From assembly GCA_019454045.1 (NCBI GenBank), contig SKCR01017726.1:107370-171369 (forward strand): a DNA stretch of 64,000 nucleotides. Reading direction: 5' to 3'. The position numbers and the translations under genes are program-made. The notes under the pieces were generated by a model that was not told the origin of the DNA, did no database searches, and saw only the letters and a program-made list of their open reading frames with translations. The stretch is from Zanthoxylum bungeanum. Lineage: Eukaryota > Streptophyta > Magnoliopsida > Sapindales > Rutaceae. Below, piece after piece: positions 1-64,000 of the stretch (position 1 is its first letter; each line of letters begins with the position of its first letter).

Positions 1-1153
1 CGTCGAGAATTTATCTGGGATTAAATTCGTCGAGAGGAGAGAACGCGATTAATTTGGAATTAATCGGTAAAATAAATTTAATAGTTAAATTAGACTTTAC
101 TATTTAATTTATTTAATTGAGCTAAATAATATGTTAGATATATTAATTGAAATCGGATTTCAACGGGAAATTAAATTGGATTTTAATTTTAGCGAACGAA
201 TTAATTTGGAATTAATTCGTGAACGATTTTCGTAATAGTTTTACTGGTTATTATTATTTAATTAAATCAGATTTAATTAAGTCGCGACGGAAAATTCGTT
301 TAATTGGATTAAACGAACTGGACCCATATTGTGTTGTGTAAGTAATTTGAATTTTGAATTCAATGTGGTAGGACCCACTCACTTACATCAACAAGTCATT
401 TGTTGATGGAAATTGTTGGGTAATAAATTGGATTTTACAAACCCATCTCACCCACCAATAAAATATATTCAATTAATGATTTTTTGGAAATCAATTTTTG
501 TTCTCTCTCTCTGTTTGGACGATTGGCCATTAATATCTTCTCTTTCATTTTGGCGCTGATGGTGGCCATTAAAACGCATTTGGCCGAATGAAAGGCAACA
601 AATGGCCTCTTATTTCTTATCTAATAAGAATGAAGCATTTGACTTCTTTTGTTTTTGAAGAAAGAATCGGCCACTGGCCCTTTTGCTTTTGAAGCAATAA
701 ATGGCATCTGATTTATTTTCTTTTGAAGTGCAAAAATCAAATTGGCCGATTGCTTTTGATTAGATTGGCCGAATGCCCTCTGTTTTTTGAAAATGGAAAA
801 AGGCATTTTGGCTTCTCCTTTTTACTGAATGGCCGAGAGGCATTTAGCTTCTGTTTTTGGAAAACAAAGGCCAACAGCAAATGGCCGATTGCTACCCCTC
901 TCTCTCTCGGACAAATTTATTTCTCATTACAATTTATTCCATTTGTTCTTGCTAGCACATAAGGGAGTCAAAAAGATGGTGATAGAGATACTCACCCATG
1001 AGTTTGGAACCACAAGGAGGGCTAGGAAGCTTCAACATCCATGAAAAGTTTTGAAAGTCAAAGCCGATCAATGTAAGTTTTTCCGCAAACTTCTTGATTT
1101 ATTCACACACGAATCACGCTTAGAGATCCCGTGGCATGTCTAGGACACTAACA
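1..1153 (+). repeat. 5' LTR of A, 3' half only
   Basis: This is the end of a long LTR, closing with CTAACA directly before the PBS. It matches 7107-7639 plus 16251-16877 with few differences. Bases 40-330 hold a run of short palindromes, each with a 3-nt loop (see findings). Bases 540-900 repeat variants of a word containing 'ATTGGCCGA'. No gene is present; the small reading frames here are spurious. Confidence 0.9.
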
Positions 1154-1154
1154 A

Positions 1155-1166
1155 TGGTATCAGAGC
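1155..1166 (+). other. Primer-binding site of A (tRNA-iMet type)
   Basis: TGGTATCAGAGC starts 1 bp after the LTR end. It is the usual complement of the 3' end of initiator methionine tRNA found in most plant copia elements. Confidence 0.9.
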
Positions 1167-3500
1167 GAGATCTAAGCTTGATTTAATTTCTAGGGTTCAT
1201 GGACTTTAATTTGGGATTTTTGGCTTGGAGCTTGATTTTGCCTAAATTGATGATTTGATTGAGTTTATATGATGGTGAATTAGATTTATATATCATTGGA
1301 TTTGTGATAAATTGATTAGATCAAAAATCCCCAAAATTCATGTTTGGCCGAAAATTACCCTAGGAAGCTCATGGTTAATTTTTTGAAATTTGACATATTG
1401 GATGTGTTGATGGCATGATAGAAATATTGAATGTTGATTTAAATTGGATTGAAATCAAATTGAATGATTTTTGTATGCCTTTGTCGTGAGTTTGAAGCAT
1501 GTTAAAGATTGATTTTGCCCCAATTTTGTGTTGGACATGAATTTGGGAATTAAGCATGATTAATTGAATTAATTAGTGTTTTGGAAGCATTAGATTAATT
1601 AATTAATTATGGTAATTACACTTGAATTAAATTAATTTGTAATTTGGAATAATGAATTAATTTAATTTATTGTATTTGGGCTTAATGGACTTGGTTGGGC
1701 CAAGTTTGATTTAGGATAATTGGTTGGATCCAATTGGGCCTAAAACCATTTCCATAAAGTCCAAATATGATAATTGAGCCTTTAATAATTTAATTGGGCC
1801 TAATGGGCCAAAATTGATTTTATGGCATAGGGTGATTCCTATTGGACTTAAGCATTATGGGTTAGATCAATTTTAGCCAACAGCCCAAGCCTAAAGAATT
1901 AATTAAAAGCCCATTGGACTTTAATTAAATAGTATTGGATACTAATTGGGCCTTTGAGATCCATTAAGATTGGATTTGAAATCCAAGTCTTTAAGGCACA
2001 TAAATAAGTGTAATTATTTAATTTGGAATTAAATATGAATTAATATTGGATACAATTTAAATTCGATTTAAAATTGTAGTTCGATATAATTCAAGAATAC
2101 TTACTTTGAGTATTTATTCTTAAACGAGTTTGACTCGAGCAAATCAAATCATTGTATGAATATTGGATGGTCATTAATCAAAGATTAATTAATTGGATTA
2201 GATTGATTGATAACATGCTTTGTGTGAATACTTGGATGTATGTATGAATAATGTATATCAAATGGATATTAGAAGGGTGGGGGCAATTTTGGAAATTGTT
2301 GTAATAAATTTAGAATTTATTAAATTGGACCTGCGTGTCCAGCCTATTACCTATTTTCTCATTGTATTTCTCTTCTCACCAATTCCCCTCAATGTAAATG
2401 AGGTTTCTTTAGAAGTATTATGTAATTGGGTAGAAGTAAGAATAGTGCTAGCGGGAGAGAGGAAAATGAGAGATTTGTTTTAGGAACAAATTGTATTATA
2501 TATCCATCCGCATATCATTATTAATTTATTTCGCGCCTTATTATGCTTTTAGAATGCATGCTCAAGGGTGTATGATAAGACCTAATCAAAGATAATAAAT
2601 TGGTTGCCAATTTACACGAAAAACCCTCAACAAATATTAAGCGCTTTCCTTCCATTGAATGATTCATTCTCAAGATCCAAGATTGGCACTGGTTTGTTGG
2701 CCAAAGTCAAGAACTTTGTCCATCGCAGATGTGTTTGAATCATGAAGGCTTTGTTCCATATCGCATGTCTTGTCCAAGTTGTGATTTGTTGGACAAAGTC
2801 AAGATCACTTCTTGTCCATCGACATCGATTACGAAGCTTTCCAAGGTCAATGGGTCACGCTTAACTAGAATCATTAAGCTTGTTGTGCCAAAGCCAAGGC
2901 TTAGTTGATTTAGAGGAAAAAAGGTTAGGCAATATATTGGATATATTGGCATATATCAGATATATGTTTCGGACTTGAATGTCCACCTACTGGATCTAGG
3001 AATTGGATGGGATCAAATTGATCTTAGAGATCTACCTAGTTAAGTTTCATACAATTTGTTGGCCAAAGTTAATATTGTGTGTTATTTAACGGGATCATAG
3101 GCCACTAGGAAACTAGGTTTCCCAAGTACTCCACAGAGGGTTAGAGGCTCGCCGAAAAATAGTGGGAGGCAAGTATTAAATTTGCAATTTCGTTTAGATA
3201 CTTGCCAATACGCGCTCATTTCATTTTTCGTCATTAATTATTAAATATATTAGTTGGACTAATATTTAATTGTTGTTTTAATTTGGACTAATATTTAATT
3301 GTTGTTTTAATTAAACAGTTGGACTGTATTCAAACTACTTCATTTGTAGTTGGTTATATAATTAGATTATAGTAATCAATACATTTGAATGTAACCAATC
3401 AATTGTAGTTGATTATATAGTTACACTATAGTAATCATTACATTTAATTGTACCTGAAATCGTTGGTTGAATAGTTGGACTATAGCAATCAAGATAACTG
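1167..3500 (+). pseudogene. Leader and dead gag region of A
   Basis: This 2.3-kb stretch has no usable reading frame. It aligns over most of its length with 33554-35760 in element B, so it is ordinary internal sequence of this copia family. It corresponds to the untranslated leader and the decayed first part of gag. It is AT-rich and full of small palindromes around TGG or TAG (for example AGTATTGGATACT near 1937 and ACAGTTGGACTGT near 3307). A lacks about 480 bp that B keeps at 35760-36240, just upstream of the zinc knuckle. Confidence 0.7.
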
Positions 3501-3528
3501 AAAGATTAGTGTCAAATGACATATCCTA

Positions 3529-3600
3529 AGTTGTCTGCCTAAATTGTGGCAAATGGGGTTACTGGAAGTGTGACTGCCATATGGACAAGGCAGACATGAA
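3529..3600 (+). pseudogene. gag zinc knuckle of A, damaged
   Basis: The reading VCLNCGKWGYWKCDC is a nucleocapsid CCHC knuckle (C-x2-C-x4-H-x4-C) in which the histidine is tyrosine (codon 3560-3562). The B copy at 36264-36305 keeps the histidine. In copia elements this motif binds genomic RNA at the end of gag. The change would be expected to abolish zinc binding; the surrounding frame is broken in any case. Confidence 0.8.
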
Positions 3601-3639
3601 AGAAGTGAAGGCGGGACAAGGTTTCGGTTTTAATAATTT

Positions 3640-5940
3640 TTGTTATAAACATGTTCACTACTGGTTTTAAAATTGGATTTTTGATACTAGAAGTGGTACA
3701 TGAATATATGTATTGATGTACGGGATCTACTGATAAGCAGGAAACTGGCTTCAGATGAGATCGACCTACAAGTCGGAAACATGACGAGAGTCGTTGTTTT
3801 GGCTGTAGAAACCTAAGTTTTGGAACTGCCTTTTAGGCATGTACTTAAACTAGGAGACTGTTATAATGTATCTAGTTTGACTAGGAGCATTATCTCTATA
3901 TCTAGTTTAACCCGTTGCGGGTATACCTTTGTATTCCAGAACACTAAGTGTTTTGTTTATAAAGATGATATTGAGATATACACATTAGATGTGAATAACA
4001 GTATTTATATTTTGAATATAAATGAATCTCAAACATATAATATGACAAACAAATAGCTCAAATTGAGTAAATCAAATGAGACTTATTTGTGGCATTGTCA
4101 TTTGTGATGCATTAACAAGATTCGTATATCCACACTTTCGAAGAGTGGATACTAGGACAGATTTGATTCTAATTCAAATGATGTCTACGAATCTAGTTTA
4201 TTAGGCAAAATGCCTAAAACACCTTTTACTTGGTAAAAGTACAATTGCCACCGATCTGTTAGCCCTCGTTCATAGTGACGTGAGTGGGCCCATATCTAGC
4301 TAGGCTAGAGGTGGATATGAATGCTTCGTAACCTTTACGGATGTGGCATCGCGTTACGGTTATGTGTATTTTATGAAACACAAGTCAGAAACTTTTGATA
4401 AATTCAAAGAGTTTCGACACGAAGTAAGAAAACAGACCAGTAAAAGTATTAGAACATTGCGGTCAGACCATGATGGACAATACTTAAACAGATGAGTCAC
4501 TCTGAACTACCAACTTCCTTCTGAGGATACACATTAAACAGTGCAGTACTTATTTTGAATAAGGTTCCATAAAAACTGTTAGACATACTTCATATTAGAT
4601 ATGAACAGGAAAGAAATCGGGTCTCATTCCTGAAGATTTGGGAATGCTGGGTATATGTTTGGATGGTACCAAACTAGAACCCAAATCGGATAAGTGCCTA
4701 TTTGTAGGTTGTCCTAGGGAAACCAAAGTATAGTACTTATACAACTCACAAGAGAACAATGTAATTGTTGCTCTCCATGCGGTTTTCCTAAGAGGAATTC
4801 CTATATGCAGTGGTAAGTGGGAGGAAAGTAAAACTCGATGAAAATCAGAGTAATACAATTCCAGGCACCGACTCCTTTACGGAACACAAACAGTTCATCA
4901 GGGATGAAACTGTACCAATAATCTTCGAATACACAAGAACTGCGTAGTTCGGAGAGAGTCAAAAAACAACCTGGGAGGTATGAGTTTCTGATCTCACCTC
5001 ATGTAGATGTCAATCATATTGAGGAAGACGAACCGACTACGTATGAGGAAGTGATACAAGGTATCGACACCTTTTATGGCAAAGTGTCATTAAGTTCGAA
5101 ATGGATTCCATGTATACCAACTAAGTTTAGACACTGGTTGATGTACCAGAAGACATTGTGTCTATTGGTACTGTATAAGTCTTCAAGGAAGACATACATG
5201 GATGGCAACAAACAAATGTACATAGCTAGGCTTGTACAGAAAGGGTATCGTCAAAGACATAATGTCGACTACGACGAAACTTTTTCTCATGTTGCCATGA
5301 TTAAATCCATTCGGATAATGTTTGCTATGTTCATGACCTGATGTCTCATATACTTTGAGCATATGTAGAAGCAATCAGGCCAATCAAAGTGATGGTCACT
5401 AGATTGATACAAAGAAAATCCTTGAGTATCTTGGATGAACCAAGGATGCTTTCTGAGAATATGGGGAAAGGAAAACTTGAGGTAACTAGGTTCACCGCTG
5501 CAAGTTTCCAAACCGATAAAAACGACTGTAAGTCGCAATAAGGGTACTATATAGTTTGAATAACGGAACAGTGAGCTGGAAATCTTCCAAGTAAGATACT
5601 GTTGCCGAATAAACAACAAGAGCAGAACATTGCTGCAGCTGATGCAGCAATAGAAGTATTTTGGATCTAAATAATCCTAATCGGATTAGGAGTAGTTCTG
5701 TTAGCAGCTGAGCTAGGCTACATCGCAGACTAAGGAACCACGGTCTCATCAATGATCCAAGTATGTACTTCGACTAATTTCATCTGATTCGTAAGATCAT
5801 ACATCATGGCGATGTGATGATCGAATAAAGCGCATCAGATGATAACCTTGTAAATCTGCTGACGAAAGCTGTTTCTCAGCAGAGGTTTTGAGCGACCGGT
5901 ACATAGTTCAGGTGTAGAACACCTGAGTGATTGGCTATAG
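3640..5940 (+). pseudogene. Dead copia pol of A (protease, integrase, RT, RNase H)
   Basis: Fragments in the usual copia order can be read across shifting frames. They are a protease-like FDT segment near 3690 and a pre-integrase segment (3820-4150, including LWHC). Next come the integrase core near 4260-4500 (HSDVSGP, FVTFTDVASRYG), a post-integrase/RT start near 4640-4850, and RT motifs near 5220-5330 (ARLVQKGY, VDYDETF, MIKSIRIM). An RNase H tail follows at 5480-5900. Compared with B, A lacks about 480 bp at 5330-5340 that encode the RT catalytic core. In-frame stops are numerous, and several are shared with B. A cannot make functional enzymes. Confidence 0.85.
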
Positions 5941-5941
5941 G

Positions 5942-5954
5942 CCAAGTGGGAGAT
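5942..5954 (+). other. Polypurine tract of A
   Basis: CCAAGTGGGAGAT lies immediately before the 3' LTR, where plus-strand DNA priming occurs in LTR retrotransposons. The same position in B reads CCAAGTGGGAAAT. Confidence 0.8.
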
Positions 5955-7639
5955 TTTTGGACAATTATGACACATATCATCACTATTTGTACAGAACATT
6001 GTGTTGTTGTACAAATTAACTATGTGACAAAGGAAATTGCTCTTTTATCATTTGTAATTGGATTTCCTGGATATATAAATGATAAAAGTCCTTATGATTA
6101 GTTCCAGATTAATAAGATATTAGACATTATTAATCCACAAAGGTTTAATCATTAAATATCCCTAGTCGTAGTATTATCGAGACTGGACATCGATAATGCG
6201 GAATAGGCTAGTATTACACTTGTGCGTGTTATGGAAGCGTAACGGCATAGTTCTCATATATTTGGGTATTATATACTCATGCAAGTGTAATATGATATTC
6301 TGTTTACCGATGGTACGAAAACAGTTTCGCTCTGGATAGACCCCTCAGAATCCCATTGGTAGTAAGACTATGTGTCTATGGGAATCCGAATCAGGGTAGG
6401 TGTATTTGGTCTTAACCTGAGACTTGCATCGCTAATACTTACGACAATCAATATACTTTGGTTTTGATCGTCCGGGGCTTTAACAGGTTCTGTGTACGCC
6501 TCTTCTGGGTATATTGAGAATGTAGTGTATTGGGTGTGATGTCAAGATGGAAGTATCACTTCAATCATATGGAGATAATGATCACGCATGGATACATAAC
6601 TGGTACTCTAAGTGCTATAGCCATCGGGGAAGTATGACTAGGTCATGACTTTCCGATCATAAAAAGACTAGTTGCTAGTGATCCGATATATGTTTCGTAC
6701 GGGGCAGACACAACTCCAGCCCCAGGCCTTGCATGTGACATCCGATACTGGATCGCAATACGTAATACTACATATACTACGCCTGACAAAGATCATATAT
6801 TCAGTAGAAGAATATTTCTAGAGAATTGGGTAGGCACAGTGCTTTGCTAGAAGCCAACCATGTCTTGTAAATCGGTAAGTACGTGGTACCGGGTACGCAC
6901 GTGTTCGGATAGTCCGATGACTGTATTTACTGCCAACATATCCAGAGATCTCTTGGGTCGCATCCCAAAGATTCACCGATGATGTTTGACTCGAACAATA
7001 TTAATCTGGGATTAATTAAGAGAGAGAATATTAATCTGGGATTAATTATGGCAAGAATTAATCTGGGATTAATTATCAGAGAAAGAATTAATCTGAGATT
7101 AATTGCGTCGAGAATTTATCTGGGATTAAATTCGTCGAGAGGAGAGAACGCGATTAATTTGGAATTAATCGGTAAAATAAATTTAATAGTTAAATTAGAC
7201 TTTACTATTTAATTTATTTAATTGAGCTAAATAATATGTTAGATATATTAATTGAAATCGGATTTCAACGGGAAATTAAGTTGGATTTAATTTTAGCGAA
7301 CGAATTAATTTGGAATTAATTCGTGAACGATTTTCGTAATTGTTTTACTGGTTATTATTATTTAATTAAATCAGATTTAATTAAGTCGCGACGGAAAATT
7401 CGTTTAATTGGATTAAACGAACTGGACCCATATTGTGTTGTGTAAGTAATTTGAATTTTGAATCAATGTGGTAGGACCCACTCACTACATCAACTAGTCA
7501 TTTGTTGATGGAAGTTGTTGGGTAATAAATTGGATTTACAAACCCATCTCACCCACCAATAAAATATATTCAATTAATGATTTTTTGGAAATCAATTTTT
7601 GTTTTCTCTCTCTATTTGGACGCTTGGCCATTAATATCT
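5955..7639 (+). repeat. 3' LTR of A, first part
   Basis: The LTR should start TGTTGGACAATT; here the second base is T, giving TTTTGGACAATT. It aligns with the B LTRs at 18371 and 46636. A TATA-like ATATATAAAT lies at 6071-6080, about 115 bp in, so U3 would be short and most of the LTR would be transcribed. Bases 6990-7180 carry five to six near-tandem copies of an element built on 'TTAATCTGGGATTAA', more than the two to three copies in B. The LTR resumes at 16251 after element J. Confidence 0.9.
7636..7639. repeat. Target-site duplication of J, left copy
   Basis: ATCT here and at 16251-16254 flank element J. The intact site in the 5' LTR of A (near 535) reads TTAATATCTTCTC. A 5-bp duplication ATCTT is equally possible if the terminal T of the element is shared. 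Confidence 0.8.
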
Positions 7640-8391
7640 TGTTGACGGCTGATTTTGGTCTCAGGGTAATATAGGAATATCACTCCCGAGGAAATCCTCC
7701 TACAATAGTGAATTTGTTTGGTTATGGAGACCAAAGGCAAATTTAGCAGAAAATAGATAAATACACCAATCAACAAGGAGATTTAACGTGGTTCGGTGGA
7801 TTTGGATCCGACCTACGTCCACGGACACAAACATGATGATACTTTTATTACTTGAACACTCTTTTTGGGTCTCTTTTTGTTTTCTACAAGTCAGAGCCTG
7901 ATGATCCAGATGTCATTACACATATTCTACCCTTCTATTTATAATAGTACATAAATCAGATTCCTATTCGTATAAGAATGCCTGGTCGAATCAATGTTCT
8001 TCTATTGTAAGGTTTCCTAGTCTAATATTGTTTTCACTTTTCTTATTCCTTTTTGGATTCTGACTCATTACTTTTCCTTGTGAAAGTAGGATAACTTGTG
8101 TATCTTATCGCAAGAAAAAGGGTGTCATCTTCTTGAGCATGTCTCGCCATATGGTCGGTCTTCATGAGGTCGGTCATGATAGTTCTTTGTACGGAGAATG
8201 CTTCTGTCGAACTGATAGTGCCGGTTTATCTGAACAAAAGTGGTCGGTCACCATCATCAAGTGCTCGGTCTCTTACTGTTTGGCTCTTAGTGGTCGGGTC
8301 GGCATTAATGATTTTGACTGAGAAGTGAATTACCTTTTTTTACCCCTGTCGTGCTGCTTAAACAACATAGTGCCAAAAAACACCATCAACA
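7640..8391 (-). repeat. 3' LTR of J
   Basis: 752 bp, a near-identical match to 15495-16250. It carries the motif AACGTGGTTCGG common in plant gypsy LTRs. Terminal inverted bases are TGTTGA/TCAACA. Confidence 0.93.
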
Positions 8392-8408
8392 TCTGTCCCC
8401 TAGTTCTC
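8392..8408 (-). other. Polypurine tract of J
   Basis: On - this reads as a purine-rich stretch, GAACTAGGGGACAGA, ending at the LTR start. It identifies the left LTR as the 3' one and so fixes the orientation of J. Confidence 0.75.
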
Positions 8409-8441
8409 GGTTCCAACGAGTATGCAAGTTGGTGCCGGGAA

Positions 8442-8450
8442 CTATATAAA
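8442..8450 (+). promoter_or_regulatory. TATA box of the opposite-strand gene in J
   Basis: CTATATAAA lies on +, about 50 bp inside the LTR boundary and facing the extra gene at 9172-11588. Downstream there is a possible 5'-UTR intron, with a donor-like AAGTAAGT near 8968 and an acceptor CATGTCAG ending at 9169, three bases before the likely start codon. The promoter role is inferred. Confidence 0.5.
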
Positions 8451-8474
8451 GATGGTGTGCCGATTTATTCTGGT

Positions 8475-9171
8475 GGAGGTCGACCCGGTTCTGAAGTGTT
8501 CCGTCGCCCCTTTTCAAGCGCCTTTTCTTGAGACGAGCAATAGTCACTTCTGTTTTAAATGCCCATCAAATCATCTTTTAGGGTTTTTTTCTAATTTTGA
8601 CACTTGTCGACCATCCGTCGGATTCCCGCCGAAAGGGATAGTGAATCGACCGTGTAGAGGCGTTTTGATCCTTAACCCTTCGTTTGATCTGGGAAGGCTT
8701 CTTCCGTTGTTGACACTGGGCCTCCATCCAGGCTTCCTTTCTAGATCTAACGACCATGAGCATCCAACTCACGACTATAAGAGGACGAGGCTTCTACTGT
8801 GCAGTCTTTTTGGCCGATTTCTCTTGTGAATGTTTCAACCGTGACTCGTTCAACTCAGCATTTTTGGAGTTTCTTCCTGCCGTGAGTTTTTCTCTCTCCA
8901 CTGTGACCTGCAAATTTTGGGGACGAGCAAACCGTGCTGTGCAATTTTCAATTTTTCTGAAAGAACAAGTAAGTCTTCTGATTGACCTCCTCGCCGTTGT
9001 GTGTTGTGAGTCTGTTGTTACTTTTGAATGTTGCTAGGGAAAGATTTATAGCTTGTTGGTTTTTGCTTAGGGCACTTAGAACCCACCTGCCTAGTTGAGA
9101 CGGCGGCTCTGAGTAGTTTTTTAGTTATAGACTGATTCGCCCTTTCTTTTCCATTTCTTCGCATGTCAGGA
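8475..9171 (+). other. Probable 5' UTR and UTR intron of the opposite-strand gene in J
   Basis: No conserved reading frame is seen. The stretch between the TATA box and the first ATG is T-rich in its second half and ends in a pyrimidine tract plus CAG at 9169, as plant introns do. The donor proposed near 8968 (AAC/AAGTAAGTC) is only a candidate. Confidence 0.35.
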
Positions 9172-11588
9172 ATGTCTGACAACAAATCTTCCTCTTTAAT
9201 ACCTGCTGGATCCTCGAATCCCCCTGCTGAGGAGCTTTCCTCGGGTTCGGGGGCACCCAGTGTGGAAGACCTTGATACTACCCCTACCCCTTCCGAAGTT
9301 GAGCAAGATACTTATCACCAGAGGGTCCCCCGGAGGGATCCAGAGCCCGATAATCTTGGTAGCGCGGCTCCGGATATGAATCGGGCTTCTAAGATAACTT
9401 AGGATGACCTCGCACTGCTTCGACAACGCTACGATATTCCGATAGATATCGCTCTTGAAGTCCCTGGACCAATGGATCGTGCTAGTCAACTTGATGAAGG
9501 TTCGGTGGCCCTTCTTCCAGCTTTCTTTGAGTGCAGACTCTGGTTGCCAATTCAGCCCTACTTTGCCTGGATTCTGGCCGAGATGAAGATCGCCCCCTGT
9601 CAACTAAGTCTAAACAGTTGGAGGATTTTGGCCGGGCTGTACGTAGCTTGGCATCGGGCGGGGCTTGGCGAACCTTCTTTTGAAGAGGCGAAGAGGTTGT
9701 ATCGGTTGAAGGCCAACCCGAAGACCCACCACGGTTAGTACTATCTTTCAGCTTACGACAGCTCGTCAAACGTCGTCCAAAGGCTCCCTGACTCCAATAA
9801 GAATTTTAAGGATCTTTGGTTCTGGGCCACTGAAGATTGGGGACGGACCCTGAGGTCGGATGATGGGGAGATCTTGGTCCCGGATATCTTTAGGGCGGGA
9901 GGTTAGGATACTAACTTTTAGCTCTTCTTCCCTTAGTTTTTTTTTTTTTCTGGATTCTTACCCCTTTTCTTTTACTCATTCTAGCCTGTTGGAGAGATGC
10001 TCCCAAGGTCTCCCATCAGGTCCGGCAGCGGGTATTCTGGGCTCGACGGTACGCTGCCCCTTGGAGGGAGTTGGTAAATGATACGGCATTCTTTGAATCA
10101 AGACTTATACGGGCCGCCCCTCCCAAGGTCTCGGGTCGGATAGTAGATGTCTGTTGATCTGTTTAGCCAGTTCCTTCGTTTATTATTATGTTTGATGTCT
10201 TCTTTCTTTCTTTTTCTTTTCGTATGCTCAGATCCTGAACCTTTCTTTTGTTTTTGCTCTTTGCAGGTATGGCGAAGAGACCGAAGTACCTTGATCGGTT
10301 GTCTGGTGTTTCGAAGAAAACTAGCTCTGGCGGAGCTGGTACATCTCGGAAACGGCCTAAAACTTCTGAGGCTGGGAAGGTGGTCGAGGAGATGGGGCAT
10401 CCGAGCTCTCAAGGTCAGTCTTCGTCTTCCGGGGTGCTTCCAATGGGTGCTATCCATCCTGATAGCCCTCCGAGGTCTTCCAGGAGGAGGAAACATCGTT
10501 TTGGAGCCGTGGATCCTCAACTGCGGCGGGAATTGGAGGAGGAGGAGGCACCGAGCAGAGAAACTTCAGTTCGGGAGGAGGATCCTTCCAAAAAAACTGA
10601 AGGGTGCTGTGGTTCTCGGGATTAATGACCTTGGGAAGAACATCAGGGAGGCTACCTCCCATTTGATACCGGCCTTCAATGAGCTGGCCAGGGCTGTACC
10701 TCCTGAGAAGGTTCCGAAGTTCGAGGACCTTTCACCTGAAGATGTGGTCGCCAAGTTGTGCTCCCAGCTGGCTCAAGTTATTTCTTTTTCTTCTTTTCTT
10801 CATCCGAGGTGTCTTTCGGACTTGGTTTGCAACTGACTTCTTTTTCTTTTCGGCATGCAAATTATTTGGTGGCAAAAAATAAGGACCTGTTCATAAGTTT
10901 TGTCTGAAGGCGGCCAGGCACAGAGGCTCCAGAGCCGGCTCAGTGAAATGGAGGTCGAGCTGGTCCGGAAAGAGGAGGATATAAAGAATCTGGAGCTGGC
11001 TGCTGTTGAGGCCCACACAACAAAAATAAAGCTCTCAGGGCCGCCGCTTCTTTGGAGAGAAAAAATGCTGATGCCACCAAGAAGGACTTGGAGGCTGCCC
11101 GGGCCGACAACATGATCCTTCAGGTGGAAGTGTGCAGCGTTGAGTCCAAGCTGAGGGCCAGGGATGAAGAGCTGGTACGGGCCCGGGATGAGTTGAAGAG
11201 GAAGGAAGTTGAGCTGGAGGCTGAGAGAGCGACCGACTTGAGAGTCCGAGATCATCGGGGTCTGAATATCCGTGGATACCCATGCCGACCTGGATATGGG
11301 GCCTATCCATGCGGCCATTCGCTTCTGCAAAGGGGAGATGTCCGAGGCGGAGTTTCAGAATGGCTCCCCCTTTCTTCCGAGGAGGCGATGGATCCTGACC
11401 CAATTTCGGTTGCTCCGGTCCCTCATGTTCCCCAAGAAGTCTGCTCTGAGGTTCCTGCTCCTGCCCCTGAAGTAGGGGTTTCCCAGGTTGACGTGGTTGA
11501 AGCTGGCTGCTGTTCCCCTTTCCGAGGCCGAGCCTACCAACAACGTCTGAACAGCAGAGGAAGAATGTCTCGCCCTTGTTCGGGTTGA
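9172..11588 (+). pseudogene. Extra, opposite-strand gene of J (putative gypsy-type transposon protein), decayed
   Basis: The gene runs against gag. The first exon starts at 9172 (MSDNKSS) and reads to about 9903, with stops at about 9400 and 9736 in the same frame. It contains the segment LPIQPYFAWIL...LNSWRILAGLY, which resembles the plant 'putative gypsy type transposon' domain (Pfam Transposase_28 type). An intron-like gap follows at 9904-9985, with GTTAGG donor and a T-rich tract ending TTCTAG. Another possible acceptor, TTTGCAG, precedes 10267. That exon (10267-10620) is basic and rich in S, E and K. A last part (10900-11588) is strongly coiled-coil in character (RLSEMEVELVRKEEDI; KDLEAARADN) with a frameshift near 11040. 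Family proteins have this head-plus-coiled-coil layout; their role is unknown. The exon model is approximate. Confidence 0.6.
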
Positions 11589-11666
11589 TTGAGAAGGGGT
11601 AACCCGGACGGGGCCCTGTGTATACTTAGCTTTTTTGTAATAATACTTTAAGCTGTGTCTTGATAC

Positions 11667-11670
<4 letters not shown>

Positions 11671-11711
<41 letters not shown>
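11671..11711. repeat. (AT)n microsatellite
   Basis: About 20 TA/AT dinucleotides lie just downstream of the stop of the extra gene in J, in its likely 3' region. Confidence 0.95.
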
Positions 11712-11713
<2 letters not shown>

Positions 11714-11780
11714 TTATGTGTTTTTTCTTGTCTCTTTCTTTTTGTTTTCTTTTTGTTTCCTGTTATCCGAACATTTGAGA

Positions 11781-12170
11781 CCCCTTCGTGGGGGACAACA
11801 TGAGCTGGAGGGATGTAATCTGATCCCGAGCTGAGGGAGACACTAGGCTCTGGGGGAATGTTACCTCCCCAGTCCAAAGAAGACCGACTCGGTGGGACGT
11901 AACCGATCCCGAGTTGAGAAAAACACTTGGCCCTGGGGGAATGTTACGTCCTCAGACCAAAAGAACGGACTCGGTGGGACACGACCCGACCCCGAGCTGA
12001 GATGAACACTTGGCCCTGGGGGAATGTTACGTCCCCAGACCAAAAGGACGGACTCGGTGGGACACGACCCGACCTCGAGCTGAGATGAACACTTGGCCGT
12101 GGGGGAATGTTACGTCCTCAGACCAAAAGGACGGACTCGGTGGGGCGTAACCCGACCCCGAGCTGAGAGA
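11781..12170 (-). repeat. Tandem repeat block 1 of J, period about 83 bp
   Basis: The word GGGGGAATGTTAC recurs near 11851, 11934, 12018 and 12101. Each unit holds an inverted pair ACGTCCC and GGGACGT or close variants. The same unit returns at 13050-13560. Short reading frames across it are by-products of the repeat. Confidence 0.9.
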
Positions 12171-12350
12171 AACCAAGTGACCTCGGCGGAATGAATCCAG
12201 CCCCGAGTCGAATAAACAAGTGGCCTCGGCGGAACGAATCTAGCCCCGAGCCGAATAATCCAAGTGGCCTCGGCGGAACGAATCCAGCCCCGAGCCAGGT
12301 AGTCCAAGTGGCCTCGGCGGAACGAATCCAGCCCCGAGCCAGGTAATCTT
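12171..12350 (-). repeat. Tandem repeat block 2 of J, period about 57-60 bp
   Basis: Three to four copies of a unit with AGTGGCCTCGGCGGAACGAA and CCAGCCCCGAGCC. It is related to the start of block 1, as both use the 'CCCGAGC' word. Confidence 0.85.
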
Positions 12351-13045
12351 TGGGACTTGCTCAGAAGGGAATTGAATCAACCTTGTGAAGCCCTACCGAA
12401 TCTGACACGGGCGTCCTCTTGCCAGACCAGCGAAAAACAAAATCAAAACTTTGAAAAATAAGACCAAAAAGGTGGGGGTGACTTGGCACTTGTCCCAAAA
12501 GAAAACTTTTTACAAATGTAAACAACAGCACGGATGCCTCAAAACAGCGTCCTGCCCGAGGCCTCCAAAACACAATTTTGAATCTTTCAATTCAGCGTCC
12601 CGGCGAACCAGGATTTGGATCAGTTGAGCGTTTGAATGGTGAGGGTACATCCTCTACACGTCGGGTCACTGTGGAGCCTGTGTATTGTATGAGGGCTCCT
12701 CCTTACCACGCTGGAGCAGGCACACGCCACAGGGGCACAACACATCCCCGTGCTGCGCCTCTCTCGGATCCAAATGATGAATGGATTAAAGAGCGTCCGG
12801 GATACTAAGGGCACTTTCCTCCTTAGGTCCGGCATCACTGGAGCTAGCAATCGTCACGGGGCCTCATCACTCCTGTGCTATGCTTTCCCACGGATCCATT
12901 ACATCGGGTAAGTGAGGATCAAAGAGTGTTCGACACATCAAGGGCATATTCCTCCTTATGTTCGGTAACACTGGAGCAAGCAATCGCCACGGGGGTATCA
13001 TCCCTCCCCGTGCTATGCTTCTCACGGATCCTATGCATTGAGTAT
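12351..13045 (-). repeat. Unique spacer and three degenerate ~130-bp repeats in J
   Basis: Bases 12351-12640 show nothing recognisable. From about 12660 to 13045 three diverged copies can be aligned by CACTGGAGC, CCCCGTGCTATGC and CACGGATCC. No gene is seen. Confidence 0.6.
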
Positions 13046-13560
13046 GTCCCTGGGACCTCGAGCTAAGAGAGACACTTGGTTCTGGGGGAATGTTACGTCC
13101 CCAGTCCGAAGGGCTGACTATTTGGGACGTACCCCGACCCTGAGCTGAAAAAGGCACTTGGACCTGGGGGAATGTTACGTCCCCAGTCCGAAGGGCTGAC
13201 TATTTGGGACGTACCCCGACCCCGAGCTGAAAAAGGCACTTGGACCTGGGGGAATGTTACGTCCCCAGTCCGAATGGCTGACTCGGTGGGACGTACCCCG
13301 ACCCCGAGCTGAAAAAGGCACTTGGACCTGGGGGAATGTTACGTCCCCAGTCCGAAGGGCTTACTCGGTGGGACGTACCCCGACCCCGAGCTGAAAAAGG
13401 CACTTGGACCTGGGGGAATGTTATGTCCCCAGTCCGAAGGGCTGACTCGGTGGGACGTACCCCGACCCCGAGCTGAAAAAGGCACTTGGACCTGGGGGAA
13501 TGTTACGTCCCCAGTCCGAAGGGCTGACTCGGTGGGACGTACCCTGACCCCGAGCTGAAA
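13046..13560 (-). repeat. Tandem repeat block 3 of J, six units of about 82 bp
   Basis: GGGGGAATGTTACGTCCCC recurs near 13084, 13166, 13247, 13330, 13411 and 13494. The units are almost identical, much closer to each other than to block 1, so this block was amplified recently. Each unit contains ACGTCCC and GGGACGT about 30 bp apart, able to pair as a hairpin. Confidence 0.93.
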
Positions 13561-13898
13561 AACTAAGTGTCATCGGCGGAGCAAAATCCAGTCTCGAGCC
13601 GATGGTTGAAGCGGTCTTGGTGCCAACTGTCTTTTGTAGTGGGCGTCGAGTATGTCCCCCGTTTTTGTATATGGCTTTCAACTTTGTTTTAAGAAAGCGG
13701 ATGAAAAATGTTTTATTCATATTTGGGGACATATTGTCCTCCTTACAGTTCTTCTGTGAGATATTTCGAGAAAAAACTTTATATTTGGCTCATTTGTGGG
13801 CATTGTTTGATACCGACCGACCACCTTGTAATCCCGGGGCCTGTTCCGTTTCTAGTACGTCTGACTCCCGAGTTTTGTTATAGTTTTTCCCTGACCGA

Positions 13899-15442
13899 TT
13901 AGAATCTCTGGTCAGTGCTATGTGTCCTCTGCCTAGTCGCCATAACTTCATGGTCAATGTATTTGTTTAGGTATCCGTTTCGTGCCAGGTCTTCCATCTG
14001 TTCCCGCAGATCTTTACACCCGTCCGTTGTATGTCCTCTGGAGTTGTGATGTATGCAGTAAGCCTTTTGGTTCCTCTTGTCCGGGGGAAATCTTCTTTGG
14101 TCGGGTTCTACCAAGAGGCATTTCCCCTGAATCTCCATGACAATTTGTCCCAGTGGTTTCTTTAGGGGAGTGTATGTATTTTCCTCGTCCACATGGTTTA
14201 CTTGGGTCGGCGCCCTTCTCTCCTGGTTGTCTCGGTGTAGTGGTTTGAACTCCTTGTGTTTTAGGGGCGGCCTTCTGGATTCTCTTTCTACGGGGCGGGG
14301 GGCGCCCTCTCTCGTGGTTCTTTCTCTGATGGTGTTCCCTCTTCGGGATATTTTCTCCTCGTTTTCTAACAGAACGAACTTCCGGGCCACCTCCAGGGCG
14401 GTTGCGTAGTCCGGGGTGTCTTGGATCCTTAGGTGGGTCCATAGCCTCCCGACTTTCAAGGCTCCCTTTAAGCTTTCCAGGGCCTCGGGGGATTCATACC
14501 CTCCGACTTCGAGTACCATATTGTGGTATCTTTCAATAAATATTTTCAAAGGTTCATCGTCTCCTTGTTTCATAAGTCTTAGTTCTCCAATTGTCTTTCT
14601 GGGGACACAAGCCCCTTTGAAGTGCCGTATGAATGACTTTCTGAGTTGAGTGAAGCTGCTGATGCTTCTTGGGGCTAGGCTTCTATACCATAGGATGGCC
14701 GGTCCGGCTAGAGTTAAGGGAACACTTTGCAAATGGCGTCCCCCGTTACCCATTGTACCTCCATTAGTAGGACGAAACCTTCAATGTGGGTTTTGGGATC
14801 GGTATGGCCTTTGTATGGCGCCATGCTGAATCTTTTTGGGAATTTTTCTGACCTTATTTCTTCTGTGAGGGGGGACTCATCTTTACCGTCCCGGGCATCT
14901 CCTATGTCTGTGTTGGGGAATACTCCCCATTTGGCTAGCTCCTCCCGTAGCCAAGATTTCATGCTGCTGTCTTTGGTTCCATGCCGCCTCTTGTGACTTC
15001 CTCTTTTTATGTTGTCTTGGGCGTGGTGCTTCTCAGGTCCGGTATCTTCCCGTGCTCTTTCGTCATATTCTTTCTCTTTTTTCCTGGTATTGTGAGGGCT
15101 ATTATAGGAGGAGTTTGGTGACGATTTGTCATCTTCTTCCTCCCACATGTCTTCAGTTTGGGAGTCTTCCTAAACCACCACAGATTTTACCCTGAAGGGG
15201 CCCCTCCTCCGGGGTCTGTCGTCCTCACTTGTATCAACAATTCTTTTTCCCTCTGCTATTTCGTTCCTTCGTCGGCTAGTCTCGGCCTCGTGGTGTGCTC
15301 CTTCTATCTTTTCCAACTGGTCTACTATGGTTTTTAGCAAGGTTTGATTTTCCTCCCTTTCTTTCCTTAGGTTCTCCCCGATCTTCTCCATCCAATCTGC
15401 GGCTGAGTTTCCTGATGATTGGTGGTTTCCGCCTTCCGCCAT
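13899..15442 (-). pseudogene. gag of J (Tat-like), one stop and one frameshift
   Basis: gag encodes the structural capsid protein that packages the element RNA. The likely start is MAEGGNHQ at 15442. The frame meets a stop at about 15170 and continues in frame to about 14720. There a 1-bp shift moves it to the next frame, which reads on to 13899. The capsid segment of the gag family follows (LWYRSL, SFTQLRKSFIRHF, ELRLMKQGDDE). Near the C-terminus is the H/C motif YCIHHNSRGHTTDGC, followed by DLREQMEDLARNGYL, as in Tat-lineage gag. Two lesions in about 510 codons suggest death was recent. pol does not follow; tandem repeats do. Confidence 0.85.
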
Positions 15443-15474
15443 TGTCTTACTACACGAGTTGCTTTTTGTTCGAT

Positions 15475-15492
15475 TCCCCACAGACGGCGCCA
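15475..15492 (-). other. Primer-binding site of J
   Basis: On - the bases next to the 5' LTR read TGGCGCCGTCTGTGGGGA, a PBS found in plant gypsy elements. The matching tRNA is not assigned here. Confidence 0.8.
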
Positions 15493-15494
15493 AC

Positions 15495-16250
15495 TGTTGA
15501 CGGCTGATTTTGGTCTCAGGGTAATATGGGAATATCACTCCCGAGGAAATCCTCCTTCAATAGTGAATTTGTTTGGTTATGGGGGACCAAAGGCAAATTT
15601 AGCAGAAAACAGATAAATACACCAATCAACAAGGAGATTTAACGTGGTTCGGTGGATTTGGATCCGACCTACGTCCACGGACACAAACATGATGATACTT
15701 TTATTACTTGAACACTCTTTTCGGGTCTCTTTTTGTTTTCTACAAGTCAGAGCCTGATGATCCAGATGTCATTACACATATTCTACCCTTCTATTTATAA
15801 TAGTACAGAAATCATATTCCTATTCGTATAAGAATGCCTGGTCGAATCAGTGTTCTTCTATTGTTAGGTTTCCTAGTCTAATATTGTTTTCACTTTTCTT
15901 ATTCTTTTTTTGGATTCTGACTCATTACTTTTTCTTGTGAAAGTAGGATAACTTGTGTATCTTATCCGCAAGAAAAATGGTGTCATCTTCTTGAGCATGT
16001 CTCGCCATATGGTCGGTCTTCATGAGGTCGGTCATGATAGTTCTTTGTACGGAGAATGCTTCTGTCGAACTGATAGTGCTCGGTTTATCTGAACAAAAGT
16101 GGTCGGTCACCCATCATCAAGTGCTCGGTCTCTTACTGTTTGGCTCTTAGTGGTCGGGTCGGCATTAATGATTTTGACTGAGAAGTGAATTACCTTTTTT
16201 ACCCCTGTCGTGCTGCTTAAACAACATAGTGCCAAAAAACACCATCAACA
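15495..16250 (-). repeat. 5' LTR of J
   Basis: 756 bp, the partner of 7640-8391. The small reading frames inside it are not conserved genes. Confidence 0.93.
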
Positions 16251-16877
16251 ATCTTCTCTTTCATTTTGGCGCTGATGGTGGCCATTAAAACGCATTTGGC
16301 CGAATGAAATGCAACAAATGGCCTTTTATTTCTTATCTAATAAGAATGAAACTTCTTTTGTTTTTGAAGAAAGAATCGGCCACTGGCCCTTTTGCTTTTG
16401 AAGCAATAAATGACATCTGATTTATTTTCTTTTGAAGTGCAAAAATTAAATTGGCCGATTGCTTTTGATTAGATTGGCCGAATGCCCTCTATTTTTTTGC
16501 AAATGGAAAAAGGCATTTTGGCTTCTCCTTTTTACTGAATGGCCGAGAGGCATTTAGCTTCTATTTTTGGAAAACAAAGGCCAACAGCAAATGGCCGATT
16601 GCTACCCCTCTCTCTCTCGGAACAAAACAAATTTATTTCTCATTGGGAGATAAAATTTGTTCCATTTGTTCTTACTAGCACATAAGAGAGTCAAAAAAAT
16701 GGTAATAGGGATACTCACCCATGAGTTTGGAACCACAAGGAGGGCTATGAAGCTTCAACATCCATGAAAAGTTTTGAAAGTCAAAGCCGATCAATGTAAG
16801 TTTATTCTGCAAACTTCTTTATTTATTCACACACGAATCACGCTTAGAGTTCCCGTGGCATGTCTAGGAAACTAACA
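16251..16877 (+). repeat. 3' LTR of A, second part
   Basis: Continues the LTR broken at 7639 and matches 531-1153. It starts with the second ATCT duplication of J and ends CTAACA at 16877, beyond which Athila-like sequence begins. Confidence 0.9.
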
Positions 16878-17180
16878 CCAAATCCAACCATTTGATGATT
16901 TCTTTCTTCACGACCTCCTTCATGATTGGATTGAGTATCCGTTGATGCTCCACTATGGGTTTGTACTCATCGTTCATCAGAATCTTGTGCATGCAAAATG
17001 ATGGACTAATGCCTCGAATGTATGTTATATTTCAACCAATGGCTCTCTTGTGTTCTCGTAACACTCTCAGCAACTTTTCTTCCTGCTCCAATGTTAGCGA
17101 AGAAGAAATAATAACAGGTAATTCAGAAGAGTTCCAAGAAATGCATACTTGAGATGACTCGGCAATAGCTTCAGCTCCAC
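16878..17180 (-). pseudogene. Athila-like element C: start of reverse transcriptase, cut by A
   Basis: On - fragments such as LRVLREHK, ISPSFCMHKILMN and NPIMKEVVKKEIIKW can be read across stops. These are the N-terminal part of Athila-type RT, just before the polymerase fingers. Element A interrupts the domain at 16877. The rest of pol should lie left of A, outside the window. Confidence 0.75.
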
Positions 17181-18146
17181 CTACGGTGGTTCTTCAATTA
17201 AGGGCTTGATTCGATCTTTTTTCGGAAGTTCCAGACTTTCCACTGGTGGTGTCGATTTGAATCGGAATGGCTTGTCAAGATAGTTGATACATTCCAGAAT
17301 TTCAGCATCTAGCTCGCTGTCAGTCATGTTGGTGATGCAAGCTTCAAGTTTATCTGTGGGAATTGTATCAGTATCCTGAATGATACTATCAACAACATCA
17401 ATTCTGAAACATTCTTCCTCATTTTCATCACTCGAGAATTTCATGGCTTTGAAAACATTAAAGGTAACTTCTTGGTCCTGCACTTTCATAGTTAGTTCTC
17501 CTTTTTGTACATCAATCACAGTTCGACCTGTAGCCAAGAATGGTCTCCCAAGGATGATAGGAACATCTTTGTCTTCTTCTATGTCAAGGATAATGAAATC
17601 TGCTGGGAGAATGAGTTTGTCGACTTTGACCAGCACATTTTCAACAACACCTCTCGGAAATGCGAGCGTTCGATCAGCAAGTTGCAGAGAGACTGAGGTA
17701 GGCATTGCTTCTCCAATTTACAGTTTCTTGTAAATAGAAAAATGCATTAAATTAACACTTGCACCTAAATCACATAAAGCCTTACCGATATAATGTTCTC
17801 CAATGGTGCATGGGACAATGAAACTACCATGATATTTCAACTTCGGGGGAAGTTTCCTCTGAATGATTGCACTGCATTCTTCTGTCAATACTATTATCTC
17901 GTAATCTTCCAATCTCCGCTTTCGTGAAAGAATATATTTCATGAATTTGACATAGATGGGCATTTCTTCCAACGCTTCTGCAAATGGAATGTTGATGTGC
18001 AACTTTTTGAACACCTCCAAGAATCGAGCAAACTGCTTGTCTAGTTTGTTTTTCTGGAGACGCTGTGGAAAAAGGTGGAGGTGGAGTGAATTTTTCTTGA
18101 TCTTTTTCCTCCATCTGTGGAACTGCATCTTTAGGAACCTCTTCAA
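17181..18146 (-). pseudogene. Athila-like element C: aspartic protease region
   Basis: Two abutting - frames, 18146-17718 and 17705-17181, cover the retropepsin that cleaves Gag-Pol. The catalytic triad appears as DLG in CDLGASVNLM (codons 17769-17777). It is followed across a stop by TSVSLQLADRTLAFP, VLVKVDKLILPADFI and the flap-to-C-terminal segment VPIILGRPFLATGRTVIDV. DLG in place of DTG or DSG is usual in Athila elements. A stop between the two frames near 17716 breaks the domain. Confidence 0.85.
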
Positions 18147-18370
18147 TTATTGCCTTGATTCCAACATCTTTGTTGATTTCAGTACCGCTTTTCAAAGTAA
18201 TGGCTTGGCAGTGCTCTTTCCCTCGGTTCCTTGGATTTGGTTCTGTGTTGCTAGGAAGGTTCCCTGGCGGTTTGTAACTCTGAGCATTGGCCAATTGTCC
18301 AATTTGATTTTCCAGTGCTTTGATGGAAGCAGATTGGCTTTGAAAAATAGCATCATATGCTGCTTGTTGC
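18147..18370 (-). pseudogene. Athila-like element C: gag C-terminal part, cut by B
   Basis: The - strand reads low-complexity, K/P/Q/N-rich gag tail sequence (QSYKPPGNLPSNTEP). It runs into the protease on one side and is broken on the other by the B insertion at 18371. It continues at 48586 once B is removed. Confidence 0.7.
18366..18370. repeat. Target-site duplication of B, left copy
   Basis: GTTGC, repeated exactly at 48586-48590. Both copies lie in gag of element C, which proves that B inserted into C. Confidence 0.95.
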
Positions 18371-20312
18371 TGTTGGACAATTATGACCTATAGCATCACT
18401 ATTTGTACAGAACATGGTGTTGTTGTACAAATTAGCTATGTGACAAAGGAAATTACTCTTTTATCATTTGTAATTTGATTACCGAGATATATAAATGATA
18501 AAAGTCCATATGATTACTACCAGATTAATAAGATATGAGACAATATTAATCCACGTAAGGTTTAATCATTAAATATCCATAGTCGTAGTATTATCGAGAC
18601 TGGACATCAATAATGCGGAATAGACTAGTATTACACTTCTGCATGTTATGGAAGCGTAACATCATAATTCTCATATATTTGGGTATTGGATACTCATGCA
18701 AGTGTAATATGAGGTTCTGTTTACCGATGGTATGGAAACAGCTTCGCTCTGGATAGACCCCTCAGAATCCCATTGGTAGTATGACTATGTGTCTATGAGA
18801 ATCTGAATCAGGGTAGGTGTATTTGGTCTTAACCTGAGACTTGCATTGCTAATACTTGCGACAATCAATATACTTTGGTTTTGATCGTCCGGGGCTTTAA
18901 CAGGTTCTGTGTATGCCTATTCTAGGTATACTGAGAATTGTAGTGTATTGGGTGTGATGTCAAGATGGAAGTATCACTTCAGTCATATGGAGATGATGAT
19001 CACGTAGGATACGAAACTAGTACTCTTAAGTACTGCAGTCATCGGGATAATATGACTAGGTCATGATTATCCGATTATAGAGACTAGTTACTAGAGATCT
19101 GATATATACTTCGTACGGGGCAGTCACAATTCCAGCCCTAGGCCTAGCATGTGATATCGATACTGGATCGTTATACGCATTACTTAGTATATTACGCTTG
19201 TTATAATTTATATATTCCTTAAAAAATATTTATGGAGAATTGGGTAGGCACGACGCTTTGTAGAAGCCAACCATGTCTTGTAAATCGGTAAGAACGTGGT
19301 ACGAGGTACGCACGTGTTCGGATAATCCGACGACCAGATTTACTGCCAACATATCCAAGGATCTCATGGGTCGCTTCCCGAAGATTCACCGATGACGTAT
19401 GACTTGAGCATAATTAATCTAAGATTAATTATGAGAGAGAGAAAATTAATCTAGGATTAATTATGGCGAGAATTTATCTGGGATAAAATTAGATTAGAAG
19501 AGAGAGAACGATTATTTGGAATTAATTGAATAAAATAGTATATTCGATATATTAAATGAAATTGGATTTCAAAGCGAAATTAAAATTGGATTTTAATTCG
19601 GGCAAACTAATTAATTTAGAATTAATTCGTGAGCGACTTTCGTAATAATTTTTCGAGGCATTATTATTTAATTAAATTTGATTTAATTAAGTCGCAACGG
19701 AAAATTTATTAATTTGGAATTAACGAACCCGAGCGAAGTTGCACGTTGAGATTGTTCGACGTAAATTTGGAATTTACAAGTGGTGGGACCCACTTGACTT
19801 ACATCACAAGTTTGACATGTGATAGAAGTTGTTTTAGCTTGAGTGTAAAACTTGCTTTGCTTGTTTTTTACTCAACACACTTTGTATTTGTTTATTCATT
19901 TTTTGAATGACTAATACCAAATCTTGGATTTGGTATACCATGTTTTTTTATTTTAGAAGTCAAACACACAACACAAAAATTGCAACATCTCTCTCTCTCA
20001 ACCACCAAAGCCGAGAGCCTCTCTTCTCCCCTTAGAAATTTTGTTTCAAAATTTCTTCTTGCTAGCACATCAATGGAGTCTACAAAGGTATTAGGGAAAC
20101 TATCCCCTTGAGTTTGGAATTCAAAGATTCAAGCTTGGAGCTAAACCATTCATACAAAGAGGAGCTTGTAGCACTATACAAAGGAGCAAAATTTTTTTAT
20201 CTACACATCCATATAGCCGATCAAAGTGAGTATCATTTCCGCAACTTTCTTTGTTAATTCACACAAATTTTATGCTTAATATATCTTTGGCATGTTCTAG
20301 GAGAACCCAAGA
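18371..20312 (+). repeat. 5' LTR of B
   Basis: 1942 bp, starting TGTTGGACAATT and ending CCCAAGA (the 3' copy ends CCCAACA). TATATAAA lies at 18488-18495, about 118 bp in. Bases 19400-19790 hold serial palindromes with 3-nt loops, including ATTAAAATTGGATTTTAAT and GTAAATTTGGAATTTAC. Confidence 0.93.
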
Positions 20313-20313
20313 A

Positions 20314-20326
20314 TGGTATCAGAGAC
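20314..20326 (+). other. Primer-binding site of B (tRNA-iMet type)
   Basis: TGGTATCAGAGAC begins 1 bp after the LTR. The tract differs from the usual TGGTATCAGAGC by one base at its end. Confidence 0.88.
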
Positions 20327-20449
20327 AAATTAAGCATGAAATGAATTAGGGTTCATAATCTTAAATTTGGGTATTTTTGCTTGGAGCATAATTTTATCAA
20401 ATTGATTATTTGAGTATGCTTAGATTATGATAACTAAGAGTTATGCATG
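20327..20449 (+). other. Leader of B, up to the D insertion
   Basis: Non-coding. It aligns with the bases after the PBS in A (from 1167) and resumes after D at 33554. Confidence 0.8.
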
Positions 20450-22766
20450 TGTTGGGGTTGGTGCTCAGAGCGCCAATCCAGACCGTATTTATGTATGATT
20501 CATGAATATGAACAATCCCTTTTTTTTCCATAATATTACTTATTTATGGTTGCACCTCTTATTTTTATATACGTATTCGATCTAATTACTATTAGATTGA
20601 AACTAAATGTTGTTTAGTGATATGTATATATTAGACAAAGGCCCGATAATATATAATGCAATACACAATTACAAAGTTAGTTTGTAATTGACATTGGGAA
20701 GTGTCACTGCTAAATGTATATTATCAAATACAGTTCCTGGTCAATATTCACTAACATGGGTCGGTTAGTCAAATCTGTTGAGACTAGTACATGTCGTATA
20801 TCGAGACTTGGTCCGATAGTTTATCCCAATGAACCATGAGTCTAGGGAGACTCATATAGACATGTAGGTGTTTATAATGGATAAAAACTGAACGACTCAC
20901 TGAAGATTCTTAATGGATGGTACACCAACGTCAATAAGAATTTTCTCGGGTTGAGTAGCATAGTGGTCCTTCGACTTGAGATACCACTGTGGATGTATGA
21001 GACATCATCCACACTTAGATGGCAGTCACGTCACCGATCTATTTAGATCAGACCTCCGCCTGTTCATTGGGTGTGGACCGATCCTCAAGATATCCTGTGT
21101 GTATCAAGATAGGATCCGTCAGTTCTGTGTACAGAGCATAGGTAGTCCATATGTGATTAGCAATCAGTTAAATCTATGGCCATAGTATACTTCGGAAGTG
21201 AGTTCTGAATGTTATTTATAGATTGCTAATAGAATCGTCGACGAGATAATACCTATAGAGATTTGACGTTTACATCTATATCTCTGGGATTATCCGGATA
21301 TCTGTGACGGATGGATTATACGTATGCAATGACCTCGACCTGTATGATTCAGCTAGTTTATCCGTGGTCGTCATAATTTACGGGGTGGGTAAATTATGGA
21401 CACGAAATTAGATTTTGTGACGGATATATCTGAATCTAGAGAGTCTCTCTAATGAAATATACTCGTAGAGCACTAGGGCGACTTTTATAAATAATGGTGA
21501 TTATTTATAAATCGTTTAAACGTTAAACGAAAAATACATGCAAATTGGCCGAACCGTCATTTCCCAATTAATGTGTATTTGTATTTAATATATGATATTA
21601 TTAAATACACATTAATAAATTGTCAAACAAAGGTATTTGACATATATATCATTTATATATGTATTTGAGATATTTAAAGTAAGTATAATACATATATTTG
21701 AGATATTTATATTTGATTAATTATTTAATTGTTAAATAATTAATATAATTAAAATATAAATATCTTACCAAATGATATTTATGGGAAATGATTAACAAAT
21801 GTTTTTTGTTGACATTTTCTTTAAAAGAAAAGGTTATCAAAATGGTTTTGATAACTTAGATATTTGTTTTTTAATTTGTTAAAAAATTGAAATATCTATT
21901 TTCTTTTTTTTTTAATGGTATTTTCGGCCACACCCTTTATATATAAAGTGTTATATTTTTTCATAAGTTTAACCTAGTTCTAAGCCTCCAAAATAAACAC
22001 AAGAAGTTAGAGAGAAAAAGTGAAGAACTTTGAAGAACAACCAAAGAAAGCAAAGGATTTAGTAAGTATTTCCACTTTGCTATTAGAGGGAATTTGTTCC
22101 TTTTGTTCTAGGCTATAACATAGCTTGTTCTTAAGTTTTTCTATTCCTTCTTGTTTATGTTTTTGAGTGTTGGAAGTTTTGAACATGGGTGTTTGCATGT
22201 ATGATAGTTAAAGAAAGCTTATAAGTTGTTATTAAGCATTCTTTTGGTCATTTGATGATCTAGTTGCCATTCTAGAGTTATTTCAAAGTGGTGAGACTTG
22301 TTTGGTGTGGTAGAGACTTGATTGAAACATTGGATTTGTTTAATTTGATGAATTTGAAAAATTATGGTTTATACCTTTTTCCAAATTTGGGGCTTTTCTT
22401 ATATGTGTTGTGTAATGATGTATATATGATGTATATCAAGTTTGGTGATGATTGGATTTCATCTTGACTTGTTTTGAACAAGATTGGACCAAAATACACA
22501 AATTGGAAACCTTAGGCCCTTCTCGGCATATTTAGGTTTTTGTGGGATTTAAGTTGCAATTTGTATTCTCATGTATTGTACATGTTGGAAATAATTTTAG
22601 AACTGATTTGGAATCACCTAAAATTGTATTTGACAATTTGGGAACTAAAATGAACAAAATGCAAACTATGGGGACCTTTCGGCAATTTATAAGAAATTGT
22701 TGTTTAATGTTGCAAATCTGATTTTGATGTATTGGATATGTTGGAAATCATTTTAGAAGTGATTTT
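20450..22766 (+). repeat. 5' LTR of D, first part
   Basis: Nearly identical to 30946-33317. It has a strong TATA-like TTATATATAAAG near 21938-21949, placing transcription start about 1.5 kb into the LTR. The last three bases (TTT) correspond to the TTA target of the PIF element. Confidence 0.9.
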
Positions 22767-22800
22767 GGGGGGTGTATTCAATTGAGATTTTAAAAGACTA
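22767..22800 (+). repeat. Left terminal inverted repeat of the PIF element
   Basis: Starts GGGGGGTGTATTCAATTGAG and pairs with 26480-26511. It is followed by further AAGACTATT-type subterminal words. Confidence 0.93.
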
Positions 22801-23220
22801 TTATCAATAAATAAGTCTAGTAGATTTTAAAAGACATTTAAAGAATGTAATGACTTATAAGATTTTATGAGATTTTTTTTAATAAAGATTTTTTACTCAT
22901 AAGATTTTAAAAGATTTATATTATAAGAATTTGTAAGATTTGAAAGGACTACATATAGATTTTTTTTCTTTTTTTTTTTTAAATAGATATTATATGGAAT
23001 GGAACCATAAATAAAAAAAAAAACTAATGAAAGTCAATTGGTTCAAGCTGTGGACATTTGCATCAATAATAACAGAAAATAGAGTTATATGAAATAGAAC
23101 CATAAATAAAAATGAATATTCAAAATCATAAATTAATGAAAAAGATAACAAAGAAATGATAATTTTAAAAGCCAATTTGATGGTCTTTTAATAGTCAATT
23201 TGATGTAGCTTCATGTCCTC

Positions 23221-23466
23221 CTAAGTAGCATTTCTCCACATATCTAAAGCCATGCTAGCTCTCCATGCATTAGCATCTTCTCGTTGCTGCTCTTGGGTTT
23301 GCACAATAGGTTCAAAATTATCTTCTTCATTAACCGATAATACTAAAGATGAAGAGTCGTCTATTGGTTCAATTGGAAATTCATCAGAACGACACTCCTT
23401 GCGAAGAAAGTTATGTAGTGCTACACATGCCAACACAAGCTCTGCTTGTGTCTTAAATAGAAACAT
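23221..23466 (-). pseudogene. PIF/Harbinger transposase, C-terminal fragment
   Basis: The 81-residue frame holds AELVLACVALHNFLRKEC, the conserved end of the DDE_Tnp_4 domain of Harbinger transposases, followed by an acidic tail (EDNFEPI). Full-length proteins are about 400 residues. The catalytic acidic residues lie upstream and are not recognisable here. An acceptor-like TCTATTTAAG precedes the fragment, so it may have been the last exon. The protein would be inactive. Confidence 0.85.
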
Positions 23467-23759
23467 ATATTTTCAAACGATGCATTTAGCTCAAAGGGTA
23501 TAGGAACATATAATCAAGATTGATAAAGCAAACGAAATTTGATGATAAAATTCATCCCAACACATTATATAGGAAGTGGAATATCAAAACTAAAAATAAA
23601 TTGATAAGTTAATTTTTTTTTGATAAATTGATACCAATAAACCATCCCGTGCACATCAAATATTCAATCAAAGTAAAAGCTAATATTCAATCAAAGTAAA
23701 ACATAAAGGGGAATGATAAAAATAGTTCAATAAATCCTAACATGATTAAAATAATAATA

Positions 23760-24851
23760 TCATCCTAACTTGAATTTTATCCAAGATGAGCACTCTTCCA
23801 ATGACATGTTCAAGAACAAGTCTTTCCTTGTTTTAGTACTAAGCAATTCACCCGCCCTGTAACGAGTATTCTCATCCAAATTTGGTATCTCTTTTATGGC
23901 ATCCCAAATATCCCTCTTTTTTTCTCTTTCTTTTTCTCTTTTCTCCATTAGATGAGATATTTTTTCAAAATTGGCAGAAATAGTCTCAATGCCTATAAAA
24001 AGATTTTCTAGAACTTTGGCTTGATTGTTGGTCCCAACTAAGCTAGAACTCACTTCATATTCAGATCTATTTCGCTTATTGCGGCTTGGTTTTTCCGTGG
24101 GATCCGAACCTAAAGGGGAATAAGATGGTGGACTACATTGGCTGGGTGATGGAGGCTGGTAGGATGGTTCATAGTGATTTGGTGCCATGAACGCATCAAT
24201 GTTAGGATTATATGAAAAGTCTTCCATCCCGAAGTCTCTATTTTCTTTCCCATAAGTTGTTGCATCAGTATCATCAACACCCAATGCAATGGAGCCATTC
24301 CCAGTAGTAGTTCCACCCCCAACAACAATCTTCAAATCCTCATAATCAACTACACTCTTTTCTCGAAGTTTATTGTGACTTGGGTGTGACTGGAAAATAA
24401 CAAATTATTCACAGTTAATATATTATAAATAACAAAATGCACTAAACTAGTAAGCTATTAATATATTTAAAATATTATGAACTAAACTCACCTTCAAGTA
24501 ATCTTTCCATAATTCATCACTAGCAGTGAACGTCTCTGTAATTGGGTCCCACCCAAAACCAGAGTTGTTACGCATAAGCATACACATCTTATTATATTGC
24601 TTCTTAAACCACTTCATTCAGCTCAGGTAATGATTATATGTTTTTGGGAACCTAATTTTAGCATTAAGACGAGGAAGTATAACTCTTTCTACATTTTGCT
24701 TGCTAAGTGACCCATTAGCATCACGTAATCCCCTATTGACAGCATCCACCAAGAGGTGTAACAACTCATTCGTATCATCAATGGTACAAGATTCATAGTT
24801 CTCTTTCTCTTTGCCTTTTCCTTTGTTATTTCCTTGCTCTGAATCCCCCAT
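23760..24851 (-). pseudogene. PIF/Harbinger ORF1, Myb/SANT-like DNA-binding protein
   Basis: Two exons in phase: 24851-24492 (120 codons) and 24389-23760 (209 codons plus stop). The intron has GTGAGT at the donor and TTTTCCAG at the acceptor. Exon 1 carries the Myb/SANT-like domain (PKTYNHYLS, KWFKKQYNKMC, GWDPITETFTASDELW). Exon 2 has a P/S/Y-rich linker, a basic patch (SRNKRNRSEYE) and a C-terminal helical segment (EKREKEREKKRDIWDAI). In this superfamily ORF1 works with the transposase, binding DNA and aiding nuclear import. One in-frame TGA at 24618-24620 interrupts exon 1; otherwise the frame is open. A methionine follows the stop directly. Confidence 0.85.
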
Positions 24852-26479
24852 TTAAATTACTTCTACAACACATAGACATGTATATTATAGTTACTCATCA
24901 AATTACTAAAATCCAAATAGATTAATAAATTTAACAAGTGTTTCCCAACTAAAATATTTATAATAATAAAAAAAAAACATATAAATTCATATTGAACTTA
25001 TTTGCATAATTTAAACATGTTAGTAAGACTTTTATATAATAAATTAAGTACTCCATTTTTTTTTTTATATTATTTATACATTCTGTTATTTTTATTAAAC
25101 TACCATCGAATTGTTTAATATTTATTGGTTATCTTAATTTATTCCCTATTATGTCTAATTTTTCTGAATCTTCTATTTTATTCCAGTGGTCATTTCTCGC
25201 ATTCATTACAGTTTGTATTGGAGCCTTAGATATTATTAATCCCACATGTCCAATAATCATCACTTCCTAAAAATTCAATTTTTATTTTAGATAATACTAT
25301 TTTGGTAGTCCTGGATTTAAAATTTTTATGAACTTCCAAAAATTAGAAAAAATAAAAATAACTTGTAACATAGATCACTTAGAAAATCAATATAAACATA
25401 TTCTACTAGTAATAGTCAACAAAATTTTATAGTAGACTTACTAATTAATTTACGACAGAACTAAGAAATTGCTATAAATAGTATTAAATTAAAAAATTTA
25501 TAATTTAGCAACACCTTTTTGAAAACAGTAACATTAAGAAATAATTTTAGAATTTTATAAAAGAACTTTTATTAGATTTTACCAGTTAAATTAAAAGATT
25601 CTCTAGTAAGAAATGAATTTTAGAATTTGAAAAGTTGATTAAAAAAAAATCCTAAATCTGTAGAGATAGAAATAAGAGAACTTGTAGAAACCCTTAGAAA
25701 AGAAGTATATATAATTTTAATTTTAATTTTTTTTAAAAAAAAACCTTCATTTTTTATACTGTGAGAGAGTAATCGTTCCGATATAAATATATACTATATA
25801 TATTCCATCTTCTGTTAATATATGTGAATATTACTTTGACTCATGTTATACTACTTCTAAAGCCATTTTGTAGATTATGGTGGGTTAAGCAAGTACTTTA
25901 CAGAAACAACAGCTTTTTTAAGGTTGAAAAATCAAACTGGAAGTTTTTATTAATCTTTAAAATCGGATTCACATTGAGATTACTTTGAGATTCAATAAAG
26001 GACACAACAACAGCGAAAAAGACACAACAATCAAATATTTCAGGAATAAACCTAGATCATCAATCTATCTATTTTTCATTCACAAATAAAAATCGATCCA
26101 CACATAATAAATATTTGGAACACAGAAGTACCTTGTTCACGAAGAGTTCACAAGTCTGTTTTTCTTCTCTTCTCTAGCCTAAAAAAAAATCTCATGTCAA
26201 AAGTCTGATGGGTTAGGGTGAGATTTTTTTATAGGATTTGATATTTATACATTCTACTAAAAAGTCTCACACAATCCCACATATAAAATAATCATTCAAA
26301 ATCAACAAGTTTTTCAATACCATAAGACTTTTTATTATTTGTTTAAAGTCTTGATTGAATACCACTGGATTTGGACACCCTATTTAAAAAGTCCTAAAAG
26401 TCTTAATGGAATACCACAAAATATTTTAGATTATTTAAAAGTCTTAATTGAATACCACAAGACCTATTTAACTTAAATA
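24852..26479 (-). other. Non-coding part of the PIF element
   Basis: AT-rich, with no recognisable frame. It would contain the promoter side of ORF1. The last 150 bp are built of variants of a subterminal word, AGTCTTAATTGAATACCAC, probably transposase binding sites by analogy with the family. Confidence 0.55.
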
Positions 26480-26511
26480 GTCTTTTAAAATCTCAATTGA
26501 ATACACCCCCC
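26480..26511 (-). repeat. Right terminal inverted repeat of the PIF element
   Basis: Complement of the left end, finishing CACCCCCC and followed directly by the target TTA. Confidence 0.93.
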
Positions 26512-26752
26512 TTAGAATCATCCAAAATTATATTTGACAATTTATGGACTAAAATGATCAATTTGTAAAGTTTTAGGGCAATTCGGTAATTACCAAGAAA
26601 TATGATTTCTTGTGTAATTTTTCAGAATTCGATAATTGGATAATTAAATAAATAAGTTTATTTGATTAATCCGAGAAAAATTTTGAAATCGGAAAATTTT
26701 GATTTTCCGCGTTTCCGCTGCGTTACCGATATTCCCCCTTAAAACCCCAACA
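26512..26752 (+). repeat. 5' LTR of D, second part
   Basis: Resumes after the PIF element, matches 33314-33553 and ends AACCCCAACA. Confidence 0.9.
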
Positions 26753-26755
26753 AAA

Positions 26756-26768
26756 TGGTATCAGAGCC
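26756..26768 (+). other. Primer-binding site of D (tRNA-iMet type)
   Basis: TGGTATCAGAGCC begins 3 bp after the LTR end. Confidence 0.9.
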
Positions 26769-29700
26769 AGTCTGATTCTGGACACCCCGATATGATTAGC
26801 CCTTTAAAATCTAATGTTTGTTCTTTTCTTTACTTGATACATGCATGCTTTCTTTTAATTTGATTAAATTTAAAGTGTATGACACTTTATGGAATATCCC
26901 CGCTTAATAAGGTTTTAAAGTAACTGGTATTTGGAATACTTGTTTCTTGGTCCGTCTTATCAATACGGTTTATAAATATTTTTCCGTGACTACATCTGAG
27001 ATTGTGCCTCTGCTTTGAGGGTGTAGCCGATAGAGATTTATTTATGCCGGATGTATATTAGATACTAGATAAATTCAAGCGAAAGCGGAATCCTGAACGT
27101 GCCCTAGCTGTCAGGGTTACGCAAGTAACTTGAGTTTATCATTGACGAGTTTAACCTTGGTACGTCTCCTTGTGGGCCTGCCTTAGCAGCGACAACGAGA
27201 AACGACCAGGACCAGAAACCCATGAGTCACTAGTGAGTGATTGACAATGAGTTGTCTACCTATGAATATACGTAGGCGAGACCGTGCCTCTGCTGTGAGT
27301 CGAATTATATTCATGGGGTCCTCTTCCCATTCTGGAATTCGATTTAATTATTGAAATCTCATTTTTCCGTTGGGGATTACGGTATTACGTAAAATAGTGG
27401 GAGGCACTGCTAAGTTTAAAAATTCCTTAACTTAGGCAGTGTGTATTATTATGGAAATAGCCACTTGTTTGTTTTCCTTAATCTATATTAGATAGAATTA
27501 AACTTTTAATTCACTACACACATATTTTGATATGTTATCTGACTTGACTCTTGCTTGCAGTTATTCTAGAATAGGTTCTAGATACTACTAGACTAGGATA
27601 TTATTAGATTGGTCCAAACCATCGGGAACTATTGTTCCGATTTTCTTCAAAAAATAAAGATGGTTAATGACTTAGTTTCTAAGTCATGATAGATAATCTA
27701 GATAGTTATCCATTTTAGGATATAATACTTTGGAGAGAATAGTTTCTTATGCAGTAAGAATTGACTTGAATTAGTTCATGTCTCGAGATTATTGACTGGC
27801 ATTAAGAAAGCCCCATTAGGTATTTGTTTATCTAGTAATGACGTTTCTTAGCTTTAATTACCTTTAGAGGCAATGTGTCTGACACAATTTGCTAATAAGT
27901 TATTTGCAATTGTTGTGAATAGTTGAATGCAAATAGTAAAGCTAAAGAAAGGAGATGCTATAGTTGTGTATAGAAAATATCAATTTTCACAATACTACAA
28001 CTATATCTATTGGATACCAGATCTCTCGTCTAGTTATTTAAAATATTAGTTAATGATTGTTTTGATATTTGATATCGGAACTTGCGACTATTGGATAATT
28101 ACTTGTTCTTTATAAACAATTGTTATATATTTTAAATATAACTAGTAATGTCATTGACATAGAGATAAACATTAAGAAAAATTATTCGGTAAAAGTAAAT
28201 AATTTAGAACGGTGCTTTGTGAGTTTAATCACTTAAGCATTAGATGTTTATTCCATATGGTAAATGATGGTTTGATATAAGATCACACCACATATCCTTA
28301 TCTATTTAATGAATATTGTATTCATGAAGGTGATTAAGATCTCATTTAACCAATGATTATCATTGGACCACCAGATTTATTTAACTGATACATTGGATGT
28401 ATGTATTTTAGTAAATTGTAATTGCTTAAGGTAGTTTTCTTTACTTCGTAACTTAGTTTATGAATTGTCATAACTTGGTTACGTGTTTCTAAAAGAACAC
28501 ATATTGAACGTCTTGAAATGATCAAGAACTTTCAATCTGTTCTGATGAAACGTAGATTGAACATTTTTGACTTTTACAAATATATTCAATCTAAAGTTTT
28601 TTAGAGAACTCTATCCTCAAAATTCATTACATGTCTTTGAACTGTTCAAAGATTTTTGATACGATCAAACATATGAATTTAAAGCAATTAGTTCTAAGAT
28701 TATTCAGTGAATATGATTCTTATTCAATATTATTCTTCCACGATTCCATCTTGATGGAATTGAGTAGTGGGAGCAGTTGAATCTTATATGATTTGATTCG
28801 TTTGATATTGAATGTTACTGAATTAGTTTCAATACTCTTGGGGTTATGCTCCAGTAACACTAGTTCATCTTTTTAATTTAGGTTCCATTAATTTCTACAG
28901 TTACATATATGATATGTATAGGTAGAAAATCCGAATCTTGAAAAGTTTGAGATTTGAATATTTCTTTTATATAATAGTTATATAATGGTAATTACTTACA
29001 CCTTGGAGGTATAAGTAAAAGTTTATCGTTTATTCTGTTTAATGAGATATTGTATTCTATTTAATAGAATATATTTCCTATGATCCTAAGTAATAAAATT
29101 GTTTTATTACTTGGTGTGTAACATCAGATGTTAATTATTGTAGAAAAGACTTGACTTATTGAAGTCAAATGTGAGAATGATAAATTATAATGGAACTACG
29201 TAATTAATAAGATGAAACAACCCTTATATATCTTCTATATAAGTTTAATAGGATATCAGAATCATTTACAAGTATTTGATACTTAATGATTCTGTTGTTT
29301 TCTTACCGAAGAAAATTATCCTATAACTTATACAGGAAGCGATATTTGATATCGATTCTGGAAGTTCACCATTGAACCATAGATCTAAGATTGTTCATAG
29401 CTTACTGTGATCAAGTTTTGAACTTGATTAAGCTTTCATTATGAATTAGTTCATGATATGTGCTAATTGTTTGCGCATCAAAAGCAGTGTGAGCTTATTA
29501 AAGGTTTGACCTTTATAGTATGACAGTGAGAAAAGTTATACTCAGCAATCTATTGTAGATTCTGAGAAAACTTGTCTCTAGTCACGCTAATTGAACAATT
29601 AAAGATATATTGGTTAATTTTGTTATTAAACTATACATTTTAGCTAAAGAATGCAAAATGGCGTTTTTGAATGACTTATTCAGATAAGAGATCAGTTGTG

Positions 29701-30930
29701 ATTTCTTCATTTGAAGAGTTCGTTCTGGAATGGCCCTAGAGTTTGTGTTCTGCTGAGATTGCAGTTTAGTGTGCTAGCTTATAGAGCCTATTGTAGACTC
29801 GGATAAGTCTTCCGAAAATCCGTGTTCTCTATTTTTGACATCAATCAGATTGTCTGATCTTGTCAAAGTAAAGAGAATACATATGTGATTGAAGGGTTAG
29901 TGGGAGCGTACAAATTACTTTCTAGTGTTATATATTCTAGCAACATTATCATTATTATAGTAATAATGAGATGTTTGTAAGGTAAAAGGTTTACCTAAGT
30001 CTTCTTTACTCCGTGAAAGCAGTGGGAGTAGTCTCTATTATATTTGATATAAAGTTTTATATAAGATATAAAACTAAGAGACTTGTGAGATACTCCTATT
30101 ATTCGTACATTAGATATGATCTAATAAAGGACATAACTAGGCTATCTGTATGACAGTTAGTATAACTGTTGGACATTTATTGTGTGTCTTATATAAGTAT
30201 TCATCTTTCGTAAATGATGATTCCTTTTTCGAAAGAGATATTGATTAGAATGTCTAATCAATCTTATGTATCATTTGATGATGACATAAAAATTTTTTAT
30301 GTGCAATTGTAGATATCGATTTAATCGTAATTGTTACGAGTTATTTTGATATCCTAAAGACCATAGGATGGATCTTGAAACACGTTCTTTGTGATCTTTG
30401 AGATATTAAGAACGAGTTTCTAATTCATGGAGAATACAGTCTACAACCATTAGGGTCATATTAGTTTTGAGACTAATTATGATGTTAGACAGTATACGTC
30501 ATAAAGAGTCACAAAAGATGTAGTGGGAGTGTCACGAAAGATTCTACTATTTAGTGGAATTAGATGCAACTTGTGAAGTATTGACTTATGAAGTTGCATA
30601 ATGACCTTATAAATTAGAAGTTTTATATTGGTGTTATGCTTGCGGTTGTCCGCATAGTATTTTGGATTTGATCCCTGAATACTTGGACAACTCAGTAGCT
30701 GTAGCACAATACTGGTGTAATGTCTGATTTATATTAATGTAAAATTTAGATTCTATAAAATATGAAAGATACTAGCTATGGGAAACGATTGGGTTTGTTT
30801 GACAAACTCATTATGTAATAGCGGACCTATTTCTTGTTGCCTACCTCTTAAGTGCTAGGTGAGCTTTTGAGAGCCATGAGTATACGATACACATTGAGAT
30901 GTGTATATGATACCGTGGATTGGCACTAGA
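26769..30930 (+). pseudogene. Decayed internal region of D
   Basis: 4.2 kb without any frame over about 76 codons. Copia origin is supported near 29652-29680, where CKMAFLNDLF can be read, a mutated form of the RT motif VKTAFLNG. It is also supported by a 'GTGGGAGGCA' word near 27395, shared in position with A (3163). Several AGTGGGAG words follow. The order after the PBS is as expected for gag, then pol. All domains are too damaged to delimit. Confidence 0.65.
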
Positions 30931-30945
30931 GCAAGTGGGATAAAT
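30931..30945 (+). other. Polypurine tract of D
   Basis: GCAAGTGGGATAAAT lies directly before the 3' LTR, the same place and type as in A and B. Confidence 0.75.
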
Positions 30946-33553
30946 TATTGGGGTTGGTGCTCAGAGCGCCAATCCGGACCGTATTTATGTCCGATTCATG
31001 AATATGAACAATCCATTTTTCCATAATATTACTTATTTATGGTTGCACCTCTTGTTTTTATATACGTATTCGATCTGATTACGATTAGATTGAAACTAAA
31101 TGTTGTTTAGTGATATGTATATATTAGACAAAGGCCCGATAATATATAATGCAATACACAGTTACAAAGTTAGTTTGTAATTGACATTGGGAAGTGTCAC
31201 TGCTAAATGTATATTATCAAATACTGTTCCTGGTCAAGATTCACTAACACGGGTCGATTATTCAAATCTGTTGAGACCAGTACATGTCGTATATCGAGAC
31301 TTGGTCCAATGGTTTATCCCAATGAACCATGAGTCTAGGGAGACTCATATAGACATGTACCTTATAATGGATAAACACTGAACGACTCACCGAAGATTCT
31401 TAATGGATGGTACACCAACGTCAATAAGAATTTTCTCGGGTTGAGTAGCATAGTTGTCCTTCGACTTGAGATACCACTGCGGATGTATGAGACATCCTCC
31501 AAACTTAGATGACAGTCACATCACCGATCTATTTAGATCAGACCTCCACATGTTCGTTAGGTGTGGACCGATCCTCAGGATATCCTGTGTGTATCAAGAT
31601 ATGATCCGTCAGTTCTGTGTACATGGCATAGGTAGTCCATATGTGATTGCAATCAGTTAAATCTATGGCCATAGTATACTTCGGAAGTGAGTTCCGAATG
31701 TTATTTATAGATTGCTAATAGAATCGTCGACGGGATAATACCTATAGAGATTTGACGTTTACATATATATCTCTGGGATTATCCGGATACCTGTGAAGGA
31801 GGGATTATACGTATGCAATGACCACGACCTGTATGATTCATCTAGTTTATCCGTGGTCGTCATAATTTACGGGTGGGTAAATTATTGACACGAAATTGGA
31901 TTTTGTGACAGATATATCTGAATCTAGAGTCTCACTAATGAAATATACTCGTAGAGCACTAGGGCGACTTTTATAAATAATGGTGATTATTTATAAATCA
32001 TTTAAACGTTAAACGAAAAATACATGCAAATGGGCCGAACCGTCATTTCCCAATTAATGTGTATTTGTATTTAATATATGATATTATTAAATACACATTA
32101 ATAAATTTTCAAACAAAGGTATTTGACATATATCATTTATATATGTATTTAAGATATTTAAAGTAAATATAATACATATATTTGAGATATTTGTATTTAA
32201 TTAATTATTTAATTGTTAAATAATTAATATAATTAAAATATAAATATCTTACCAAATGATATTTATGGGAAATGATTAACAAGTGTTTTTTGTTGACTTT
32301 TTCATTAAAAGAAAAGGTTATCAAAATGGTTTTGATAACTTAGATATTTGTTTTTAATTTGTTAAATAATTGAAATATCTTTTTTTTTATGGTATTTTCG
32401 GCCACACCCTTTATATATAAAGTGTTATATTTTTTTATGGTATTTTCAGCCACACCCTTTATATATAAGTTTAACCTAGTTCTAAGCCTCCAAAATAAGC
32501 ATAAGAAGTTAGAGAGAAAAAGTGAAGAACTTTGAAGAACACCAAAGAAAGCAAATGATTTAGTAAGTATTTCCACTTTGCTATTAGAGGGAAATTTGTT
32601 CCTTTTGTTCTAGGCTATAACATAGCTTGTTCTTAAGTTTTTATAATCCTTCTTGTTTATGTTTTGAGTGTTGGAAGTTTTGAACATGGGTGTTTGCATG
32701 TATGATAGTTAAAGAAAGCTTATAAGTTGTTATTAAGCATTCTTTTGGTCATTTGATGATCTAGTTGCCATTCTAGAGTTGTTGGGCCACTCATTGATGA
32801 CCTATAATTCTTCTAGAGTTATTTCAAAGTGGTGAGACTTGTTTGGTGTGGTAGAGACTTGATTGAAACATTGGATTTGTTTAATTTGGTTTAATTTGAT
32901 GAATTTGAAAAATTATGGTTTATACCTTTTTCCAAATTTGGGGTTTTTCATATATGTGTTGTGTAATGATGTATATATGATTTATATCAAGTTTTGTGAT
33001 GATTGGATTTCATCTTGACTTGTTTTGAACAAGATTGGACCAAAATACATAAATTGGAAACCTTAGGCCCTTCTCGGTAATTTTAGGTTTTTGTGGGATT
33101 TAAGTTGCAATTTGTATTCTCATGTATTGTACATGTTGGAAATAATTTTAGAACTGATTTGGAATCACCTAAAATTGTATTTGACAATTTGGGGACTAAA
33201 ATGAACAAAATGCAAACTATGGGACCTTTCGGCAATTTATAAGAAATTGTTGTTTAATGTTGCAAATCTGATTTTGATGTATTGGATATGTTGGAAATCA
33301 TTTTAGAAGTGATTTAGAATCATCCAAAACTGTATTTGACAATTTATGGACTAAAATGATAAATTTGTAAAGTTTTGGGGCAATTCGGTAATTACCAAGA
33401 AATATGATTTCTTGTGTAATTTTTCAGAATTTGATAATTGGATAATTAAATAAATAAGTTTATTTGTTTAATCCGAGAAAAATTTTGAAATCGGAAAATT
33501 TGATTTTCCGCGTTTCCGCTGCGTTACCGATATTCCTCTTTAAAACCCCAACA
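30946..33553 (+). repeat. 3' LTR of D
   Basis: Starts TATTGGGG (TG changed to TA) and ends AACCCCAACA. It lacks the PIF element, so it records the empty site. Compared with the 5' LTR it has two small gains: a duplication of a TATA-containing segment near 32390-32470, and about 50 bp near 32780-32815 bounded by repeats of TTCTAGAGTT. Confidence 0.9.
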
Positions 33554-36258
33554 ACATGATTAATTTTATGAAAAATTGATTAGATAATTTTTCCCCAAAA
33601 ATTTTGGCTTGGCCGAAAGTTGGACCCTCTGTAGCTCATGGTGATTTTGAAATTTTAGACCATTGGATGTGTTTAAAATGCATGAGTATATTGATTTTTG
33701 ATTTAATTGGATTGAAATCAAAATCGGATATAAAATGCCCAATATTGCCGTGACTTGTAGAGCATGGAATGAGGTTGATTTTGCTTCAATAATGTTGGAC
33801 ATGTATTGAAAATGATTAAGCATGATTAATTAATTGAATTGGTGTTTTGGAAATGTTAATTTAAATAATTAATTATGGCTATACACTTTAATTAAATAAA
33901 TTGTGATATTTGGAATATTGGAATTTAATTAATTAGGCTTAGATTTGGAATTGAGCTAAAATTGTTGTATTTGGGCCTTATGAACTTGGTTGGGTCAAGT
34001 TGGTTTAAGACAATTGGATTGGATCCAAATTAGGCCTAAAACCTTACCATTAAGTCTAAATATAATAAATGGGCCTTTAAATAATTAATTGGGCCTAATG
34101 GGCCAAAATTAATTTTATGGCAAATGGTGATTCCTTATTGGGCTTTGGTTGCCAAAGTCCATGCCTTAAGAAATTAATTGAAAGCCCATTGGACTTTAAT
34201 TAATTAACATTGGATGTTAATTGGGCATTTGAGACCCATTAAGATTAGATTTAGAATCTAAGTCGTAAAGGCACATTAAAAAATTGTAATTATTTAATTT
34301 GGAATTAATTAAGAATTAGTATTGAATACAAATTAAATTAGATTTAAAATTGTAGTTCGATATAATTTAAGAATACACACTTTGAGTACTTATTCTTAAA
34401 ACGAGTTGGACTCGCGCAAATCAAATCGTTGTTTGAACATTGGATGATCACTTAATTCAAAGATTAATTAATTGGATTAGATTGATTGAATACCATGCTT
34501 TGTGTGAATACATGGATGTATTGTATGAATAATGCATATCGGATGGATATTAGATGGGTGAGGGCAGTTTTGGAAATTATTGTAATAAATTTAGAATTTA
34601 TTAAATTGGACCTGCGTGTCCAACCTTTATCTCTTGACTCTTTGTAATTCTCTTCTCACCAATTCCCCTCAATGTAATGAGGTTTCTTTAGAAGTATTAT
34701 GTAATTGGGTAGAAGTATGAATAATGTTAGCGGGAGAGAGGAAATGGAGAGATTTGTTCTAGGAACAATTTGTTGTATATCCATCCGCAAATCATTATTA
34801 TTTTATTTCGCGCCTTATTATGCTTTTAGAATGCATGCTTAAGGGTGTATGATGAGACCTAATTAAAGATAATAAATTGGTTGCCAAATCGCAACAAAAA
34901 CCCTCATTTTATATTAAGCATTTTTCATTTCATTGAGTGATTCTCTCTCAAGATCCAAGATTGGCATTGGTTTGTTGGCCAAAGTCAAGACCTTTGTCCA
35001 TCGCGGATGTGTTTGAATCATGAAGGCTTTGTTCCATATCGTACGCCTTAGGCAAGTTGTGATTTGTGGCCAAAGTCAAGGTCACTTCTTGTTCATCGGC
35101 CTCGATTACGAAGCTTTCCCACTGCCAATGGGTCACGCTTAAATGGTTTCATTAAGCTTGTTGAGCAGAAGCCAAGGCTTAGTTGATTCAGAGGAAAAAG
35201 GTTAGGGAATATATCAGATATATTAGCATATATTGGATATATGTTTCAGATTTGGATGTCCACCTACTGGATCTAGGAATTGGATGTGATCCAATTGATC
35301 TTAGAGATCTACCTAGTTAAGTTTCATACAACTTGTTGGCCAAAGTCAAGGTTGTGTGTTATTTAACGGGATCCTAGCCCACTAGGAAACTAGGTTTCCC
35401 GAGTACTCCACAGAGGGTTAGAGGCTCGTCGAAAAATATTGGGAGACAAGTATTAAATTTGCAATTTCGTTTACATACTTGCCAATACGCGCTCATTTCA
35501 TTTTTCGTCATTATTATTTTTGAATATATTAGTTGGACTAATATTCAATTGTTATTTTAATTAAACAGTTGAACTGTATTCAAACTACTTCATTTATAGT
35601 TGATTATATAATTGGATTATAGTAATCAATATATTTTAATTTAACCAATCAATAATAGTTGATTATATAGTTAGACTATAGTAATCATTATATTCGATTG
35701 TACCCGAAATCGTTGATTGGATAGTTGGACTATTGGAATCAAGATAACTGAAAGATTAGCGTTTAAAACATAATCCTGGGTGAAAATGTCTTTAAGCGGC
35801 TTCAATTTTCATATTGGGAATAGAATCTCAGGATAGTCCTACGAGTTGAGAAGTTAATCTATTTGATAGAGCGACCTCTCGGGCCTAAGCCCGGAGTTGA
35901 GAAAACTCATCGTGATGAAAATTTTAGTGCTAAATCCTTTATGCTTGCCGTAAAGACTCCTTAATTTCTTCGTCAGAACTAAGGAATAGATCCTTATAGT
36001 ATGATATTGAAATTGAAGGATCTTGATAGATCTATTCTTAGATCTTAGAAGAACTGATTGCAAAAGAAAACTCTTGGAGAGTTAATGGCTATGCTCAATG
36101 AGACACAGCCAGAGCTTGCAAAAGGGCAAGAAGCATAAGGCATATCTTACTTCAACATCCCAGAAGGTCTAGGCTTGGCCGAAGACTTCTAGGGATGTGA
36201 AAAGGGGCAAAGGCAAAATCGTCACAGTCTTCTGGGAAGACAAATGACATATCCCAAG
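33554..36258 (+). pseudogene. Leader and dead gag region of B
   Basis: Continues the B leader after D and aligns with 1320-3510 of A. It carries 35760-36240, a 480-bp piece lost from A that probably encoded late gag. No frame survives. Short palindromes with TGG or TAG loops are frequent, as in A. Confidence 0.75.
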
Positions 36259-36263
36259 ATGTC

Positions 36264-36305
36264 TGCCTAAACTGTGGCAAACGGGGTCACTGGAAGCGTG
36301 ACTGC
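36264..36305 (+). pseudogene. gag zinc knuckle of B, motif intact
   Basis: CLNCGKRGHWKRDC fits C-x2-C-x4-H-x4-C exactly: C 36264, C 36273, H 36288, C 36303. It is the nucleocapsid knuckle of copia gag. The frame around it is broken, so it marks gag's end rather than a working protein. Confidence 0.88.
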
Positions 36306-38176
36306 CGTATGGACAAGGCAGACATGAAGGAAGTGAAGACGGACAAGGGTCCGACTTCAGGTATGTTTCTTATAAACATGTCCACTGCTGGTTTTAAAAT
36401 TAGATTTTAGATACTGGATGTGGTGCATAAATATATGTACTGATGTGCGGGATCTACTGATTAGCAGGAGATGGCTTCATTTGAGATCGACCTATGAGTC
36501 GGAAACAGGACATGAGTCGTTGTTTTGGCCGTAGAAACCTAAGTTTTGGAACTGCCATTTGGGCATGTACTTAAATTAGGAGACTGTTATAATGTATCTA
36601 GTTTGACTATGAACATTATCTCTGTATCTAGTTTAACTCATTGCGGGTATACCTTTATTTCCATAATACTAGATGTTTTGTTTATAAAGATGATATTGAG
36701 ATATACACATTAGATGTGAATAACAATATTTATATTTAGAATATAAATGAATCTCAAACATATAATATGATAAACAAAAGCTCAAACTTATAAATCTGTT
36801 GAGACTTAAAAGTGGCATTTTTGTCTGGGACACATTAACAAGACTCGTATATCCACACTTTCGAAGAGTGGATGCTAGGACGGATTCGATTCTAATTCAA
36901 ATGATGTCTACGAATCTAGTTTATTAGGCAACGTGCCTAAAACACATTTTACTTGGTAAAAGTGCAAGTGCCACCAATCTATTAGCCCTCGTTCATAGTG
37001 ACGTAAGTGGGCCCATGTCTAGCTAGGCTAGAGGTGGATTTGAATACTTCGTAACCTTTACGGATGTGGCATTGCGTTACAGTTATGTGTATCTTTTGAA
37101 ACACAAGTCGGAAACTTTTGAGTAATTTTAAGAGTTTCGACATGAAGTAGAAAACAGATTAGCAAAAGTATTAAAAACATTACGGTCAGACCATAGTGTA
37201 AAATACTTAAACATATAAGTTTCAAGATTACTTTAAAGAGTATGGTGTTCTTTCACAGTGGACTCCTCACGGGACACCTCAATTTGACGGTGTGTCCAAA
37301 CAGAGAAACTGAACTTTGTTGGACATGGTAAGGTTAATGATGAGTCGCTCTGAGATACCAATTTCCTTCACGGGATACACATTAAACAGTGCAATACTTA
37401 TTTTGAATAAGGTTCCATGAAAATCTGTTAAACAGACTTCATATTAGATATGAACAGGAAAGAAACCAGGTTTCTCATTCCTGAAGATTTGGGAATGCTG
37501 GGCATACGCTAAATGTTTGGATGGTACCAAACTAGAACCCAAATCTGATAAGTGCCTATTTGTAGGTTGTCATAGGGAAACCAAAGTATAGTACTTATAC
37601 AACTCACAAGAGAACAATGTAATTGTTGCTCTCCATGCGGTTTTCCTAAGAGGAATTCCTATATGCCGTGGTAAGTGGGAGGAAAGTAAAACTCGATGAA
37701 AATCAGAGTAATACTATTCCAGGCACCGAGTCCTCACGGAACACCAACAGTTCATCAGGGACGAAACTGTACCAATAATCTTCGAATACACAAGAACCGC
37801 GTAGGTCGGAGAGAGTCAGAAAACAACCTGGGGGGTATGGGTTTCTCATCTCACCTCATGTAGATATCAATCTTATTGAGGAAGACTAACCGGCTACGTA
37901 TGAGGAAGTGATACAAGGTATCGACTCCTTTTATAACAATGTGCAATGAAGTCCGAAATGGATTCCATGAATACCAACTAAGTTTGGACACTGGTTGATG
38001 TACCAGAAGGCATTGTGCCTATTGGTACTACATATGTCTTCAAGGAAGACATACATGGATGGCAACATACAAATGTACACAACTAGGCTTGTACAGAAAG
38101 GGTATCATCAACGACATAGTGTCGACTAAGACAAAACTTTTTCACTTGTTGCCATGATTAAATCCATTTGGATAAT
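36306..38176 (+). pseudogene. Dead pol of B, first part (protease, integrase, RT start)
   Basis: Protease appears as a damaged ILDTG-type segment near 36405-36425. The pre-integrase and integrase follow (WHF..LGHINKTRI near 36815; HSDVSGP and FVTFTDVA near 36995-37075). A C-terminal integrase piece near 37230-37310 (QWTPHGTPQFDGVS) is missing from A. RT starts near 37495, with FVGC and VIVALHAVFLRGIP. Around 38040-38170 the RT words VQKGY, SVDYD and MIKSI are readable. E interrupts at 38177. Confidence 0.85.
38172..38176. repeat. Target-site duplication of E, left copy
   Basis: ATAAT, repeated exactly at 45526-45530. The RT reading of B resumes across it. Confidence 0.95.
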
Positions 38177-38682
38177 TGTAGGCACTGCATTTTTGCATAT
38201 AAGTCCCTATGATGAGTCTCATTTGGAGACACTACCTTTTAAGTCACGGAGGTCACGGAAAACGGACATCGGAAGGGGAAATTCATAATGAACAAGGTTC
38301 ACTGTTTTCGTTCGTGCTACGTTCGTGTATACTTTCGAACGCCAAACAGATTGCGGGCGTTCGTGCCGCGTTCGAAGAGGCTTTCGAACGGTGTCGGTAA
38401 TTCTGGTTTTGCTGCTAGCCTCACATCAAGCCCAATTTGCCCAAGCCTTGGCCCACACGCCCAAGGCCACTTAAAACACATATTTAACACATGGTGAAAT
38501 AAAAAAAAATCTAAAAATCACATACCAAATTAAAATAAACATTAAAATCAATCAAATATCTTAACTCCCTAATTAAGATATTCACCCCCCAATTACACAA
38601 GATTCCTTCCTTTCATAAACCAATCAAAATATCTCCCTTATTTACTTGATTCCCTTCCTTACCTAGAAACCCTAGCCTTTGC

Positions 38683-38690
38683 CTATAAAA
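38683..38690 (+). promoter_or_regulatory. TATA box in the 5' LTR of E
   Basis: CTATAAAA in a pyrimidine-rich setting, followed about 30 bp on by a C/T-rich start region. The same signal is at 43643-43650 in the 3' LTR. Probably the element promoter. Confidence 0.65.
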
Positions 38691-39774
38691 AGAACCATTC
38701 ACCACCCTCCTCTAGGCTAGCTCATTCACACATATTCACACAAAGAAAAAAAGCCTATCCATTCACACCTAATATACTCAAGAAACAACCTAGAATTTTC
38801 CTCTCCTCCTCCTCCCTTTCCACCGAAAACAACACTCCCCATAAACACTCTCCATAACTGAAAATCACAGCCCCTATACAGCCCCCATAACCTCCAAAAA
38901 TCGCAGCCCTTTAGCCCTTAAAGACACCCAAGAACAGTAGCCTAAATTCAGCAAACATAGTGACCAGAAAATGTCACCGGAATAGCAACGAAAAACAGTA
39001 AAATCAACAACAAAAGATGGAGAACGACGACTCAAAACAGTAAGACAACGAACGAGAGCAGTGAACGAGTGAACCGGAAGAGTTGCGGAACATCCACCCT
39101 TCCGACGATCGTGTACCGTACATCCGAGAGGTGATTTAAAAGGTTAGACCTGATGGCACTTTTCTCATTAGTTTATATTCGTCTTTTGATTGTTTATTGA
39201 ATTCTATTCGCATGAGAGTCGTTTGTGGATGCATGTTGTGGCTTGAATGAAATGGAAAATGTGTCGCCTCTTGTGGTATATAGGATGGAAACCCGGACAT
39301 AAATTTTATAGCCGATTCTTAATGGACGGTAGTATGATATGTACTCGGGATACAACTCCACGTACCACTTGAGTAAACGGCACATTCTTTTATTTATGTT
39401 GCTTCGATTTATTTATTTTTCGTTATTTGAATTCTGCATGTTAATTTTGTATGTATGATACAATCGAGCGCATGGGCTTAGTAAGTCGGATTAAAGGTCC
39501 CCTATTTGGAGGGGTTAAAATCCTTTACCATGATGCTTTGCCGCGCCGATTAACGTATATTCGGTTGAATGTAAGATGTGTTCAATCGGGTATACGAAGT
39601 CTAAGGTTATTGTCTTTATTTTTATATGCATTGAGATAAGCGCATGGGCTTAGTAAGTGCGATGAAAGGTCCTCTAATTGAAGAGGTTAAAATCCTTTGC
39701 CACGATGCTTCGCCGCGCCTCGTATTTCGCTATTTTCTTTTTATGTATGTATTGCGTCACATTTTATGTATCAG

Positions 39775-39995
39775 GTCTGTTCCCGTTCGAACGTGTTATC
39801 GAACGCTATACGAACGTGAACCTTCTATTTCCCGTTCGAACGTGTTTTACAAACGCTACTCGAACGCGTATGCATTTTGTATCATCAGGTCTGGTACAGT
39901 TCGAACGTGTTATCAAACGCTACATGAACGCGAACCTTCTGTTTACCGTTCGAACGCGTTTACAAACGCTACACGAACGCGCACACACTGAACTA
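39775..39995 (+). repeat. TTCGAACG palindrome repeats in the E LTR
   Basis: Four units of about 55 bp, each with GTTCGAACG followed by an ACGAACGC-type inverted word, so each can fold. The 3' LTR has the matching set at 44740-44945. Confidence 0.85.
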
Positions 39996-40564
39996 AGTCT
40001 GTCTCATCATATTTCATGCATAATTGCCTTTTGGGTGATCTCTCTTGTATTATGTAGCCAGTCATATTATTTGTATTCCTGTATTTATCCATTCGATGTG
40101 TTCTTGGGATGATATTCAAGCATGATTAGGCTGTTAGCATGTTATTTGGTTAATATGTCCATGAGATAGTACTCAAGCATGATGAGGTTGTTCTTAGTTT
40201 TCCCTATCATATGATTGAGAAATGTTCATGAGATTGCCATGTGATGTTGTATGTTGTGATGATTAATTTCATGTATGTGGATTTAGAAGCATGATACTCT
40301 TGGAAATAAGTGTTACTTAGGCCTGATTAATTATTACACAAATCCTTTCATTACAAGTGACATAAGTAAGGGACCATTCTGAACCCAACGGTTTGAGGTC
40401 TTCCATTGCGAGGGGTGAGTGCGGCCTTAAATCTCATTTTCCCGGTTCACACCGGGTGGCGACTCTATTATTCTCCGGTTTAGTCCCTCGTGGCTACTCC
40501 GTACTCCCAACCGGGCCGCGAGCCCGGGACAGCATGCGTCGCCTAGTTCCTGTGTCCCACAGTC

Positions 40565-40582
40565 TGGCGACTCCACTGGGGA
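40565..40582 (+). other. Primer-binding site of E
   Basis: TGGCGACTCCACTGGGGA follows the LTR after 3 bp. This form is known from plant Ty3/gypsy elements of the Tat/Ogre kind. The primer tRNA is not asserted here. Confidence 0.8.
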
Positions 40583-41940
40583 TAGAGAATCGGCCCCGAA
40601 ATATTGTCTTGTAATGTTTGGATTTATGTTTGAATTGACCGTGTCTATAATGGATAAAATATGGGTTTAATCAAAGGCATTTTAAGGCTAGGTAATGGTT
40701 TGGTGTCTTCCTTCATTCACTACCTTTCTAGAATGAAAAGCTGTGAAGGCACCTATATAGCCATCTACTCGTAGCCTATTGTGATGGACTAATTTGGAGG
40801 ACTCATTGTTTATTCCTGACACCAAGCGATAAGAGCCTAAGAGGCTTGGGTATTTAAGTGAGCTTCGCTCCACCTTCCCTCTGGGGAATCTACAACGGGA
40901 AATCCATTTGACAGTCAGTCACACACCATAACTCATTGGCACGTACCTTAGTGTATAAAAAAGGGTGCGCTCACTTGGTCGCTCGAACCCTTGATTGGGG
41001 AGACCTAGTTGTGGGCCATCCTTCGCCGATGAGAGCCTTTGTCTACACTCTTGTGAACCCACCCATAGACCGGGGTTGTATGGTTAAAGTAACAATTATT
41101 TCCTTGAGTATGTGCTTGTGGACCATCCTCATTTGGATGCAGTTGGACCATTGTCAGAAATGCGGACTTGCTGGGCCATTTAAACTGGGGCGAGTTCGTA
41201 CCTTATGACCATTGGGCCCAAAGCTTCTGAAATGTTGATGGGCCATTCTGTAGAAATTATTGTTGTATGTTTGCATTATCTTTCTTTTATGCTTGTGTTT
41301 GGGAACATCGCCGTTTGGATCCATTTGGACCATTTGTCATGGGATATGGGCTTGTTGGGCCATTTAAACTGGGACAAGAACGTATTTTATGACGATTGGG
41401 CCAAAGGCTTCTAAGTGTTGATGGGCCACTTTATGCTTGTGTTTAGGAACATTATCATTTGGATACGATTGGGCTCCTTGCCATGAGATGTGAACTCGTT
41501 GGGCCATTTAAACTGGGACGCGTTCACTCCTATGAGAGTTAGCCCAAAAGCTTCTAAAATGATGCTGAGCCGATTTGTGTGAAAATTTTAATGAGTTGAT
41601 ATTTTTCTTGTATCGCATGCATCTCATGCATCACATGCACCTCATGCATACATGTACCATGTTAACCCTATTTTGTCTTGAAAGCCATCATAGATACCCG
41701 TTGGTTAGGGAAGAGGACAGACTTGTCAAAAGACCGAGCAGCCACCAAGAAAACTGGCAGAAGACCTAGCCCAACGGGATAGGAAACTCAATCATGCATG
41801 CATGCATACACGTAACATATTTGCATCCTTTTTGTGTTTGTTCTGTTTTGTAATAACAAATTTCAAAGGAGAAAAAAAGAAAATATCAAATGCAAGCCAA
41901 CCAGAAGCAGCAACAGTATAATGACAGCAGTCTTCAGGAA
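40583..41940 (+). other. Leader of E with three degenerate ~145-185-bp repeats
   Basis: No gene is seen. Between about 41090 and 41570 a unit marked by GGGCCATTTAAACTGGG recurs at about 41176, 41359 and 41503. Near 41684 the bases GCCATCATAGATACCCGTTG match the start of the F segment seen on - at 64000. They probably mark the junction where coding sequence was lost from E. Confidence 0.7.
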
Positions 41941-41944
41941 TGAA

Positions 41945-42480
41945 TCACAGGGGTGAGGCCCATATCAGTACCAGTCTGGGGGTGAGGCCCACGTCAGTAT
42001 CAGTTTGGGGATGAGTCCCAGGGCCGAGGCCCACATCCGTATCAGTTTGGGGATGAGTCCTGAGGGTCGAGGCCCACATCAGTATCAGCTAGGGGCAAGA
42101 CCCATATCAATATCAGTTGGGGCGAGGCCAGCGTCAGTATCAGTTAGGGGGTGAGGCCCACATCAGTACCAGTTTGGGGCGAGGCCCACATCAGTAACAG
42201 TGTTGGGGCGAGGCCCACATCAGTTTAAGGGCAATGCCCACATCAGCATCAACCTGGGGGCGAAGCCCATATCAGTATCAGCATGGGGGCGAAGCTCATA
42301 TCAGTATCAGTCTGGGGGCGAGGCCCACATCCTTATCAGCATCAGTCTGGCCGGGTATGGCACTCTGGGGGCGAGGCCCACATCCTTATTAGCATCAGTC
42401 TAGCCGGGTATGGCACTCTAAGGGCGAGGCCCACATTAACATCAGATCAATTTTACCAGGTACGACACTCCGGGTATGGA
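41945..42480 (+). repeat. Tandem repeats of E, ~28-36-bp family
   Basis: Copies of a unit containing GGGGCGAGGCCCACATCAGT and ATCAGT, irregular in length. The same family, in the same orientation relative to the element, forms 59925-60840 in F. GGTATGGCACTC-type words appear from 42350. Confidence 0.92.
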
Positions 42481-43000
42481 GATACATAATCAGTTTTGCC
42501 AGGAATGACACTCTAAGAATGGAAGCACAGTTCGAGAATGAACAAGCCGGGAATGGCACTCCAAGAATGGAAACACAGTTCGAGAATGAACAAGCCGGGA
42601 ATGACACTCCAAGAATGGAAGCATAGTTCGAGAATGAACAAGCCGGGAATGGCACTCCAAGATTGGAAACACAGTTCGGGAATGAACAAGCCGAGAATGA
42701 CAATCCAAGAATGGAGCAAAGTTCGAGAATGAACAAGCCAAGAATGGCGATCCAAGAATGGAGTATAGTTCAAGAATGAACAAGCCGAGAATGGCAATCA
42801 AAGAATGGAACAAGTCGAGAATGGAAATCCAAGAATGGAGCAGAGTTTGAGAATGAACAAGCCGATAATGGCACTCCAGGAATGGAAACAGGTTCGGGAA
42901 TGGACCGCATCACAGTAACGGTTCGAGAATGGACCACCTCTTATCGAAACGGTCCGAAAATGGACCACCTCTCCTCAACTTGGTTCGAGAATGGACCACC
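42481..43000 (+). repeat. Tandem repeats of E, ~59-bp family
   Basis: Units contain GAGAATGAACAAGCC and GAATGGCACTCCAAGAATGG. They are regular from 42530 to 42720, then shorter and more diverged to about 43000. The open frames across them in several phases are by-products. Confidence 0.92.
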
Positions 43001-43121
43001 TCACAACAAAATCGACGCAACACAACAGTAAGTTAAGCAACAGCTGGCGAGCCAGGTAAGTGAAAATGCATTGCATAACTTTGATATGATTGTCACTGTT
43101 ACACATTACACAAGTCCCATC

Positions 43122-43135
43122 AAAGTGGGGGCGAC
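43122..43135 (+). other. Polypurine tract of E
   Basis: AAAGTGGGGGCGAC directly precedes the 3' LTR. F has the same tract on - at 58860-58878. Confidence 0.85.
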
Positions 43136-45525
43136 TGTAGGCACTGAATTTTTGCATATAAGTCCCTATGATGAGTCTCATTTGGAGACACTACCTTTTA
43201 AGTCATGGAGGTCACGGAAAACGGACATCGGAAGGGGAAATTCATAATGAACAAGGTTCACTGTTTTCATTCGTGCTAAGTTCGTGTATACGTTTGAACG
43301 CCAAACAGATTGCGGGCGTTCGTGCCGCGTTAGAAGAGGAGTTCGAACGGTGTTGGTAATTTTGGTTTTGCTGCGAGCCTCACATCAAGCCCAATTAGCC
43401 CAAGCCTTGGCCCACACGCCCAAGCCCACTTAAAACACATATTTAACACACATGGTGAAATCAAAAAAATCTAAAAATCACATACCAAATTAAAATAAAC
43501 ATTAAAATCAATCAAATATCTTAACTCCCTAATTAAGATATTCACCCCCCAATTACACAAGATTCCTTCCTTTCATAAACCAATCAAAATATCTCCCTTA
43601 TTTACTTGATTCCCTTCCTTACCTAGAAACCCTAGCCTTTGCCTATAAAAAGAACCATTCACCACCCTCCTCTAGGCTAGCTCATTCACACATATTCACA
43701 TAAAGAAAAAAAAGCCTCTCCATTCACACCTAATATACTCAAGAAACAACCTAGAATTTTCCTCTCCTCCTCCTCCCTTTCCACCGAAAACAACACTCCC
43801 CATAAACACTCTCCATAACTGAAAATCACAGCCCCTATACAGCCCCAATAACCTCCAAAAATCGCAGCCCTTTAGTCCTTAAAGACACCCAAGAACAGTA
43901 GCCTAAATTCAGCAAACATAGTGACCAGAAAATGTCACCGGAAGAGCAGCGAAATACAGTAAAAACAACAGTAAAAGATGGAGAACGATGACTCAAAACA
44001 GTAAGACAACGAACGAGAGCAGTGAACCAGTGAACCGGAAGAGTTGCGGAGCATCCACCCTTCCGACGATCGTGTACCGTACATCCGAGAGGTGATTTAA
44101 AAGGTTAGACCTGAGGGAACTTTTCTCATTAGTTTATATTCGTCTTTTGATTGTTTATTGAATTCTATTCGCATGAGAGTCGTTTGTGGATGCATGTTGT
44201 GGCTTGAATGAAATGGAAAATGTGTCGCCTCTTGTGGTATATAGGATGGAAACCCGGACATAAATTTTATAGCCGATTCTTAATGGACGGTAGTATGATC
44301 TGTACTCGGGATACAACTCCACGTACCACTTGAGTAAACGGCACATTCTTTTGTTTTATGTTGCTTCGATTTATTTATTTTTCGTTATTTGAATTCTGCA
44401 TGTTAATTTTGTATGTATGATACAATCGAGCGCATGGGCTTAGTAAGTCGGATTAAAGGTCCCCTATTTGGAGGGGTTAAAATCCTTTACCACGATGCTT
44501 TGCCGCGCCGATTAACGTATATTCGGTTGAATGTAAGATGTGTTCAATCGGGTATACGAAGTCTAAGGTTATTGCATTTATTTTTATATGCATTGAGATA
44601 AGCGCATGGGCTTAGTAAGTGCGATGAAAGCTCCTCTAATTGAAGAGGTTAAAATCCTTTGCCACGCTTTGCTTCGCCGCGCCTCGTATTTTGATATTTG
44701 CATTTTATGTATGTATTGCGTCACATTTTATGCATCAGGTCTATTCCCATTCGAACGCGTTATCCAACGCTATACGAACGCGAACCTTCTGTTTTCCGTT
44801 AGAACGCGTTTTACAAACGCTAATCGAACGCGTATGCATTTTGTATCATCAGGTTTGGTACTGTTCGAACGCGTTATCAAATGCTACACGAATTCGAACC
44901 TTCTATTTACCGTTCGAACGCGTTTACGAACGCTACACGAACGCGCACACACTGAACTAAGTCTGTCTCATCATATTTCATGCATAATTGCCTTTTGGGT
45001 GATCTCTCTTGTATTATGTAGCCAATCATATTATTTGTATTCCTGCATTTATCCATTCGATGTGTTCTTGGGATGATATTCAAGCATGATTAGGCTGTTA
45101 GCATGTTATTTGGTTAATATGTCCATGAGATAGTACTCAAGCATGATGAGGTGTTCTTAGTTTTCCCTATCATATGATTGAGAAATGTTCATGAGATTGT
45201 CATGTGATGTTGTATGTTGTGATGATTAATTTCATGCATGTGGATTTAGAAGCATGATACTCTTGGAAATAAGTGTTACTTAGGCCTGATTAAATTATTA
45301 CACAAATCCTTTCATTACAAGTGACATAAGTAATGGACCATTCCGAACCCAACGGTTTGAGGTCTTCCATTGCGAGGGGTGAGTGCGGCCTTAAATCTCA
45401 TTTTCCCGGTTCACACCTGGTGGCGACTCCATTATTCTCTGGTTCAGTCCCCCGTGGCTACTCCGTACTCCCAACCTGGTCGCGAGCCCGGGACAACATG
45501 CGTCACCCAGTTCCTGTGTCCCACA
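43136..45525 (+). repeat. 3' LTR of E
   Basis: 2390 bp, nearly identical to 38177-40561, ending CCCACA, with TATA at 43643-43650. A 152-codon frame that begins here and runs into B (45370-45828) is an accident of the insertion. Confidence 0.95.
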
Positions 45526-46623
45526 ATAATGCTTGCTACTGTTGCATATTTCATTTATGAAATATGGCACATGGACGTCAAAACCGCTTTCCTTAACGGA
45601 AACCTTTTGGAGGATGTTTATCAACATCCTGACGGTTTTGTCATACCCAAACATGCGAACAAGGTTTGCAAGTTAAATCGATCCATTTATGGATTGAAGC
45701 AAACATTTTGTTATTGGAACCAACAATTTGATGAGATCATAATGGTATATGATTTCATTCAAAACGAATATGATTCTTGTGTATATAAGAAGGTTAGTGG
45801 GAGTGCACTGACAATGAATGTCCTATAAGTTGATGATGTATTGCTTCTTAGCAATAACATTCCCATAAAATAATCGGTGAAAGCATGGCTTTCATTAAAA
45901 TTCTCCATGGAATACCTGGGAGAAACAGACTTTATTCTAAGAATAAAGATCTACTGGGATAGATCTAGAAAGCTGCTAACAACCCTCCCAGAGCTCGTAC
46001 ATTTTTGAAATGTATATGACCTGTTGTCTCATATGCTTTGAGCATATGTAGACGCTATAAGGCCAATCTAGGTAATGGTCACTGGATTGATGTAAAGAAC
46101 ATCATTGAGTATCTTAGACGAACTAAGGATGCTTTATTAATTTGTGGAGAATAAGAACTTGAGGTGACTAGGTTCACCGCTGCAAGTTTCCAAACCGACA
46201 AAGACGACTTTAAGTCGCAATAAGGGTACATATTTAGTTTGAATAACGGAACAATGAGCTGGGAATCTTCCAAGCAAGATACTGTTGCCGAATAAATAAT
46301 AAAAGCGGAACATTGCTGCAGTTGAGGCAGCAAAAGAAGCATTTTGGATCTATATAATCCTAATTGGATTAGGTATAGTTCTGTTAGCAGCTGAGCTAGG
46401 CTACAACACAGGCTAAGGAACCACGGTCTCATCAATGATCTAAGTATGTATTTTGACTAATTCATCTGATTCGTTCGATCATACATTGTGGCGATGTGAT
46501 GATCGAATAAAACGCATCAGATGATAACATTGCAAATTCGCTGACGAAAACCGTTTCTCAGCAGAAGTTTGAGCGACCCGTACATAGTTCAGGTGTAGGA
46601 CACTTGTGTGATTGTCTATAGGC
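45526..46623 (+). pseudogene. Dead pol of B, second part (RT core and RNase H)
   Basis: RT resumes after E: YEIWHMDVKTAFLNG, then VYQHPDGFV, KLNRSIYGLKQ and FDEIIMVYDF, all standard copia RT. At the polymerase catalytic YVDD the tyrosine codon is TAA (45826-45828), leaving stop-VDD. RNase H words follow near 46180-46380 (FTAASFQTD, SWESSKQDTVAE), with stops and frameshifts shared with A. This stretch is missing in A between 5330 and 5340. Confidence 0.9.
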
Positions 46624-46635
46624 CAAGTGGGAAAT
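46624..46635 (+). other. Polypurine tract of B
   Basis: CAAGTGGGAAAT just before the 3' LTR. Confidence 0.8.
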
Positions 46636-48585
46636 TGTTGGACAATTATGACCAATAGCATCACTAGTTGTACAGAACATGGTGTTGTTGTACAAATTAA
46701 CTATGTGACAAAGGAAATTGCTCTTTTATCATTTGTAATTGGATTACCGAGATATATAAATGATAAAAGTCCATATGATTAGTACCAGATTAATAAGATA
46801 TGAGACAGTATTAATCCACGTAAGGTTTAATCATTAAATATCCCTAGTCGTAGTATTATCGAGACTGGACATCGATAATGCGAAATAGACTAGTATTACA
46901 CTTGTGCGTGTTATGGAAACGTAACGACATAGTTCTCATATATTTGGATATTGGATACTCATGCAAGTGTAATAGGAAGTTCTATTTATCGATGGTACAG
47001 AAACAGCTTCGCTCTGGATAGACCATCGGAATCGCATTGGTAGTATGACTATGTGTAAATGGGAATCCGAATCAGGGTAGGTGTATTTGGTCTTATCCTG
47101 AGACTTGCATCGCTAATACTTGCGACAATCAGTATACTTTGGTTTTGATCGTCCGGGGCTTTAACAGGTTCTGTGTATGCCTCTTCTGGGTATACTGAGA
47201 ATTGTAGTGTATTGGGTGTGATGTCAAGATGGAAGTATCACTTCAGTCATATGGAGATGATGATCACGTAGGATACCGAACTAGTACTCTTAAGTACTGC
47301 AGTCATCGGGATAATATGACTAGGTCATGATTATTCGATTATAGAGACTAGTTACCAGAGATCCGATATATGCTTCGTACGGGGCAGACACAATTCCAGC
47401 CCTAGGCCTAGCATGTGATATCGATACTAGATCGTTATACGCAATAGTTAGTATACTACGCCTGTTATAAATTATATATTCCTTAAAGAATATTTCTGGA
47501 GAATTGGGTAGGCACCGCGCTTTGCTAGAAGCCAACCATGTCTTGTAAATCAGTAAGAATGTGGTACAGGGTACGCACATGTTCGGCGGCCGGATTTACT
47601 GCCAATATATCCAGGGATCTCATGGGTCGCTTCCCGAAGATTCACCGATGACGTATGACTCGAGCATAATTAATCTAGGATTAATTATGAGAGAGAGAAA
47701 ATTAATCTATGATTAATTATGGCGAGAATTTATCTGGGATAAAATTCGATTAGAAGAGAGAGAACAATTAATTTGGAATTAATCGAATAAAATAATATAT
47801 TCGATATATTAAATGAAATTGGATTTCAAAGCGGAATTAAAATTGGATTTTAATTCGGGCAAACGAATTGATTTAGAATTAATTCGAGAGCGACTTTCGT
47901 AATAATTTTACGAGGCATTATTATTTAATTAAATTTGATTTAATTAAGTCGCAACGAAAAATTCGTTAATTCGGAATTAACGAACCCGAGCCCGAGCGAA
48001 GTTGCGCGTTGAGATTGTTCGACGTAAATTTGGAATTTACAAGTGGTGGGACCCACTTGACTTACATCACAAGTTTGACATGTGATGGAAGTTGTTTTAG
48101 CTTGAGTGTAAAACTTGCTTTGCTTGTTTTTTACTCAATACAATCTCAACACACTTTGTATTTGTTTATTCATTTTTTGAATGACTAATACCAAATCTTG
48201 GATTTGGTATATCATGTTTTTGATTTTAGAAGTCAAACACACAACACAACAATTGCAACATCTCTCTCTCTCAACCACCAAAGCCGAGAGCCTCTCTTCT
48301 CCCCTTAGAAATTTTGTTTCAAAATTTCTTCTTGCTAGCACATCAATGGAGTCTACAAAAGTATTAGGGAAACTATCCCCTTGAGTTTGGAATTCAAAGA
48401 TTCAAGCTTGGAGCTAAACCATTCATACAAAGAGGAGCTTGAAGCACTACCCAAAGGAGCAAAATTTTGTTATCTACACATCCATATAGCCGATCAAAGT
48501 GAGTATCCTTTCCGCAACTTACTTTGTTAATTTACACAAATTTTATGCTTAATATATCATTGGCATGTTCTAGGAGAACCCAACA
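46636..48585 (+). repeat. 3' LTR of B
   Basis: 1950 bp, starting TGTTGGACAATT and ending CCCAACA, with TATATAAA at 46753-46760. Differences from the 5' LTR are scattered substitutions and small indels. The 3-nt-loop palindromes at 47660-48060 are present in both. Confidence 0.95.
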
Positions 48586-48590
48586 GTTGC
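48586..48590. repeat. Target-site duplication of B, right copy
   Basis: GTTGC, identical to 18366-18370. Confidence 0.95.
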
Positions 48591-49800
48591 TTTTTGAACA
48601 TCTCTGCAATCCATTCTTTCATTTCTGGTTCTTTTTCAAACTCATGGCTTTTGTTTTGCTGTTGAAATCCAGGTGGTGGATTGTTCTTTAGCCCTGAATT
48701 GTTGCTCCATGAAAATTGGGATGATTCCTCCACCATGGATTGTAGGTGTTGGAATATGGATTGTTCCTCTATCTGTTGAAATTGTTGATATAGTTCACCG
48801 TTTCTTCATGTTGGTTTGGCTCTGGTGCTCCTCCATATGGTGAACTTGTGGCTCTGGCGATGTTTACAACTTGCGTGCTAAGTGTTTCCAGGCTTTGCAC
48901 ATTTGCTCCAACTTAGTATGCACTGCTGAGTTAGCTCCAACTTCATAAATTCCTGCAATTCGTTGAATCATGCTTCTTTCTGTTGGCCACAATGAATTGT
49001 TGTTAGCCATTTCTTTGATTAAGTCCCAGACTTGATCTTCTCATTTTGTCATCAAAGCTCCTCCAGCAGCAGCATCAATTGTGGTTCTCATCAATCCAGA
49101 AAGTCCATTATAGAAAGTTTGGACTTGAAGCCATTTTGGAATCTCATGGTGAGGACATTTCCGGAGCAAATCTTTATACCTTTCCGAAGCTTCGTAGAGA
49201 GTTTCCGAGTCAAGTTGTACAAAAGATGTGATTTCATTTCTCAGTTTTGCTGTTCTGGCTGGTGGAAAGTACTTTGCAAGGAATTTGGTGGCTAGAGTGT
49301 TCCAAGTTGTGATGGAACCTGCTGGTAGTGAATGTAGCCAAGCTGTTACTCTGTCTTTCAAGGAATATGGAAAAACTCGCAGTCTCATTGCTTCTTCTGA
49401 TGCTCTGTTGTAATTGAAAGTGCCGCAAACTTCCAGAAATTTGCTGATGTGGGCATTAGGATCATCAGTTGCATTCCCCCCAAACTATACTGACTACTGA
49501 ATCATTTGAATGCATGTTTTGATGTCTCACGCATTTGCTGGTAAAGGAGGAAGTACAATACAGAAAATGAGGCCGTCCACCACTGGAATGGTTCTGTCTC
49601 AAACGGGAATTGGTGGTGCAACTTCTAAAGGTTCGGGTTCCATGTTAACGATTGCTTCTTGGCCTTTTTGTCTTTCCCTTCTCAACTGTCTGATGGTTCT
49701 TTTTAAATCTCTGGGTCAAGCGGTCGGAGTTCAAAGCTTCTGGTTCGTCTCATGTAGTGTCTGAGAACATGAAACAAGTGAAAACAAAAACAATAAGTAA
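48586..49800 (-). pseudogene. Athila-like element C: gag N-terminal and capsid part
   Basis: The - frame 49388-49041 is a classical retrotransposon gag capsid segment (LKDRVTAWLHSLPAGSI, LATKFLAKYFPPART, ETLYEASERYKDLLRKCP). It is followed, beyond a stop near 49040, by IQRIAGIYEV-type sequence. The upstream part (49764-49500) reads in pieces (LRRERQKGQEAIVNMEP). Gag packages the element RNA. The frame is broken by several stops and by the B insertion, and continues at 18370. Confidence 0.85.
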
Positions 49801-49866
49801 AAAGAAGATTAGATACAAGTAAATGTATCTAACCTCAAAACTAATAGTGAAAGATAAATAAGTCCC

Positions 49867-49884
49867 CGGCAACGGCGCTAAAAA
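49867..49884 (-). other. Primer-binding site of C (Athila, tRNA-Asp type)
   Basis: On - the bases beside the LTR read AGCGCCGTTGCCGGGGAC. This is one base off the TGGCGCCGTTGCCGGGGA form typical of Athila elements, where it is assigned to tRNA-Asp. Confidence 0.85.
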
Positions 49885-49886
49885 CT

Positions 49887-52059
49887 TGACCGGTGTAATC
49901 ACACACGTATAACGCAAGCGCACCTATCGTTCAAGTAGTATATAAAATATCGATCCCACGAGGACTTAAAACCTTTTGTTATCAATTTATGAAGTTAAAG
50001 TTTTACAAGTATCTAATGGATTGATTGTTTGATTGGGTGGTGACTTTAAAATTAAAACAAGTAAATAAATTGCTTGAAAGTAGATTAAAGAAAATTCAAA
50101 TTTATAAAACTATCCAGGGTTGTGAATCCTTCAAATATCTTTTTAAAAGATGAAGTGGTTATTTTACATTTGTGTAATATATTGGTTTATTAACCTGAAA
50201 CACGAAATTATGTAAAAGCCTCTTCCGATGGTCAAATACAAATACCAATATAACCCAATTAATCATATTCCTATGTTTACCAAGTTATCTGAATTCATTA
50301 AGATTAAGTTCCAATTATGGCTACCCCCGCCCGACAGGTATATTCCTATCCTGTAAGGAAATCTATTAAAGGGTTATCTATCCTCAAGGAAGATCGTGGG
50401 CTATTGAGTCTAAGTTCTTTAACCTAAAATCTATTTTCAATGTTCATTTTAAGTTTACCAGTTCAATTTTATTAATGGCCAGTTAATAAAAAGAGTTATG
50501 GTTAAGGCTCAATAAATAACCTTTATATTACCCAAACTGTAATTTAACCCCTTATAAACCGGTGATATTGGATTTCATCACAACCCCAGATAACTGGCTT
50601 AGTTATGACATATATTACTAGTAGTAAGAACTTAAATAAAAGAAAAGACATAAAGTAAATGTTGGAAATTAAATTACTGGAAATAAATTACTGGAAAGTA
50701 AATGCTGAAAGTAAATAAATTAAAAGTACAATAAAGAAAATGCTAGGTAAAATGATCCACTTTTATTATTACTATTTTAGATATCTCCCTTATTATAATA
50801 TATTAACTTTACGTGATAATTACCAACCAGCCATATAGGCGGTATCCTGATTAAGTCAAATTAATAATTAATTACCAACCGACCAACCAGGCGGTATCCA
50901 TGCTTAGTCAGGTTAAAACCAATTTATAATGAATTACCAACCGACCAATATGGCGGTATCTACATTAAGTCAGATTTTAAATAATTATTATATTATAATT
51001 AGGGGAGATTAATCTAAATAGCAATAATAAAAGTTTTACCTTTTACCCCAGCAAGGGGGAGTTACCTCATCATTGCTTGAAAAGTAAAAACTAAAAAAGT
51101 AAAGAAAGGAAAGTACTGTGCGTAAAAGTAAATTGCGGAAAGTAAAAACTGAAAAGTAAAGAAAAGAAAGTGCGAAAGCGGAAATTAATTACTGAAAGCT
51201 GTAAATAAACAAACAAGATACAATCTTCTTAGTTATTCTTAAGGAATTTCAAAGAAGAAAGTATCTTGTTTACAAATGAAATGACATGGTATTTATAGGC
51301 AAAATTTTACCTCCACCAAATCCATTATTAAATGCTCCACCAAATCCATTATTAATTGCTCCACTAATTGCTCCACCAAATCCATTATTAATTGCTATCA
51401 TGTTTGGTGGGAGCTTGACTTTTTATTTATTTATTTATTTTTAGACAAAAAATTTTCGAAAAAGCAAAAAAAAATTGAAAAATTTTACAAAAACCAAAAA
51501 AATATTTTTTATTTTTGTGTTTTTATTTGATTAATCAGGTGAAATTGGTGTGAGGTGTAAGGATTTTCCATTCCTGAGACGTATCTCAACCTATTTCAGA
51601 ACAAGTTAATTTTTGTTTATTTCCTTTTAATAATTATACATAACACACTTATGGATATTTCATCAATTTCGGTCGTGAAATATTTAGAGTTAGAAATTAT
51701 TTTGTTTTTCAGAGTTGTAGATCTTTGAGTCTTCTTTAATCTGAAACTTGAATCAGCTCAATCCGATATCGGAGTAAAACGTTATGCCCAACATACGACA
51801 GTTGCACAAAATTGGAATTTCCGAAACTGCACTTCGTTAGAACGCCCTTTCAAGTTTCCAATCTCCAAAATTAATATGTCAAGTCCAATTTTTTGCCCTT
51901 ATTTGACCCTCATTTTGTTTTAAATGATTTCATTGAGTCCTCATATTATTGTATCTGTAAAATAAACTAAAACACATCAAAATATTCATCAAACCCGAAA
52001 AACTAAACAACATATTAAGTAAAATGGGCAGTAAATATTGATATATTTTCCGCTCATCA
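49887..52059 (-). repeat. 5' LTR of element C
   Basis: About 2.17 kb. On - it starts TGATGAGCGGAAAATATAT and ends ACCGGTCA before the PBS. No second copy is in the window; it should lie left of element A. Bases 50810-50990 have three copies of a ~62-bp unit with AATTACCAACC and GGCGGTATC. Bases 51305-51405 have a short tandem of CTCCACCAAATCCATTATTA. The right flank is CATAA, which should also appear at the far end of C. Confidence 0.8.
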
Positions 52060-53924
52060 CATAACACTCTAGAATGGAAACATGTCATCAAATGAACAAA
52101 TTGGATACTAATTACACTAATTCCATCCAATACACTTCACACATGCTTCATTAGCTTCCAATCCATCATCAACAACCAAAAGCCCCAATTTTTCAGAATT
52201 GAATGAACCCTAGAACCTTTCTAAATCATCAAGAAACAAGAAACTAAATTTCCAAGCTTAGGGTTTTGAAGAATTACCTTAAATCTCATAAATAATTAGC
52301 CTTTTTTTTTTCTTGATTTTCCTTTATTTCTTCATGGTTTCTTTAAACCAAAATTGAGAGCCTTTTTATGGGGTTTTGGTCGGCCAGTGATGATGAATAA
52401 AAGAAGAAGAAAACATTTCCCTTTTTAAAACTGCATTGCAGTCATTTAGGGGTATTATGGTCATTTTTTGTAATTTAATCTAATTAAATTATATTAAGCT
52501 TTTTGGTGGCCAATCAAATTCACACACATTTAGCTTAATAAAAACATGCCATGTGTTTAAATAATAATTAAACATATTTCATAACAATTATGAAAAAAGT
52601 TTATCAATTAATTATTCAAATATTTTACAATTAAATATCTAAATAATTAATTAATATAATTATTATTATATATGTATTTTATTTACATTAAATAACAAAT
52701 ACATATATTAATGGCATGTGTCAAAAACTCATTTGATAAATAATTAATATGTATCAAATCAAATTTTGTATAAAATACAAATACATATTAATTATTATTG
52801 ACAAAAATGCCCTTATGTATGTGTTATCGTTTAACCGATTAAACGATTTGAATTAACTCATTTAATCCGATGAAGTATTATGAATAATCCATATTATTCA
52901 TATTGCGTTGCCCAAGTTCTCAATGAGTACACTTCATATTGTGAGACTCTCCAAGTTTAGGTTTATCCGTCACGAAATCTAATTTCGTGTCCATAATTCA
53001 CCCACTCATGAATTATGACGACCACGAATAATCTCGCTAAACTATACAAGCCAAGGTAATTGCATACGTATAATCCATCCGTCATAGGCTATCCATATTA
53101 TACCTGAGATATAGATGAGAATGTCAAATCTGTTCGATATAATATAGTCGACTTTCAATTTACGATCTCTAAATAACACTCGGAATTGATTTCCGAAATT
53201 ATACCACGGCCATGGATTTACTAGATCGTAAACACATGAGGATGCTTATGCGCTGTACACAGGACTGACGGATCCTATCTTGATACGCACTTGATATCAT
53301 GAGCATTAATGAACATGCGGAGGTCTGATCATGAATAGATCAGTGACGTGACTGCCATCTAAGTGTAGAGGATAACTCAAAAATCCTACTGTGGTATCTC
53401 AAGTCAAAGGACCACTATCCTCGCTCAACTCGTGAAGATTCCTATTGACGTTTGTGTACCATCTATTAGGAAATATTCAGTGAGTCGTTCAGTGTCTTAT
53501 CAAATAAACATCTACATGTAAATATGAGTCTCCCGAGACTCATGTATCATTGGTATAAACCATCAAACCAAGTCAAGATATACGACATGTAGTCTCAGCG
53601 GATTTTACTAACCAACCCGTGTTAGTAAATCTTGACCAGGAGCTTTATTTAAGGATATACATCTTATAGTGCGCTTCCCAATGTCAATTACAAACTACGT
53701 TGTAACTGCACACTATATTGTAAATCCTAGTGTCTTTGTCTAATATACACGTATCACTAAATCAGATTTAGTTTCGATCTAATCATAATCATATATCTAA
53801 TCGTAATTAGATCGAATAAGTGTATAAAAGACAAGGGTGCTACCATTAAATTAGTAATATTATGGAAAATATAATTGCTCGTATTTATGAATCAGACATA
53901 AATACGATCCGGATTGGCACTCCG
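52060..53924 (-). repeat. Diverged D-type LTR H, truncated
   Basis: On - the sequence from 53924 aligns with the start of the D LTR (GCCAATCCGGA, then the AATTGACATTGGGAAG block and the ACTGAACGACTCACTGAA block). It differs at roughly one base in five or more by eye. It lacks the terminal TGTTGGGGTTGGTGCT and begins CGGAGTGCC. Its other end is cut at 52059 by element C, so the rest should lie beyond C. No gene is present. Confidence 0.8.
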
Positions 53925-55855
53925 TGTTGGTTTTATTCTAGGTCCCAAGATCATCAAACAAGCATGAAGATGTGTGAAATACATATCAAAGAAGTTGCGG
54001 AACACTTACATTGATCGGTTGAGACGAAACAACGAACAAAACTTCAAGTTTTGGTCATTCAAAGTGGCGCCCACTGCATGCAGTCCACAGCTCAAAATTT
54101 CAGTTTTGAGTCTTCAAGAATCCAAGATTTCGAGCTCCAATCTTCGTCAAACGATTCCCGGCTCGTGGGTGGGTTTCCCTAACACCTTCGTATAACTCTC
54201 GGTGTGCTAGCACTTGTCTATTTTGCCACAAAACATGCCCAAAAATCCATCATCATTCACGCCCAAGCAGTGCAGTCCACTGCCTTTGGGCGTGAACTAG
54301 GTAGAGAGAAAGAGATGGGATTTGTGATTTTAGGTTAAGGGAAAAGGTGTCCAACACTTTACTTATATATTTTCCAAATAATACTAAAGCATTTACCATT
54401 TATTTTATGCCTTTTAAAAACAATAAAACTAATGTAAATGTTTATTTAATTCTTTTACCCTTGGTAAAAGGTGAAAAGGAAAAGCATTTCACTTTTCCAA
54501 AAAGTCAAAATCTTTTCCCCCCAAAATTTTCCCCCAAAATCTCAAAGGTCAAAGTCAAAGAGTCAAAGTTACTTTTCCAAAAAGTGTTTTGACTTTTATG
54601 ACTTGCGATGTGATTTGCGATGCGACTTGCGGCACGTGATTCAAAATCGACGTAACTTCGCAAACACATTCCGAGCTCGGTTTCGATATTTCTAAATTAA
54701 CGATTTTCTCGATGCCTCGTTAATAAATCCAATTTACTAATCACGTCGCTCGAGAATTAATTCTAAATTAATTCAAGTGCCCGAATTAAAATCTAATTTT
54801 AATTCCTAATCGAAATCCAATTTCGTTTAATATATCGAATATATTATTTATCGATTAATTCCAAATTAATCGTTCTCTCTTTAAATTGATATTTTATCCT
54901 AGATAAAATATCTCCGTAATTAATCCCAGATTAATTTTCTCTCTCTTCAAATTAATCCCAGATTAATATATAATGCGAGTCATACGTCATCGGTGTATCA
55001 TTGGGAAGCGACCCATGAGATCTCCTGATATGTTGGCAGTAAATTCGGTCGTCGGACTATCCGAACACGTAAGTACCAAGTATTACGTTTTACCAATTTA
55101 CAAGACAAGGTTGGCCTCTAGCAAAGCGCCATGCCTACCCAATTCTCCGGAAATATCCTTACAGGAATATGTGATCTATATCAGGCGTAGTATACGTAGT
55201 ATTGCGTATTTCGATCCAGTATCGGATGATCACGTGCTAGGCCTGAGGCTGGATATGTGTCTGCCCCGTACGAAGCACATGTCGGATGTCTGGTAACTAG
55301 TCTCTATAATCGGATATACATGACCGAGTCATAATATCCCGATAGCTGCGCAGCATATAAGAGCACTAATACCGTATCCTACGTGACCATCTTCTCCATA
55401 TGACTGGAGTGACACTTCCGTCTTGACATCACACCCAATACACTACGATTCTCAATATACCCAGCATCGGCGTACACAGAACCTGTTAAAGCCCTGGACG
55501 ACCTCAACTAAAGTACATTGATTGTCGCAAGTATTAGCGGTGCAAGTCTCAGGTTAAGACCAAATACACCTACCCTGATTGCAGACTCCCATAGACACAA
55601 GGTCATACTACCAATGAGATTCTGCGGTGGTCTAACCCAGAGCGAAGCTGTTTCCCGTACCATCGGAGAAACACAACCTTCTATTACACTTGTCTGAGTA
55701 TCCTATACCCAGATATACGAGAACTATGCCGTTATGTCTCACATAACACGCACAAGTGTAATACTAGTCTTTTACGCATCTATCGATGTCCAATCTCGAC
55801 AATGCTCTGACTAGGGATGTTTAATGATTTATCCTTCATTGATTGATACTGTCTC
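53925..55855 (-). repeat. Diverged A/B-type LTR G, interrupted by F
   Basis: On - the end AATAAAACCAACA is at 53925. The sequence aligns with the A and B LTRs in reverse through the CATACGTCATCGGTG, CGTAC GGGGCAGACAC and GCGAAGCTGTTTC blocks. By comparison with B about 170 bp of its start are missing, and they should appear to the right of F. Its hairpin block (54700-54970) keeps 3-nt-loop palindromes although many bases differ. Confidence 0.85.
55851..55855. repeat. Probable target-site duplication of F, left copy
   Basis: GTCTC lies directly before the LTR start at 55856. The partner copy is outside the window. Confidence 0.5.
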
Positions 55856-58800
55856 TGTAGACAACAGAAACTGGACGACGCATGATCCGGGCTCGCGGCC
55901 CGATCGGGAGTACGGAGTAGCCCGCAGGGGACTAAACCGAAGAAATAAAATGGAGTCGCCACCCGGTGTGAACTGGGAAAATGAGATTTAAGGCCGCACT
56001 CACCCCTCGCAAGGGAAGACCTCAAACCGTTGGGTTCAGAATGGTCCCGTACTTATGTCATTTGTAATGAATGGATTTGTGAAATATTAACCAAGTCTAC
56101 ACAACATGCTTAAGAACAACCTATTAACCATGCATAAAACAACATCATGCTAAACAACCTAATCATGCATAAGAAAATAAATATCATACTAAACGACTAC
56201 ATCATGCTTAGAAACAACCAACTAATCATGCATTAAACATCATACTTAGCAACCTAATCATGCATAGGAAAATAAATATCATACTAAACAATTAAATCAT
56301 GCTCAAGCACAACCAACTAGTCATGCATAAAACTATAACATATTAAACATCTTAATCATGCATAAAACAATAATAAACTTAAACGACTACACCATGCTTA
56401 GAAAATAAATAACGGAAATAAGATAAAAGGGTGCCCTCAGGTCTTACCTTTTTAGTCGCTTTCAGGGAGTGCGTTCCACGGTGCCGGAAGGGATATCGTT
56501 TTGCTGTTTTCACTGGTTCGCTGTTTCCACTGTTTTGTCCGTTTTTACTCGCGATTTTCTCTCGCTGTTTTCTTTTTTTACTCACTGTTTTAACTCGAGT
56601 TTTCAGGCTATCTTTGGACCGTTTTGTTCTCAGTTTTGGCTACTGTTTTCACGTGGCTTGGAGGCAGTGAGAGGGATGGTTTCCCGGTAGTTTGGTGCGT
56701 GTGGGGCTGGCTTTGTGGCTTCTGTTTGCTCTGGCAGTGAGGGTTTTGTGGCCTGTTCTCTCGGCTGATAAGGGGAGTGCAAGGGCTGTTATTATTGACT
56801 GGGTTCTTTGTTATTTAGCTTGGCAGGGACGTGAGCATGAAGCTTGTGGCAGTGAAGGGTGCTGTACGTTAAAGAGATAGGGCTCGGCAGTGGATGATAC
56901 GGTTCGTGGAGGTCTCTCGGCTCGACAGTGGGTGCATGCTTATGGCGTGGTGAAGGTCAGTTGGTGTGCACGTTGAAGACAGTGGCTAGGGTTCTCGGTA
57001 CTGCAGTTTTGGCTTACATGTTAGGGGCTTGCTGGACGATGCTTTGCAGGCAGTGGCTTGCGAAGGTTATGGCGTTAATTGATAGGGTTTGTGGGTTGTG
57101 TTCAGTGGGCGTGAAGGCAGTGAGTATGAGAGGGCAGTTACGTACATGGTGAAGTCGAGAGGGAGAGCTGAGTTGTGTGGCTTTTGAGGGGAGTATTAGG
57201 GTTTATTCATGCAGTTTACGTGAGTGAGCTGAGGGGTAGTGAGTGGAGCTTGAGGACGTGATGTAAGGGGCTTTCGTGAGGGTGATGCTTGATGGGTTCT
57301 AGGGTTGTTAAGGGTGCTCGGCAATGAAGGGTTAGTTCACGGTTTTGTTGATGGTGTGTGTACATGCAGTGGGGGTTTACGTGGAAGGTGATCATGCGGT
57401 GAGGGTGGTGTCTTGGTCTCAGCAGTGTGCATGAGGTGCTAGGCAGTTTTAGGGTTGCAGTGAAGGATGGTTGATCTCGGTAGTGAAGGGCTTCATGTGC
57501 GTTGATGATGTTGTTGTGCAGGGCTAGGGTTCTCGGCAAGGGCTGTTACGTGAAGAGCCCAGCAGGTGTGGAAGTTTGGTCAGGCGTGAGTGGTGTGGCT
57601 GGGACGAGAAGCTCCTGAAGGGTTGCTGAAGAAGGTGATCTCAGCAGTGATGATGATGCTCGATGATGGAGATATTGATGATGTACAGTGGGCTGGTGGT
57701 GTGCTCGGTGAGCTCTTGTGCGTCTCGTCTGTGTTAATGGCGTGATTTTTTAGTGATGGTGATGAAGATGATCGTGGTGAAGGTGAATCAGGTTAGTGGC
57801 TTCTTGTTAGGGAGTATTTGTGGTTGATAGTCAGGATGGTTGTTTGATCTTAGGTTGATGATGGTGAGATCATGGATTGATTCCAAGAGCGTGAAGGTGC
57901 AGTGGGCGTAGGCTGTGAAGGTCTGAAGCTGTGATAAGGGGCTATTGATGATCGTGAGAAGTTGATGATCAAGGGTTTTTAGGAGTGTGATCCAATGGGC
58001 TGTTTGTCTCGCCAATGGCCAAGATTGATGAAGAAGATTGATGAAGGTGAATGAGTTATCTCTAGGGTTCTGGCCGTGAGGTTCCTTGTGAATGGCAGTG
58101 TGGTGATCAAATGAGGGGGGATGTCTCCAGTGTATGGGCTGTTGCAGAGGAGTGGGTGAAGTTGAGCTGTGTGTATGGGCTGCTGCAGAGGGTGGGTGAA
58201 GGAGCCAGGGCAGGCTGTGGCTTAAGGTTTAACATGATCAATGAGGGTAGTAGTGTATGGGCGTGTAAAGGCTTTTGTTGCTTAGTGTTTTGGCTTGGTA
58301 TGGGTAGTTGCAAGTTGGTCAGTGGAGTGATGGGTGGTTATTATTTTTGTTATTCACGTGGGATGCATGGCTTGGCTATGGGCTTATTTTGGATTTTTAT
58401 TTCTTGGTGGTTGGTGTTTGGAGTTTGTTTATTATTTAGTGTGTGATGGGAGGTGATACACGTGGGAGTAGGCATTTCGTGTAATTGGTTTATTTGTTAT
58501 TTATGTTAAAATTATTATTTAATTGGTTGGTATTTTTTAATGGCTTAATTTTAGTTTGAATTTATTTAATTGGTTGGTGATTTTTATTTTGCATGGAAGT
58601 TGAAGGGTCACAAGCATGAAAAATTAGAGAAAGCGGATAGGCACGAAAAGGAGCGAGGATAAGGTTCCGGGTGGAGGGTAATCTTGAAACGGAAACCTGA
58701 CGAACAAACCCGAAGCAAAACAAGCGAATTAGATCCACAAAACTTCAATTCTTGACTTTCCATTTCCGACGACCGCTTTCCGTAACTTCCGCAACTAAAA

Positions 58801-58859
58801 AGTAGTGCCTCCATACGAGGCTCATCATTGGGCTGGTATGCAAAAATGCAATACCTACA
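55856..58859 (-). repeat. 3' LTR of F
   Basis: 3004 bp. Its two ends align with the E LTR (start TGTAGGTATTGCATTTTTGC; the block around GGTGAGTGCGGCC near 56000). The middle (56480-58450) is GC-richer, rich in GTGAAGG/GCAGTG words, and only distantly similar. On - a donor-like AAAAAGGTAAGAC lies at 56443-56455. Small frames inside are not genes. Confidence 0.88.
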
Positions 58860-58878
58860 GTCGCCCCCACTTTGATGA
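58860..58878 (-). other. Polypurine tract of F
   Basis: On - it reads CATCAAAGTGGGGGCGAC directly before the LTR, identical in core to that of E. It shows that the LTR at 55856-58859 is the 3' one. Confidence 0.85.
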
Positions 58879-58984
58879 GACTTGTGCAGTGTGTGACAAT
58901 GACAATTCTATCAAAGTACGTGCAATGTATTTTTACTTACCTGGCTCGCCAGCTGCCACCTGACTTACCTGTTGCTTCGAACTG

Positions 58985-59245
58985 AATTGATTTGGTGGTG
59001 GGGTACTGCGACCCATGGGTCTTGTTCCCATTTTGAGTTGAGGGTCTTGTTCCCTGAATTGTGGGTCTTGTTCCCGTTTTGAGTTGAGGGTCTTGTTCCC
59101 TGAATTGAGTTGTGGGTCTTGTTCCCGATCTGAATTGTGGGTCTTGTTCCCGTGGGTCTTGTTCCCATTTTGAGTTGAGGGTCTTGTTCCCTGAATTGTG
59201 TTGTGGGTCTTGTTCCCGATCTGAATTGTGTTGTGGGTGCTCCAT
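58985..59245 (-). repeat. Tandem repeats of F, GGGTCTTGTTCCC family
   Basis: About ten copies of GGGTCTTGTTCCC separated by 12-25 bp of TTTTGAGTTGA or TGAATTGTG-type filler. Irregular period. Not present in E. Confidence 0.9.
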
Positions 59246-59439
59246 TTTGGAGCGCCATCTTTGGCAGTTGATGTGGTAGCGGTCCTTTTTCGAACCGTGC
59301 TGTGTGAGAATATGGCTCATTTTGAACTGTTATTCGATGAGAAGTGGCTCATTTTTGAACGTTACTTGATGAGATGGTCTTTGCCGCCACAAACCTGCAA
59401 ATACAAAGCAAAAAAAATTACAAGTATATGATATGTCGT

Positions 59440-59830
59440 TCGGAGTGCCATTTTCGGCATCTGTTGTGTGTGCTCCATTTTGGAGCGCCATTTTCGGCAT
59501 CTGATGAGTGTGCCTTATTTTGGAGCGCCATTTTCGGCATCTGTTTTGTGTGCCCCATTTTGGAGCGCCATTTTCGGCATCTGATGAGTGTGCCCTATTT
59601 TGGAGCGCCATTTTCGGCGCCTGTTTTGTGTGCCCTATTTTGGAGCGCCATTTTCAGCTTCTGATGAGTGTGCCCCATTTTGGAGCGCCATTTTCGGCAT
59701 CTGTTTTGTGTGCCCCATTTTGGAGCGCCATTTTCGGCATCTGATGAGTGTGCCCCTTTTTGGAGCGCCATTTTCGGCATCTGTTTTGTGTGCCCCATTT
59801 TGGAGCGCCATTTTCGGCATCTGTTGCTTG
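59440..59830 (-). repeat. Tandem repeats of F, 40-bp units in alternating 80-bp pairs
   Basis: About ten units carry TTTTGGAGCGCCATTTTCGG. Two unit types alternate, one with CTGTTTTGTGTGCC and one with CTGATGAGTGTGCC, giving an 80-bp higher-order period. On - the word GAAAATGGCGCTCCAAAATGG resembles GAGAATGGCACTCCAAGAATGG-type units of E. Confidence 0.93.
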
Positions 59831-59924
59831 ATGAGATGATTTTACCGCTACAATCGTGCGAACAAAATAAAAATTGTATGTATGTGATATGTATGCATGT
59901 ATGCATTGATGCATGATGCTGATG

Positions 59925-60840
59925 TGGGCCTCGCCCCAAACTGATACTGATATGGGCCTCGCCCCAAGCTGATACTGATGTGGGCCTCGACCCCAAACTG
60001 ATACGGATATGGGCCTCGCCCCACACTAATACTGATATGGGCCTCGCCCCCAGACTGATATTGAAATGGGCCTCGCCCCAGACTGATACTGATGTGGGCC
60101 TCGCCTCCAGACTGATACTGATATGGGCCTCGCCCCAAGTGATACTGATATGGGCCTCGCCCCAACTGATACTCATGTGGGCCTTGCCCCAAACTGATAC
60201 TGATATGGGCCTCGCCCCAACTGATACTGATATGGGCCTCGCCCCCAGACTGATACTGATATGGGCGTCGCCCCCAGACTGATACTGATGTGGCCTCGCC
60301 CCAGACTGATATATGGGCCTCGCCCCCAGACGGATACTGATATGGGCCTCGCCCCAAACTGATAATGATATGGGCCTCGCCCCCTGCTGATACTGATATG
60401 GGCCTCGCCCCAAACTGATACTGATGTGATATAGGCCTCGGCCCAAACTGATACTGATATGGGCCTCGCCCCAAACTGATACTGATATGGGCCTCGCCCC
60501 AAACTGATACTGATATGGGCCTCGCCCAAAACTGATACTGATATGGGCCTCGCCCCAGACTGATATATGGGCCTCGCCCCAGAGGATACTGATATGGGCC
60601 TCGCCCCAAACTGATACTGATATGGGCCTCGCCCCCTGCTGATACTGATATGGGCCTCGCCCCAAACTGATACTGATGTGATGTAGGCCTCGGCCAAAAC
60701 TGATACTGATATGGGCCTCGCCCCAAACTGATACTGATATGGGCCTCGCCCCCAGACTGATACTGATATGGGCCTCGCCCCCAGACTGAACTGATGTGGG
60801 CCTCGCCCCAAACTGATATTGAACTGATGTGGGCCTCGCC
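59925..60840 (-). repeat. Tandem repeats of F, 28-bp family
   Basis: About 30 copies of a 28-bp unit with TGATATGGGCCTCGCCCC and the spacer AAACTGATAC. A longer period of about 254 bp (nine units) is visible: the segment starting TGATATATGGGCC near 60307 repeats from 60561, including the variants CCCCCTGCTG and TAGGCCTCGGCC. Open frames of up to 442 codons cross the block in more than one phase and are not genes. Confidence 0.95.
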
Positions 60841-61045
60841 CAGAAGGCCATACCCGGCAAAACTGATACTGTGTCTCCATACCCGGAGTGCCGTACCTGG
60901 CAAAACCGATATTGTGTCTCCATACCCGGAGTGCCGTACCCGACGATACTGATACTGATGTGATGTGGGCCTCGCCCCTAGAATGCCATACCTGGCGAAA
61001 CTGATAGTGGTGTGGGCCTCAACCCGCAGAGTGCCGTACACGGCA
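60841..61045 (-). repeat. Tandem repeats of F, ACCCGGAGTGCCGTACC family
   Basis: Three to four copies of a ~45-bp unit with CATACCCGGAGTGCCGTACC, with two 28-bp-type words mixed in. E has the complementary-sense counterpart at 42350-42520. Confidence 0.88.
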
Positions 61046-61955
61046 AAGATTGATAATGATGCAAATGATTTATTTCAACATACTATATTGCTCTCCTCGA
61101 GACAATCTTAATAGCTAAACATATTTTCGTCCTCAACGAATGCTTTGTGTCAAAACCAGAGAACCTTCAAAGTACTTGATACACTCAATTTCGATTGTCT
61201 GAATGGGTGATCTGAACTAGACTCATAGTGTGTGGGTGCGCTAAGGCTCTTTCGCAGCTTGTTCCTTAAGTGGGTCAACTTGGTGATTTCGTTTCAGAGA
61301 ATCGAACCAGTGGGTCTAACCAACCTGGATGTCTTAATCACATTCTGTGATTACTTCAACATACTCAACATGATATGGTTTTCATCTTTTTTCTTTTTTC
61401 TCCTTCTTTTCATTTTGAATTATCTTTTTTTTCTTTTTTTTCTTTTTTTTCTCTTTTTTTTCTGACACACCTACCCTTTAAGGTAGCATTTCTCCTCATG
61501 GTGGTCCTAATACTCGCCCATCGGTAGCTTCACGTTTATCGGTTATAGGTGGTCTATATTTTTTTTCTTTTTCTTTTTTATCTCAGAGACTTTTTCTTTA
61601 TTTCCAACCATATCATATATCATAGCGTCGGTAAACAAGTGTGGACACCCAGGCAAACGGTCATTCACTAATACATCATCTCTTCAACTAGTCACCTCGA
61701 TAACTACTCAGGCTTCTACTGCTAGGGTCCCGTAATTAAGTGCTCGTGAGTCTAACTCAGATCAATCCATTCAGAATACCGGAAGAGAGCGTGTCTCGCA
61801 CTTATCGTTTCTAGGGTTTCCCCATACAGCATTCAACGTCATCACAGGACATATGTCTAACTATCAAAGACTTCTCTTACTCAAATTCTTTTTTTTTCAT
61901 TTTTATTATTTTTTATTCAAATAACACAAAATAAACAAGATAGTAATACAGAAGA
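61046..61955 (-). other. Non-coding stretch downstream of the LOG-like gene
   Basis: No frame or known motif was found. T/C-rich runs lie at 61380-61465, 61555-61600 and 61885-61920; on - these are purine runs. It would contain the 3' UTR of the LOG-like gene if that is transcribed separately. Confidence 0.5.
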
Positions 61956-62609
61956 CTAGAGGTTAAGATCCAGATTCAGTTTACGCTTTTTACCACGATC
62001 GTCCTCGGACCATTTGATCTCGGAAATGATAGGGTCCACATGCGGTTCAAAGGCCAAGATTTGGTCAATTAAATCCTGGGCAGTTCTGGCTGTGAAAAGG
62101 AGTTCGTTCACAGGTTTTGTTACGAACCCATTCCTTCGGTTGTCTTCAAGAAACACATAAAGAAAATCATAAAATCCATCAACGTTAAACAATCCAAGAG
62201 GTTTCTGGTGTATGTTTAGGTTCGCCCAAGATAACACTATAAGCATTTCCTCCAACGTGCCCAAACCTCCTGGTAGAGCAATAAAGGAATCTGCACGGTT
62301 AATCATTTCCACCAGTCGCTCTGACATTCCCGGCACGAGCAATTCTTCTCCGTTCGATGGTCCTATCAGATTCGCCTCCGCCAAAGGCTTTGGGATGATT
62401 CCCAGAACTGGACTGCCTCCGTCACGTACAGCCTTTGAAATAATTCCCATCAGTCCAAGATTGCCTCCACCGTATATTAAGTGCATATTCCGTTCAGCAA
62501 TGACTCGACCCAATTCTTGTGCTGCCTCTATGTATTGCGGTTTAGTACCCACACTGGTACCGCAAAACACACAAATTGTTTCGACTCGTCTTCTTGAAGT
62601 GGCTTCCAT
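61956..62609 (-). CDS. LOG-like cytokinin riboside 5'-monophosphate phosphoribohydrolase, retrotransposon-borne
   Basis: The 217-residue uninterrupted frame matches the whole LONELY GUY (LOG) family, usually 210-230 residues. These cytosolic/nuclear enzymes release active cytokinin bases from nucleoside monophosphates. Visible motifs are CVFCGTS (13-19), YGGGNLGLMG (46-55), GIIPK (70-74), GMSERLVEM with Arg98 (94-102), the signature PGGLGTLEE with Glu121 (113-121) and KPLGLFNVDGFYD (about 135-147). The family motif MHxRKxxM reads MSERLVEM, so His and Lys are changed; activity is uncertain. The last 11 residues, KKRKLNLDLNL, combine a basic patch with an LxLxL EAR-like repeat not typical of LOG enzymes. 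Plant LOG genes have several introns and this copy has none, which suggests capture through RNA. The start is the first ATG (GAAAATGGAA context). It lies in sense between the integrase tail and the 3' repeats of F. Confidence 0.93.
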   Translation of the reverse strand: MEATSRRRVETICVFCGTSVGTKPQYIEAAQELGRVIAERNMHLIYGGGNLGLMGIISKAVRDGGSPVLGIIPKPLAEANLIGPSNGEELLVPGMSERLVEMINRADSFIALPGGLGTLEEMLIVLSWANLNIHQKPLGLFNVDGFYDFLYVFLEDNRRNGFVTKPVNELLFTARTAQDLIDQILAFEPHVDPIISEIKWSEDDRGKKRKLNLDLNL

Positions 62610-62665
62610 TTTCTCTCTTTTACTCGGATGTATTTAAATGTGTTGAGGAGAGAAATATCGAGCTC

Positions 62666-62674
62666 AATTTATAG
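62666..62674 (-). promoter_or_regulatory. TATA-like box upstream of the LOG-like gene
   Basis: On - CTATAAATT lies about 57-65 bp before the start codon, leaving a leader of about 30 nt if it is used. The position suits a pol II core promoter, but the region is AT-rich and chance is possible. Confidence 0.4.
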
Positions 62675-62740
62675 TACTTAAAAAAAGATGAGTAATAATT
62701 GTACTAATACCTTTCACCGAATGGTGGTTAGCTAAACCAC

Positions 62741-62910
62741 AAAAGAGGTCACGAGAAGTCAAAAGGTCACTGGATCCTGTCTACGAAAACAACAAAAGAA
62801 ATCGTGAAATGTCAAAAGGTCGTGGATTCTATCCACGAAAATAAAAGAAAATACCAAAAGAAGTCCTAAAAGTTGTGGATCATGTCCACGAAAAATAACA
62901 GAAAATAACA
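62741..62910 (-). repeat. Three ~55-60-bp tandem repeats upstream of the LOG-like gene
   Basis: Three units share AAAAGAAGTC, TCAAAAGGTCGTGGAT and TCCACGAAAATA. Each holds a small palindrome, for example GTGGATTCTATCCAC and GTGGATCATGTCCAC, again with short loops. Function unknown; the position fits an upstream promoter or leader element. Confidence 0.8.
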
Positions 62911-63629
62911 CAAGAAGGCAAATCAAAGCAATAATTAAAGCAAATGAATTGTGTACTCAGCACGCCTCTTGCTTGGCATAAGTTCATTAGGATGCGTCTC
63001 ATGAATTCTTCTTTTTCTCTGCCACCACTAATGAATTAGCTCTCATTTTCGTGATTGCCAAGCACCATCCCATCTGTCTTAAAATGCTATGTCTTTGCTT
63101 TTACCTAACAAAATAACACACAAAATTAAAAATTCTATGACATGTATACACAAAACATGAAAACAGAAATCACAACAAAGTGCATGGGTTGCCTCCCTGT
63201 TAGCACTAAATTCATCGTCTTCAACCAGACATGACCGAAATCCATCTGTCAAGGTGGCTTCAATGTCATCCTCAGTGCTTGTGTCCCCTTTTGATCTTTG
63301 CCGCTTTCTTTTTCTTTTTCTTTTTCTTTTTTTTTTAAAACCTGCGAATACAAAACAACAGAATAAAGATGTGTGCATGTAATGTATACGTATGCAAGTA
63401 TAGAGGTCCTCCCTGTTCATGATGGGTGACCCTCATTGTGCTCCTCGGCGCCATATGTCTCTGGTCGTCCCTTGCTAGTTCTCTCTTTCTGTTTAAAACC
63501 TGCAAACATAGGACAAACAGAAGAATTGCAAGTACGTTACGTGTATGCATGTATGCATGGATGAATTTCCTATCACGTTGGGTTAGGTCTTCCGCCAATT
63601 CTTTTGGTGACTGCTCAGTCTTCTCTCCC
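62911..63629 (-). other. Spacer between the integrase tail and the LOG-like gene
   Basis: No convincing gene. It contains a TGGGTTGCCTCCC word (63185-63200) seen in 3' regions of plant gypsy elements. It also contains two copies (63335-63410 and 63495-63570) of a module that on - runs from TGCATACGTATAC-type sequence to TTTGCAGGTTTTAAA. Two more copies are at 59390 and 59845. A lysine/arginine-rich frame at 63079-63420 is a product of an AAAG-type run. Confidence 0.55.
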
Positions 63630-64000
63630 TCAGGCTAAATACATCTTCAGTCTGTTAACATTGATCGGCTCGGTGAACTCATTCTCTTTTAAGTCTGACA
63701 GTTTTACTGCTCTGTTTCCCAATTTCTGAATGGCTATCCTGTCTTTTCTGCTTGCTTCTTCCGAGGATTCCCTGATGGTCTTTCCATTCTGATTGTACAA
63801 CTTTCTGTTATCGGCTATACCGGGTACGGTCAAACTGGCTGCAACATTAGTCAGAACTTGCAACATCTCAATAATTTCAGTTACTTTAATCTCTAATTGA
63901 TCCAGGCGAGATCTTTCATTTACTAACTAGCTCATGTTGATTGACGGTCTCTTGACTAGTCTCTCTGCTTTCCTAACCCAACGGGAATCTATGATGGCTT
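63630..64000 (-). pseudogene. Gag-like start joined to integrase C-terminal tail of F
   Basis: The - frame ends QKLGNRAVKLSDLKENEF then EPINVNRLKMYLA, which resembles the end of gypsy integrase (AVKL-L...PIN...LK-YY). Upstream in the same frame, to the window edge, are AIIDSRWVRKAERLVKRP and a short helical segment LDQLEIKVTEIIEMLQVLT, interrupted by one stop near 63930. The AIID segment also occurs in E at 41684, close to its leader. So the frame looks like a leader/gag start fused to the integrase end with everything between deleted. It could instead be simply a late pol fragment if the match to E is misleading. Confidence 0.55.

Follow-up and report, generated by a model that had tools for sequence, protein, structure and literature searches.

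The window analysed here, a stretch of 64,000 nucleotides of Zanthoxylum bungeanum DNA, carries on its minus strand an uninterrupted frame of the LONELY GUY (LOG) family, whose coding part without the stop codon occupies positions 62609-61959 (Table 1). The protein matches the Pfam profile Lysine_decarbox (PF03641) with an E-value of 2.2e-33, the entire profile being covered, its best solved relative is AtLOG3 (PDB 2a33; E 1.1e-55, residues 5-203), and it carries PGGLGTLEE together with Arg98 and Glu121. The Lysine_decarbox domain and PGGxGTxxE with the catalytic Arg and Glu assign it to the LOG family (type I), a match which is far beyond chance. That a complete LOG-family frame of 217 codons without a stop lies here, as the first-pass annotation had claimed, is thus agreed upon by the profile, the solved relative and the motif residues. 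The AlphaFold2 model of the protein, which has a mean pLDDT of 86.2 and values below 50 at residues 1-5, 204-208 and 210-217, predicts a LOG fold, and its top structural matches are LOG crystal structures, the best being 2a33_B (TM-score 0.94 by target length, 47% identity).

Table 1. Positions of the LOG-derived frame, its carrying element and the LOG-less sibling in the window
Feature	Position	Strand	Remarks
LOG-derived frame, intronless	62609..61956	-	217 codons and stop, no internal stop
C-terminal tail KKRKLNLDLNL	61959..61991	-	basic cluster, then LxLxL (EAR-like); from the letters and column conservation
TATAAAT box	62667..62673	-	64 bp upstream of the LOG ATG; candidate promoter of the gene's own
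Upstream flank of LOG	63510..63622	-	83% identity to sibling 41730-41844
98-aa open frame	63630..63926	-	"integrase tail" of the first-pass annotation, unconfirmed; motif likeness
Farther upstream flank of LOG	63945..64000	-	86% identity to sibling 41682-41736
28-bp and 43-bp tandem repeats downstream of LOG	59907..61060	-	common to sibling 41950-42531
40-bp tandem repeat array	59442..59826	-	
Polypurine tract (PPT) AAAGTGGGGGCGAC	58860..58873	-	directly before the 3' LTR
3' LTR of the LOG-carrying element	58859-55856	-	3004 bp, TG..CA; ends via sibling comparison
Sibling element without LOG	38177-45525	+	complete; LTRs 38177-40561 and 43136-45525

Sequence comparison within the window indicates that the LOG gene almost certainly resides in an LTR retrotransposon. 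The sibling element has LTRs of about 2.39 kb that are 96% identical to each other, and the target site duplication ATAAT is found on both of its sides. Because the ends of its LTR match 58859-58753 and 56099-55864, and its PPT region matches 58974-58860, the 3' LTR of the LOG-carrying element can be placed as in Table 1; the TG..CA ends of this LTR and the PPT before it are those of an LTR retrotransposon. The window ends, at 64000, before the 5' LTR of the LOG-carrying element is reached, and a target site duplication is seen for the sibling only. The position of LOG inside the element follows from the sequence on either side of it, which matches the internal region of the sibling, and the stretch from 63509 to about 61068, LOG included, has no match in that region. 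The order of the repeat blocks downstream differs between the two elements. The proposal of the first-pass annotation that LOG lies in sense within an LTR element is therefore upheld by a sibling that lacks the gene but has the LTR ends, the PPT and the repeats in common with its carrier and matches the sequence on either side of it, and flanks of host DNA, which had been named as the finding that would speak against it, were looked for and not found, since both flanks match the sibling.

The one candidate for Pol sequence of the LOG-carrying element within the window is the 98-aa frame, which has no retroelement match in Pfam; its earlier label of an integrase tail goes back to a likeness of motifs and was not confirmed. 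Of the sequence surrounding this frame, about 320 bp are missing from the sibling (41730-41736 against 63944-63623), and the 7-bp overlap at the joint suggests a microhomology deletion. Just after the 5' LTR of the sibling, TGGCGACTCCACTGGGGA at 40565-40582 presumably resembles a tRNA-Arg primer site. A large LTR and tandem arrays are traits described for non-chromoviruses (PMC6317226, in excerpt), and by analogy those of the LOG-carrying element would fit this group; for the RT, RH and INT domains that mark the Ty3/gypsy OTA superclade, this element offers in the window only the 98-aa frame.

Elsewhere in the window, large diverged copies of shared repeats, about 71-98% identical, occupy 1-8391, 15495-22765, 30948-38176, 46001-48583 and 52600-55855; one of them received the sibling as an insertion, and another borders on the LTR of the LOG-carrying element, the repeat beyond this LTR having further copies in the window at 18537-19637, 46802-47894 and, in part, 6122-7078. 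Directly after the sibling LTR come about 475 bp (45526-46000) that have no counterpart in the repeat at 5318, which otherwise runs parallel, and since the copia RVT_2 match of a frame at 45361-45828 starts at residue 56 (about 45526; 7e-21) within this extra sequence, a piece of copia reverse transcriptase is lodged there. There are also a 293-aa open gag fragment at 13899-14780 (minus strand; Retrotrans_gag, 3.1e-09) and a 214-aa open frame at 23760-24404 (minus strand) with the C-terminal domain of At2g29880 (1.4e-23).

Relatives were gathered in two protein searches, with the window protein (best 120 of 4746) and with the relative P0055 (best 120 of 7739) as queries. Among the matches listed there were 172 distinct relatives, of which the 144 with 205-260 aa were counted and 28 shorter or longer ones were left out; they were compared as proteins, and their residence in elements is presumed. 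Their named sources among the matches listed are Populus species, Xanthoceras, Reevesia, Diplodiscus and Parasponia, their identity to the window protein reaches down to about 50%, and some belong to clusters of 29 (P0268), 39 (P0115) and 205 (P0119) members, sizes that would fit mobile copies. The host set was taken from a search with AtLOG3 (best 120 of 7998), in which 113 proteins fell within 205-260 aa, mostly LOG1/LOG3/LOG4-like where named; as a control it covers the list nearest AtLOG3 and one LOG8 fragment, the other LOG groups lying outside it. In a 118-row tree of 95 relatives, the window protein, 21 host proteins and one bacterial protein, the relatives are separated from the host proteins with support 99/95, and the Populus relatives P0042 and P0064, each 53% identical to the window protein, stand on its side. 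PGGxGTxxE was tried as a separator of the two groups and discarded, being present in 121/144 relatives and 101/113 host proteins among the matches listed. Scans of viral contigs with the window protein and with an alignment matched 7 and 36 stretches, respectively, none of which was a LOG relative. The Xanthoceras gene models P0013, P0020 and P0034 each comprise two LOG units, the second being whole or partial, possibly through annotation joins of neighbouring copies.

What sets the window protein apart from host LOGs is firstly its substrate pocket. For CgLOG, a prenyl site of Met96, His97, Lys100, Glu125 and Trp129 has been proposed, which its authors call speculative; Lys100 also contacts adenine, Arg99 and Glu122 are given as catalytic, and activity is nearly abolished when residues that bind AMP or act in catalysis are changed to alanine, with the exception of S19A (PMC4979012, in excerpt). 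In the window protein, whose numbering is one below that of CgLOG (5its alignment, 9-182 to 10-183), the corresponding residues are M95, S96, R98, L99, E121, I124 and W128, so that Met95 and Trp128 of the proposed prenyl site are kept and the full set is broken by H96S, K99L and E124I. His96, Lys99 and Glu124 are invariant in all 113 host LOGs among the matches listed and are the same in AtLOG8 and P. aeruginosa LOG. Among the relatives listed, all three are kept in 11/144 and all three lost in 101/144, Lys99 and Glu124 are replaced in 133/144, and Arg98 and Glu121 are both kept in 127/144, one or the other being lost in the remaining 17. A 63-row tree was made of the 11 relatives with an intact pocket, 36 of the 133 others hand-picked for spread, the window protein, 14 host proteins and one bacterial protein; the 37 pocket-lost rows form a single clade in it (98/92), with a small circularity in that the scored pocket sites belong to the alignment, and P0055, which has both the tail and an intact pocket, stands next outside this clade. 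For the window copy taken alone, the excess of changes in the pocket is not significant (3/5 pocket sites vs 14/62 of the remaining sites that are universally conserved; Fisher p 0.10), and the case for pocket loss is hence one of family pattern.

Secondly, the protein ends in a tail whose basic cluster and LxLxL may be a nuclear localization signal (NLS) and an EAR motif, respectively. LxLxL within the last 12 residues is found in 119/144 relatives vs 0/113 host LOGs near AtLOG3, and a basic cluster in the last 20 residues in 134/144 vs 1/113, among the matches listed; the first list of relatives on its own gives 76/94 and 89/94 among its matches. Leucine stands at positions 211, 213, 215 and 217 in 123, 125, 125 and 125 of the 144 relatives listed, and in the linker (202-206) the commonest residue is present in only 42 to 78 of them. 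The sequence LNLDLNL near the terminus of the window protein agrees with the EAR pattern, and the basic cluster can be read as a putative NLS-like signal; LxLxL is, as a piece of sequence, a short motif, which limits the weight of the EAR reading. The motif is absent in 25/144 relatives among the matches listed, including 10 of the 11 with an intact pocket, so that the order of events, tail before pocket loss, depends on the single relative P0055. The annotation had proposed a cytokinin-activating enzyme, and Arg98/Glu121 and PGGLGTLEE do stand, with His96, Lys99 and Glu124 replaced. Because the substrate pocket is changed and the tail resembles a nuclear repressor tag, production of cytokinin is doubtful, and the sequence suggests that the window protein may well no longer make it.

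It is possible that the gene has a promoter of its own at the TATAAAT box. In the read-through leaders of P0008 and P0009, YKFS precedes the Met homologous to the LOG start by 22 codons, as counted by eye; this would agree with TATAAATT in nearly the position of the TATAAAT box. Xanthoceras P0241 and P0244 also have YKFS upstream, at a shorter distance. TATAAAT occurs 28 times on the LOG-bearing strand of the window, which makes the argument from it a weak one.

We consider it probable, with some reserve, that this is a kept accessory protein of an LTR retrotransposon, re-purposed from LOG for a function that we infer from its sequence features; re-purposing is favoured over hormone activation because the pocket is lost with the catalytic residues kept and a basic/LxLxL tail is present. 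A LOG gene would have been captured as an extra gene by an LTR retrotransposon of the kind reported from Citrus and Populus and kept as a complete frame. It might be transcribed as a separate message from the TATA promoter within the element, the basic cluster might carry the protein into the nucleus, where LxLxL could recruit a co-repressor of the TOPLESS type, and the body of the protein, derived from LOG, might bind or hydrolyse a nucleotide other than a cytokinin precursor; any benefit would lie in replication of the element or in its evasion of silencing and not in hormone production. These steps jointly, that is own promoter, nuclear entry, TOPLESS, another nucleotide and benefit to the element, are put forward tentatively. 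Rather more doubtful is the full history, in which a clade of elements took LOG, gained the basic/EAR tail while the pocket was whole, then lost the pocket and kept a nuclear factor with a nucleotide-binding or hydrolysing body, a TOPLESS-recruiting tail and its own promoter, acting on host silencing or on transcription of the element.

A functional cytokinin-activating enzyme on the element, raising active cytokinin in the cells that express it, is unlikely. The lysine equivalent to Lys99 is an adenine contact in CgLOG, whose AMP-binding residues are needed for activity (PMC4979012, in excerpt). In the window protein Lys99 is replaced, and so are His96 and Glu124; Lys99 and Glu124 are replaced in 133 of the 144 relatives among the matches listed. 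Since LOGs with identical critical residues differ in activity, sequence predicts LOG activity poorly (PMC11593424, in excerpt), which leaves some room for an active enzyme, as do the full-length frame with PGGxGTxxE, Arg98 and Glu121 kept, the predicted fold, which is that of AtLOG3, and the 11 of 144 listed relatives in which the whole pocket is kept.

We regard it as quite improbable that the gene is a passenger, a captured host gene carried without use, whose frame would have stayed open owing to the recent origin of the copy. Retrotransposons are well known to capture genes, and the sibling does without LOG. However, an unused gene would be expected to decay, and relatives of about 50% identity keep the length (exactly 217 aa in 96/144), the catalytic pair (127/144) and the tail leucines among the matches listed. 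A host LOG gene beside element fragments by chance is scarcely credible: annotation does treat Populus relatives as host genes (LOGL10), but here both sides match the internal region of the sibling and are followed by PPT and LTR, a comparison that makes mere element debris unlikely, and the window LOG falls outside the sampled host LOG clade.

The abstract of Steinbauerova's 2011 study reportedly mentions a similarity to LOGL4 in two Athila-like elements. Consensus sequences of Ty3/gypsy elements have been reported to contain a YgdH (LONELY GUY) domain in Citrus sinensis, C. clementina and Populus trichocarpa when the filter used in PMC9289625 is switched off, in agreement with Steinbauerova 2011 as cited there (PMC9289625, in excerpt). 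The novelty that the first-pass annotation saw in a LOG-carrying retrotransposon has thus been overtaken, and a new kind of element is ruled out by this publication. In the literature searched, PMC9289625 alone presents LONELY GUY as an element-borne gene; PMC8087826 and PMC11670757 contain both kinds of term, with no tie between them in the excerpts. Neither the basic/LxLxL tail nor the disappearance of the proposed cytokinin pocket from a protein that retains its catalytic residues was met in the literature searched, and these appear to be the new points here.

Extra genes are common in plant retrotransposons, and most are without known domains (PMC9289625, PMC6317226, both in excerpt). The LOG family has solved structures, which permit a stepwise test of host-like pocket, EAR-like tail and pocket loss. 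If the tail works, retrotransposons of several plants encode their own repressor-recruiting protein, and if the pocket change is what it seems, Populus proteins that now go under the name LOGL10 may turn out not to be cytokinin enzymes.

With AtLOG3 and AtLOG8 the window protein has in common the fold, the catalytic Arg/Glu and PGGxGTxxE; it differs in the replaced His/Lys/Glu of the prenyl pocket, the basic and LxLxL tail and its location in an element, and its frame is intronless, whereas plant LOG genes, according to the first-pass annotation, contain introns. In the M. marinum LOG (MmLOG) the proposed prenyl site is likewise different from that of plant LOGs, with the catalytic pair kept (PMC4979012, in excerpt). 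However, the replacements in this bacterial protein are not those of the window protein. Moreover, we know of no basic/LxLxL tail in MmLOG. The YgdH elements of Citrus and Populus, which are of gypsy type as the present one may be, are like it in being plant LTR elements with an extra gene of the LOG family, and what the excerpts of PMC9289625 give for them is the presence of the domain, with no discussion of pocket, tail or promoter. The AlkB-carrying gypsy elements of Phalaenopsis resemble the LOG-carrying element, itself a putative gypsy element, in their large size and in the extra gene for an enzyme of host type, but the enzyme is a different one, and its demethylase activity has been shown in vitro (PMC9289625, in excerpt).
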